From the NCBI GenBank assembly GCA_963971285.1, contig OZ020254.1:11904001-11968000 (forward strand): 64,000 bases of DNA, in the 5' to 3' direction. Numbering within the stretch: the first letter of the stretch is position 1; each line of letters starts with the position of its first letter. Of this stretch, positions 1 through 64,000 are shown piece by piece. Made by a program: the position numbers and the translations under genes. Source of the stretch: Astropecten irregularis. Lineage: Eukaryota; Echinodermata; Asteroidea; Paxillosida; Astropectinidae. Below the pieces are notes generated by a model. It saw only the letters and a list, made by a program, of their open reading frames with translations, was not told the DNA's origin and searched no databases.

Positions 1-446
1 GCACTCCATATTCATACCTTGCCCTTAATACCATTCGTGAATACAGTGTGTACAGTTCACGCTCGCTTTACCAGATGACGCATTGGAGAAATAATTGAAT
101 CAGTCAGCAACACCCATGCGACTTTCTTTTTTCGACGGGTATATTATGCTCCCGAGACCCTGGAAGACACTTTAGGGCGGGTGGATCTGAATTTGTGGCT
201 TGTGACTATGGCTATGGTTTGGTCAATATGTCTGCATGCAGTTAAGCATTGGCAGCACGTACATGTACATGTAGAATGCTCTGAGCCACAGCTGTAGCCG
301 TTCATATGGATCGTGGTCCTGATAATGTTATGTACTCAAAGATAGTGCAATTACCTGTACACATTATACTATGATAAACAACTGGAAAATTTGGGAGCAT
401 TTGACAGAATCAGTTTACTTCAGTAGGAAGGACAGAAGAATTGATC

Positions 447-717
447 AGGGGCCAATTTCATAGAGCTGCTTACTGAACACAAAATTTGCTTACTGGTAAG
501 CATGAAAAGTGTTCCTTGATCAAACAGGATTCCCAACCAAATTTTCATGTGATGTTTATTGCTTTTGGCGTGTATTCTGCCATTGTTTGCTGAGCATACA
601 TGTAACATTCATAAGGAGTTTTGGCTGGCATAGTGGTTTTATAATACATGTACTGTACCAAGGTTTTTGGTGCTTAAGGAAATTTTGGAGCTAAGCAGCT
701 CTGTGAAATTTGCCCCA
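447..717 (+). repeat. TIR element, 'GGGGCCAATTTCA' family
   Basis: The ends are imperfect inverted repeats: ggggccaatttcatagagct on the left, and agctctgtgaaatttgcccc on the right. The interior has no coding potential. Related copies lie at 29290-29768 (interrupted), 40808-41030 and 61628-61870. It sits in an LDB intron. Confidence 0.7.
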
Positions 718-877
718 GATTATAACCTAATGTAACTAGTTCTGCTTTCATTACCTAATCTTAAATCTTCTTTGTCGTTTCTCTCTTTTTTTTTCTTCCC
801 TCTTTGCCTTCCCCTTTGTTTTCTTTCCTTCCATCCTACCCCCGGACTCCAACATTCTGCCGTTCCTGAACGACCAG

Positions 878-967
878 TATCATTCTCAGGACCCTGCCAT
901 GATGGAACAGCTCTCCAAGAACATCACCAGGCAAGGACTGACCAACGTCACCCTCAACTATCTCAGG
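878..967 (+). CDS. LDB1: LDB exon a (dimerisation domain)
   Basis: Thirty codons, phase 0 at the donor (AGG|gtaggt), containing QLSKNITRQGLTNVTLNYLR. The acceptor is taken as the first AG after the long pyrimidine tract at 778-840, which puts YHSQDP opposite MHAQDP of human LDB1. A second AG just before 890 is possible. The reading frame stays open upstream of 878, but that part does not resemble LDB. Confidence 0.88.
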
Positions 968-3900
968 GTAGGTTGCTGGCTGCTGTTTATATCTGGTTTA
1001 ATCCAAAACTCATCCAAAACCGTGGCAAGAATTCTGAAATTTGAGTTGAGACAGAGCCAAAACTCTTTCTCGGATTAAACAGTTCTTTTTTTGTTAATGA
1101 GGAAATCTTCCTTACAGAGTTAGTCAAAAAGAAGTTCACAAGGGATTGGTGACCTTTTTCGAAACAAATAAATGACATTCAAACGTTCATTTAAAATAGA
1201 CAAAACCCCTTCTAGGAATGATCAATTGTTTCATTATTTTTTTCTAATAATCAGGAGAGAATGCTTTTGAAATAATTTGCTTTACCACGTTTACTGAACT
1301 TTTGAGTATCATTTGTTTGTTTTGAAAACAACTTCTTTTTGACTCGCCCTGTATTAAGATAAGATAATGAAACATTGGCAGGTGTTTACTTACACATGTC
1401 TATAATGCTAATGATACAAAAAATGTAAATAAAATCAAAATAATAATAATAATCGTAATGCTAATAATCCAAAAAGAAAAAGTCTAAAACCGAAATGACA
1501 AGAATTGCTAAAAGATGCAGAAAAAAACGACCAAATAAATACACATGTATGTTTCTAAAAAAAAATGTCCTTAGGAGAAACTTGCAGGAATCTTAGTTTG
1601 AAATCCAGGTCTCGTCTGACTTTAATAACGGACAATTTACGAGCCCGTTTGATAGTGATCGCTATTGGATGTCTTCCAAACTGGAACCAATTTTGACAAA
1701 ACGGCAATGAGGTTTCTGTCAAATTTCCCAACCGCCTCGCGTGCTTCAGTTTGGCAGGTCTTAATTGTGTCACACGTGTCAGTTGAATCATCTGGTAAAC
1801 TGGACTTCCAGATCCGACCAGAAAAAGAGCCACTTGAGGTTCATGTCAATGTGTGACACTGACAGAATCAATATGACAGTAGTGAATATGAAGTCTGCGA
1901 TTGAAATCAGTTACAATTTTCCCCTCTTTGATCTACTCTTTGGTGAGTAATGTGGGGGGATTGGTTGATTCCAACCCTCTTTACAGTCCTGATTACCAAG
2001 GCTAATGCTTTATCCAACGTTATCCAACGGCTGCTGAAACGATATGCCGAAGCCCCTTCTTGCACATGACTTTATGTGCACTTCCATGTACCCATCTCTC
2101 CTTAATTTCAACATGCAGTCAGCGTGCTGTCTTGTATGTAAACGAACGGCACGGCACTACTTTAGCTGAGTTTAGACTGTGAACCAAAAAGTTCCAGGCA
2201 GAAGTGCCATTGATTTTGAACCAAAATCTTCCTATGGAAGTGACTTCTACTGTGCTAGAGTAGAAATTTAACATGGTGTAACTGCAAGCCGACCCTACAC
2301 ACCTACATGTACATTGTAGTCCTCCTTGCTCGTGAATACAGAGACTGTAGGGGGTTTACGAAACGGCGGCTCAGGCTCAGGCTCCAGCTCTGTCATCCAT
2401 GTACTGAAAATATACATTAGGTTGTGGTATTGCATTGAAGCTGAAGCTCTGTTTTCCTTTTCAAACCAGAGAATCTACATGTACTTCAGAACCGCAGCCA
2501 AAAGCCTCTATTTTGATACCCGTTAATAAAGAATGGATTCACGAAATGGATTTGGAGCCTGAGCCTCCGTTTCATATACGCGCTTAGTGGCGTTTCACTT
2601 CAACATCACCCCTCAGTTTCCATGTCACCATCTATGTTGTCCGACAGAATCCATCACATTCCCGTGTGCAACAACCATCGCCAATTTCTCAAAAGCTTGA
2701 TCGGGCAGATGGAATTTTTGTAAGGCATGGCAAAGTTATGCTTCAGCAGCACAGGTTACTGTCTGCTAAAACTCATGCATTGCCTCCAACTGGTTCTTAG
2801 CTGAAATATGCTGAGACTGAATTTAAACCTCCGCAAATTAAAACCTTGGCAACTGTTAGCCATTTGCTTCAAATCAGTTCCACATTTGCAGTTTTTGTGG
2901 TTTTAAACTACAAAAAAGCCACTGGCTTCAAATGAAATTGATACAGTCACAACTAAATTGCATATCTTTCCAAAGTCAAATTCATGAAAGTTTATCAAAT
3001 TAAAAAAGCAGTGAAATCAAATAGACTATAAAATGAATGGATGGAAGTACATTTCAAGTCGCCTCCAAGACCTGGCTCCACAAACCTGTCCCTCGGCTTC
3101 TGACAGTAATTGGATTTGGCAGGTTCACCATTTTTTTTACTGATGCGATGGGGGCAAGTTTCCACAGTTTAATGGGCCCCTTCCCGCGGTCTACACCTCC
3201 CAGAAATCAGCCTCATCAGGCAAATATCCTGAGGTTTTTTTTTTTTGGTGTCATTTGCTCGGGAAAAGGAGGTTGGGTGGGAGGGAGGTTGAAGGGGGGT
3301 GGGGGAGAGAGTCTCCTTGAAGCTGATTTTTTTCCAGACCCGTTTTAAGATTTGTGTATTATAAACCGTTGCGTTGTTGTTGTGTTGGAGCTGTAGCATA
3401 CCAAAACAGAAATCTTCACAGATAATACCCAAAACGTTCAGGGTATGAAGTAGGTGACGGTAGAAACATACCGTTGCAATTTGTCTGCCTGAAATGCAGT
3501 ATTTATCCAGAAAAGAGTCAAACCAATGACCAAAAACAATTTTGATCTTCGGAAGATCAAAAATAATAGTGCAAAGATTTTTAAATACAGTGGCCGTTTT
3601 TCACCGTCTTTTCAAAAAGAGGGGCACTGTATGGGATCAGGAATTTCAAATGTATTAAAATTAGGAATTTTCAGTTGTATCAGGGATGTGAAACTTCAGA
3701 TTTGAATCTGCATTCCACTTTTTTTTGTTTAGATTATTTCACACATGTTTCAATTCAGAATTTCAGCTTTTTTGTACAAAAGCGAGCAAGCGTTTATCAC
3801 ATGCGTGCAGATTTCCTGATTAATTATTCAAGCCAACCCAGCACTGACTGCTCTAAGTATTGACCAATCAGTGGGCACGTACTGTCATACTGTTTGGCAA

Positions 3901-6900
3901 GTGCGTCTATCATGAAGATAACTGCTGCCGAGCAGACGCGCGAAATTGACCAATCAACATCCTCCGTCACGATCGTGACGGAGATGTTCTACAAATTTGC
4001 ACGCAGATAAATACAGCATTTCAGGCAGAAAAATGTTAACAGTATGTTTCTACCATCACCATCTTTATACCCTGTCTTTATACCAAAGTATGATAGTACC
4101 TTTATGCACATTCTGGTGCTTAAGCAGCTCTATTAAATTGTCCCGTGATCAGTTGGTTGTACATGTAACTTATTCCACTTCATCACTTGCAATTTGACTT
4201 TGATTCTTCTGTTCAGTCGATTAATTTCTTCTTCTTCTTCTGCTTCCTCCTTCTCTTCTCAGCTGTGTGTGATTCTGGAGCCTATGCAGGAATTGATGTC
4301 CCGTCACAAGGCCTACAACCTCAGTCCCAGGGACTGCCTCAAGGCGACCCTCTTCCAGAAATGGCAGCGAATGGTGGCACCTCCAGGTAGGGATGGAGGT
4401 TAAGAGAAGAGAGTTGCTATGTTTTTCCAACAGCCTCGCCTAAATAGCGCCCTCAAGTTGCAAAGAGCTACTGTAATATACCTTATTATACAGTGTAGTA
4501 ATGAACGAAATTGTTTCATGTTAAACCCTTACAGGTTTGCACTGTTGATATCAATATGTACATATAGCTGCCTCGAATGAATTGATTGAAAATTTGTCTT
4601 TGATAGATACATAGGCATATAGGGTGTTTACGAAACAGATGTTCAGGCTCACTCAGACTCGGCTTCCCTTTCACGAATCCATTCTAAAATAACAGGTATC
4701 AAAATAGAGGCTTTTGGTTGCGGTTTGGAAGTAGAATCTCTGGTTTGAAAAGGGAAACAGACTTTCAGCTTCAATGAAAAACCAGAACCTATATTTTCAG
4801 CATAGGATGACAGAGCCAGAGCCAGAGCCAGAGCCTGAGCCCGAGCATCCGTTTTGTAAACCCCCTTAGCTAGCCTTTAACAATGCCCCTGGACATCCAC
4901 TTGCATGTCCGTTGGCCTGAAGGATCTGACCTCATCCTCTCCCCTTATACATTCTTGCAACCCTCCTCCAGCTGAAACCAACAGAACACAGCCCAAACGT
5001 CGGAAGCGCAAATCCTCAACCAGCATACCGGCCGGGGGCGGCAACCTGTCCAACAACATCTCAGGGGGCGGGTCCAAGAAGAAATCGTCGCCGGGGAGCT
5101 ACACGATGTCCACGACGCCGGAAGGCGTACCCACAGTAAGTCAGGGCATCTTTGGTCTTGTACCTTTCTTTCACCTGACCCATCTCACTGTTAGAAACAG
5201 GTGCAGATTTTGGTAATTGATTGGATGGGAGGTCAACCATCTTCATTTCAAAGGTGTTTGAATAGACAGGCCCTTACTCTGTTGGGTTTTTTCCTCCTTG
5301 CTTTTACACTGAGCATTGGATTTGTGCAATTTGAAGCCGATTGAATTGCCTGTCCACAGCCACATTGAAGAGTTGCAGGCATGAGATTTCTCAGATTAAA
5401 ATCTGATTTCATGATTTTCTTTGTTTTGGATTTCAGATTTTTTTTTTCCTCGTTGACTTGGCTGTTCACAAAAGTATAGGAGATTTTCCAGATTTCAGAC
5501 TTTTTATATAAAGCTCCCTGTCAGCTGTTTTCAGACATTTTTATCATTGGTCAATCTCATCCCTGGAGTTGAATCTTATGGATCAGCTAAAAAGCGGTCA
5601 AAAAAGATCCTTTATTATGTTCAAGACATGTCCATGCACTCTACCATCCTCCAGTGAACACGCTTTTGCTACAAGGGGGCGCTTCAGTATGCACTGCGTG
5701 GATGCCAAAATGGCTTTGCCCGATTTTTTTTCAAATGAAAGGCCTTTGTAGGCAACCGGCCGTCAGCTGGTTTGGTTGGTTTTTCTCCTCAGGTGAACTT
5801 AACAATTGAAGCATGGCTCTATTAAAGTGTGTGGAATGGGCGAACCAGTAACCATGCCAAATGCCTCTTTGCATGGACTAACCAGCATGTCCAATATATG
5901 CTTGATCTATTAACCATTTTTTGCTCGGATTTAACTTTTCATGTACATGTATTTGTATTGATTTGTTTATTTATCTATTTTTGATTATTTTTATAAAAGA
6001 ATTATTACCCCACAACCCCTACCTCTTCCCCAAATTTATTCTTGTCAAATCTCATTTTCTGTTTTTTTGGCTTCCTGTTTCGTCGCGAGAGACAAGGAAT
6101 GTGTCGCTATTAGCTTCACTAGTAGATTCATTACACTAGACATCGATAGTATTTGGGCAATTCCAGCGTAACGGACATGACAATTACACAGTTTTTGCCT
6201 TATTCAGAGGATCATAAAGTAGGATTGGCAGTTTGCAAACAATTTTAATTAGGCTTATCAGACACATTTAACTATCAGTGACATATGTAGTAAATTTTAT
6301 GTAATTTCATTGAACAGTTGTAGAGAAAATGCACTTCTTGTGACCGTAACGGACATGACAACTTAGTGTCATGTCCGTTACGGTCACAAGAAGTGCATTT
6401 TCTCTACAACTGTTCAATGAAATTACATAAAATTTACTACATATGTCACTGATAGTTAAATGTGTCTGATAAGCCTAATTAAAATTGTTTGCAAACTGCC
6501 AATCCTACTTTATGATCCTCTGAATAAGGCAAAAACTGTGTAATTGTCATGTCCGTTACGCTGGAATTGCCCATTTGTAAGATGTTTCTGTTCAGGGTAC
6601 CCAAGTAGTATCTTGAGGTCAAAAAAACCCAAAAATAATAATAATAATATCTACTTATATAGCGCATAATAATAAAAGATTCTCTATGTGCTTTACATAT
6701 TATTATCCCTGGTCATCGGGCCATGATTTACATTCCTGAAACCATCTCAACTCCCTGGTTAGTATACAGCCCCGGCTACCGTAAGGTGCACAGAGGCTAA
6801 TCAAGCACACAAAGCCATCTCTAACCTCGCAGGTACCCATTTACACCTGGGTGAAGAGGAGCAATATGTGTTAAAGCGTCTTGCCCAAGGATGCAAGCAC

Positions 6901-9900
6901 CACTAGCCCATGGCTGGATTCGAACCCACAATCTGTAGATTGACCACAAGACCTTGAGTTCGAAACGCCAGACCACTCGGCCACGGTACCCCATGGTACG
7001 GCCACGGTCTACATTTACTTGACTCCAAGGGGAGCAGCATCCTTCGGCTTGACAATGAGATCCTCGATGGAGGAGAGTGATCCTTGTCGTGTACCTCTAG
7101 TCAAACACGCAAGGGTCTTGATCTCTCCTGGGCAATGTCTGTTGTCAGTAGAAGACTTAAAGCTTGTTTATGGATTCCAGCGAGTGGACTGGATCACTTG
7201 GGGGGGAAAACTCTCCAGCAAATTAAAGCTATGTTTAAACACAGTCCTGAGACCAAAAATCGTCTACCCTTTGCGGTCACAGTGGGAGGTAAACATTTCA
7301 TCCCAGACCCCTTGTGTCCATACTACACAGGGTTAAACTGAAAACAGTCTGTCCCTGGTGTTTAGAGGTCACTCATGTCGCATAACTCCAAAACTGAACT
7401 TCCATTAATTCACAAGAAGTGGCATAAATCATGCACCTGCTCTCCGGTCAAGCTAAACCAGAGGTCGTTCAGATGTCTTAAGGCACATTTGTAGACCCGT
7501 CTATGTAGTTTACACCGTCCCTTCTCGGCTGTCTTAAGTTTTCAAGCAACCAGTGACAGTGACTCTGAAAAGGTTGCAGGTTCGAATCCTGCCACCCAAT
7601 CACTGTTAATCTCCTACCAAATGTTTTTAACTGTTTCATAATTTCTGTAAGTATCATCCCTAAAGGAGAGGTCTTTCAAAAAAACAAAACAAGTTTCTCA
7701 GGCCTGTCTTTTTTTGTTTGTTTGTTTTTTTTCCCCACAACCACTTTCTTCTCCCCTCCTCTACTTTCCTCGAATGCCGTCTTTTCCTCCCTTGTAGCGA
7801 AACGGGCCGGCGGGCCGACACAAGAGCAAACGTAATCGACCGAGCTCACCACAACCCGTTCCTATGCCTCCCTGGATTCACGAGTCCGTCTCAGAGGTAG
7901 CTGACTGCCCTCTCTCTCCACGTCTATCTCTCTGTTCTCTCTCTGTCACACACTCTGTGTCTCCTTCCACTATCAGGCTCATCGGCTGAAACAATACCTT
8001 CTTTTTCTGTTTTATTTTGGTTTTGCAGGGATTGTTTTGGTGTTTGTGTGTGCATCTTTCTGTTTTGATTAACCCTTAACTCTGCATGCTTGCAAATGTT
8101 GGCTTGCATGTGTATTAACGCTGAATGCATTATCATATAGGGTGCGCTCGTTTAGCTTCCACGAGTTGACACCAGTCAACCTCGTCCCCACCCTCACGAC
8201 CATTCCCAGGTCAGGGCTGCCCAGTGGAAGCTAAACGAACACACCCAAACAGACAGGTGTAGGACTTCTCGTTTCGGTTTTGAAGTCAAGAACTAGAGAA
8301 ACTTTTCTACCTACAGCTTCTGAATTTGTGATTTAAGCAGCTCGATGAAAATCAACCTACTGAGATCAATTTGATGACCTAAGCGAGCAAGTTTGGGGTT
8401 AGCCTGAGTAAACTTGGCTCCCTAAACCCAATTTCGTGGGAAGTTCGTGACAATATTGAACACAAGCACCTATATGCGGAGCTAATTAGAGAAGCTGGCA
8501 CCACGCCCCCACCCTACCCGTATAATGCAATACTGACACAATCCCAAGGAGCACCCGACTAATATTGTATTAATCGCAACTGCATGGCACTAACATTTGG
8601 TTTTGCATGTTTTTTATTTTGCCTCTTTGACGAATGGAGCAAGTCAGCTTGTTCAGTTGTTTGCATGTTTTGGTTTCTTTTTTATTTGGTATAGCCCTCC
8701 TTAAGCTGTCAAATACCTTTATCCATGTGATGACCAGTATATCTGTTAAAAAACCCATAGGACATGTTTTATTATTGTCATCATTCATTGTGTTAGAAGC
8801 ACAAAATGCAGAACATTTGATGAACTCTGAAGTTTTGAAAAAGGAAAGTGTGAATTTTTATTATCTTGAAGATAATCGTTTTTGTCATTTATTTTTAAAG
8901 TGACAAGTTATCTTCAAGCAATAGCATTAAAAAAAGTGCTCACCAATTGAAGGGTTGGCCAAATTTTCGACCCTACTTGGTCTTCGTCAGGGCTTGGAAT
9001 GGTGTACTGAATGCAGGAAATTCTGCAAGCAAGCTCTGGTGATGGTGTTCCAAAATGCCCTTGCCTTCTTATACTGATTCTGAATTCAATCAGTAATTTA
9101 GGGTTTTTGTTTCATCCCTTTGGCTCGACCCCCTAAAAGTTCTATGTAGCTCCGCCTTGTTTTTAAAGAGTATCGGTCAGATGGCATGTGGTGGCTTGTT
9201 TATCAGTCGGTCTGTCTTTGTTTCTGTGTGCTCTGGCTTTTGTTCTCTATGCTGCTGTTGCATTAGGCATGTTGGGTGTCAATGTATTGCTAATGACTTG
9301 GAAGCAGACTTCTAATTTGTTTGTTTATTTGTTTCTTGTTGTTGCTTAGAATTAAAAAGGGAACAACGATGTGGTCCAAGCAGGGTTTTTCTTGAATGCT
9401 ACATGGCTTTTTATTATTTAACCCTGACTTTTTTACTGGGAATGACTGTTCCTGCATTCAGCACTCCTAAATTTTGTTCTTCTTTCTTGTAGCCTCTTTA
9501 CCTAAAAAGCCTTATTTGGGATAAATATGCATAATACGTAAATTATTTTGTTACCGGGCAAAAAGGCAGGCGGGGACACTGCAGTAATGGCAGATAGTAT
9601 ATCGTGCCGTCGGATCAGTGTATGAAAATGATCACAAGTATTTGAAAACTATTCTGTGACTTTGCCAAGGAGCATTTTTGTATTGTAAAAACAAAAACCA
9701 ACAACAACAACAACAAATTATTGCTTTTTGGGGTTGCTTTGTTTTCCCCCATCCCACCAAATCCCAATCCTTCGGATGTTTGTGTCTTTTTCTTTTAACT
9801 TGTCTTTCGTCCCCAAACCTGTGTTATTTTTGTCCTTGGTGCTCGGTGTACAATTCTGTTGCTGACGGTACGGAAGTGACTTTGGTGGTGGTATTCATGC

Positions 9901-11970
9901 TTGATGATGTTATGGTGTTTCTTGGCGCTGCTGCCTTTCCTGTGGCTTGCAAATTAGCTTTGGTTAAATTTATTTTCCACTTTGATATATGTTGTAGTTA
10001 ATTTTCCTTTGTGTCCCTTTTTCTCATTTTCGTTTTGCTAATGTATGATCAGTATTCAAACTTTTTCTCAAGCTGTTGATAGTCCGGTGTATTTTTTATT
10101 TTATTTTGGTGTTTGCATTTGATGATTGTACATGTTTTTTTTTTTATTGTTGTCTGTTTCGCACACTTAAAGGTAGTATCATACTTTGGTAAGAAACCAA
10201 AACAGAAATGTTCACAGATTTACGTTTTACTTTCAGGGAATGAAGATGGTGCTGGTATAAACCTACCGTTAACATTTTTCTGCCTGAAATGGTGTATTTA
10301 TCCAGAAATTAGTAAAACAACGACCGAAAATCTTTTTGATCTTTTAAAAGATGAAAAATAAAAGAGAAAAGACTTAAGAAATTCTGTGGCCGTTTTTCGC
10401 TGTTTTCTCAATAAGTGGGCACCGTATGGGGCTGAAACTTTCACAGATGACTGTTACTGTATCAGTCTTGATATTTTTGCCCATGAATCTGTATTTCTTT
10501 GAGAAAAAAACAAAGTATGATTTTACCTTTAAGAAGATTTGAATCAGGGATGACCAGTGCAGGATATTTCAGATTTTTTTGTTCAGCTGTCATGTCTCAT
10601 GTCCCACAGCGGATTGAGGGATGGTCAGTTTCACTGATAAATGAATTATATAATAATACGGTCAGTTGGTTACTTATCTGTTGACCTATTTTAGGGGCAA
10701 GATTTATTTCAGGTGTGCCTAGTATGGACTGATTCCACTTTAACCTTTTGGATTTTATTTTCTTTGCCTACCTGAAAAATTAATCAGCTAATTGAAATAA
10801 CACAGTTCTCTCACACTAGCAATAAACATATCCTTCCAGAAAACCCTTAAAAATATTAACAAAATTGAAAACAAAATAATAAGTATGAATAATCAATTTC
10901 TTAACTATGAAACCAATAATAATCAGGTTTTGATTGATGGTTTCACGGTTGAAATGCCAAAGAATCAAAACCATCAATTAAAAAGAAGAGGGGGAAAACA
11001 ACTTAACGTGAATGAATTGAAAGACGAGTTTGCCAAAACTTACAAATATACTGAGCCACAAAAGAAACGCAAACAATGCGTCCAATATATTGTCATTTAA
11101 GGCACTTTAGGTGTGCTGTGACATTCCATGTGAGCACTTTTTGGTTATGAAAACAAAAGCAATATTCAACATGCACAAGTCAGAAACTTTGTACCAAATG
11201 TTGTTGAATTCGATTAATTTAAACATCCGAAGTGAAATGTCAAAACATGACAATATAAAATTGAATGGGCCCACCGTTTGCATTTCGTTAGTGGCTCAGT
11301 TTATAAGGTCAAGTTAAAAAAAAATATGTTAAGCATCCTGCCTTTTATTCATTTATCCAAAACCATTTCCTCAGAAGAAAAACATAAATTTCCCCTTTTT
11401 TCAGGTAAAAAAAAAGAAAAGCAGGCGGTCTTCAAGAAGGAAGCACTGGCATGCAACTTTTCCTCGGATCAGCTGATTTCCTCCTTTTCACTAACTTTTA
11501 TGCCATCGAAAAATGAAAAACACTCTACAAAATATGGTGAAGTTTTTAATAAGAGTAGCCTACAGAGTGGGTTCTTCCCAAAAGAGTACATGGTGTAACA
11601 CCACAAATCTTATCCAATCTAGCAATCCCTACCACATATCCTCAAGTCTCATAATAGACCATTATGTCATTTGTCAAATTTGCTTTCTTATCTCCTCCTG
11701 GCACAGGACGTGATGGTGGTAGGCGAGCCCTCCCTGATGGGCGGAGAGTTCGGAGACGAGGACGAGAGGCTGATCACCCGGCTGGAGAACCAGCAGTTTG
11801 ACTCCAACAACGGCATGGACAACGAGGAGGAGTTTGAGCCCGGCGGCTCCAATGCCAAGCGGCCATCCTCATCCAGCGGACCTGCCTCCTGGGCTTCGGC
11901 CGACGTCAAACCCCCGCCGCCTGTCAGCCAGGGGCAGGACGAGAAAGCTGCCCCGTCAAATTCAAACTGA
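878..11970 (+). CDS. LDB1: LIM-domain-binding protein (LDB/CLIM/Chip family), 3' half of gene
   Basis: Nuclear adaptor that dimerises and bridges LIM-homeodomain and LIM-only factors (family knowledge). Five exons are visible: 878-967, 4263-4386, 4972-5135, 7798-7896 and 11707-11970. All join in frame across GT/AG junctions and give 246 residues up to the TGA at 11968. They encode the end of the dimerisation domain (EPMQELMSRHKAYNLSPRD, FQKWQRMVAPP), a basic nuclear localisation stretch (KRRKRKS), a Ser/Gly-rich linker, and the C-terminal LIM-interaction domain (DVMVVGEPSLMGGEFGDEDE, then RLITRLENQQFD). The order and most residues follow vertebrate LDB1/LDB2 as I know them. The 5' exons with most of the dimerisation domain lie before the window. 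LDB1 and LDB2 cannot be separated here, and an invertebrate would probably have one gene. Confidence 0.93.
2343..2590 (+). repeat. MITE-like repeat, 'GAGCCTGAGCC' family, copy 1
   Basis: About 240 bp with GGCTCAGGCTC-type sequence at one end and GAGCCTGAGCC at the other, around a conserved core (attgaagctgaagctctgtt; aaagcctctattttgatacc). Related copies are at 4619-4868 (inverted), 49766-49998 and 54795-54975. No protein is encoded. Confidence 0.7.
3398..3645 (+). repeat. TTAA-MITE group 1, truncated copy
   Basis: Shares the internal core of the intact copy at 10171-10528 (cagaaatcttcacagat, gtatttatccagaaa, gatctt..aagatcaaaaataa), but its terminal inverted repeats are gone. Intronic, non-coding. 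Confidence 0.65.
4006..4106 (-). repeat. TTAA-MITE group 1, short fragment
   Basis: An inverted fragment with the group-1 core (ataaatacagcatttcaggc) running into the terminal motif caaagtatgatagtaccttt. Internally deleted. Confidence 0.6.
4263..4386 (+). CDS. LDB1: LDB exon b (dimerisation domain end)
   Basis: Forty-one codons plus one base, preceded by a cttctt-rich tract and cag, with donor gtaggg. It encodes LCVILEPMQELMSRHKAYNL and then SPRDCLKATLFQKWQRMVAP, almost residue for residue the conserved LDB block. The split codon G|CT joins it to the next exon. Confidence 0.95.
4619..4868 (-). repeat. MITE-like repeat, 'GAGCCTGAGCC' family, copy 2
   Basis: Inverted relative to 2343-2590, with the same core in reverse complement (ggtatcaaaatagaggcttt) and both gtttacgaaac and gttttgtaaac ends. 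It contains a short (gccaga)n run near 4812. Confidence 0.7.
4972..5135 (+). CDS. LDB1: LDB exon c (NLS and Ser-rich linker)
   Basis: Starts mid-codon (G|CT, Ala) after cctcctccag and ends at phase 0 before gtaagt. It encodes the basic NLS PKRRKRKS and a Gly/Ser/Lys linker (SKKKSSPGSYTMSTTPEGVP) at the place where vertebrate LDB1 has KKKSPASTF. Confidence 0.93.
6155..6572. repeat. Perfect long palindrome: two 206-bp arms, 6-bp loop
   Basis: By base-by-base comparison the left arm (6155-6360) is the exact reverse complement of the right arm (6367-6572), separated by acttag. Each arm carries GTAACGGACATGACA near both its ends, so the motif occurs four times. ATTT flanks both outer edges (6151-6154 and 6573-6576), compatible with a short target-site duplication. 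No ORF is evident. It lies in an LDB intron and immediately precedes a SINE. Confidence 0.9.
6634..6992 (-). repeat. tRNA-derived SINE type A
   Basis: Read on the - strand, the head has an A-box-like GTGGCCGAGTGGTCT and a B-box GGTTCGAATCC, then a conserved body (cttgggcaagacgcttta) and an (ATT)n tail. Acceptor-stem pairing is absent, so it is a SINE and not a tRNA gene. Copies lie at 48961-49322 and 50497-50720. Confidence 0.85.
7798..7896 (+). CDS. LDB1: LDB candidate cassette exon, 33 codons
   Basis: Open frame of exactly 99 nt between a strong acceptor (long C/T tract ending cccttgtag) and a weaker donor (GAG|gtagct). Both boundaries are phase 0, matching the exons on either side, so inclusion or skipping keeps the frame. 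It encodes RNGPAGRHKSKRNRPSSPQP followed by VPMPPWIHESVSE, a basic then Pro-rich segment. The human LDB1 sequence as I know it has no such segment, so this is probably an alternative or lineage-specific exon. The call rests on splice sites and phase only. Confidence 0.55.
8153..8256. repeat. Short TIR element, 'GTGCATTCGTTTAGCT' family
   Basis: Inverted ends gtgcgctcgtttagcttcca and tggaagctaaacgaacacac flank about 65 bp containing gttgac/gtcaac. A second copy at 60463-60591 has the same ends. Confidence 0.6.
10171..10528 (+). repeat. TTAA-MITE group 1, complete copy
   Basis: The terminal inverted repeat AGGTAGTATCATACTTTGG opens the element, and its complement (caaagtatgattttacct) closes it. 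TTAA occurs directly outside both ends (10167-10170, 10529-10532), the target preference of piggyBac-type transposons. The interior holds a palindromic gatcttttaaaagat and no open frame. It is the reference copy for group 1. Confidence 0.85.
11707..11970 (+). CDS. LDB1: LDB terminal exon (LIM-interaction domain)
   Basis: Phase-0 start after ctcctggcacag and stop TGA at 11968-11970, 87 residues. It carries the LIM-interaction domain core DVMVVGEPSLMGGEFGDEDE and RLITRLENQQFDSNNGMD, then a low-complexity acidic, Ser and Pro tail. The tail length is close to that of human LDB1. The 3' UTR follows; I did not find an unambiguous polyadenylation signal. Confidence 0.96.
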   Translation, partial: DVMVVGEPSLMGGEFGDEDERLITRLENQQFDSNNGMDNEEEFEPGGSNAKRPSSSSGPASWASADVKPPPPVSQGQDEKAAPSNSN

Positions 11971-14200
11971 AAACCTCCCTGGATACAAATTTCAAAACAA
12001 AGCTTTCATTTTGTTTTTATTTGCCCCTCCCCCTGTTTATTTTTGGGGCAAGATTTATCATTTCATTATAGAAAAACTGTGTCCTGAAAGTATCCATGAT
12101 TTTCAGCCATGGTTTATCTTGTGCAAGCAAGCCCAGATATGGTTTGGTTGGAAAATAAGGCTGTGTCCGAAATCTCTGGCTGCGGCTACAAATTACACAC
12201 GCACCTATGGCAGCCACTAGCCAGTGACTGCAGCCATTTCCATAGACTTGTGTGTTATTTGCATGAGGTATTGGTACGTAGGGATGAACATCTCACTAGC
12301 AGATGTCGAAATTGGTTGTCTGTTTTGTTATCCATTTATTTATGTTGATACTTATGTTTATTCTGGGGCAGTTGGCTGAGTGTCTGTTCTATTCTGCTAA
12401 CTATGTCATACACCAATTGGTCAAGTTGTTTTGTTGATACCTTATGTTGCTGTATACATGTAGAAGTATCCACTCTTGTGGCCAGTGAATCTGCTCGTGG
12501 CCTGACTTTACCAACAAGGACCATGCTGTTGCCCCAGGAAATGCAAAAGCACATCTCCATCAAGGACTGATGCTACGCTTGGAGAAACGCTCAGCTGAGC
12601 TCTGACATCAAATTCACTGTCTTCATTGACACGGAGGGCAGATAATGGGCTCCGAGTTGCCTACAACCCTTCTACTCATCATCCAGCACGCTCACTGGTT
12701 GTTGAAGTATTTTGTTATGAAGATCAGGTTTCTAGATTTCCAATGCAATTTTATTTTTGTCTTCAGGGGAAGCAGACATCTTGAGCTGACCTCCATCTTG
12801 ACCGCTGTTGGTCAGTCGAGTTGGAGATTTTTTTTTAACAGACTCTGACCAAATCTTGAGTTTTTCAGGTGAACGTCGTTTACAATGCCAATGACAACAC
12901 TGCATGTTGCCATCAGATACTCGAAGAAGATCTGACATCTGGGTTTAATCGTTCCAAGCTGCTTTCCCGAGCCAAAGATCGACCTATGATGTCACCGATA
13001 TGCAAACTGTAGTCTCTTGATAGTCGGCCTTGATTGGCTATAGGTCCTTAGGGTGTGGTCATGCTGACCACTGTCTTCAACAAAGTCAGTCCCTGGTGTT
13101 ATGTTATCCCTAAGCAAGGTACTTTGCTGTAATCGTCGGTGTAATGGATAACAGGTGACTGTTAGCAGGGGCTCTTGCAGCCCGCAACTCCTAGCATTCT
13201 TTGCTGAAAGTTCGCCCTCAACTGTGTACGCACACTTTGGATATGATATTGAAACCAGCTTATTGTTAAGTCACTTTCTGACAGACGTACAAAACCTCTT
13301 GTCATCACAACAAAAATCAGCCGTGAAAACTGTCTGTTATAGGAGGACTCTGTTGTTCAGATCGGCCGTTCAAAAGTGAATGAAATAATGGCGGTCTAAT
13401 CTTGTTCCATCTGATGTATAGATTTATATATATTACTTGTTTTCTTTCGGGGGAAACTTCTGGCCCGTCAACAGAGGGCTCCATTCAAGTTTGATTTGTT
13501 GCTTTCTTTGCGCCCGTCGTTTTCTTTTCTATTATTTATTATGATATAGTCGATAGTTTATATGATATTATTAGGTTATTTCCTGAAATTGCCCGTGGTT
13601 TTTCTTTTTCTTCTAATAGTCTTTAGTTCGTGTTTTGTGTGATTTTGGGAAATTTCAGGACAGGTATAACACCAGAAAGAACCTCGGTTTATTTAAAAGG
13701 AAAAAAAGAGAGAGAATGCATGTTAAATGGTTTTTATTTATTTGTTTATTTAATGCTTCGTTACAAAATCACGAAAACGTTCACTTCATCGATTTGTCAA
13801 TTCCGTACCGCGCGACACGATCGTTCATGATATTTTGGGGTTTGTTGGTGGTGCATAATTTGACTTCACGTTCGTCTGTTGGATTATTTAAACCACGTGT
13901 GAAAATGTTTACAGTTATTTATGTCTTATTTTTCCTTGGAACGTTTACTGGACCGCTTGGGATCGCTATGATTATGTTCAGTCGAGACGCCCGATGGTGA
14001 TTTCAAAATGATGGAAGATTATGATTGTTGGAATTAATTTCGCAGAGCTGCCCCGACGGGAACCATAAAGACCCCCATGAAATTGTTTCTAGCCACCCGT
14101 ATTTGCAAAGCAAACAGCGGCTTGAACGAACTTGAAATTTTCAACAAAACAACCAGTTCTTCTCAGAACTACTCCCACCTCTTCCAATTAGAGTCAAGCA
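11971..14200 (+). other. LDB 3' UTR and 3' flank, no further gene seen
   Basis: About 2.2 kb after the LDB stop. The first part is presumably 3' UTR. The open frames here (for example 13635-14000) show no recognisable domain, no splice partners and T-rich composition. I see no RNA gene or complete transposon. Confidence 0.5.
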
Positions 14201-14444
14201 CAGTGTACACTGTCAACATTTTCAGTAACAATCTCGGTAACATGTTGCCCAGGTACCATGTTGCTGCAAATGTTGTCAGTGTACACAGAGCAAAACGAGT
14301 TGGGTAACATGTCGCAGCAACATCTCGGTAAGATGATTGCCAAATGTAGCTAGTGTACGCAGGGCCCAAAGTCGTTTTACCTAAGTGTGTAGGGCAATAC
14401 AGCGATTCATGAATATTAAATGATTTCTGGTCGGGAAATAGATA

Positions 14445-14600
14445 ATATGCAAATTAGGCTTGCCCTTCACCGACGTGCGTGAGCACTGCATGCTCAGTGC
14501 TTGTGAGAGCACGTGAACAAATCACATGCTGACTCAGGTGGAATTCGAAGTTTTCGAACCCACGACCTCCTGCTTACTAGTGCAGATTATTACCGAAAAT
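14445..14600 (-). repeat. tRNA-derived SINE type C, fragment
   Basis: Shares aaattaggcttgcccttcac and a reversed B box with flank (ttcgaacccacgacctcctg) with the fuller copy at 36037-36215. Present in all three duplication copies (also 17912-18050 and 19459-19615). Confidence 0.65.
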
Positions 14601-16860
14601 GTTGACATAGTGTACACTCTGCTCTATACCCATCGTAGACCTTCTCACTCCACTAATTAATAATTCGAGCGTTGTTGTTTCGTCACTGTGGCCGTTTTCG
14701 AGACCATAAAATTAAAACCGCAGCTTCCGAACCGTCCACCGGAGAGGCCCACCTTTGGTTGTTTTGGCCGACTCGTGGCGTTTAGGAACAACTTTGCCCG
14801 AACGAAGTCCCAATTTAACCAAGCTCTCTCTGCTAATGTTACTTTGGATAAATTCTTCGGTGGCCTGTATTACTTGACATTTGATTTCCTTGATTTTGAT
14901 TTTGTTGTCGTTTTCTAGTGTGTATCTTCTCGATAGTGGCTTCAATCATATTGATTCTGCGAAGCATTTACTATGGAATGAACCCACGCTCAGAGGAAAC
15001 ACTAAACAAAATAAAATGGAGACCAAAATCTAAAATGATAGTTTTCTTGTTTACTTCAAAGCAGGGTTTTTATTGTCTCACCCCTATTTACATTTGCTGT
15101 TGAAAGTTAATTATCATTATTATTATTATTTTTATTTACAAAGCTGACTGCATGTACATCGAGTGCTTTTTTGCACTCGTTACAAAAAGTTAAAGAAGAA
15201 ATTACTTCAAATAATAGTAATAATAAGTTAAGGAAAAAGGAGCGAGCAATTATATGGTACAAGTACTGCAATTGTCCGTTCTGATTCAAAACGGATAGTT
15301 ATAATAATAACCGGGGATGGGACCTTAGGGAGACATTCCCATAAGGTCGTGCACAAACTTTACTCGCTTGTTTCTAAACATTCTCCAAGTCAATGAACTT
15401 GAAATTAACATATGTTTATATTGAGGGCATTCTCTGTTTTCTGTTCAAATATGGACCGCAAAAATATGTCTTTAAAGGGTAGCTGGTACCTTAGGGAGAC
15501 ACCGAAAAGTCCCGATGACTCCTAAATGTCCACTTTTGGAAAGCTAACGTGTCTTTCTAATACCCTATTTGTAATTGTAAGGCTCCTTGCAGTTCTCTCT
15601 CGCAGAAAAATCATAAGAAAATCAATCATTTTGACCAAACACGATAGCAGTCCGTCCAACACGCTGCTGGACCGTCAGGTTAAAGTGGGATCAGTGAAAA
15701 TGTCGGTCCATTTCTAGTCCCGATGATTGTTCGTTTGTGGTCGTTTGTATGTCTATTTGTTTCAATGACAGGTATAATTTCCAAGCGTTCGAATACAACA
15801 TTGTTAAATATCGTGGTTGGCCTCAGCAACATTGTATATATCTCATAACTATTATAACTTATAAGGTTTTTTTTTTCGTTTGAAGTAGTGTGTTTCGTAT
15901 TTATATTCGATTGGATTCATGTACCTTTTTGTTGGAGCGGTTAAATACCGTAGCCGACCATCGCCTCTCTTCTACATACACTGTATACATTATACAGTTA
16001 ATATACATGGCAAAGCATTAATTTGTACGGAAAACAATTTTTTTGGCATGTTATAAATAGGAGGATCTCTTTGTTATAAATCTTAAACCAAAAAAAAAAG
16101 GATAAAGAAAAAATCAACAAAAAGAATGAAGAATTCGTAAATAAAATAAAAATTAATATGGAATAAGGACATTTCCCGTGTTTTGAGTCTTTTTTTCTTT
16201 GGTTTTGTATTTCTTGTTTTAAGAGAAAAATTACTCGATTAAAAAAAAAAATAGGGGCCTCAAATTCGTTTAAAAAATGGCGCTCAAATAAAATTGAAAC
16301 ATAATTCTGATATTTTTTAACATTATAAAACGTGCAGCTTATTTTCAAGCTTTCAGCCAGTACATTGTACTGGTGCGGTAGCGGTAAACACATCATCCAT
16401 TAATGTACACTTATTTACACTTTGGATTTACATACTTTTTTTTCATTATTATACCAATTTCTCGAGTTTGTATTAAGGGAGGTAGGCCTATCGAAATGCG
16501 CGCCTAAATCACTCTTTGTGACCTTCACAAAAAAATGGCAATTTACAATCTACTCATTAAATATCACAAGTACACATACCTATAGAATATTACTACTATC
16601 TTAAAAAAAAGGCCTTCAATGGTCTCGCTTATAATACGTTTATATTCTTTTGGTTTGGAAAGACAAAACATAGGTTATACATTACGTAACCTATTTAGTA
16701 GGTTGCTTAAAGGGAGTACATATAGGATTTGCAAGGCCTCCAAAAAAAATTATTGAGTTTGAGACAGAAGACTCTACAGTTCGTAAACTGTGCAAACAGT
16801 CACCATGGGAAATCTTGGTTCATCAGATGCTCGGTTTTTCAAGGATATCAAGATTTAGTG
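14445..16860. repeat. Segmental duplication copy A (2416 bp)
   Basis: By eye, identical to 19459-21874 at a constant offset of 5014 bp. Eight open frames along its length translate identically in the two copies. A type C SINE lies at its left end. The rest is AT-rich with no recognisable gene. Diverged homology continues to about 16905. Confidence 0.92.
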
Positions 16861-16925
16861 TTTTATTTTCAAAGATCGTTCGTCCGACAATTTTTTGGAA
16901 CAAACGCACACCCTTACTTGTCTTA

Positions 16926-17678
16926 ATGTGGGATATAATTACCTGGCTCAGTTGGAAGGTCTATATCAGGGAAGTCAAACTCCGGACTGTCTCTGGACAT
17001 ATCGGTGACGTCCTCGGCGGAGCCTCGCCTCCCTTTGCCGCCTTTGGACAATCCCGTCGCCACCGGGATCAGCTTGGTTACCCACGGGTTCGGGTTGACA
17101 TTAGCCGGCTGCCACACCAGCGTCACCCGGGCGATGGGAGGCAGCGACTCCAGTTTCGGATAGAAGAAGGAGTTGGCCGGATGGTTGGGGAACTTGGACG
17201 TGATCTGCGTGATGCGCTCCTGCGGGGTGGTGACGTAGTCCGGGGAGGTGAAGGAGAAACCGCCGTCCGTGCCAGCGTCCCACGGCTGGAGGTTGAAATG
17301 GAGGGGCTCCTTGCGCCAGGAGCCCCCCTCGCACAGGTCAAGATTGCTCAGTCCCACGAACCAATCCGGGCTTGGGATGATGCGAGCAGCAAAGGAAATC
17401 TGCAATGGAGATAATGCGGTGCACGGATTAGAGGTAGGCCAGTGACATACATTACAATGGCATTCGTTACATGTAGGGCATGTCGGGCATTAGTTAGGGC
17501 ACGTCATGTGGGGCATGTATTACATGTTGGGACGTATCATCAACTGTTGAATGCATTACATAACATTGCATTACATTTATTAAGATGAAAAACTCGGGCA
17601 AAAAACGTTGACCCACCATCGTGTGGTCTCTTTGCACGAAGACAGAGGCCACCGATCTCCCCGTCCCCGAGCTCAAAG
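16926..17678 (-). pseudogene. SPON2: Truncated duplicate of spondin-2 exons (exon 4 complete, exon 3 partial)
   Basis: Near-identical copy of the gene segment at 24141-24895. The duplicated Spondin_N exon (16943-17399, 457 nt) keeps its length, acceptor and donor, and differs from the functional exon by one residue (Lys for Gln in ITSKFPNHP). The exon above it survives only as 17617-17678 (62 of 215 nt), where it breaks into repeat DNA. No thrombospondin exon or start exon accompanies it, so it cannot make a spondin-2 protein on its own. It lies 3' of the functional gene on the same strand. The near identity implies recent duplication, gene conversion or a mis-assembly. Confidence 0.85.
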
Positions 17679-19460
17679 GTAACAATCTTGGTAACATGTT
17701 GCCCAGGTAGGCATATACCTTGTTGCTGAAAATGTTGACAGTGTACACAGAGCTAAACGAGTTGGGTAACATGTCGCAGCAACATCTCGGTAAGATGATG
17801 GCCAAATGTTGCTAGTGTACACAGGGCCCAAAGTCGTTTTACCTAAGTGTGTAGGGCAATACAGCGATTCATGAATATTAAATGATTTTTTGGTCGGGAA
17901 ATAGATAATATGCAAATTAGGCTTGCCCTTCACCGACGTGCATGAGCACTGCATACTCAGTGCTTGTGAGAGCAAGTGAACAAATCAAACGCTGGCTCAG
18001 GTGGGATTCGAACCCACGACCTCCTGCTTACCTGTGCAGATTGTTACCGAAAATATTGACAGTGTAGGGCCTACGCTTTGCTTTATACCCATCGTAGACC
18101 TTCTCAATGATCGTTTTAACAGACTCCACTAATTAATCATTCGAGCGTTGTTGTTTCGTCTGTGGCCGTTTTCGAGACCACGAAACTAAACATCAGCCTC
18201 AGGGTTTTTATTGTCTCACCCCTATTTACATTTGCTGTTGAAAGTTTATTATTATTATTATTATCATTTTTATTTACAAAGCTGACTGCATGTACATCGG
18301 GTGCTTTTTTTTGCACTCGTTACAAAAAGTTAAAGAAGGGATTACTTCAAATAATAGTAATAATAAGTTAAGGAAAAAAGGAGCGAGCAATTATATGGTA
18401 CAAGTACTGCAATTGTCCGTTCTGATTCAGAACGGTAGTTATAATAATAATAACCGAGGATGGGACCTTAGGGAGACATTCCCATAAGGTCGTGCACAAA
18501 CTTTACTCGCTTGTTTCGAAACATTCTCCAAACCAATGAACTTGAAATTGACATATGTTCATATTGGGAGCATTATCTGTTTTCTATTAAAATATGAACT
18601 GTTAAAATGTTTTTAAAAGGTAGCTGATACCTTAGGGGGACATCGAAAAGTCTCCCTAAGTCCCGATGTCTCCCAAATGTCCACTTTTGGAGGCTAACGT
18701 GTCTTTCTAATACCCTATTTGTAATTGTAAGGCTCCTTGCAGTTCTCTCTCGCAGATAAATCATAAGAAAACCAATCATTTTGACCAAACACGATAGCAG
18801 TCCGTCCAACACGCTGCTGGACCGTCAGGTTAAAGTGGGATCAGTGAAAATGTCGGTCCATTTCTAGTCCCGATGATTGTTCGTTTGTGGTCGTTTGTAT
18901 GTCTATTTGTTTCAAGGACAGGTATAATTTCCAAGCGTTCGAATTCAACATTGTTAAATATCGTGGTTGGCCTCAGCAACATTGTATATAATCTCATAAC
19001 TATTATAACTAATAAGGTTTTTTTTCTTCGTTTGAAGTAGTGTGTTTCGTATTTATATTCGATTGGATTCATGTACCTTTTTGTTGGAGCGGTTAAATAC
19101 CGTAGCCGACCATCGCCTCTCTTCTACAAACACTGTTTACATTATACAGTTAATATACATGGCAAAGCATTAATTTGTACGGAAAACAATTTTTTGGCAT
19201 GTTATAAATAGGAGGATCTCTTTGTTATAAATCTTAAACCAAAAAAAGGATAAAGAAAAAAATCAACAAAAAGACTGAAGAATTCGTAAATAAAATAAAA
19301 ATTAATATGGAATAAGGACATTTCCCGTGTTTTGAGTCTTTTTTTCTTTGGTTTTGTATTTCTTGTTTTAAGAGAAAAATTACTCGATTAAAAAAAAAAA
19401 TAGGGGCCTCAAATTCGTTTAAAAAATGGCGCTCAAATAAAATTGAAACATAATTCTGAT
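17679..19460. repeat. Segmental duplication copy B (diverged, internally shorter)
   Basis: Matches copy A from about 14225 to 16313 with scattered substitutions and small indels. It lacks about 350 bp that A and C have (14712-15063 in A). Its left end joins the broken spondin exon. Its right end joins copy C at a shared atat, suggesting a microhomology junction. Confidence 0.85.
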
Positions 19461-21874
19461 ATGCAAATTAGGCTTGCCCTTCACCGACGTGCGTGAGCAC
19501 TGCATGCTCAGTGCTTGTGAGAGCACGTGAACAAATCACATGCTGACTCAGGTGGAATTCGAAGTTTTCGAACCCACGACCTCCTGCTTACTAGTGCAGA
19601 TTATTACCGAAAATGTTGACATAGTGTACACTCTGCTCTATACCCATCGTAGACCTTCTCACTCCACTAATTAATAATTCGAGCGTTGTTGTTTCGTCAC
19701 TGTGGCCGTTTTCGAGACCATAAAATTAAAACCGCAGCTTCCGAACCGTCCACCGGAGAGGCCCACCTTTGGTTGTTTTGGCCGACTCGTGGCGTTTAGG
19801 AACAACTTTGCCCGAACGAAGTCCCAATTTAACCAAGCTCTCTCTGCTAATGTTACTTTGGATAAATTCTTCGGTGGCCTGTATTACTTGACATTTGATT
19901 TCCTTGATTTTGATTTTGTTGTCGTTTTCTAGTGTGTATCTTCTCGATAGTGGCTTCAATCATATTGATTCTGCGAAGCATTTACTATGGAATGAACCCA
20001 CGCTCAGAGGAAACACTAAACAAAATAAAATGGAGACCAAAATCTAAAATGATAGTTTTCTTGTTTACTTCAAAGCAGGGTTTTTATTGTCTCACCCCTA
20101 TTTACATTTGCTGTTGAAAGTTAATTATCATTATTATTATTATTTTTATTTACAAAGCTGACTGCATGTACATCGAGTGCTTTTTTGCACTCGTTACAAA
20201 AAGTTAAAGAAGAAATTACTTCAAATAATAGTAATAATAAGTTAAGGAAAAAGGAGCGAGCAATTATATGGTACAAGTACTGCAATTGTCCGTTCTGATT
20301 CAAAACGGATAGTTATAATAATAACCGGGGATGGGACCTTAGGGAGACATTCCCATAAGGTCGTGCACAAACTTTACTCGCTTGTTTCTAAACATTCTCC
20401 AAGTCAATGAACTTGAAATTAACATATGTTTATATTGAGGGCATTCTCTGTTTTCTGTTCAAATATGGACCGCAAAAATATGTCTTTAAAGGGTAGCTGG
20501 TACCTTAGGGAGACACCGAAAAGTCCCGATGACTCCTAAATGTCCACTTTTGGAAAGCTAACGTGTCTTTCTAATACCCTATTTGTAATTGTAAGGCTCC
20601 TTGCAGTTCTCTCTCGCAGAAAAATCATAAGAAAATCAATCATTTTGACCAAACACGATAGCAGTCCGTCCAACACGCTGCTGGACCGTCAGGTTAAAGT
20701 GGGATCAGTGAAAATGTCGGTCCATTTCTAGTCCCGATGATTGTTCGTTTGTGGTCGTTTGTATGTCTATTTGTTTCAATGACAGGTATAATTTCCAAGC
20801 GTTCGAATACAACATTGTTAAATATCGTGGTTGGCCTCAGCAACATTGTATATATCTCATAACTATTATAACTTATAAGGTTTTTTTTTTCGTTTGAAGT
20901 AGTGTGTTTCGTATTTATATTCGATTGGATTCATGTACCTTTTTGTTGGAGCGGTTAAATACCGTAGCCGACCATCGCCTCTCTTCTACATACACTGTAT
21001 ACATTATACAGTTAATATACATGGCAAAGCATTAATTTGTACGGAAAACAATTTTTTTGGCATGTTATAAATAGGAGGATCTCTTTGTTATAAATCTTAA
21101 ACCAAAAAAAAAAGGATAAAGAAAAAATCAACAAAAAGAATGAAGAATTCGTAAATAAAATAAAAATTAATATGGAATAAGGACATTTCCCGTGTTTTGA
21201 GTCTTTTTTTCTTTGGTTTTGTATTTCTTGTTTTAAGAGAAAAATTACTCGATTAAAAAAAAAAATAGGGGCCTCAAATTCGTTTAAAAAATGGCGCTCA
21301 AATAAAATTGAAACATAATTCTGATATTTTTTAACATTATAAAACGTGCAGCTTATTTTCAAGCTTTCAGCCAGTACATTGTACTGGTGCGGTAGCGGTA
21401 AACACATCATCCATTAATGTACACTTATTTACACTTTGGATTTACATACTTTTTTTTCATTATTATACCAATTTCTCGAGTTTGTATTAAGGGAGGTAGG
21501 CCTATCGAAATGCGCGCCTAAATCACTCTTTGTGACCTTCACAAAAAAATGGCAATTTACAATCTACTCATTAAATATCACAAGTACACATACCTATAGA
21601 ATATTACTACTATCTTAAAAAAAAGGCCTTCAATGGTCTCGCTTATAATACGTTTATATTCTTTTGGTTTGGAAAGACAAAACATAGGTTATACATTACG
21701 TAACCTATTTAGTAGGTTGCTTAAAGGGAGTACATATAGGATTTGCAAGGCCTCCAAAAAAAATTATTGAGTTTGAGACAGAAGACTCTACAGTTCGTAA
21801 ACTGTGCAAACAGTCACCATGGGAAATCTTGGTTCATCAGATGCTCGGTTTTTCAAGGATATCAAGATTTAGTG
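19459..21874. repeat. Segmental duplication copy C (2416 bp, identical to A)
   Basis: Same sequence as 14445-16860 as far as can be read. After 21874 it continues as a diverged match to copy A to about 21917, then enters unique DNA before the last spondin-2 exon. Confidence 0.92.
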
Positions 21875-21968
21875 CTTTTTTTTCTTCAAAAGATCGTTCG
21901 TCCGACAATTTTTGGAACCATAAAGAACAACCCGACTTGAGTTGTTTTACATATCCCCTTTCACTCAA

Positions 21969-22258
21969 GGTATGAAGATGGTGCTGGTAGAAACATAATG
22001 TTGAAATATTTCCACCTGAAATGCTGTATTTATCCAGGAATTAGTAAAACAAAGACCGAAAACGGTTTTGATCTCGGGTTAAGATCAAAACCATTCTTTA
22101 TGTTTCATAAGAAAAATTGAGTCGGGTTTTCGCTATTTTCTCGTGACTCAGATGTCCGATTGAGCTCAACATTTCATAGGTTTATTATTTCATGTTCATG
22201 TTTGATCAGACAAAGTATGAGTGCTGTCATGTGACCTTTACCAATCATATATTGGAAG
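21969..22258 (+). repeat. TTAA-MITE group 2, end-truncated copy
   Basis: Internal core of group 2 (gatctcgggttaagatcaaa, gatgtccgattgagctcaac) as in 32664-33016, but without clear TTAA-flanked ends. It abuts the right edge of duplication copy C. Confidence 0.65.
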
Positions 22259-23502
22259 GGGCCCCGTTATTTTGATGTTGTTAATTAGGAAATCGTGTGC
22301 GGCAGTCTGGGCTCTAAACCGTATATATTTGGAACAGTGATAGGAAGTTAATTGGACCGTGGCTATTGTCATCTCATCTGCATGTCCGTCTGAAACATAA
22401 AACCAACAACGTGAAACATGAACGGTTTCCGATTTGAACAAAGGAAAACTTCCCCCACCCCAAGCTCCCTTTAGTGTGATGCTTTCGCTGTGTTGGTCTA
22501 TCTTAGCAATGGAATATTATTTCCAGTTTGGATCCGAAAAACTTGCTTCTATCTCATTCTTTTTTCTTAAGTGTCAATTTGAAGTCGGTGCTTCTTCTGT
22601 TTATTGTCAATTTGATGTTAATGCTTCATTTGTTTGAAAAAAATGGTGGCAGCAGACAAGTTTGCCAAAAGCCGAGCATGCGCAAAGCCATCCCAAAGAT
22701 GACTAGTCCATCAGATGCTAGGGGAATATAGCCCTAGCACACAGTTGGACTAACTTACAGAAGCAGACATCATTACTAGTGCTTTATACACTGTTCATGT
22801 AATTTGTTTCTTTTACAGTCGATAACGTGATATACAGTTTTGATAAGAAGCAGAATTTTATAAATTAATTGAACAGAAGTGGTTAAAAGGGATGCCGGAC
22901 GCCCTTGAGGCTTGAATGCTACTCGGAAGTATTAGGAAGATGAGGAATCAGGAGTGGACCAAACATGGCGGTGTTCAGCCCCAGTGCATGTGGACCATTG
23001 AATGGTTTCATGTGACTGATTATGAGCAATAAACTTTAGATCATTGTACCACTATCAGATCCGATGAAAAAAGGTCCATAATCATTGTACCAACTTCGGA
23101 GTACCATCTTCTATGAGCAGCCCGTTAAACCAGCTCGTGTCAGTTCCATGACCACTCTGTAGAGTTTCAGATGATAATTTCCCGTTGAAGGCAGCTTGCT
23201 TGTGACTTTTGGCCAAGCTTGTTAGAATATTAACGTTGTGGGGTGAACATTGAGCAAGGGTTGACAACCAAAAAAGGGTCTGGTACCTGTCTGGTACCTT
23301 TTGTTTTAAGGCCGGGTTCCTTTCAGCGAAGTAGATATAAATAATTTAGGGAATCAGCAACACTATATTTAGAAACAAAGTTTGTATTTCTATCTGATGC
23401 CACTTGGTGACGTGGCTTAAAGCTATACATGTACCAATAATCTTAAGTTTTTATACGTTGGCGAGATTCTCGTCATTGGTAATAATAATTATTATTTTGT
23501 AT

Positions 23503-23792
23503 TTAGACGATGAACCTGTTGCGCTTCTTTTTACCCATGTAGTTCCGTCGCTGGATCTTCATGTACCGTTTGGTCTCCTTCTTGATGACGCCCTTCAGGC
23601 ATCTCTTCTGCGGTCTCGTGACCGTCTCCTGGCATTTCTCGATGCCGATCAGGTTGGGGCAGTCTTGGCCGCCGTTCTTGGGCGGCTGCACGACGATTCG
23701 GAACCGCCTCCGGACTCCCACCTTGCACTTGGTGTCGCAGGGGCTCCAGGACCCCCATGGCGTGACTTCGCAATCGTACGGTATCACGATTT
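23503..23792 (-). CDS. SPON2: Spondin-2 exon 5: TSP1 repeat and basic tail
   Basis: Starts at split codon G|AA after caacag and ends at a TAA (complement of 23503-23505). It encodes [18 protein letters not shown], a TSP1 repeat with six cysteines and a WxxW tryptophan pair of the type that is often C-mannosylated. The last 30 residues are strongly basic ([18 protein letters not shown]), which could aid glycosaminoglycan binding (inference). Confidence 0.93.
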
Positions 23793-26700
23793 CTGTTGGA
23801 AGGTGGGGAAACAAAACGGGACCAAATTGAGACAATGATTCCGACTGGACTTCAGAAATAATCCGAGGGGAGAAATGGCATGAGTCGGGAGGAAAAGGTG
23901 GCCTACTTTAAGAGAGGAATGTGTGAACTAATGATAGGGACATGATTCAAACAACGATGCACTGTCAAGTATCGGGATACATTGGTGGCTGTGCCTGGCT
24001 CTTTTGGCGAATATGAATGATGGACGAAAGGAAGTGCAGGAGGGAGGCATGTTTGCCGGTCAGAGAGGAGACTACAGACCCTGTGCAAATACAAAGAGGA
24101 GGTGGCGTCTTGAAATAGGACGCTAAACAGACACACAGGGATGTGGAATATAATTACCTGGCTCAGTTGGAAGGTCGATATCAGGGAAGTCAAACTCCGG
24201 ACTGTCTCTGGACATATCGGTGACGTCCTCGGCAGAGCCTCGCCTCCCTTTGCCGCCTTTGGACAAACCCGTCGCGACCGGGATCAGCTTTGTCACCCAC
24301 GGGTTGGGGTTGACATTGGCCGGCTGCCACACCAACGTCACCCGGGCGATGGGAGGCAGCGACTCCAGTTTCGGATAGAAGAACGAGTTGGCCGGATGGT
24401 TGGGGAACTGGGACGTGATCTGCGTGATGCGCTCCTGCGGGGTGGTGACGTAGTCCGGGGAGGTGAAGGAGAAGCCACCGTCCGTGCCGGCGTCCCACGG
24501 CTGGAGGTTGAAATGGAGGGGCTCCTTGCGCCAGGAGCCCCCCTCGCACAGGTCAAGATTGCTCAGTCCCACGAACCAATCCGGGCTTGGGATGATGCGA
24601 GCAGCAAAGGAAATCTGCAATGGAGATAATGCGGTGCACGGATTAGATGTAGGCCAGTGACATACATTACAATGGCATTTGTTACATGTAGGGCCTGTCG
24701 GGCATTAGTTAGGGCACGTCATGTGGGGCATGTATTACATGTTGGGACGTATCATCAACTGTTTAATGCATTACATTACATTGCATTACATTTATTAAGA
24801 TGAAAAACTCGGGCAAAAAACGTTGACCCACCATCGTGTGGTCTCTTTGCACGAAGACAGAGGCCACCGATCTCCCCGTACCCGAGCTCAAAGACTTGGC
24901 CGCAAAGACGGGTCCATTCGGTAGCTGGACCATCTCCCGTTGAAGCACCTTGCCCGACGGGTCCTCCCCCTCGATGAAGTCTTTGAAGGGATCAGTGGCC
25001 AGCTGGTCCGGCTGCCACATGCTGTAGCGATCGTTGTGGGAAAGTCCTGTTTCAAAAAGACAAAAAGAAACAGCGCACCTTTTTGTTAGATCGAGGATTC
25101 AATTTTGTCAGCAGGTGCGCAGATGATGACGTCCGATCGAACTTTGGGCGGTTGGCTAGCTAGCTGGAGAACACGTGTTCTACGCGATCTGTTCGGGATT
25201 AATTTCCCCGTTCACCTGCCATCTTTGAATAAACATTTCCGGGAGGGCACCAGCAGCCTGAAGACCCTTAACTGGAAAAAATAATAGGGTTGTTCCCCTT
25301 GATGCCTCCGGTCTCGAACATTTTAGCTGCCACGCTGTGGGTCCAGCAATCATCTGTTGCCAACGTGCGGCATAGAGACACCATGTTGCGGTAGGTACCG
25401 GTAGAGAGTGCATTTTCTGGGTCATGGACAAATTGCAGCCGTAAATGTAATCAAATATGATTGACCTAGAATTGCAGAGAGATGGTGAGGCTTTGAGGAG
25501 GTGTCTGGATTAGCTGGATTTGGCTTAAGTGTACACCTTTTGGTTATGGTAGGAGCCTATGGCGGCCCCAGAGACTATGGATCCACATGTGCAGGACTCT
25601 CAGAGGTGGCAGCGTGCAGACTTGGCTAACGCACATGACAATGTCATACGGCTATGGCTTGAAATTGCACACAAGCCTTCGGTAAGCCTCTGTAGCAACT
25701 TACCATAGACACGTGTACCATTAATAAGCCCCAAGCAGGTAATCCGGACGCGGACTTTCTATGCAACTGATGAATGTGTTTGCTGCCACCAAGAGTTTGA
25801 TTCTCCTGATTTGTATCTATGGGCTATTGCCCGGCTGTTGTGCCCTACTTTTGATTTGGTTTCACCTTACCGTCTACCTTACACTTTCTAAAACCAGTGC
25901 CAAATAACATATGCTAAATGAATAAAAAGGCTTTTGTAATTTTGGGGCACAATGCCTCATTGAAAATAATGAGTCGCACAAAATTAAGGAGCATAGCTGT
26001 AAAAACAAGGAAGATGACCTTCGAACGAAGCAGGGGGATGTTGAAGATTCGTTCGCATGTGAAATTGTCTGGAGTCTTCACAGACATGTTTGTTCAAAAT
26101 CTTATGTCCGTCTGACTCTCTTTTTAACAAGCTGATGACCGGGGTATCCATTTCATTGTTTCTGCCGAGGAATGACAGATGCTAACAAACGCCTTAATAG
26201 GCTCGTGTTTTGAGAGCCCGAATTAAACGGAAAAAATGGTTGTGCTGATTAATTTTATGGAGTTTCGGGAGGTGTTTTTGTAAGGTCTACTGTCTGTGCT
26301 AATCGCTCAACGGGACTCTAAGAGCAGCGGACACCGAAACTTCCCCCGCAAGCTAAGGGGTTAATAGTGTTTGACTACGTGAGAAACTTTGGCAACTTCA
26401 TTGTCTTTGTTTGAAAAAGGGAAGCAAAAGGCGCGGAGAAAAAAAATGAGATGGGCCCCCTGACCGGCCGGAAAATCTCCAGGGGAACTTTGATATTTCT
26501 CCCGGTCGCCGTTCTCATTGGATAGGGGCTGAGAGTGGGTTAAGTAAGCCCCTAGGCTGTCGCCAAGGGACCTGGTCAAAGTTTTGACAGGGGTATCGCT
26601 AAACAAAGAGTTTGTTTTAAGATGAAATGGATACAGGAGTCCGCAAGCCCGAAGATGGGCCCGCGTGATTTGGTTTCATCTCTCTTTGGTCCGGGACGCA

Positions 26701-29700
26701 GCAGTGCAGTCATCGGTGCGAGGCCCAGCCGAGGCCCGGCCGGTTTTCCACCGACTGCGAAGTCTCCCGGCGCGCGCCAGGACGGCACGACATGATCAAA
26801 TTAGGGTAGAACAACACGGCGATTCTCTGAGCGCTCCGCCGACAATTAACAGCGTTGGCCGGCCTGCCGGGACCGAGTGTCGCGTCGCCCGTGACCTACG
26901 CCCCGAACAGGCCCGGGCTGTACTTTGCGAAGGGCACCGCGCGACATGCCCATCCCGAGCCGGTGTTCCCTTGCAAATTCGCCAAATCAGCCGGCATGGT
27001 TGGCCTTATCTACGACAAGCTGGTTTAGGTAATAGCCCCACACACCGTCGGCAACCAGCCGTGCCTTTATAATGGCAGCTGATTTCACAGGCCGTCTTGG
27101 TATATGGTTTGGGGTATCATTCCAGTCAAGATCTCCCTTCATTTTATACAAGTCTATCGGAGAGACGCTAAGTCTGGTGCGGGCCTGGGCCTAACCCTGC
27201 CTTAGGCTGTCTTGAAATGTCGGCAGTGCATCGTCCCGTGTAAAGATGCCCTCTTGTGACTCCCCCTCACCATAAAAGCAAAATGCCAACATAACCTACG
27301 GGCAACCATTGGCCGAGGATGAACCTTATATGTGGACTCTGATGAAGATCTAACGGCAAACAGATTCTGACAAGGTCTTTGATACTTGAATCAGTCGATG
27401 AGGTGAAACATCTCAAGCACGACACAGAAATCTCGATTTATTGTGATGCTATGTTTTCTTTCCTCCATGATAAAAACCAAAGGGAATTTGTACAAGCGAA
27501 ATATACGTTATGCATTCAGTAACTCTTTCCGTGAGCTTTCTCACGGTGCATTAATGGGGAAAGAGATGAAGAAGAGTTGCAAGGGGTGTCAGAGGTGGGC
27601 TAGCTAGTCTCTCTGAATTTGCGTTGAGAACAATCACCGCTAGCTTCCGTTTAAGCTGTTTCAACGCTTAACTCGAATACACCTAATGGATTAATGAAAA
27701 TCACACTCCAATGCCGCTGGGAAAACGCCCTCTACGGCTTATGCACTTGGCTGATGACAGTTCATCCCTGGGATTTGCTGAGTAAGGAGAAATTGAGACA
27801 CAGTGAAGAAACTCTCAGCGATGTGTTAAGCTTGTAGGCTTTAAGTCTAATAATTTCTTGGTTTGGGATTTTCTTGTATGGCTTGGATTCTGTTGTAGTT
27901 TGCTAAGAATAAACATAGACCTGTTGGGTCGTTGACTGCGCTCGCATGGCAACCAGGTTTGATCTAGCAGGGACACTTTTGTGCTGATTGCAGCAACTTT
28001 TTTGGCACTTGAGCCGTCCAATGAAAGTAGTTTGTAGCTAAAAGGCAACGGGGGCCGATTTCACCAAACTCATCGTAACTTACTTTCAATCGCTGGACTT
28101 AATCATGTGCATTGCAGCCATACGTAGGATACGATGGGGCCGTCGTTATTTAAGTTACGATCGATCGTAGGGCTTCGTAAAATCGATTTCAGGGGTCGAT
28201 TTCACCAAACTCATCGTAATTTACTATCAATCGCAGGACTTGATATAGTGTATTGCAGCCATACGTAGGATACGATTGATTACCCGTCGTAACTCGAGTT
28301 ACGATCGATCGTAAGGCTTGGTGAACTTCGAGCCCTGATCTTTAAGTACACAATGATCGAACTGTCTTTTCCCACCCTCCTTCCCACCCGCCCCTCGCCA
28401 CTACATGCGACTTCGAATTACATCGGGGTCAAGAGGTCACGCCAGTACCAGGCAAGCCTGGGAAACACGACCTCTGTGGGAATCAACTTCAGTAGTAGCC
28501 TTGAACATGGACAGAGTTTGGTCTTGGGATTCAAAGTCCAAGGCTATACGTCGAAACTCCTTTATACGCGGGTTCCAAGAATATGACGTTATAATTATAC
28601 CATCAATAATTAGGAAAACATAAATAGCCAGCATTCATTGATGAAGACAGAAGAAAATTAAAACAGGAAAAAGAGTTGTGAGTAAAAAAAAGTTACACGA
28701 TCGAGTAGACTGAATGTGTCTAGATGGGCAGCTAGCCAAGAAGTGCATTAATTCACACAGCGGGTACCCTAAACGGTTCCGAGCGAATCCTAGCGGGCTA
28801 ACAGACCCTATCCGGGGCGGCTGGGACCAGACCAGACGGGACCCTGATCTGGAGCGCACATGGAGTCCCCGTGATTCCTAATGCCAAGCCGAGCGAATTC
28901 GAAGGAAAGAAAAAAAATGTGTTAAGTATTAATTTGGCAGCAATCCGTTGGGTACATTTTCGGCGTATGATCTAGACATGACCCAATACGTCACGACTCG
29001 CGTCTGATTATTCAAAGTGAAAAGGGACCACCGGTTAGAACACCGTGGTTAAAAACAACAGACGTCAACTCTTGGCGTAAATGATTTAAGTGGTACTGAC
29101 ATGCACAGCTAATAAAGATTGAGAGAGAAAATAAAATGTTACTCTCCATGCGCCCTTCTTAATGGAACCGAACAGGGCCTGGCTCGTGAGTTCTCACCAA
29201 GTTGTGGGTCATGTATTATGTGTCGGGTTTAGGCTGATGATGGAGGATGCAGCCCTACATCAGTCGAGTTCGACTAGTTTTGCTTGGGCTAGGAGGCCAA
29301 TTTCATATAGCTTCGTAAGCACATCATTTGCCTAAGCATGAAAAGTCTAGTGTGCTCTAGTCGTCCTCAGGAGGACGACTGAGGACGACTAGAGCACACT
29401 AGTCGAAACGTCGAGAAACGTCGAGAATCCACTCTCATCGGTCCTTTTCAGGACCACACATCTTCCTAAAAGCATAGAGCTAGGAACAGCTCTATGCTAA
29501 AAGAGTACTACATGGTGTCACCGCAAGCCTTTTTCTTACTTACTTAGCCTCTTACCTTACAATATCAAAAGTCTTCCTCCATCAAACAGAATTACCAACC
29601 AAATGTTCATGTGATGTTTACTGCTTTTAACTTGTATATTCGGTCATTTGTTTACTGAGCATAATATTCACAAGGAGTTTTGGCTGGTGTACTGATTTCA

Positions 29701-32700
29701 TTTACCAAGTTTTTTGTTGTGCTTAAGCAGATTTTGGTGCCTAAGCAGCTCCATGAAATTGCCCCAGCTAAAGACAATGTTTGATCTGACATCACAAACA
29801 TTGAGTTCTTACTAGCCTAGCCTGTCTGGCAGTTTATTTGGAGACAATTATTTGGATTGACTGACAAAATGAGGCGCCATACACCGGTGGATACATGTAG
29901 TTCTTTTGGATAGCTCATTTGATAAAGTAATGATATTTCAATTTTAAATTTGTTAGACTAATTTTGTGAAACTGAGCCATGTTAGGTAAGGCTGAATTGG
30001 TTCCTAGTATATACCAATAAACAAACAGTGTAATATCTAATTCAACATGTACAATGTTTCTCAAGATATGTAGCTTACTACCTCAACAAACATGTATGTT
30101 ATCATGATCAACAAACCCTGAATAAGACAACGTATTAAAATGACATAAACGATCGCAGTAAAGCATCTTGCTCAAGGACATAATGCATCATGATCAAGTT
30201 GAGGGCCTTCAATCAAGAGGAAAGTATGCCCAGTACAGATAAAAGGGGATCCATTTTGCTTAACCAAACTTTCTGTGTGTGATAGATAAAAATGGCGGGA
30301 AGTTTGAATGGTATTGCTGGGCACGTGGTAAATACATGTATAAAACATTACGTCATAGTATATTTAGATCCGGGTAAGCCCAGCGGCGAAATAAAGAAAA
30401 CTCGTTTGTGTAATACATGACTCATTTAATCTAGAATTAATGTTGGAGAATTTGGGGTTGGAAATGGCAACTTTCTGTGGTGATACTTCACGGTGACTCA
30501 CCTATTAGTGTGGACCACTGTGCGTTCTTGCGGTACTTTGGGTAGCTTTTGGGGAAAGCCCTCTCGCTCCAGAGTCCCTGGAATTCCAGGCGGTAATGCG
30601 CCCTCTCCTCGCCGCTACACGACGCCTCAGCCAGGCCCAAGAAGCTCCCAACAACCAGAAGCAAGCTCAGCACTTGCACTCGACATTTCTGGGCCATCCT
30701 GTTTGGGAAAAGGAGGGAAATGTTGGTGGTTTGTCTTACAAAACTAAGTTTGAACTGGCAAAAGGGCTGTTCTCTGATGTGGTTAGAGTCGAAAGAGGCG
30801 ACAGTGCTCAGCCTCACTTACTAAATACCACGTACGGGACCTATCCATAGCCTAGACTCTGAGTCTGATTCATGTAGGCCAATCCTAAGCCATTGTATAT
30901 TAAGTGACCTCTGATCGCACATGCATGGATCTATTTTCTTCAACTCGAAGAATGAAATGATAAAAGATAAGATCATAAACGTTAGTGTGGACTAAATGTA
31001 TACAGCTTACAGGATTGGTAACATACCCAAACAGAAAATGTTCACAGATGTTCATGTACATGCTGGATAGAGTCAGACAAAATATGTGTGCTGCGATGTG
31101 ACCGTTACCAATCATGTATTATACCTTTAAGGAAGTTAACTCGTGCTTTCATTGTGCGCTACCAATGTGAGATTAAACGATTTTAAATTCTCGCGCATTT
31201 ACTCCTTAGGCCCCTAATGAAGAGGGTACTAAAATGACAAAAATTGAGCCAAGAAGTTAGTCCATCGAAATGAAAAAAGGAGGTACCAAGTCAAAGCATG
31301 GAAGTGGAAATGCACAACTGCCTTCGATTAAAGGTGTCAACAAAAGAGAACATGGCTGCTGTATGACTTGTAATTCTGTCAGCGTGTTAAAATGACACCC
31401 GGCGTGTGGCAGGCAGAGTAAAGTGTAGTATAGTATAGTGCATGACAATAATAACTCAATTTAATCGAAGCTGGAGGGTGTTATACGTCATCAGGGACTC
31501 AAGTGTAAATTGTCCGGCCCACCGCCATGCAGGTTAACCGCAAACCGACATCCAACCCTAGTTCAGGGATTTGAAATCACGGAATTCGCACACAAAATGC
31601 ATATTCTATGACATGCAAAGGTGGCTGGAATTGTAAGTCATACCATTATTGTTTACGTCATAATGTGTATATACGGTGTTGACATTAGGTTGTTTTACAG
31701 TCTGTGTCATTATAAGCGACTTGAGATAGAGACTAGCGACGCGTGTGTGGATTTTTTTAAATATGGCACAGAGCCACAGACGTCATTCTTTGACTGCACG
31801 TTTAATTGATGCTAACCAGGAATTACAGCTGACATTTAGAGGTGAAGGGATTTCCCACTATACAGTTGCTGGCTTCAGTTCATCTCAACCCTCTTCCCTC
31901 TAGTCATTGCAATGCCTAAAGACCACGTCATCCCTACAAGCATCGTATGACTTGGCTCAATAGTGCATTAGTCTAGTACAGGGTTGTCTTAAAGGTATTA
32001 TCATACTTTGGTAAGACACCTAAACAGAAATGTTCACAGATTTACGTATAACTTACAGAGTATAAAGATGGTGGTGGTAGAAACATACCGTTAAAATGTT
32101 TCCGTCTGAAATGGTGTATTTATCCAGTTATTCTTATTTTTCAGTTATTATGTGGTTTATTCCATCCAGAAATTAGTTAAACAACGACCGAAGATCTTTT
32201 TTATCTTTTAAAAGATCAAAAATAACAGAGAAAAGACTTAAGAAATACCTAGGCAGTTTTTCACTGTTTTCTCAAAAAGTGGGCACCGTATGGGCCTGAA
32301 TTTTTCACAGATGACTGTTGCTGTATTTGTTTTGATATGTTTGCCCATGAATCTATATTTCTTTGATAAAAACCAAAGTATGATACTACCTTTAAACTGT
32401 GTCACACAGACATTCATTTTCACACCACAGAAGAAGAAATTAGAAAGAAAGAAAAAAGAACGAGTTCACAGACACCCCGGGTGATGCAAAACCGTTCTGG
32501 GTTAATCAAGGGTCCCATTCCTTTGGTCTGTGCTCGCCTTGTGGTCCTTCTAGAGGACTTGTCGTACATTCAGGATTTTGGAAATGCAATTGGCACCACG
32601 CGTGCTTTAGGCTTAACTCTATCACTGCCGTCCCGAAACTTCACCTACCATTGACAATATTAAAGGTACAGTACAGGATTGGTAACATACCCCAACAGAA

Positions 32701-33666
32701 ATGTTTCACAGATTTTCGTATAGCTTTCAGGGTATGAAGATGGTGCTGATAGAAACATACCTTTTAAATATTTCCGCCTGAAATGGTGTACTTATCCAGA
32801 AATTAGACCGAAAACAGTTTTGATCTCGGGGTAAGATCAAAACCATTCTTTATGATTTATATGAACAATTGAGTCAGGTTTTTCGCCATGTTCTCTGTAG
32901 GGACTCAGATGTCCGATTGAGCTCAAATTGTCACAGGTTTATTATTTCATGCACATGCTGGATCAGACAATGTGTGAGTTGTTTTCCGTGACCTTTACCA
33001 ATCATGTATTATACCTTTAAATATGCCTCACCAGATATTTCTACCAGCTACACCGTATCGAGTTATCACAAAGTTCAGTGTATATAGAGAAGCAAAATCA
33101 GTCCAACCATTTGTTACTTTATGCCAAAATCAGGGCAGTAGACATCTCTGTATTAAAAGTGAATGCATTACTAGCTATAAAGTCATCGATGTATAGAATG
33201 GGGTTAGTTCATTGGCTTACATTTTTCAGAAGTTATGAAAATCGCTGTGCGTAATCTCCAGATGGAAAGTTGAATTTAAAAAAATGGCAAGTTATACATA
33301 TAATCAGTCGTTAGGTTGCTCTCGCAGAAGATACAACACATTTCTGTAATGCATAATGCTGTAATTGTAAAATACATTGGTGTTTGGTATACCGAAGAGA
33401 AACAAGAGAAACATTCGTGGTTTTGACATACCTGTATAAGAATTCTGAAGATTTGCCTTCGTTGTTAACGGGGGGAAAACTCCTGCAACGAACTGCAACT
33501 CTCGCGAAGTGTTCTCTGGTGGCTGGTGTATGGACTCGCGTTCGGCTTGAATCACGATCACTGTATAATATGCGAAGACGAGTCAAATTGAGGAACCAAA
33601 ACCTCGATGGATGAGCGTCGATGGAGTGGACTGCGACCGGTTGGTTGGAGGGGGCTGGTAAAGTCT
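23503..33666 (-). CDS. SPON2: Spondin-2/mindin-like secreted matrix protein, complete gene
   Basis: Coding exons on the - strand: 30697-30502, 25046-24832, 24614-24158 and 23792-23503. All junctions are GT/AG and in phase. A non-coding exon 33666-33432 is inferred upstream. The 385-aa product has a signal peptide (hydrophobic [14 protein letters not shown], cut near AEA/S), Spondin_N over about residues 28-255 ([62 protein letters not shown]), and one thrombospondin type-1 repeat (about 298-345) with the WxxW motif WGSW. The Lys/Arg-rich C-terminal tail is longer than in human SPON2 (331 aa). Family members are extracellular-matrix proteins that bind integrins and microbial surfaces; conservation of that role here is inference. 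The single TSP1 repeat excludes F-spondin. Confidence 0.93.
24158..24614 (-). CDS. SPON2: Spondin-2 exon 4: main Spondin_N exon
   Basis: A 457-nt exon, acceptor ctccattgcag and donor G|gtaatt. It encodes [20 protein letters not shown] through [20 protein letters not shown], then an acidic linker toward the TSP1 repeat. The matching mindin block ([20 protein letters not shown]) is unmistakable. A near-identical copy of this exon lies at 16943-17399. Confidence 0.95.
24832..25046 (-). CDS. SPON2: Spondin-2 exon 3: Spondin_N first half
   Basis: A 215-nt exon, split codon G|GA at its start and phase 0 at its end (ATG|gtgggt). It encodes [20 protein letters not shown] and [20 protein letters not shown]. 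It joins exon 2 to give [16 protein letters not shown], parallel to mindin WSKLIGESH..YSLW. Confidence 0.93.
28052..28191 (+). repeat. 'GGGTCGATTTCACC' MITE, tandem copy 1
   Basis: About 140 bp. The left end is cgatttcaccaaactcatcg. The right end (gggcttcgtaaaatcgattt) is nearly its complement. The interior carries gttacgatcgatcgta. It is immediately followed by a second copy in the same orientation. Confidence 0.75.
28193..28338 (+). repeat. 'GGGTCGATTTCACC' MITE, tandem copy 2
   Basis: Begins GGGTCGATTTCACCAAACTC directly after copy 1 and ends near cttggtgaacttcgagccct. It carries gtaactcgagttacgatcga. Other copies lie at 35496-35637, 37889-38023, 47002-47142, 50750-50855, 53482-53628 and 58402-58540. 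Confidence 0.75.
29290..29768 (+). repeat. TIR element ('GGGGCCAATTTCA' family) split by an insertion
   Basis: The ends match 447-717, but about 225 bp (29346-29570) interrupt it. The insert begins with a near-perfect inverted repeat (ctagtgtgctctagtcgtcc and its complement), followed by cgaaacgtcgag repeats and ggtccttttcaggaccacac, a motif resembling the tail of a retroposon. The insert therefore postdates the host element. Confidence 0.6.
30502..30698 (-). CDS. SPON2: Spondin-2 exon 2: start codon, signal peptide
   Basis: The acceptor ttttcccaaacag is followed by one base and then ATG at 30697. Sixty-five codons plus one base encode [20 protein letters not shown] with a classical signal peptide, then the start of Spondin_N ([20 protein letters not shown]). 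An in-frame ATG at 30817 lies upstream of the acceptor and is rejected as the start. Confidence 0.92.
31007..31136 (+). repeat. TTAA-MITE group 2, internally deleted copy
   Basis: Starts caggattggtaacataccca and ends accaatcatgtattatacct before TTAA, but about 220 bp of the usual interior is missing. Confidence 0.65.
31993..32391 (+). repeat. TTAA-MITE group 1, complete copy
   Basis: TTAA flanks both ends (31989-31992, 32392-32395). The terminal repeats are AGGTATTATCATACTTTGG and caaagtatgatactacct. It has a short internal expansion relative to 10171-10528. It lies in the first spondin-2 intron. Confidence 0.85.
32664..33016 (+). repeat. TTAA-MITE group 2, complete copy
   Basis: TTAA at 32660-32663 and 33017-33020; terminal repeats aggtacagtacaggattggt and accaatcatgtattatacct. 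It shares the group-1 left core (cagaaatg..ttcacagattt), then diverges into gatgtccgattgagctcaaa, so groups 1 and 2 are relatives. Confidence 0.85.
33432..33666 (-). other. SPON2: Spondin-2 non-coding first exon (5' UTR), inferred
   Basis: A consensus donor (ACAG|gtatgtc) at its 3' edge, the promoter-like sequence just upstream and the strong acceptor directly before the exon-2 ATG together imply a 235-nt untranslated first exon. There is no transcript evidence. Confidence 0.55.
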
Positions 33667-33720
33667 GAAGCTACCAACGCCGGGACTCGGTCCTTTATGC
33701 TGCAAGTGCTCCGCCCACCC
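33662..33720 (-). promoter_or_regulatory. Candidate spondin-2 core promoter (GC box, TATA, Inr)
   Basis: On the - strand: GC box gggtgggcgga (33720-33710), TATA variant CATAAAG (33699-33693) and initiator TCAGACT (33668-33662). With A+1 at 33666 the TATA variant lies about 32 bp upstream, the normal spacing. The inferred 5' UTR exon begins here. Confidence 0.5.
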
Positions 33721-35250
33721 GTGGTGCATCAGCTCCCGTACTCAACCGGAGCTGATCAGCCACATCACATCCAGGGACCTAGCCTATACACCGGGGTTGC
33801 CCTTACGTCAGGGGCGGTTTTTTCTTTTATACTATAATTCTTCTTTCTCTTCTTCTTCCTCCTCCACATGTGGACTTGGAAACCAGTCCGTGGTGAGACC
33901 GATTGGGTTGCCGTAATAACAAATTTGTCGTAAATCGGGGGCATCATTACCGCCCAGCGGTGCCGCCGGCCGCCAAAGAGCCCGCGGGGTGGGTTAGGTA
34001 GCTCGTATCGACTGGGCGGTCTTCCGAGCGTGATACGGTAACATTATCGGAACACATTTTCAATGTCCTTTTTTTTTCTTGTCTCGAATTGAACAAAAAA
34101 TGGACCAGGGGGAATCTCGGATTGGGTGATACTCCGAGTTTGACCCACGAGGACTCATAAAATAAAATAAAAAACCGAATTTTATGAAGTATAGGCCTAA
34201 AACATGATTTTAAAACTTTAAACTTTGTCTGCTAAAGGCGATGTGGTCGGTTCAAGTACACGACATTTCCAAATATGTCCAAAATTATAACCGGACACAA
34301 TGAAACCTCAAATAAAATCACTGTTAGTGTTAATACCAAGATTTGTAAGATGATTATGTTGCGTTGGTGTTTATCTTTCTTAGTCAGACGGAACTTAATC
34401 GGTTGTTGCTTTGCAGGGGCCACAGTGGGTATAGCAGGATGCTATAGTCGGTTTTTGTGGCCGTTGTTTTTTTGCTTTGATTTCTCATCTACTAGTTCCG
34501 TCCTTTTGTTGGAAATGGAACGTGCGTCAGCAGGGTCTAATTCTGAATCTTACATCACCTCCGGCTAGGAGGTTGAAGTTCCACCGAAGTACCATCACAC
34601 TGCCTCCCACACAATGGCCTATCAACACCGGGCATGGGATCACGACCGCCCCCGGAATCATGATGATACCACGGACGTATAATTACGCACTCTTTGGCGG
34701 TTAGCTCATCATGCATCCCGAAGATGATACGGCTCGTGGTTTTCATCCGTGCGTAACGTGTCTTCGGGGGACGGGAGCCCTTTCTGGTAACCGGCTCTTG
34801 GAGTCCGCCCACATGGGAAAGAAAGAGACGACGATAGCCGACCGGACCCGGACTCGGACCCGGACTCGTCACGGGGGCCGACGCATCATGACGTCACCCA
34901 CGGGCTCGTGTTCGGGCCGCAGCGCCGGTTTGTCTTTTGGCTCGGGCTATTTTCATCCCAAAGGATATCGAGCTCAGGGCGTCTGGATTTATTCCTGTTG
35001 CATCACGGTTGACACTCGTAAACAAGGGGACGCATCATTGTTTTTCGTCGACTAATTGTTACAAATTGGCTGTGAGCCCGAAGGTCGATCGAAAGCACCG
35101 AACGACGTGTATTGGGCAAACCAGAATTCGCCTCATCCTAGCTTGCGGGACAGGTCGACCATGGGCGTACGTAAATGACGTTACCAGGACCATAGGCTAT
35201 TAAACACTTGATCCGGATGAGCAATATTATTATTAATTTCAACTCATTTC
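33721..35250. other. GC-rich upstream region of spondin-2
   Basis: GC- and CpG-rich relative to its surroundings. It contains a cgga(c/t)c-rich tandem stretch near 34845-34868 and a full CRE palindrome TGACGTCA at 34889-34896. The open frames here (e.g. 34711-35055) show no domain. A regulatory role is inference. Confidence 0.4.
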
Positions 35251-35495
35251 TTGGAACTCTGCTTGCGGTCCAATTTGCCGTAGTAACCGACTGCGCGGTT
35301 TTTATTTGCTGTTATTGTTAACAACACGGTTTCGGTATCTATCTCGACGGTACATCGGTTAAAATGAGAGGGGGTCTCTGTGGTATAGGCCTAGTGGTTA
35401 GTGGGGAGTGGTTGTCACGAGATGGCATTACTTTGTGTTTGGGTGCGTCTCCTGCTCATCACCGGGCAAAGAGGGGAGGAAGAAGGTATAGACAA

Positions 35496-35637
35496 GGGTT
35501 GATTATCACCTAACTCATCGTAACTTATACTATCAAACGTAGGATTTGAGACACAGTGCAGCCCTTCATAGGATACGATGGGTTATCCTTCGTAACTCGA
35601 GTTATGATCGATCGTAGGGCTTCGTGAAATCGACCCC
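35496..35637 (+). repeat. 'GGGTCGATTTCACC' MITE copy
   Basis: Degenerate left end gggttgattatcacctaact, intact right end ttcgtgaaatcgacccc. Same interior as 28193-28338. Confidence 0.7.
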
Positions 35638-36036
35638 AGTGGATTAGTTTGGGGTACGGGTGAGCCTAAATGAAACAAGCGCAAACTGTTCGCTGTAACC
35701 CTTCCTATAGTTGCAACTCTCAGAAACGGTTGTATGTAAACTGACAGAACAGGAAGGCACTGGGATCAGAATTGGCAGACTGATATGAGATGAAGGGATT
35801 CTGGAGTTGGCAAATAAGGGGGAGGAGTTGAATATGGGTTAAATGGGGGTCAGACTAGAATGTGGTGGGCTTGTCTTGACACAAAGCAAACAATAATTGG
35901 CATCATCACTTAACCCAGACATCTATCTCTAAATATGTGAACATATTGATGGTCCAATGGACAGAATGGAGATGCTCTTGGATAATCTATAATTATTCGA
36001 ACCAAACTCTCATAAATATTTTGGTCGGCAGATACA

Positions 36037-36215
36037 TGAATAATGCAAATTAGGTTTGCCCTTCACCGACATGGATGAGTACTGTATACTCAGTGCTTGT
36101 GAGTACACGTGAACAAATCATGATGCTGGCTCAGGTTGGATTCGAACCCACGACCGCCTGCCTACTAGTACTAGTGCAGATGCCATACCGCTAGGCCACC
36201 GAGCTAGCTGGGGTC
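36037..36215 (-). repeat. tRNA-derived SINE type C
   Basis: On the - strand: head GCTCGGTGGCCTAGCGGTA (A-box-like), then a B box GGTTCGAATCC-like cgtgggttcgaatccaacct, then a body ending in gggcaaacctaatttgc. The acceptor stem is not paired. It is also the source of the SINE in the 14-21 kb duplications. Confidence 0.7.
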
Positions 36216-36280
36216 AGCTCTCATTCTTTGTAAGATATCAACCAAATACTTCAAAATCTCCGAATGAAAAAATAGTACCA

Positions 36281-36594
36281 TCCTACGGCGCTGCACGAGT
36301 GCCATTCCACTTACTCAGATACAAATGTCCCTGTAGTTTATCTTTCAAATTACTAAAACTAAAATTGATTATAAGAATAAGGCGACATTTTTAGATTCAC
36401 TTTGTTGACTTTGCCAGATAAATGTCCAGAATGTGTCCATTTCTATTCGTTTTTACTTAAAGTCATTTTGTTGAGATAAAATCATGGAGACAAGACGACT
36501 CTTCCACTAAAAGAAAGTTGACTTAGCTAGACAAATTATCTAGTTATCTGGATAAGTGAAATGGCACTCGAGGAGCACCGTAAAATACCGTCTA
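36281..36594. repeat. TIR element 'TACGGNGCTNCACGAGTGCC', shorter copy
   Basis: Ends tacggcgctgcacgagtgcc and ggcactcgaggagcaccgta are inverted repeats. The interior carries degenerate aagtcatttt and agttgactt modules. It is a relative of 44477-44945. Confidence 0.7.
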
Positions 36595-37367
36595 TCTATG
36601 CATGACACCGGCACAGCACAAGGTAACTCAAGAAGGAAAAATGTTCCTTCTAAACTGCGACTCCACCCGTTGGTTTAGGTGGGGTGGGCAGCTTCATTTT
36701 AGTCACGTAAACCAACCCATAAATTCCCGGTCCACCGTTCCCTTAATCTACTTCTGTCACAGTATTAACCCTGCACATTAGGATCAGTAATTATTTGATG
36801 GGCTGCAATTTACCAATAACGCCAATTTCTAACTTGACTGAATGAAGACGGCGGCTAAATTTCAAAGTTCAATTTCAGTATACGATGAAAGTACTAATTT
36901 AGACATATGCATGTATCTTTTTTTCTGGCTATGCCAATAAAAGGAACATTTTTTTGCTGTACCTTTATACTGGCTCCGGGCGAGTACTTGGGCTAAGACT
37001 TGCCTACCACAGCGGGCATCTGAGAGCTTATTAAATTACAGGCAATTCAAGCAATCACTGGGGTCGTTTGTATAGTTAGCATTAGGATAGTTTAAGGGTC
37101 AAGTTGAAGTTCACGTTGCCTTAGTGAGACAGAGAAAGAGCTCGAGAGGGTACCGGCTTTGGGAACATTCAAGGGATTTGGTGGGTCTTTTAGGAGGGTT
37201 TGGCTCAGTGAAATGAGCATTACGGATGCAGCTGAAATTCATGCCCTTTGCAGTTCGTGGAGTGTGCTTGAAACCTTTCATTTATAGGTCTATGTGGGGG
37301 CTTTGGGTCATTACACAGGTTAACATGGTCATGACGAATATAGGCCTAGAGGAAGTAGTTTGCTTAA

Positions 37368-37724
37368 AGGTAATATCATACTTTGGTTTTTATCAACAAA
37401 ATACAGATTCGTGGGCGAAAATATCAAGGAAGATACAGTAACAGTCGTCTGTGAAAATGTCAGTCCCATACGTTACCCAATTTTTTAGAAAACAGTGAAA
37501 AACCGCCACAGTATTTCTTAAGTCTTTTCTCTTTTATTTTTGATCTTTTAAAAGATCAAAAAGATTTTCGGTCGTTGTTTGACTAATTTCTGGATAAATA
37601 CACCATTTCAGGCGGAAACATTTAAACGGTATGTTTCTACCACCACCATCTTCATACCCTGAAAGTTATAAGTAAATGTGTGAACATTTCTGTTTTGGTG
37701 TCTTACCAAAGTATGATACTACCT
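37368..37724 (-). repeat. TTAA-MITE group 1, complete copy
   Basis: Inverted relative to 10171-10528. TTAA on both sides (37364-37367, 37725-37728); terminal repeats aggtaatatcatactttggt and accaaagtatgatactacct. Confidence 0.85.
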
Positions 37725-37888
37725 TTAAGGGAAAATCAATGCGGGGTAGGAACATTATGTTTGAATATGGAAAACAGTTACAGATGTAGTTACATCTTCC
37801 CCTGTACACCTGTGGGGGTGCACTGAGTCGGGGGAGGAAACCCAGTCCATATTCCCCTTCACCGCCCGGCATATTTTCAGTCTATATC

Positions 37889-38023
37889 ATGGATTTCGCC
37901 AAACTCATCGTAACTTACTACCAATCGTAGGACCTATGATGCATTGCTGCAGTCATACGTAGTATGCGATGGGTTATATCTTTCGAAACTTGAGTTACGA
38001 GCAATCGTCGTGAAATCGACCCC
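37889..38023 (+). repeat. 'GGGTCGATTTCACC' MITE copy
   Basis: Left end tggatttcgccaaactcatc, right end cgtcgtgaaatcgacccc. The interior is slightly shortened. Confidence 0.7.
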
Positions 38024-38288
38024 AGTACAAGGCCAGTCCCCGCAACTTGTTAACGAATGGTAGTAACGCCGGCTTGGTAGATATTACCGCATAATAGCTA
38101 TGAGCTATATCGGTTTACCAGCATTTTCGGTATCGTCTGAACTCGATATCATCGAGCTACAAACAGATGGGCAATCCTTCGATATGAGAAGGCATCCCAG
38201 AAAGACATTGCACAATAAATTATGAGGTTTTTCTTTCATACTGAATGAGAGAAAGAGCATATCGAGAAAGCTCTGCTTACCCCATTAA

Positions 38289-38649
38289 AGGTATAATGCA
38301 CGATTGATAAAGGTCACAGGACAGTACTCTCACTTTGTCTGATCAAACATTTACATGAAATGATAAACCTGTGGGAATTTGAGCTCAATCGGACATCTGA
38401 AATGCGAGAAAAAATAGCAAACACCCGACTCAATTTTTCTTATTAAACATAGAGAATGATTTTGATCTTACCCCGGGATCAAAACCGTTTTCGGTCATTA
38501 TTTGACTAATTTCTGGATAAATACACCATTTCAGGCGGAAATGTTTTAACGGTATGTTTCTATACCAGCACCATCTTCATACCTTGAAAGTTATACGTAA
38601 ATCTGTGAACATTTATGTTTGAGTAAAATATCAATCTTGTAATGTATCT
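38289..38649 (-). repeat. TTAA-MITE group 2, complete copy
   Basis: TTAA at 38285-38288 and 38650-38653. Left end AGGTATAATGCACGATTG. The interior matches 32664-33016 in reverse complement (gagctcaatcggacatctga, gatcttaccccgggatcaaa). Confidence 0.85.
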
Positions 38650-39607
38650 TTAAAGCATCTAATTCTCTTAGATTGGCAGTGGTTGGTTAATAGGCCTAAG
38701 TATATGAGGATGTGAGGGTGTTGGATTGGTGTGGTGGGAAGATAATGCCGAGTATAATCACGAGAACAGTGATTTCAGAGATATACAACTGCAGTCAATG
38801 GGGCCCGAACTTCAGACAAAAATCCCCATTTCAGTCCATGTGCCTGAACCAGACATATAATGGCTGCAACTGCCGTCACGTAGAGATGCTGGCAGGAAGA
38901 CTAAGTGGGAAGGGAAGCATCAGCGGTACCCAATTCATACATCAAAGAAGCCGACGGGGACGGACCGGGGACCAGCGACACACACCTGTCACTAGACGCA
39001 ATACATGGCTTGGGATATGCGTGCAGACTTCAGACTTGACTCTGGAAATCCAGGGCTCGCTTGAAACTAAAAAAGTTATCCTTATTGCCTTCTTAATATT
39101 CGCCGTTTCACCTATAGACGCGCCCAACTGAGTCGTGGACAATATTATTTGAAGCCATGCAAGCGTCTGAGAGAGTAGGCGGCCTTGCTAATTTTGAAAT
39201 TGTGCATAAAAGGGAATAATGGTCTGGTGTTGTCTATGACTTATGGTCACAAAACCAGCATTTTGTGGACTGGGCTAAAATGATGTAAAACCATACCGTA
39301 CAGACCCTTCAGACAGCCATTCACATGAGTTTGTTTGTAACCACTGTAATGTAAGACCATCCAACACTTGTGTTTGCGATTCACTCAAAATTCGGATTCT
39401 TGTTCAATCTTTGACATACTCTCTGGCGACTTTTTGTAAAAATTTTGGGCATTTTTATTGGCAGTTTAAAGTCAAATTATACAGCTTTATGAGTGAAATC
39501 AAATTCTTGCTAAACGTTTTTATATGAAACGGATGATATACTTGTGAGAATAAGATAGCAGCTTATAAGAAATTGTTTCCAACTTGAATGTTGTATGTCT
39601 TTTCTAA

Positions 39608-39918
39608 ACAGAAATCTTCACAGATTTGCGTATACTTACAGGGTATAAGGATGGTAATGGTAGAAACAGACCTTTAATTTGTTTCTTCCTGAAATGCTTT
39701 TTTTATCCAGAAAAGAGTAAAACCGATGACCAAAATAATTTTAATCTTTTAAAGATAAAAAATAACGGTGAAAGGATTCTGAAAATACTGTTGGCGTTTT
39801 CCACTGTTTTCTCACAAAGTGGGCACCGTATTGGACTGATGACCGTTACTGTATCTTCCTTAATATTTTTGCCCATGAATCTGCATTTCTATGACAAAAC
39901 CCATTTATGATATTACCT
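39608..39918 (+). repeat. TTAA-MITE group 1, left-truncated copy
   Basis: Lacks the left terminal repeat, starting at aaacagaaatcttcacagat, and ends near tatgatattacct. A degenerate member of group 1. Confidence 0.65.
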
Positions 39919-40807
39919 TTGCCCTTTGCCCATTACTATTTGCCCAGGTTTTCTTGTCTTGCACTGTAAAGGGTATTGGGGTACCCGAAATGACAGTATT
40001 ATATCATATAGGCTATATCAGAATCCCGCAACTTGACTTAATGGGCCCACTTTGCAAGCACCGTGATTCGGATGAACTTTGCGGTTTTGGGCACCCGCCG
40101 TGCTCAAGGGAGCCCGATGGCGAGGGGAGTAGAAAGTCAGCAATTCGCCGGTGAGAAAAGATGCGTCCCACCACCGGCTTCACCTGTTCAATCCCAAGCC
40201 ACCGCTGGGATCAAGAACATGCGACATCGGCCCCGAAATGTCACGGGGCTAGGCTCCCCTCGCCGGGCCCCTGCGCCGCTCACCGGTTCCTAATTGGACT
40301 GGGTACTCGCCAGTACCCATTTTTAGGGTGCACTCGGAGGGTTGTCTGGTTAACCCGATTAGGCCTGTGTGATTGTACCCAGAATGGGTACCGTATAACA
40401 CAGGATTCGATACCGTGGGATAAATCATACCAAAATCAGCATCGACGTCACAAGGAACGGTTGTCACCAGGCCGACAAAATATTATTGCTGTTTTTTGCA
40501 CAGGTTCGAGGCAAACATAATTGGATCTTGGAATTGTAAATATAGTTTCGCTTTATCTTGCGAAAATCTGTTTTCGGGTCTAATTTGAGAACAAGTCTAA
40601 TATTGGTCCTAGTTCTGTAAAGTTAGTTCGAATTTTCAACATCTTTCAAAAGTTTCAACCAAGGCTTTGGGCAAGAAGGTGAAGGATAGTAGCATAGAAC
40701 AGAACGGCAACGGCACAGGAAGGTCTGGTCCAAATGCTTATAACAGTTCATTTTGTTGTCTATTATTTCAACCTTTATCCGGCGACTTATGCCGTTCGGA
40801 AAGGGAC

Positions 40808-41030
40808 CAATCCCCCGCCAATTTCACGGCCCTGCTTAGCACAAAAATTAGCTAACCATGAAATGTATATGTCTTCATAAAAACATGATTAACGGCCAAA
40901 TTTCCATGCGTTGTGTATCACTTGTGAAGTTGTTCTTTGGTTGTTGTTTGCTGACCATGAATATCAAATGGAATTTTGAATGGTGGTTTGTTTTATTCAG
41001 CAAGACATTTTGTGGTAAGCAAAACTTTGT
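40808..41030 (+). repeat. TIR element, 'GGGGCCAATTTCA' family, partial
   Basis: Left end gccaatttcacggccctgct and body (ccaaatttccatgcgttgtg; aatatcaaatggaattttga) match 61628-61870. The right end is degraded. Confidence 0.6.
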
Positions 41031-41224
41031 AGTATAGTAGTCGAGTTGCACCATGACGTCACCATAGCATCTTATATCAGCATAACTACAGGCTACAAAC
41101 TACGGTAATCTTAATCAATTAGGAAAACTTTGGGTTTGTGTGGGGAGGTAATATTTTGGTAACTTCATAACATCATCTTCTCTTACTGAGATTTACATTA
41201 TTGAAAGTTAAACAGAGTGACAGT

Positions 41225-41360
41225 GGCGTGATTAAAACCTGCGACCTTATGAATACCGTACAGGCGCTCTACCAACTGAGCTATCCAGCTCTATAATGGT
41301 GGTGTCCCTAATAGTCAATTATATTTGTTCGTTTGGAAGATGCATGAAACCATTCACATA
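41225..41360 (-). repeat. tRNA-derived SINE type B copy
   Basis: On the - strand: gagctggatagctcagttgg (A box region) and a degenerate B box, with the flank tggtggtgtccctaatagtc shared with 51361-51560. The acceptor stem does not pair. A further 3' fragment lies at about 41495-41580 on the other strand. Confidence 0.65.
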
Positions 41361-42091
41361 TACCGCTAGTATCCCAAGGATCTTTTGAGATAACGCGTAG
41401 CTTTAGCAATGCAGCAACCTGAAAAATGGTAGGCCTACATGGCGATCACTCAAATGTGGTGATGCTTGGAGGTCACTGGTTGTCTTGGAGGCCACTGGTT
41501 CGAATCCCGCTCCAGTTTTGTTCACTGTCCAATGACTCGTAATCAAGCTAGTCAGTCTCCCTTGAGATTGACATTATTAACTAGCCTGTGTGTATAGCAA
41601 TGTGCCTCCGACCGTAATACCGCTGCCTGTCATACACGTCGTGTAGTATTTTTGTTCAATTGACAAAATACGATATTCATTGTACTATAGGCTACAACTA
41701 AAATCATTTCTATTATCTTGTTTAAATGCACTTTTGTAAACAATACACACAACAAACTGCATGTGTATACACCAAAACAGCTGACGGTTGTTATAGTGTT
41801 GCAATTTGCACCCATTCATAATAACAAACCAAACCCACTCAACACCCCTTTGGGCGCCCCCGGAAGAAACGATCTCCCCCACTAAAACTGACGTGCCTCA
41901 CGCCAAAGGACAACCCGCAGTTCCGTGGCACAGGTGAATGTCGATCAGGAAATGAGCAAATTTTCTTCCCTTTTTTTCACCCTTTTTACCGAATCCAGTC
42001 CCTGACAAGTCTGTTCATTACCTCAAAGTCACGAGTGATATAACTGTGGACCACCGACGCGTTGTGTGGACATTTTGCCTTCTATGCTTAA

Positions 42092-42422
42092 AGGGATGGT
42101 ACAGAACTGGTGTTTGCTACAAAACCGTTGCTGACAGTGAAAACACTACCTTTAACTGAAAAACCTGTAGAAGTTTGAGGTTAATCAGCCATCTGGGTCA
42201 CGAGAAAAATAGTGAAAACCCGTTTACACATTTCAACGAATGAATAAAACCCTTCGAAGCGAATCGGGAAATAGTTTCATTTATTTCTCAACGAATATGG
42301 CATTTCAGACAAAAACATTTCATGGGGTGTTTTCTCCTATCATCACCATTATACTGTGTAAGTTTTATGTGAATCTGTGATCTTGAAGTGTATTTTTTTC
42401 TTACCAATTCTGTACCATCCCT
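42092..42422 (-). repeat. TTAA-MITE group 3, complete copy
   Basis: TTAA at 42088-42091 and 42423-42426. Terminal repeats AGGGATGGTACAGAACTGG and aattctgtaccatccct. The interior is distantly like group 2 (ggcatttcagacaaaaacat, atcatcaccattatactgtg), so it is a third related family. Confidence 0.8.
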
Positions 42423-43375
42423 TTAATACTGGTAGTCGAAAGCAGGTTATAATTTCACACACGCGTTCAGAAAATGAACATATTGTGGGTTTGTTCAGTT
42501 TGTAACAGGGAAGTATTGTCTGTTGAATTACTCATATTTTCTGGACGTTTTCCAACAAAAGTTGTGGTCAGAGTGAGGCTGTGATAGTGGGTCTTTTTTT
42601 TTAAGACGAGGATGCGTGCGTCATTGCGAGCAGCGGGGATGCCGTATCGTCCCGCCAACCGCTCCTAAACACGCTCGGGGCAGATCCGATGCCGCACTGC
42701 CGGTTTGTTTTTGGTCGCCGTCTGTTTCAACAAACGGTTAAGTATAGGGGTTGCAGCGGTTTGCAGTTCAGATTGGGGGCAAGTGCGGCGAACCAATAAA
42801 ACCAACACGAAATGTGAAGGTTTTTTTAGCGGGAGTGATTGTAAACAGTGATTAGAACGCGATTCAGATACCAATATTGAACGCGCTTCAAGCAAGGGGA
42901 TGCCTTTCATATTTCTCTCGAATTATAAAGGGTAAACCAAGAAGTGAAGTAGGCCGGCCCTATTGCTGGGAAAGCTGTGTCAGTTGCGTAACTAGGGAAA
43001 ACGGCCCCCGAGTAAGCTCTAAAATTGCGCCAATGACAAAAAAAAATCACTGGCAATTTGAAATTGAAATTTGTCTTTCTTTGTTCTAACTTTAATCGGA
43101 TTACGCCACTGCTTGTAGTGTCTAAGATTCCAACATTTGATGCATCGGACTCTATTTTTGGTTTTGTTCTAATCGAGTACCGTATACAAAACCTCTTAAG
43201 AAACTATAATGATCATTGACTTTAGGCCTTTACCAATGGACAATGATAACCATTAAAATGTATAAATTCAAGTACGTGTTATATCATTTTAATGGAGACT
43301 GCTACCTAACAGTCATTAATATAATCTGTATAACTAATTTATATCCTTGAAAAGTGAACCAAACAAATTGACTGT

Positions 43376-43500
43376 AGCGGGATTCGAACCAGCGATCTAC
43401 GAAATACCGTACCGGCGCTCTACCAACTGAGCTATCCAGCCCTTTTGTCGATTATCTTTATTTGTTTGGCAGTCAGAAGCCATGGAACCTCTCACATATC
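43376..43500 (-). repeat. tRNA-derived SINE type B copy
   Basis: On the - strand: gggctggatagctcagttgg, a tRNA-like arm and a B box ggttcgaatcccgct. The 5' GGGCTGG has no pairing partner after the T arm, so this is not a functional tRNA gene. The flank aagataatcgac matches the copy at 45828. Confidence 0.7.
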
Positions 43501-44476
43501 GCTTAATGATTGATGATTAGATGATTTTTATGAATAACCAATGGTCTTTTAGTTTATGGTGCTGATTGGAATTCATATTTCCATCTTACTGTCGGAAGCT
43601 TTGCGATTCATTAATTTGCTTTATAGACTTTGCTTTCTACGTTGGGGGCTGCATGGCACATCCTCTATACGTCTAAGAAATGGGTCACGTACCCTCTGGC
43701 TCTTCTTCACTCGCAAAAAGCCACTTCACCTGTGGGTGACCAAATCGATCTAGCCGGGGTCCATTGAGTAGTCTCAGACCCCAGCGGAGAACCAACCCAT
43801 CGGCGAACGCCGACTCGCTCCCCGGCCGGCCAGAGGGGAAAAAAACCGGGCCTCATCCAACTCACGGGTCGTCCCGGGCCTCGCCACCCACGGTACCCCT
43901 CGTAACAACCTAATTCCCCCCTAATTGGGCCAGAAGTAACGGGAAACTGTTTCAGTTTGAAATGCGATACGCCTACACTTTGTGGTACTTCTGTCGGCAC
44001 CGCTGCCCGGCCATTTCTGCCCATTAACCGGGTGCAGATCCCAGTGGCATGCTGCAAGAGTCCCCCATCAAATTGTACTTCTGTTCTCTTCATACATCGT
44101 ATAGCAATGTGTTCCGATGTGTACGTGCGTTAGGCCATGCGAGAAATGATCACAGTTACCTTTCTGACTTACCAGTTACAAAATTCTACGTGGGTGGATT
44201 TTAAGTTCGTCAGAAGAAAAAGAAGAAGAAGAAGAAGAAAGAAATAGATAGATGAAATAATAATAGTAAGACACATAAAAGCCTTTGAGAAAGATCCTGC
44301 TAAGATTGAAACGCGCCAGGCCCTCCTAACTCCAAGGAAGACAAATTAAAATGTAAAAAGACAATTAAAACAATCAGGAAAAAAACGTCAAGGTTAACAT
44401 TTCTTAGTAGCCGCAGTTGAGATACGTAATACGACATTGCAGAATTAGAGAAAAGTCTCATGAGTCCCAAAAGTGA

Positions 44477-44945
44477 GATGTACGGAGCTCCACAAGTGCC
44501 ATTCCACTTATACACTAACCACATACATGTAATGATATCTCGCCAAGTCGACTTTTGGAGTGGTAAAAGTCGTCTTGTCTCAATAATTATTATCTCAACA
44601 AGATGACTTTAGGGAAAACGAAAGTCGACTTATATTGATAATTTATCTGGCCAAGTCAACGAAGTGCATCTTAAAAGTCATATTATCCTGATAACTAACC
44701 TCACTTTTATTATAAGTCGTCGTTACAAGGTGTAACTATCAGGACAAGTCGACTTCCTTCTTTCAGTAAGTCGTCTTGGCGAGATATATTATCAGGATAT
44801 GTCGACTTCTTAGTTTTCACTTGTCATCTTGTACGAATAAATTATCTGGATAAGTCGACTTTTAGGGCTTAATAAGTCGACTTGGTGAGATAAATTATTA
44901 TGTGTTTTTTTGGATAATTGGAATGGCACTCGTGAAGCTCCGTAG
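44477..44945. repeat. TIR element with repeated AAGTCGACTT modules
   Basis: Ends tacggagctccacaagtgcc and ggcactcgtgaagctccgta are inverted repeats of about 25 bp. In between, self-complementary (A)AGTCGACTT cores and variants (agtcgtctt, agtcaac) recur roughly every 20-50 bp, alternating with gataaattatctgg-like spacers. No ORF is present. Confidence 0.75.
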
Positions 44946-45351
44946 AGATGAATGGGGAAGAGAAGAACTTTCTGTTGAAGAGAATTTCATTATCAGACAC
45001 AATTACATGTTTGTTTCGAAACAAGTATTGTAAATCGGATTCGAAATACGAATTTTACTAGCGACAGCCAACAGATTGGAGAAATTAGGCCTATAGGTCT
45101 AGGTTTTATCCCACCCTCCGTAAATGACTACAATTGGTAATTCGATTTAAGTTATATTCCTCTTTTTGTTGTGATCGTTTCAAATTCAACCACCTAAAAA
45201 TATCGCCTCGACAATCTGCCTTCTGTCCGGTCCCGTTTTATCCTCCGCCATGTTTGCCCAGCCACTGATTACACACGACTTATCACTTGTAACGGGAACG
45301 GAGATGAAAGCTTGCCGCGCTTACGGGCTGGCCTGGGACGGGCCGGCCCAC

Positions 45352-45395
45352 GGGTCAGAGGGTCAATCCGGGTCAACTCGGATCAACTCGGGTCA
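45352..45395 (+). promoter_or_regulatory. Ladder of five GGGTCA-type half-sites
   Basis: GGGTCA at 45352, 45360, 45370 and 45390, and GGATCA at 45380. Spacers are 2, 4, 4 and 4 bp (DR2 then three DR4). DR4 is a classical arrangement for RXR heterodimers, but a simple 10-bp tandem repeat would look the same. It is intergenic. Confidence 0.4.
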
Positions 45396-45644
45396 GTTGT
45401 TCCCTTGTACTGCGATAGCAGGGGAAGGAAGTGGGCATGAAATTGGCTTCTGGAACAAGGGTGACGCACTCTGACCACACAGTCACACTGACATAGCTTT
45501 ATAGCCTTATATGTGTGAATCGGAAGGACGACCGTGATTTGGCTTTTGCGACCAGGGAAACCCCAGCAAACCTGACGGTCGAATCTTTGAAAATGTCGGT
45601 CGGAAATCTTGTGAAAGATCGGACCTCGTGTGGAATTCCACCAT

Positions 45645-46040
45645 TGTTTTCAGCTTATTCACCTTTCAGTGACTTAAAAATGCAGTCAGTTTCCTTTTGT
45701 GGTCATTTGATGATTATATTGATTAAAAAGCCACATCCTCTTTGAGTGATCCGCCATGTACTGTTTCTCAGGTTGCAGCATTGCAATGAGAATCGATGAA
45801 ATGATCCTAGGGATATGTGTGTGGTTTCATGGCTTCCGACTGCCAAACGAACAAAGATAATTGACTTAAAAAATAGGGACAACACCAATTAACGTAGGGC
45901 TGGATAGCTCAGTTGGTAGAGCGCCTGCACGGTATTCAGGATGTCGCCGGTTCGAATCCCACTCCCCTCAAATGTTTCTTTGTCCACCTTTCAATGACTT
46001 AAACATTCAGTCAGTTTCTCTTGTGGTTATTGGATGATTT
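45645..46040 (+). repeat. tRNA-derived SINE type B, one full copy plus a 3' piece of another
   Basis: The fuller copy (45828-46040) runs from catggcttccgactgccaaa through a tRNA-like head (gggctggatagctcagttgg, ggttcgaatcccac) to the tail tcagtttctcttgtggttat. The same tail also occurs at 45645-45723, a 3' fragment of a second copy. Confidence 0.7.
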
Positions 46041-46191
46041 TAAATAAATGATGTTCCAAAAACCGCCTTTTCCCAAGGATGCAAACATATCACCTTGGTC
46101 ACGTCCGGGGATCGAACCTGCGACCGTGTGTTTCAGCGGAACGCGACCAGTGATCCGTCGCGCACACTGCTGCTTTGGATCGCATGTTAGC

Positions 46192-46560
46192 GTAAGGTGA
46201 CCAGACGTCCCCGATTTCCGGGGACAGTCCCCGATTTGACAGTGCCGTCCCCGATGAAAAATTGTCCCCGATTCGACGAAATGCCCCCGAAAATTCAAAT
46301 TGTCATATAAAATAAAAACAAACTGAACACAAATGCTGTGCTGAAGAAGATTCATTCTTCAGAGAAGTATGCGAAGACAACCGCCTAAGACATGTATAGT
46401 ATGTAACCTACTCATGTAAACTGGACAAGATGTCCATAGATGCCACCATTTTGCATGTAGGCACCATCTGGATTCATTTTTTTTTTCAAAATTACACCCC
46501 TCCCCCAATACACGGATCACTGTCCCCGGATCATCTCAACAAAATATGGTCACCTTATGT
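46192..46560. repeat. TIR element 'TAAGGTGACCA', hAT-like MITE
   Basis: Inverted ends taaggtgaccag and atggtcacctta; subterminal repeats of gtccccgat. Imperfect flanks tgttagcg and tgttaatagcg could be an 8-bp target-site duplication, as expected for hAT elements. No transposase frame. Confidence 0.6.
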
Positions 46561-47001
46561 TAATAGCGTATCCTGCCTGAGACGGCGTGGATTTGTATAA
46601 CATCAAATATGACGACCGTGAATCCGCGGTGAATCAAACAGCTATACAGGGTGTCCCCCAAAAAACCCGCAACACTTGTGTCGAGTACTATTACATGTAT
46701 ATGAAAATTAAACGATTTATCACTTAAAGATTCAGATATTGTGATACAGCTATGTCTTGGCTATCGCCATGTAGAATATGAGCAAAATTTTACTAAAATT
46801 TAGTGAAAAACCTAAGACTGAATTACCCAACCTAAAAACCCGATTTTCATCTTTCTTTCATACACATTATGTGTGTATTGACCACTATGAGTGTTACAGA
46901 CAATGATTTTTTTTCTAATTTTAGAGGTGGGGAGGGGGTGGTGAGATAGAGTCCCACCCTTTTCCTATGCACATTTACTCACACTCTGAAACATGCAAGA
47001 G

Positions 47002-47142
47002 GTCGGGGGAGTTTCACCAAACTCATCGCAACTTACTATCAATCGTAGGACTTGTGATACATTGCATCCCTACGTAGGATACGATGGGTTATCCTCCGTA
47101 ACTCAAATTACGATCGATCGTACGGCTCAGTGAAATCGACCC
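47002..47142 (+). repeat. 'GGGTCGATTTCACC' MITE copy
   Basis: gtttcaccaaactcatcgca to ctcagtgaaatcgaccc, with an intact acgatcgatcgta core. Confidence 0.7.
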
Positions 47143-47159
47143 AAGGGAATATGGAGGGG

Positions 47160-48397
47160 ATAATGAGAAGCGCTTGCTTCCAGAATCAAAGACGGGGAAT
47201 CCTAAGCTTGAACGATGGGGATAAATCTAGGCAAGACCACACAAGGCAAACAGATAAACAAACGTATTTGTTGACACTTTTAAATACTGAAAATATAAAA
47301 AAGCCGAAATTTAATGAGTTATTATTTTGTTTATGCAATAAATTTTGCGAATGATAAAATAGGCTAGTACGGCACACAGAGTCACTCAGTTATACACGTT
47401 AGCTCAAAAGAAATCATCAATGAATATTCTTTTGCTATTGTTAAGTGAACTATTATAATAAATGTATAAACGCGCGTACTAATAACCTAATAATTTCACA
47501 TGTCAATATGACTAACATGACTAAACTATTCTTTTAACAGAATGCTATAATCCTTAATAGGGTAATAATATTATATGAAAGCTTATGGCGTTTGAGGTAT
47601 ATTAGAAGACATTATTCAAACATTATTCCCAATTATTTTGGCAAAAGCATCACAGACAACACACTCCGAGCTAAAACTAAAGCATACATTATATTAATAC
47701 ACTAACGATCGTACTTGCGACAAAAATGAGCTATTATTATACAATACAAGAAATTAAAATTAACATTATGTTCGAGAACGTATGCTTAACTACATATGAA
47801 TAATTGTTGGAGAAATCCAGGAGTTATCTTAGCAATTTTGCTAAGCAGTAGAAATTTGCTAAACTACAACTACCTCTTCCTCTACCTCTTATTTGATTTA
47901 TACTATTCTTAATTGGCTAGTTCTTAAAAAAAATACGGCATATGTTAAACTTCTGCTCTGGCAATTCTACAAAATGATTTTGATGTGAAGGACGACTAAA
48001 ACAGTTACAGAAATGTACATAAAAATCATAGTAAACTTTTAGGTTATACATGTAATGTTATGATGTAGGTGGGATTTAAAAATTGTTTTAATTACAGCAT
48101 TGAATATAATTGCATTAAAAAAATCTTATGTTAAAACAAATGGCAATTTCAAATGAATGTTTAAACTTCTTAAAACCGACTTGTGCGGACTGTAAAAAAA
48201 CAAAGACAGACTGATGTTTGTCTTTACACTATTTCAGTTTCTTAGACTTAGTCTCATTTAGTTGGCTATGGCTTAGTAAAAATCGCACACGGGTTTGTGA
48301 GAAACGGTGGCAGCTGTCAATATAGACACGGCCGAAGCCCTAGCCTACCCAATATGAAGAGACTCGCACCGATGAGGGCGCACTTGACGCAGTCTCA
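47160..48397 (-). other. AT-rich 3' flank, probable Skeletor-like 3' UTR
   Basis: A strongly AT-rich stretch just after the Skeletor-like stop codon on the - strand, without repeats I recognise and without convincing open frames. It probably contains the 3' UTR. No unambiguous polyadenylation signal was found. Confidence 0.4.
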
Positions 48398-48664
48398 TTA
48401 TACCCAAACCAGCTGCTGCAGCAAAGCTACCAATGAGGTAACCATGACGATTGAAGATGCGGTTACCGTCGCGACGGCAGCGCTGGTACCCGGCTCGGTA
48501 GTCTCTTGGCCGGCAACGGTGGGGCCGGCACCGGTGGGGCCGGCACCGGTGGGGCCGGCACCGGTGGGGCCGGCACCGGTAGGGCCAGGCATGGTACCGG
48601 CACCAGTGCCGCTGCCACTGCCAACTACTCGTATCTTCCAGCCCAGGAATCTGTGCGTGTAACA
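48398..48664 (-). CDS. Skeletor-like exon 15: Cys/His of cupredoxin end, repeat, GPI tail
   Basis: 88 codons plus stop. It begins CYTHRFLGWKIRVV, then GAGPT repeats encoded by four exact 15-bp units at 48521-48580, with degenerate units on either side. It ends in a small-residue stretch (TSAAVATVTA) and a hydrophobic tail (SSIVMVTSLVALLQQLVWV). Confidence 0.92.
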   Translation of the reverse strand, partial: CYTHRFLGWKIRVVGSGSGTGAGTMPGPTGAGPTGAGPTGAGPTGAGPTVAGQETTEPGTSAAVATVTASSIVMVTSLVALLQQLVWV

Positions 48665-51600
48665 CTGCAAAGGGAGAAAAACACACAAAAGTAGATGTAA
48701 GGGGAAAGAAACGAATCAAAACCCAGCGGCGAATCCAGGATTTTCCTAAACGGGGATGGGGCGTGGGAATAATATACATGAATGGAATAGCGACGGATGC
48801 AGTTTGGGCTATCGAAGCTAGCAGGTTAATTACGGCGGGTCTGACGTGACCTGCCAAATAAACTCTTTTTAGAGTCTCTCTCCCTCTCCACATAAAAACC
48901 CTACATTTTGTTGGGAAAAGGGGGCGTGATTCGCCCCTGAAAAGTGTCAAGATGGAGGAATGTGGCACGCCGTGGCCTAGTGGTCTGGCGTGTTGTACTC
49001 AATGTCGTGTGGTCAATCTACATATTGTGGGTTCGAATCCAGCCATGGGTTAATGGTGCTTGCGTCCTTGGGCAAGATGCTTTATCGCATATTGCTCCTC
49101 TTCACCCAGGTGTTAATGGACACCAGCGAGGGTATACATGTAGATGGCTTTGTGGTTTGATTAGGCTCTGTGCGCTTTAATAGTAGCCATGGATGTATAC
49201 TCCCCAGGGAGTTGAGATGGTTTCAGGAATGTAAATTATGGCCCAATGACGGATAATAATATATAAAGCGCATAGAGAATCTTTGATTATTATGCGCTTA
49301 TTAAGTATTATTATTATTATTAGGAAATATACAAACACAACATGCCTCGTTCGTACGGGCAAATAGTCTTGCCACAAAAAAAGAGAAAAATCAGTTTGAA
49401 AGTTTGTCAACGATACACTGGCCCGGTAAAACGCATGTTGCTTTTCCTTATAAGCATGTCCAGCATTACCTGGTAGTACACCAGATCCGGTGTGTTATCG
49501 TCGGGTGTCCATGTAAGCAAGCCCGGCGTAGGGTTGGCATCCTTGCAAACACGCATCAGGTTGGCACGGTAAGCCAGGAAACTATCGTAGTTATCCGGGG
49601 AAATCCCCAGACTCGAGACCTCCCATTCGCAGTATGGTCCATCTAAATCACAGAAAAATGGTCCAAAAATAAGTGAGCGAGTTTGAATCATGTTTTGATT
49701 AGCATTGTATGACTTGTATAGAATAACTTCAGACTCCGTTAATAAATGAACAGCTAGAATCCTAGGGCCTTTCTTAAAGCTCGGCTCCGGCTTCGTCTCT
49801 GTTTTCATACGCTGTAAATATAGGTTTTGGTTTTTCATTGAAGCTGAAGCTCTGTTGTCCTTTTTAAACCAGATAATCTACTTCCGAAATGCAGCCAAAA
49901 GCCTCTATTTTGATACCTGTAATTTTGAACTAAATTCTCGAAATGGACGCGGAGCAGGAGCCTGAGCCGGAGCCGAGCTTTGAGAAAGGCCCCTTGACTG
50001 CCATTGAAAATGTTATCCTGCAGCACACAACCTTCTTCCCAGGAAACGTTTTGTCTATTAAAGAAATCTTGTATACTGACATAAACAATTGATAAACTGT
50101 TTTTAAGACGTTTTGTAAATTAGGAACTTGAAAACGAACCATCCCAACAAAGAATAGATTCACCTCCTGCACTGTCCCTCAGTTTTTGACAGGAAAATTC
50201 AATCTTGATTTTGGAATGATGATAATGATGATGGTATCATAGACATAAGAAATGACTCTATCACAGTATTACATGTAAATATTATTTTGTTTTGAATGTA
50301 TGTCTTACCTGTAGGTCCAGCATAGATTGCCACGCCCTGTGTGAATAGAAAGGAGATAAAAACGAAAAATGACGTTAAGAGGTCACATTTTAGTCCAAGT
50401 AAAGTGTGGCAATCTGTACCGTTTTGTTGTTAGAATACTAATCTTATTTCCCCAACAAGTTTTCTGATTGCCATAACGGAGACGTCTGATTGTATGCACT
50501 GGTTGAGTGTCCTACTTGATATCGTGTGGTCACGAATTTCCAGATTGTGGGTTCGATTCCAGCCATGAGCTAGTGGTGCTTGCATCCTTGGGCAAGACGC
50601 TTTATCACATATTGCTCCCAGGTGTAAATGGGTACCTGCGGGGATAGAGATGGCTTTGTGGTTTGATTAGCCTCAGTGTGCTTAGAGCATTCGGTGCTGT
50701 ACACTGCCAAGTTCAGATGGTTTAAGGGGTGTTAGATTTGCTTTGAAAATATAATACTATAAATCGCAGGACGTGTGATGCATTGCAGCCCTATGTAGGA
50801 TGCGATGGGTTATCCTTCGCCAGTAACTCGTGTTACGATCGATCGTAAGGCTATAATAATTGGTGCCTTGACATAGTCAAGTAGAGTAGATTTGGGCCCT
50901 TGAATGCTCTGCAGAGGGTGCTCTGCTCAATGCTGGTACATGTATACTTTTCATTATGAACTGACCATCTTCTCAGCCGGTGTCTTCTGTGCGTAGCCTC
51001 CCTTATCGTCATCGGTGATATAGAAGGGGTGGTACTGGGCCGACAGGGAGGGGTCGTCCCCACCGAAGATGCGGAAGGTGTAACTCTTGCCTCGTTCGAC
51101 CGTTATCTCTGGAATCAGCAGGTCGTTAACATACCAGGCGATGCCCCAGCCCACCTTGCCTACACATGCAAACAGGCCAATGAAAGTGTTAGTGTTAAAA
51201 TGTCAACGAGTTTGTAGGCTTACGAATAAGGCAAAGTGATTGATCAAATAGACATGAAGATAACATTTTGTTTTGCCAGAACTTGTCAAAATATCATAGT
51301 TGCAAACGGTCATTTTATTCTAATTTGTTGATCCTTGGTATATAGTGGTATGTGCATGGTTTCATGGCTTCTGACTACCAAACGAACAAAGATAATTGAC
51401 TATTAGGGACACCACCACCGTAGTAAGAGTACCGGTATATAGAGTTATTCCGGAGGTTGCTGGTTCTAATCCAGTTCCAGTCATTTTTTCTTTGTTCACT
51501 TTGCAATAACTTATATTTCAGACAGTTTCCCTTGTGGTTATTTGATGGCTAAATTTATATAATTATTTATCAAGCTTCGTTGGAAAAATATCAATCTTTT

Positions 51601-54600
51601 TTTTCTAGTTTTGACTCGTTTCCCCGAAGATGGCGCCTAATAAAGCGATATCTGTAGTCTCTATAGATCCAGAGCTGAAAATCTTTAGCATACCGGTTAT
51701 TCCCGTGTACCCCCGTTCGCCTCCGGCTTGTCCGATTTCTATGGTGAAATTCGTCTCGTTCTCGATGCTAGAGGGCGCCCAGGGGGTAAGCTGCGTGCCA
51801 CCGCCGTCGGAGCCCGCGGTGAACGCGGGACAAGTCGTGGTTCCCTGACGCCCAAAATTGATGGCTAAATTGTCTGCAGAATACGGATACAATTTCTCCA
51901 TGTAAACTCTAAGTCCAAAATGGCTGCACCATATCCTTTTGTTTCTTCGTATACAGTCCCTCTTCATTATATTATTATTTATTCATTTATATATTGTTTA
52001 CACTGGCGTTACATCTCAGTGAAACACTGTTTCCAGCAATTACAATACATGTCGTAAAGTAGAAAACGGTAAAAATTATATATTACATAGCAGGCGTTAG
52101 TTGACAAGAGTTAGAGGCAAAGGAGATCTCTGGGATGTAGGCAAGGCGTTGAATGCCTGTGCTCCTTGCACTATGAATTTACGTTGACCGGATTTAGTTT
52201 TAATGGGACTACGATCTGTGGAGATCATAAGTTGAACCATTCTGAAGTTGTCATAAATTCTTCGTCATGAAACTATAGGAATTTCTCGAAAGAACTAGTA
52301 ATCTTGTAAGATTAAGGCTTGTTGAAAGATAGATAGGAATAACTATTTCCTGGAGGCCCGAGGCCAGAGGAAGTCCATAGAATAAGGGTGGAGATGAAAA
52401 ACGTCTTTGTCAATTTCAACCCGGCTCACTCAGGTGAAAGGTAACTGAGAGTGAAATGGCCAACTACCGTACATTTTGACTATTAAAACACCAATAAATA
52501 TTGGCCTTCATCTCGCTTGTGAGTTGTCCCATGCAACAATTGTTCAAGATGAGTAGTGAAACCAGTTGAATTCAAGAGCCAACATGGTACACCTGGTATT
52601 CACGACCCATCGTGGGCATGCATTCGTTAATTTGGCTTCGACAAAGATTTACCTATAACTTTCAGGCTATAAGGATGGTGATGGTAGAAACATACCGTTA
52701 AAAATGTTCTGCCTGAAATGATGAATTTATCAAGAAAAAAAGTAAAAACGAACGACCAAAACAATTGCAATCTTTTTTGAAAGATCAAAAATTATGGTGA
52801 AAAGATTTTTAACAATTCCGAGGGCGTTTTTCACTGTTTTCTCAAACTGTGAGCAACGTATGGGACTGGGAATTTCACAGATAACTGTTACTGTATCTTC
52901 CTTGATATATTTTTGCCAATTAATCTGCATTTCTTTGACAAAAACGTATGAAATGACCTCGTATACAATTGGATGAGGCTTTTACGTACCCATTGGAACT
53001 TTGGTGTGCTTAGCAACACGGCCATCGGGGTTGATGGGACCTATGGCCCAGGAGATGAATATGCTGCTGTCGGTAGGGATGGGCCTGTCCACGGAATCTC
53101 CTGCAAAATCAACAACCAACAAATAGCATTACCGTAAAACACCAGGAGAAAACCCTGTTGAAGATCCAACACAAATATGTCCGACTCTGGTTCACACTTC
53201 AGCAGATATATTTTTGTATTTCAACTTAATTCACCCCACTGCTCGTCATATAGCCCCTGGGAAAATACACGATTTTTACCATTGGGTCTTTACGAAAGGA
53301 AGCTTGAGGATTGGCTTGAATTTCATATTGCTACCGCCATTTTGTGTCCTAAATGAAAAGAAGGGCTTGACATCACACATGGCAAAGCTGGAACCTTTTC
53401 TTCGGCTTCGTCATGTGGCCCAATCCCTTCATTTCGTTTTGTGGGCCTCAAACGCCGGTGCAAGCCTAGTCTGAAGCCAGGAATCGATTTCGCCAAACTC
53501 TTCGTAACTTACTATCAATCGTAGGACTTTTTATGCATTGAAGCCCTACGTAAAACAGGCCCGCTATGATGGGTAATCCTTCGTAACTTGAGTAAAGACC
53601 GATCGTAGGGCTTCGTGAAAGCAACCCCTGGTTTCGTAAAGACCCTGTATGTGTTTTAATGATGGCATGATGTTTGTTATAGTAGTCAAACTAAGGCTGT
53701 ATACCATGGCCTTGATTTTGAAAATTTTTCAGGCAAGGCCAATTTAGAATCTTTGAACAATGGACAAAACTCAGCTCTGGAAAGGGCACGATTTCAAAAA
53801 GACCAATTCCTTGCATTTTCGTTTAGTACTTTGTAGTGTCCTTGCGTTGATCATTGCATCATCATAATTTAGCTATCATAGGCCTACCTGTGTTGAGCGG
53901 CCTGCTGTACGAAATTCTGGTGATGCCGTTGTTCGAATTCAGCTCCTCCAGCACGACGTTGTTCGAGCCCCCGACGGCAGATATGTCATCAGGGCAAGCA
54001 CCGTTACCGTCATTGACGGAGCACTGGAAGAGACAAACGAAAATGAAAATTCGGATGAAATTCGGCCACTAAAAAAACAAAAGGTCCTTGAATGCATCAA
54101 TGTGCGAAGACAATCTTTTGAGGGATCTGTTTCTTACTTTGGCTGATTACATTTGGTTTGAAAAAAGATTTGAGGCTTTGCATGGTGACAATTGGTATGT
54201 GGATCGGTTTGCGGAAACACCATAGTCGTTCGTACTTTCGCACTTCTATATCGTTTGCACTTCTCGTAAGGTCTCAATGTTTCGACTAGCCTGCTCAGCT
54301 AGTCCTCATTATTGGTTTGTTTCACCCACCTGTGCTTTGGACTGTAGATTGTAGTCCACAGCCATGGCAGACATTGTCTGCTGGTCCATCCAAGCCACCA
54401 CTACGTCAGAGCCGTCCATCAGTGTCCTGCTGTCCGATCCGCTCCGGCCAAACGACATGTAGTTACCCGGTGTCACACGGCCGGCCAGCTCGACTTTGAT
54501 ACTGTTGCCGTTTATTTTCCAGCTCACTTGGAACTCGTTATCTGCCAGCACCTCGCAGTGGTCGAAAGGCTGTTGAGACGCAAGGTTTTTCAGTTTTTAT

Positions 54601-57600
54601 TAACGGTTTGGAAATGACATAATTGCTAACACATCAACGGCTTCGTAATGAATTAAGATATGCTATCTGAAGTGATGAGAAGTGCTTTACATGCAGTTTC
54701 TAATAGCACAACCTTTCTGCTCTCTCAGGTCTTGCTCTTGAAAAAAATGATCCGTCAAATACATTTCCTTGAAAATATTGCTTCCAGATTTGGAAGCTTT
54801 CTCAAAGCTCGTTTCATTGAAGCAGAAACTTTGTTTTCTTGTTCAAACCAGAGAATGAACTTCCGAACCGCAGCTTAAAGTCTCTTTTTTGATACCCGTA
54901 GTTTCAAAATGGATTCACGAAATGGAGCCTGAGCCTGAGCCGGAGCTGGAGCCGAGTTTTAATGAAGGCCCGAGGTTTTCGAATAGCATGAACATCCGTG
55001 CGAATTTGGAGGGCTGGTTACTAATCGTATTGGCCGATTGGAAATATGTTTTCGTGGTTATCATATTGTGCTTAGTTTGCTTTGCATGTTTGCTATGAGT
55101 GGGCGGACCAAGTGTTTGGCAAACCTGGGAATTAAATGAGTGAGATTGATGTGAGCTTATGCAGATGGACAAAGTAGAGGCCACTCATCTCCACGGTGAG
55201 CATTCATTGATTCACGATCCGATTCCTCTGGTGACTTACCCTTTCTGGTAGCAGAGCGGGGATATTGAGCTGGCTAGGATCGATGTTCACGTGGCCGAAG
55301 TCCTGAGTAAAAATGACACACCACAGCCCCACGTGGTTGATGTCAAACACGGTCATCCCGTCAGGCATGGTGACAATGATCGTCTCTCCGGTGAAGGCAC
55401 GGTCCAGTCTCTGGTTGTTACCGGTGGCTGGTAAGCTGTGAAGACATCATCAAAATGTTGGATGAATGTTAGAAGAGTCTACAGGTCAAGTAGTCGTCAG
55501 CTGACTACTTTTGACAGCAATGGAGATGGGATCAGGTTGGCGTAGAGCTTCTTTCCCCGCCTTTCACCTCTGTGGACCGCTCGGTCCATAAGTGGATTGG
55601 GTTTTCAGTCCCTATACCTAATTCTGTGGGTTTTACCCAGAATATTACTCTGGGGTTTTCCTCCCACCTCTAAAACTGTATCTTCTTCTCATCATCTTAA
55701 TTCCATAAAATGTTTCATCAGGCTTGCGAGCCACGGTGCCTAGGGCGTTTTTGAGGAATCCTTGGTTTCATTACCATAAATAAATAAATAATGATCATAA
55801 TGACTGTAATGCCTACTGATATCATGACAAAACTCACTCTGGCTTCCAGATAAGCTTGATTCCGTTGGATGTTGGGTTTGGTGTGGTTCCAGCCCAAAAG
55901 TAGGCATCTACAAAAACAGAGAGACAAATGACAATTATTCCTGAGTATACGAACCAAAAATGAGGCACGAAAACCCCTTCCATGTTTATCATGGTCGAGT
56001 TTTAGCAAATATCACATAGTACTGAAGTGACTGGCTTGTCATTTTTAATCGAAGACTCATGTTATTCTCCACCCTGTTCCTGATCTCCACACCAACTCCC
56101 AGCTCTCAACTCCGGAACTCTTTACCTGCCGACCTGTTAGTCCCACACTCTTATGGCTTGTCCAGGTTTAAGCGTAACTTTAACACACACACACACACAT
56201 ATCTCTTCCTCTTAATTTATTATGCTCAGTTTTCTCTTCTATTGCCTTTTCTTTTTCGCCCTCACCTTGAGTGGCCTTCTGGGGTCTTGAGGTTGCACCC
56301 AAGTAAATAAACTCCCATAAACAACAGTGACAACTCTTAATAATTCAAAAATCATTTTAAAATACACAGAACTCTCACAGGTGTTCAGATTGCACAGAAA
56401 AAGGATGATGAACATGTCACCTTTCATTTTCTTTTTATTTTATGGTGGGTTGACCATTGAATTTTTGAGATATAATGTACTCATTTTCAGCTGACCACCC
56501 CTAAAACAAGGTATGGATCACTCCAGTCATTTAAAAAACATCTCTCTGCAAAGCGGCTTAAATAGACCCACTCTCTCACCCAATTGCATAAAAAATGGTC
56601 ACAAATGGAAGCCCAGGGTCCAGGCAGGAGGTCCAGTGCCCCTTTTGTCTCAATCCTTTGACTTCATGTTTCTCAGAACTCTCTCATTTATAATATATTG
56701 AGTGCTTAACTTTTATTAATGAGCTCGGCGAACGGTTTTGGGGACTACTTGTATTTACTTGGGTGCACCCTTGATGACCAGATCTACTCTGACGACCAGG
56801 TCGCCGATATCGGAGCACGGAGCTCATTTCATGTGCATTATTCACAACTTCAACTCACCAGGGGCACTTCCGTCGTAGAAGAGGTTTTCAAACCTCAGAG
56901 TCTTGGGGTCCAGCACCTTAACGCTGTCGGCTCGTACCCGGTGTGCGTAGGTGGGTAAGACGCCTAAATCGTGCACGGCAGGAGCCACGAAATTGGAAGC
57001 AATCTCCACGGTCCCAAAATTAGCCTAAGGTTAATGTAAAGACATAATACATCGTGAGTTTACGAGAATGAAACTCAGAAACTCAGTAAATATATCGTAC
57101 ATTAGAACGGAAAGGGATAGTCATCACGGTAGATATGGGAAAAGGGTGATCAAAGTCACTCGATGTCGTGTTGCTGTTAGCGACGTTTCGGCTGCTGGAA
57201 CTGCTAGCCTTCATCAGGCAACTGAAGAACTGCATTGCGTGACATCGATCACCTTTTCCTCTGATAAATATACATTGGCATCAATCTATTGAAACCGAAA
57301 TGAATTTGGGTCCACATTTCCATAAAACACAGACCGTGCAGCTGGAATGAGCCTCTTCCCACCTCTACTATAAGGTCACATAATTTCGATAACTGATTCC
57401 ATCTCCGGAACGTCACTGAAAATAATTAAATGGTGTATTCTCGATTAACAAATGTCGGTATATAAGGCCGAGGCCAAACATTTCACCCAAAGTATGCTTG
57501 GGCATTTTCTACCATTATCAGTATGTCAGATGTACATACATACCTGAAATTGGCGACACCATACGGATAGCCATGTGTAGTCAGTCACAACTGCACCGGA

Positions 57601-60600
57601 CGGGAGATCCACCTGCAACTCCGCATTGCTGAATCTTCCCAACTTTTCATTACTGATATACAAATCAAGAACAACAACTACAATGGATTATTATCAGTTT
57701 AAGTAAATAACTATAGACCTCAATGTTCTGAAGACTTGTTTTTAATTAGCAAAACCATGTAGTTGTGTCCCCGCGAAATTTCGAAACTGTTCGTTATTCA
57801 GATGGTATACTAATATGTGCACCATCAAAGTGGTAGTCCACTTTAAGTATCTTGGTGCATATTGTAGTGGAGATGGCTCCATCACCAAATAATTCAACCA
57901 CAAAATAGGCAAAGCATCAGGAGCATTCAGAGAATTAAATGCAGTATGGAAAGGCCGGCATATCAACTTGGAAGCAAAGATGCAGTCCACTCTACACTGT
58001 ATGCTGCTGAATGCTGGAGCCTTACACAGAGAGAAGAGGCTCGCCGAGATGCTTTCGACGTGCGATGTTAGAGGAAGATCTTGAGGATTGTCTGGTCTCA
58101 ACCCATACATGGAGAAATTTCATTCAGAGAGATCTCTCACTCCTAGACACTAGGTGGTCAGTTGAAGATGCAGAAGTGGCAGCTCAAGACCGGTCCATTT
58201 GGAAGTTGGAATTAGTCAGGCAGCAAGTGTTGATACCGCATGGAGCTTTCCAGTTAATAGTATTAGTTATACATTATACTTACGGGTTCATTGAATCGAC
58301 AGCCAGTATGATGCCGGTGGAGTCCGGTCCAGACGTGCTCCCAATCCATAAGAAGGCATCTGTAGCAAAGACAGAGTATAAAGACCCAGGGTTCATATTC
58401 AGGGGTCATTTTCCCTAACTCATCGTAACTTACTATCAATCGTAGGACTTATGATACATTGGCAGCCGTATGTAGGATGTGATAGGTTATCCTTCGTAAC
58501 TCGTGTTAAGATAGATCCTAGGGCTTCGTGAAATCGACCCGAGGTACCACCGTAACACAAATCTTACCTGTACCGTTTTGTCGCAATCAGATTTCAATTT
58601 CATTTTCTGTGAGGATAAATCCACTTCTTCAGGCACAAATGGTCCAGTTTTTGAGAAACAAACCCATGGACCGACAGAATATAATCATGATACAACTAAT
58701 GCTAATTGCTAAAGTCTCAATAATCACTCTATGTATAAAATTAATGTGATGGAATTGTTCAGTGACTGGTACCTGTTTTAGAAGTGATATGTCATCAGCA
58801 AACATGATTGTTTTTGGGAAGTACAAACCTCAAGCATTTAGCAATGAACTTCAGGTAGTTTCGTTTCCTCAAAAGATTTGGATTTTTCCGGGAATCTTGT
58901 GTTACATATAGTGATGGCTTGCTCACACATAGATAATGTACTTGTGCGTTTTCAAAATGGTTAACGTTTCGATTTGCCTGCTAATGTCTATTATATAAAG
59001 TACCATACTTTGGGCAAAATCTTCTTGAGCTCTTCTTAAAACTCCCGGCTAAGTCTTCGGTTGGTTTCAATGTGCATGCACTACCGTGATTCGGGTGGAA
59101 GCAGTAGCCAGAGCCTCTGCCGTGAGCCAAGTTGTCAAGAATTTAACGGGAAATGATCCGTTAATTACCTGGTGCAGTTCCATCGTAGGCAAATCCTCGG
59201 ATGATGAGTCTCGTCGAGCTTGCTGCGTACACCGTACCCGTTACTCCGTGAGCCAATGTGGAAAAACTACCGATCAGTTTGCCGTAGTAGGGCGCGGATA
59301 AGGTGGTGCTAACTGCAAGGGGAAAACAAGAAAATGTCGTATTTGTTTGGAGATTATAATGAAGGCTTAGCTATCTGTTTAAACTTCCAAGCCGAAACCA
59401 ATATGGCCAATTTAAAGCTATGCTTCGGCTCCATTCTGTTAAAGGGATTGCATACGTTTGGTAATTTGAGCCTACTGTTTGTTTCAAACCAATATAATTG
59501 TATATATATACCTTAAAACTAACCTGTGAAAGTTTCAATTCAAAAGGTTGTAGCGTTTTTGAGATTTTGGCGACAAACTAGAGCGGTTATTTCACGCCAG
59601 AGAACAGTTAGTCAATAGCTGAGAAGCGTTACGGCCATAACGCTTCTCAGATTTATAATTTTTGGAGATAAAAAGTGACATATTTTTCCATAACCGCGGT
59701 ATTTCGAATTGAACGTTTCTCAATATGCATTATACTATCCAAAGCAGCTGTACTTCTCACCAAGTAAGTTTTTATTGCCATAAATTTTCAGAGTCATTAC
59801 CAAACGTATGCAATGCCTTTAATGTAGGCTGAACAAAGTGGCCGAGGCGTCTGGCATGACTTTTGTTTGAACAATTTGGAAATTTGATTTTCAGCTTATG
59901 AATGACTGAGACTAAGTCAGCACCATTAATCGAAGGTTAGGAAAAGGCCTCCATACACGAAATTACGGTCCCAAAACATTGAATGCCCGTGTAACTTGGA
60001 ATCTATAACCGTTCAGTTCAAAACGAGTCAACCGCTGCCTGTCGAAAAATTGAACATTTTGTGATGATGAAAATTAATGCTAGAAGAAGAGTAAAAACTT
60101 CGAGCGTAGACTGACATCATTGTGATTGAGAATCAAACTTAGTCCTCTATTTGGGCACTTTTGGGGAACACAATTAGCAATTTTCAGCAAACAATATAAT
60201 GGACATTTTCAATAGAAGGCAGGATACACTCCGTGTCTTCAAGATAGATTTAAACCAGGCAAAACCAAACCCCGGCCCAACTTCCAACCACCCCACCCAC
60301 CCACCCCACCCCAACCAATTTCAAATCAAAAACAGTGTTAGATACCGGCGAGGCAACTACGACCGACACGTTTTAAAAAGGCAACTATTTTAGGTCATTA
60401 ACTTAAATTCGTTTTGATAAAGAGTATGATAGTGTACCAATATTTTCAAGAAATGCTGTATTAGGTGCATTCGTTTAATTAGCTAACACGGGTCAACCCT
60501 TACTGGGAATGGTCGTGTTTTACTGCACAAAACAAGCGAGAGAATGGGGACGAGGTTGACCCAGGGGAGCTAAACGAATGCACCCTATAAAAGCCTCCAA

Positions 60601-62245
60601 AACAGCGACGCCGGGTCTTAATCATATACAAAAATACAAATCGTTAAAATTATAGAGACTTAGGATTTTAGCCTTGAGGTGTTGACGCAACCACCATGTC
60701 GGATTTCCCTTTCCTGAGAGTAAGGCCACATGTCCTGCATGGCTACAAGTCTAGCATAAAACTCCAGGAAGTTAAACTCCTAACTTTTGTCTTAATAAGA
60801 GTGCCATATGATTGTTCAGGCCAAAAGGAAACAATCAAAGTTACAAACAACCTTGAACTAGTGTGCAATACACCAGTCATCTCTATAGGTTTGTTGTAAT
60901 GCATATGCGTGGATTGAATGGCCGTTTCACTTTCGTTTGTAAAAGGAATCTTTTGCACTCACGAAGATTGAACCCATGGTATTTTGGGAACAAAGGTCTC
61001 AGTTATACATGTAGTATGTATAGCTATACAGAAAAACATAATTATGACAAGACCCATAAGCCAAAAACAAAAAAATTTGTTGTCTGACACCTACGGGTAT
61101 CTGACACTGATTTTGTTAAAGGCATAATACATACTAGTAAATAAGGTCTCAGAACAAGACTAACACTTTGTCTGATCAAACATGTACATGAAATAATAAA
61201 CCTGTGAGATTTTGAGCTCAATGGACATCTGCGTCATAGCGCGAACCCGACTTAATTTTTTCTTGTAAAACATGAAAAATGATTTTGATCTAGCCCCAAG
61301 ATCAAAACTGGTTTTGGTCGTTGTTTGACTAATTTCTGGATAAATACCATATTTCAGGCGGAAATATTTTAACCGTATGTTTCTACCAGCACCATCTTCA
61401 TACACTGGAAGTTATACGTAAATCTGTGAATATTTCTGTTCGGGTATACATGTATAACCAATCATGTACTGTAACTTTAAGTCTACACACAGGAATTAAC
61501 TGTCCGTGCAGTCACTAAAAAAAACGTTTTTTTGTCGGCAGTAACTTGCCGAATTTTTCGTTTTTCTCTAAATTCATCAGTTTTCTAACAGAAATGTCAC
61601 ACAAACGACATACATCTTGTAAAGATCAGGGGCCAATTTCACGGCCCTGCTCAGCACAAACCTTTTCTAACCATGAAATCTCTGTCTTAATCAAAACAGG
61701 ATTACCAACCAATTTTCCATGTTGTTGTGCATCACTTGTGGTTGTTCTTTGGATGTTGTTCTCTGACTATGAATATCAAATGAAATTTTTAATGGTGGTT
61801 TGTTTTATTGAGCAAGACATTTTATGCTAAGCAATTGTTTTGTGCTTAACAACTCTATGAAATCGGCCCATGTTTGTCTGAAGAGTAATCAAATCAATAT
61901 TGTTGTTTCAACTTTCATTGTTTGATTGTAGACGATTGTGGATAATTAAGCAATAAAGTACACATAAACCCTGCGTGTATGCTAATGGTAGATTTGACAA
62001 TCGATGTACATGTACACAAAACGAGTACACACACTAGTGGTTCGTTGTATACCTTCACTTCATCATTTTGTCCCCATTCAACTAGCACTCTAGCAGGCCA
62101 TAGACCCATGGCCAGCCAAACAACATCTAATCTTCCTAAGTAGGTGTTGAGGTCAGACCCACTGCAGCAGCTTAAACCTAACCAGATATTTATTCTTACC
62201 TGTCAATAGCAGCACCAAAGTGAAGTACACTGCTGTGTTCGCCAT
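48398..62245 (-). CDS. Skeletor-like protein: DM13-DM13-DOMON-cupredoxin-like, GPI-type tail
   Basis: Fifteen - strand exons join in phase through GT/AG sites into 711 codons plus stop. Layout: signal peptide 1-16; DM13 repeats about 20-125 and 130-255 (GKLIGSFSTLAHGVTGTVYA; each has a TWLSVWC/VGLWC-type Cys, residues 121 and 243); DOMON from 270 (CEVLADNEFQVSWKING); a conserved Skeletor region; and a cupredoxin-like fold near 495-640 with a possible copper-site pattern His535, Cys624, His627 and axial Leu630. A Gly-Ala-Pro-Thr repeat and a hydrophobic C-terminus follow, typical of GPI anchoring. DM13 and DOMON suggest extracellular redox or haem-related chemistry (family inference). It resembles Drosophila Skeletor isoforms B/C; the spindle-matrix role reported for fly Skeletor should not be assumed. 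Confidence 0.92.
48961..49322 (+). repeat. tRNA-derived SINE type A, intronic
   Basis: cgtggcctagtggtctggcg (A box) and ggttcgaatccagcc (B box) head, shared body, (ATT)n tail. Antisense in the intron between exons 14 and 15 of the Skeletor-like gene. Confidence 0.85.
49470..49642 (-). CDS. Skeletor-like exon 14
   Basis: Split codon G|AT at its start, phase 0 at its end (CAG|gtaatg). Encodes GPYCEWEVSSLGISPDNYDS and LLTWTPDDNTPDLVYYQ, a hallmark C-terminal Skeletor block running directly into CYTH of the last exon. Confidence 0.94.
49766..49998 (-). repeat. MITE-like repeat, 'GAGCCTGAGCC' family, copy 3
   Basis: Inverted ends gggcctttcttaaagctcgg and ccgagctttgagaaaggccc, and the shared core aagcctctattttgatacct. 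Intronic. Confidence 0.7.
50309..50336 (-). CDS. Skeletor-like exon 13 (28-nt microexon)
   Basis: Nine codons plus one base (GVAIYAGPT+G) between acceptor tctattcacacag and donor gtaaga. It is phase 0 in and phase 1 out, exactly what exons 12 and 14 require. Very short, but the frame demands it. Confidence 0.8.
50497..50720 (+). repeat. tRNA-derived SINE type A, truncated
   Basis: Body and B box (gtgggttcgattccagccat, cttgggcaagacgctttatc) without the ATT tail. In the intron between exons 12 and 13. Confidence 0.75.
50750..50855 (+). repeat. 'GGGTCGATTTCACC' MITE, both ends missing
   Basis: Only the interior remains (aaatcgcaggacgtgtgatg to cgatcgatcgtaaggct). Confidence 0.6.
50966..51159 (-). 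CDS. Skeletor-like exon 12
   Basis: 194 nt. Encodes KVGWGIAWYVNDLLIPEITV, ERGKSYTFRIFGGDDPS and YHPFYITDD, the most diagnostic Skeletor block. His535 in YHPFYI is a possible copper-ligand position. Confidence 0.95.
51361..51560 (+). repeat. tRNA-derived SINE type B, degenerate
   Basis: catggcttctgactaccaaa start and cagtttcccttgtggttatt tail, with a worn tRNA-like head. In the intron between exons 11 and 12. Confidence 0.65.
51694..51873 (-). CDS. Skeletor-like exon 11
   Basis: 180 nt, acceptor tattctgcag, donor G|gtatgc. Encodes NLAINFGRQGTTTCPAFTAG and IGQAGGERGYTGIT, joining exon 12 as GITGKVGWGIAWY, the Skeletor order. Confidence 0.94.
52650..52955 (+). repeat. TTAA-MITE group 1, ends lost
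   Basis: Group-1 core (gatttacctataactttcag, tttatcaagaaa, gatcaaaaattatgg) without terminal repeats. In the intron between exons 10 and 11. Confidence 0.6.
52990..53100 (-). CDS. Skeletor-like exon 10
   Basis: 111 nt, split codons at both ends. Encodes DSVDRPIPTDSSIFISWAIG and PINPDGRVAKHTKVPM. Confidence 0.92.
53482..53628 (+). repeat. 'GGGTCGATTTCACC' MITE copy
   Basis: atcgatttcgccaaactctt to gcttcgtgaaagcaacccc. In the intron between exons 9 and 10. Confidence 0.7.
53888..54023 (-). CDS. Skeletor-like exon 9 (end of DOMON region)
   Basis: 45 codons plus one base. Encodes CSVNDGNGACPDDISAVGGS and NGITRISYSRPLNT; the RISYSRPL motif is typical of DOMON proteins. Confidence 0.93.
54330..54569 (-). 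CDS. Skeletor-like exon 8 (DOMON core)
   Basis: Exactly 80 codons, phase 0 at both ends. Encodes FDHCEVLADNEFQVSWKING, then VTPGNYMSFGRSGSD and VVVAWMDQQTMSAMAVDYN, the DOMON beta-strand pattern. Confidence 0.95.
54795..54975 (-). repeat. MITE-like repeat, 'GAGCCTGAGCC' family, copy 4
   Basis: Worn copy with tttctcaaagctcg at one end and gagcctgagcctgagccgga near the other. In the intron between exons 7 and 8. Confidence 0.65.
55240..55435 (-). CDS. Skeletor-like exon 7 (second DM13 end)
   Basis: 65 codons plus one base. Encodes RAFTGETIIVTMPDGMTVFD and INHVGLWCVIFTQDFGHV, with the conserved DM13 cysteine at residue 243, then a linker to DOMON. Confidence 0.94.
55838..55907 (-). CDS. Skeletor-like exon 6 (DM13-2 middle)
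   Basis: 70 nt. Encodes DAYFWAGTTPNPTSNGIKLI, the DM13 'AYFWAG' motif. Phases 1 in, 2 out. Confidence 0.93.
56859..57024 (-). CDS. Skeletor-like exon 5 (DM13-2 start)
   Basis: 166 nt. Encodes AHRVRADSVKVLDPKTLRFE and NLFYDGSAP. Its exon structure mirrors exon 2, as expected from duplication of the DM13 unit. Confidence 0.92.
57544..57652 (-). CDS. Skeletor-like exon 4 (DM13-1 end)
   Basis: 109 nt. Encodes NEKLGRFSNAELQVDLPSGA and VVTDYTWLSVWCRQFQ, with the DM13 cysteine at residue 121. Confidence 0.93.
57795..58240 (+). mobile_element. Degraded LINE fragment (reverse transcriptase 3' part)
   Basis: The + strand reads, in more than one frame, FKYLGAYCSGDGSIT, IGKASGAFRELNAVWKGRHI, ECWSLTQREEARRDAFDVRC and RKILRIVW, the end of a non-LTR reverse transcriptase and its C-terminal region. 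Stops and a frameshift interrupt it. It is antisense in the intron between exons 3 and 4 of the Skeletor-like gene; no 5' part or poly-A end is visible. Confidence 0.75.
58284..58359 (-). CDS. Skeletor-like exon 3 (DM13-1 middle)
   Basis: 76 nt. Encodes DAFLWIGSTSGPDSTGIILA and VDSMN, equivalent to exon 6 of the second DM13 repeat. Confidence 0.93.
58402..58540 (+). repeat. 'GGGTCGATTTCACC' MITE copy
   Basis: gggtcattttccctaactca to gggcttcgtgaaatcgaccc. In the intron between exons 2 and 3. Confidence 0.7.
59169..59312 (-). CDS. Skeletor-like exon 2 (DM13-1 start)
   Basis: 144 nt, phase 1 at both ends. Encodes APYYGKLIGSFSTLAHGVTG and TVYAASSTRLIIRGFAYDGT, a textbook DM13 start. Confidence 0.95.
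59443..59818. repeat. TTAA-MITE group 4, with central hairpin
   Basis: TTAA at 59439-59442 and 59819-59822; terminal repeats AGGGATTGCATACGTTTGGT and accaaacgtatgcaatgcct. At its middle (59619-59650) is a perfect 13-bp stem, CTGAGAAGCGTTA, with a 6-nt loop. Its interior is unlike groups 1-3. In the first Skeletor-like intron. Confidence 0.8.
60463..60591. repeat. Short TIR element, 'GTGCATTCGTTTAGCT' family
   Basis: Inverted ends aggtgcattcgtttaattag and gagctaaacgaatgcaccct, with gggtcaaccc/gggttgac-type motifs inside as in 8153-8256. Confidence 0.65.
61120..61476 (-). repeat. TTAA-MITE group 2, complete but worn
   Basis: TTAA at 61116-61119 and 61477-61480. Interior as 38289-38649 in the same orientation (tgtctgatcaaacatgtaca, gatctagccccaagatcaaa). 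Confidence 0.8.
61628..61870 (+). repeat. TIR element, 'GGGGCCAATTTCA' family, complete
   Basis: Left end caggggccaatttcacggcc, right end aacaactctatgaaatcggccc, with the shared interior (accaaccaattttccatgtt). Confidence 0.65.
62200..62245 (-). CDS. Skeletor-like exon 1: start codon and signal peptide
   Basis: ATG at 62245 in a good context (ggaagATGGCG). It encodes MANTAVYFTLVLLLT, a hydrophobic signal peptide core, and ends at phase 1 before gtaaga, as exon 2 needs. Confidence 0.85.
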
Positions 62246-62334
62246 CTTCCTCCAGATTTTGACTTCCTCCCAGTCTCAATGCAATTAGGCGTCCTACTCC
62301 TATCTTCAGATGATGTTTTCTGTACCGCAGTGGA

Positions 62335-62372
62335 CACATTGAACAACACATACAGCAGTGAACAAATATAAT
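62335..62372 (-). promoter_or_regulatory. Candidate Skeletor-like core promoter
   Basis: On the - strand TATATTT (62370-62364) lies 30 bp before a TTCAATG initiator-like site (A+1 at 62340), giving a 5' UTR of about 95 nt. Spacing is right, but both motifs are weak and common in AT-rich DNA. Confidence 0.3.
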
Positions 62373-63299
62373 TGTGTATGCCGCACTATCGAAACGGATG
62401 ACTGATTAATTTCAAGAACAGAATTGTGAACTGTGCTTAGCCACATGCAACGGAAATGAAATGAAAACTCAAGATATGGCCTTCAAAATACAACACGCGT
62501 ATAGGCCTGCGGTACCGGATGAGGAGCTGAGAGTGAAAATGTACATGTATAGTTGCTGACTAAAGTCGTTCGTGGTACAATAGGAAGTAAGCCCACTTGC
62601 AGCTCCATGGTTGCAGGAAGTTAAGACTCGTCCATTAAGGACAACAGACACTAGTGATTTTTTTTTAAGAGAAAAAAACCCTCAATTTTCGTAGATAGAA
62701 TATAACTTGAAACTAATTCAAATTCTTTCTTACACTACTGATTGCAGTACTGTGTATTTATTTTAAATATTTCATAATTTGGAATGAGTTGACGCCTTAT
62801 TCGAGTTGACGCCGAGTTGACTTTGACTAGTGTTACCCGTAATGCATGTACACTCCATAATTATATAATGTAAATCATCATAGGCCTAGGCCTACATCAT
62901 CGTCCTATTGCTTCTTAGAGTCTAGTCGTTGCTCTTTGATATAGTTTGGCACAAGAGCAAGAAGCATGATAGCGAGTTAATTTTGTCGTCCGATAACTTG
63001 TACTTATAGTAAGTTGGCTTTGAAAGAGTATTTCCGTCAAACAATTAATTAGGACTCGTTACACCCAAACAATTAAGTTTAATAAACTGCTCTAAACTAC
63101 CCATCAGCCAAAATGATGACCTGAAATTTATCAAATGCTTGGAGTTAGGAGGGCCTGAGTCGCCTGACGCGTTTTGATCCTAGCATGATCTTTCGAAACG
63201 CGTCAGGCCCTCCAAACTCAAAGCAACAATAAGTTTTGAAAGTAGTTTTTGATAAGTTTTAAGCTTTTGAGTGATGCTGCAATAACATAATATGCTTAC

Positions 63300-63505
63300 C
63301 TTGTGGTTGAAACTTCGAGGAATAATCTACATCGACCAAGTTATCAGGTCTCGATTTTGCCAGACTAAAATTGAAAGTGATCGTCCTGGTCGACGGCTGG
63401 ACGAATACATATGCCTGTCCTTGAACGATATTGCATGCCGTGTTCCCGATGACCCGGTACGTGCCCGATTCCGGTGCGTCACACAGGGTCGATGACGCCA
63501 GCAAC
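63300..63505 (-). CDS. Orphan exon, possible alternative 5' exon of the Skeletor-like gene
   Basis: A 206-nt open segment between an AG acceptor (gaataacaatag) and a consensus donor (CAAG|gtaagc). It encodes LLASSTLCDAPESGTYRVIG, NTACNIVQGQAYVFVQ and FNFSLAKSRPDNLVDVD. I do not recognise the family. Two cysteines and alternating hydrophobic residues suggest a secreted beta-rich domain. It leaves the donor in phase 1, the same as Skeletor-like exon 1, so it could splice to exon 2 at 59312. It could equally be an internal exon of a gene starting beyond 64000. Confidence 0.35.
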
Positions 63506-63968
63506 CTATTGTTATTCTAACAATTGTTATGGTAATGACCCACGCTCTTTGTGTCGATTTTCAGTCGACATAATGGTATTACAAGGAATATTAAGTGGGT
63601 CATACGTCATTGGGCATATGCTACGGGGAATTCTCCTCGCTTGGGGTGACACATATCATAACCATTTTTGGGCAGTTCCCATTGCTATTATGCCGGCCTG
63701 AATTCAATGTAGACGGCAAGGGAATTTCTCGCATATCCGGGACACCGTCACTAAAATCACCACCACATTATTGACACAGGATGGTACACGTCTTGAACTA
63801 AATATCAGCCAGTTATTAAGTTATAGGACTTGAGTGTGAGAAGTGAGAACTGCTTTCTCGATCAAGGAATATAACAGCTCAATGTGCAAAGTAAATACAC
63901 CGACAATAATACACAGGTTTACTAAACAAATACATGTACTTTGTATAGTATCCAGACAACTTCTTTAA

Positions 63969-64000
63969 AGGTAATATCATACTTTGTTTTTTTGTCAAAG
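63969..64000. repeat. TTAA-MITE group 1, cut by the window end
   Basis: TTAA at 63965-63968 followed by aggtaatatcatactttg, the group-1 terminal repeat. The remainder is outside the window. Confidence 0.7.

Follow-up and report, generated by a model that had tools for sequence, protein, structure and literature searches.

A probable template-switch duplication with a copied spondin-2-like exon in Astropecten irregularis

Introduction

We describe a non-coding region, hereafter E, that is present three times within 64,000 nucleotides of Astropecten irregularis DNA (positions 11,904,001 to 11,968,000 of contig OZ020254.1; hereafter the window), and that is accompanied by a second, partial copy of a neighbouring spondin-2-like gene. 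From the arrangement of the copies and the sequence of their junctions, we propose that one complex tandem duplication arose at the locus very recently, by replicative template switching of the FoSTeS/MMBIR type, a reading to which we assign a probability of about 0.55. The broader proposition, that the duplication is real and complex whichever source supplied its templates, can be held a little more firmly. The window is animal DNA; as expected from this, no match was found when the spondin exon and a 30-base sequence of E were looked for in viral contigs.

Genomic context

The duplicated region lies between two genes. On its left is a LIM-domain-binding (LDB) gene, recognized by its LID domain (11623-11970, E 1.2e-12). 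On the other side is a resident spondin-2-like (mindin-like) gene on the minus strand (23503-30817), detected by profile matches of Spond_N pieces and a TSP1 exon, and the duplicated region is downstream of it. The signal and the start of Spond_N fall within 30488-30817, exon 2 within 24763-25098, exon 3 within 24158-24615 and the TSP1 exon, with its TSP1_spondin match, within 23503-23838, all on the minus strand. The three Spond_N pieces jointly span profile positions 1-194, and exon 3 matches the solved Spondin-2 with an E value of 7.7e-39. The resident gene is apparently intact.

Two further features of the window were noted. At 6154-6573 there is a 420-bp near-perfect palindrome (99.3% self-complementary, with almost no spacer), which has the motif GTAACGGACATGACA in common between its ends and its centre and resembles a fold-back element or a paired MITE. 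At 48508-48591, a GC-rich minisatellite (15-bp unit, 5.5 copies) lies in a 217-aa minus-strand open frame.

Two identical outer copies and a diverged middle copy

The outer copies of E, A (14445-16860) and B (19459-21874), agree at 2416 of 2416 bases when aligned within the window, which bears out the earlier note's statement that no difference could be found between them; the exact match also ends, on both sides, just where that note had placed it. Chance is excluded as the source of this repeat. Absolute identity over this length sets a 95% upper bound of 0.12% on A/B divergence since copying, or at most ~105,000 generations if the amphioxus mutation rate (5.89e-9) is taken as a yardstick.

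The flanks are one-sided: only A is continuous with the left flank, and only B with the right. The first 220 bp of E (14225-14444), which the A/M alignment shows to be common to A and the middle copy M and which run into the left flank, are absent from B. At the other end, homology between A and B continues for ~45 bp past the identical tract, to 16901 and 21918, respectively. Every A/B difference is confined to this right end of A (16861-16901): 16861 T/C, 16865 A/T and several small indels, mostly in homopolymers. Under even divergence, such clustering in the last 45 bp before a junction has a probability of about 2e-9. Error-prone synthesis beside a template switch could account for this excess, as could a few dozen bases taken from another haplotype, and either fits the proposed mechanism. 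A third possible cause is poor sequence at a contig end, which would favour reading the locus as an artefact.

Copy M (17679-19458) is of a different character. It aligns with A at 1732 positions, of which 85 are substituted (4.9%), lacks ~345 bp (A positions ~14717-15061) and is truncated at A-position 16309-16313, with no counterpart to A past 16313, so that the right 590 bp of E are missing. A diverged middle copy with a deletion of about 350 bp had likewise been reported from inspection of the letters, and the base-by-base alignment of the three copies that had been proposed as a check agrees with it. The divergence of M is patchy: it reaches ~9-13% at A-positions 14525-14725 and 15275-15575, and the last 183 bp of M do not differ from A at all.

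Repeats of other kinds occur in and around E. A tRNA-derived SINE-like repeat is found at 14417-14549, 17885-18031 and 36013-36165 (85-87% alike), and B starts inside such an element. Rfam matches were of tRNA type only, and both Rfam and ARAGORN called a tRNA in the copy at 36 kb. A dispersed family of ~300-370 bp, 79-87% alike and present in both orientations (21965-22253, 32660-33020, 38285-38653 and 61116-61480), has one member that begins ~47 bp beyond the right end of B.

A fragment of the spondin-2-like gene between the copies

The "broken host exons" of the earlier note proved to be a fragment of the spondin-2-like gene (16926-17678, minus strand; Spond_N E 2e-34). Outside the set of E copies, no direct repeat in the window is longer. 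Its 753 bp align without gaps to the resident counterpart at 24141-24893 (minus strand), with 21 differences (97.2% identity). The counterpart takes in exon 3 together with an intron and the last part of exon 2; correspondingly, the fragment has 17 bp of intron 3, a complete exon 3 flanked by its two splice sites, the intron separating that exon from exon 2, and finally ~57 bp of exon 2 itself, which is cut off mid-exon.

The classes of substitution in the fragment carry much of the argument. In exon 3, 13 of the 14 differences from the resident gene are synonymous and the remaining one changes Q to K; the sole difference in exon 2 (24880, GGT/GGG), read from the aligned codon, is synonymous too. 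The probability that a random change would be synonymous, computed from the exon's own codons, is 0.24-0.29, and under neutrality 13 of 14 would be expected with P = 9e-8 to 9e-7. This bias indicates that both exon sequences diverged while they coded for a working protein. The fragment would then have moved to its present site after that divergence, and recently. Judged from the non-synonymous changes, neutral divergence since relocation is at most ~1.2%, far below the 4.9% between M and A, which argues that the exon copy and M were not joined at this site throughout the divergence of M. Had they been joined, many amino-acid changes would be expected, and exon 3 has only one.

Synonymous divergence in exon 3 is ~11% (13 in ~120 sites), higher than in the adjacent intron (5 in ~222; Fisher p 0.0014); the ratio of the two is about four. 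The exon 3 differences are concentrated at 24177-24489, corresponding to 16962-17274 in the fragment. A simple allelic origin does not predict an exon more diverged at synonymous sites than its intron. CpG mutability was considered as the cause and is a partial explanation at best: CpG is touched by 7 of the 14 exon 3 differences and by 8 of all 21. The donor of the fragment may have been a mosaic allele or a paralogue.

Junctions without long homology

None of the three junctions has long homology; microhomology or filler is all that is seen. Junction J1, from A to the exon fragment (16902-16925), contains ~24 bp of filler without a convincing source in the window, and a comparison with the right flank of B and the rest of the window returned no significant candidate (p 0.38). 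At J2, from the exon fragment to M (17678/17679), 2 bp (AG) are common to both sides if A's version of E is used; M itself has GG, and the true microhomology may be 1-2 bp. J3, from M to B (19455-19462), has a 4-bp microhomology, ATAT. Every piece is in the same orientation and is drawn from within ~11 kb.

The J2 breakpoint falls at 14225/14226, inside the left arm of a MITE-like hairpin-forming inverted repeat (14198-14291; 33-nt arms, 28 nt apart). The 93-nt hairpin has a predicted DNA fold of -23.9 kcal/mol (z -4.96). Hairpins stall replication. These 33-nt arms were the only inverted repeats found near a boundary, and they bracket neither E nor the fragment. A transposon origin of E, or transposon-borne capture of the gene fragment, is not supported, there being no terminal repeats around E or around the fragment.

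A proposed order of events

We propose that rightward synthesis passed through intergenic E, yielding copy A, and left it near 16901. A forward switch of the replication machinery would next have brought in 753 bp of the spondin-2-like gene, and a backward switch into the hairpin on the left side of E would have started the copying of a diverged version of E (M). At the common ATAT, synthesis would have switched from M to 14445 of the original E, traversed E a second time (copy B) and gone on into the right flank. The predicted product is a duplication with a 5014-bp period and two long templated insertions, the exon and M, at its junction.

The exon and M were probably templated by the other haplotype. 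We favour this source because both show allele-like divergence (2.8% and 4.9%) and because the exon changes were still filtered by selection; amphioxus heterozygosity, 3.2-4.2% (PMC12862219), served for comparison only. The most specific version of this proposal, in which one germline event of switching between homologues left one chromosome with its own sequence twice (A and B) around an allele-derived exon and M, is tentative.

The identity of A and B and the count of non-synonymous changes are two clocks that both point to a recent date, and one event is the simplest way to satisfy them, although two closely spaced events fit as well. Very recent duplication, one of three possibilities raised by the earlier note, thus gains from the absence of any A/B difference across 2416 bp, the one-sided flanks and the near absence of non-synonymous change in the exon copy. 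Joined haplotypes, another of the three, fails for A and B, which are identical, and survives in altered form: M and the exon copy may derive from the other haplotype, whether by template switching or by an assembly chimera. Against the duplication model it counts that the differences at the end of A need an extra assumption, that the J1 filler lacks a source and that exon 3 is more diverged at synonymous sites than the adjacent intron.

Alternative explanations

The strongest rival is an assembly chimera, which we consider unlikely. Here the true chromosome would carry a single E, and M and the exon fragment, both from the other haplotype, would have been inserted in the contig path with E written twice. 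Assemblies of heterozygous genomes often contain false heterotype and homotype duplications (PMC9516828), and our locus is like such duplications in having adjacent copies, one with allele-like divergence. Exact identity of A and B combined with such divergence in M and the exon copy speaks for this explanation, and the homopolymer differences at the end of A look like those of a low-quality contig end. However, an assembly gap separating the paired copies is given as a mark of false duplications (PMC9516828), whereas the window has no N. The junctions are of microhomology type, and their overlap of only 2-4 bp is too little for an overlap-based join. Moreover, the exon fragment begins 17 bp into an intron, stops mid-exon and lies in an order relative to E that differs from the resident locus.

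An improbable alternative is that A, the exon fragment, M and B form an old tandem array whose outer members, A and B, were recently equalised by gene conversion, the third of the earlier possibilities. The 4.9% divergence of M from A would suit such an age, and the identical tract stops 40-45 bp short of the end of homology, as a conversion tract could. Yet such a tract would need to start precisely with the first base of B and span 2.4 kb, and the fragment shows none of the pseudogene decay appropriate to an old array.

Slightly less probable again is that the donor of the fragment was not an allele but a functional spondin-2 paralogue at another site in the genome, the remainder being a recent duplication: the ~11% synonymous divergence of exon 3 is high by allelic standards, but an intron only ~2-3% diverged and free of indels would be unlikely in a paralogue with that much synonymous divergence. 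Finally, the identity of A and B rejects the idea that these two copies represent two haplotypes.

Comparison with known rearrangements

The proposed template-switch duplication has close parallels. Long templated insertions (376, 815 and 13,357 bp) with 0-6 bp of microhomology are a signature of iterative template switching (PMC5120786). As in the chromoanasynthesis-type FoSTeS/MMBIR cases of that study, we observe a gain in copy number in the window sequence (E three times, the spondin exon twice), several segments of one locus fused in a single piece with 0-4 bp of microhomology, one junction with a short insertion left unexplained, and templated insertions that range from hundreds to thousands of bases, here including 753 bp from a nearby locus. 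Unlike those cases, which are de novo events in pedigrees, ours is read from one reference sequence, all of its segments are direct and its templates resemble the other haplotype.

Switching between homologous chromosomes is also documented (PMC6480824). Human DUP-TRP/INV-DUP rearrangements resemble our locus in that one rearranged chromosome holds segments of two allelic genotypes (PMC6480824); in contrast, there is no inversion in Astropecten, the scale is of kilobases and the haplotype origin is suggested by divergence only. The kind of rearrangement is thus already known, and we most likely have an ordinary, unusually legible template-switch duplication.

Should the locus be an artefact, gene annotation here would have to guard against calling an additional, spurious spondin exon. 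If real, it would be a fresh, base-resolved template-switch duplication in the genome of a wild animal, in which the synonymous changes of the copied exon act as a clock for the event. It would also illustrate how exon fragments whose splice sites are preserved can end up close to the gene they were copied from. Where an animal's heterozygosity is high, events between homologues could, if this is true, be read off a reference directly, each segment being marked by its haplotype.
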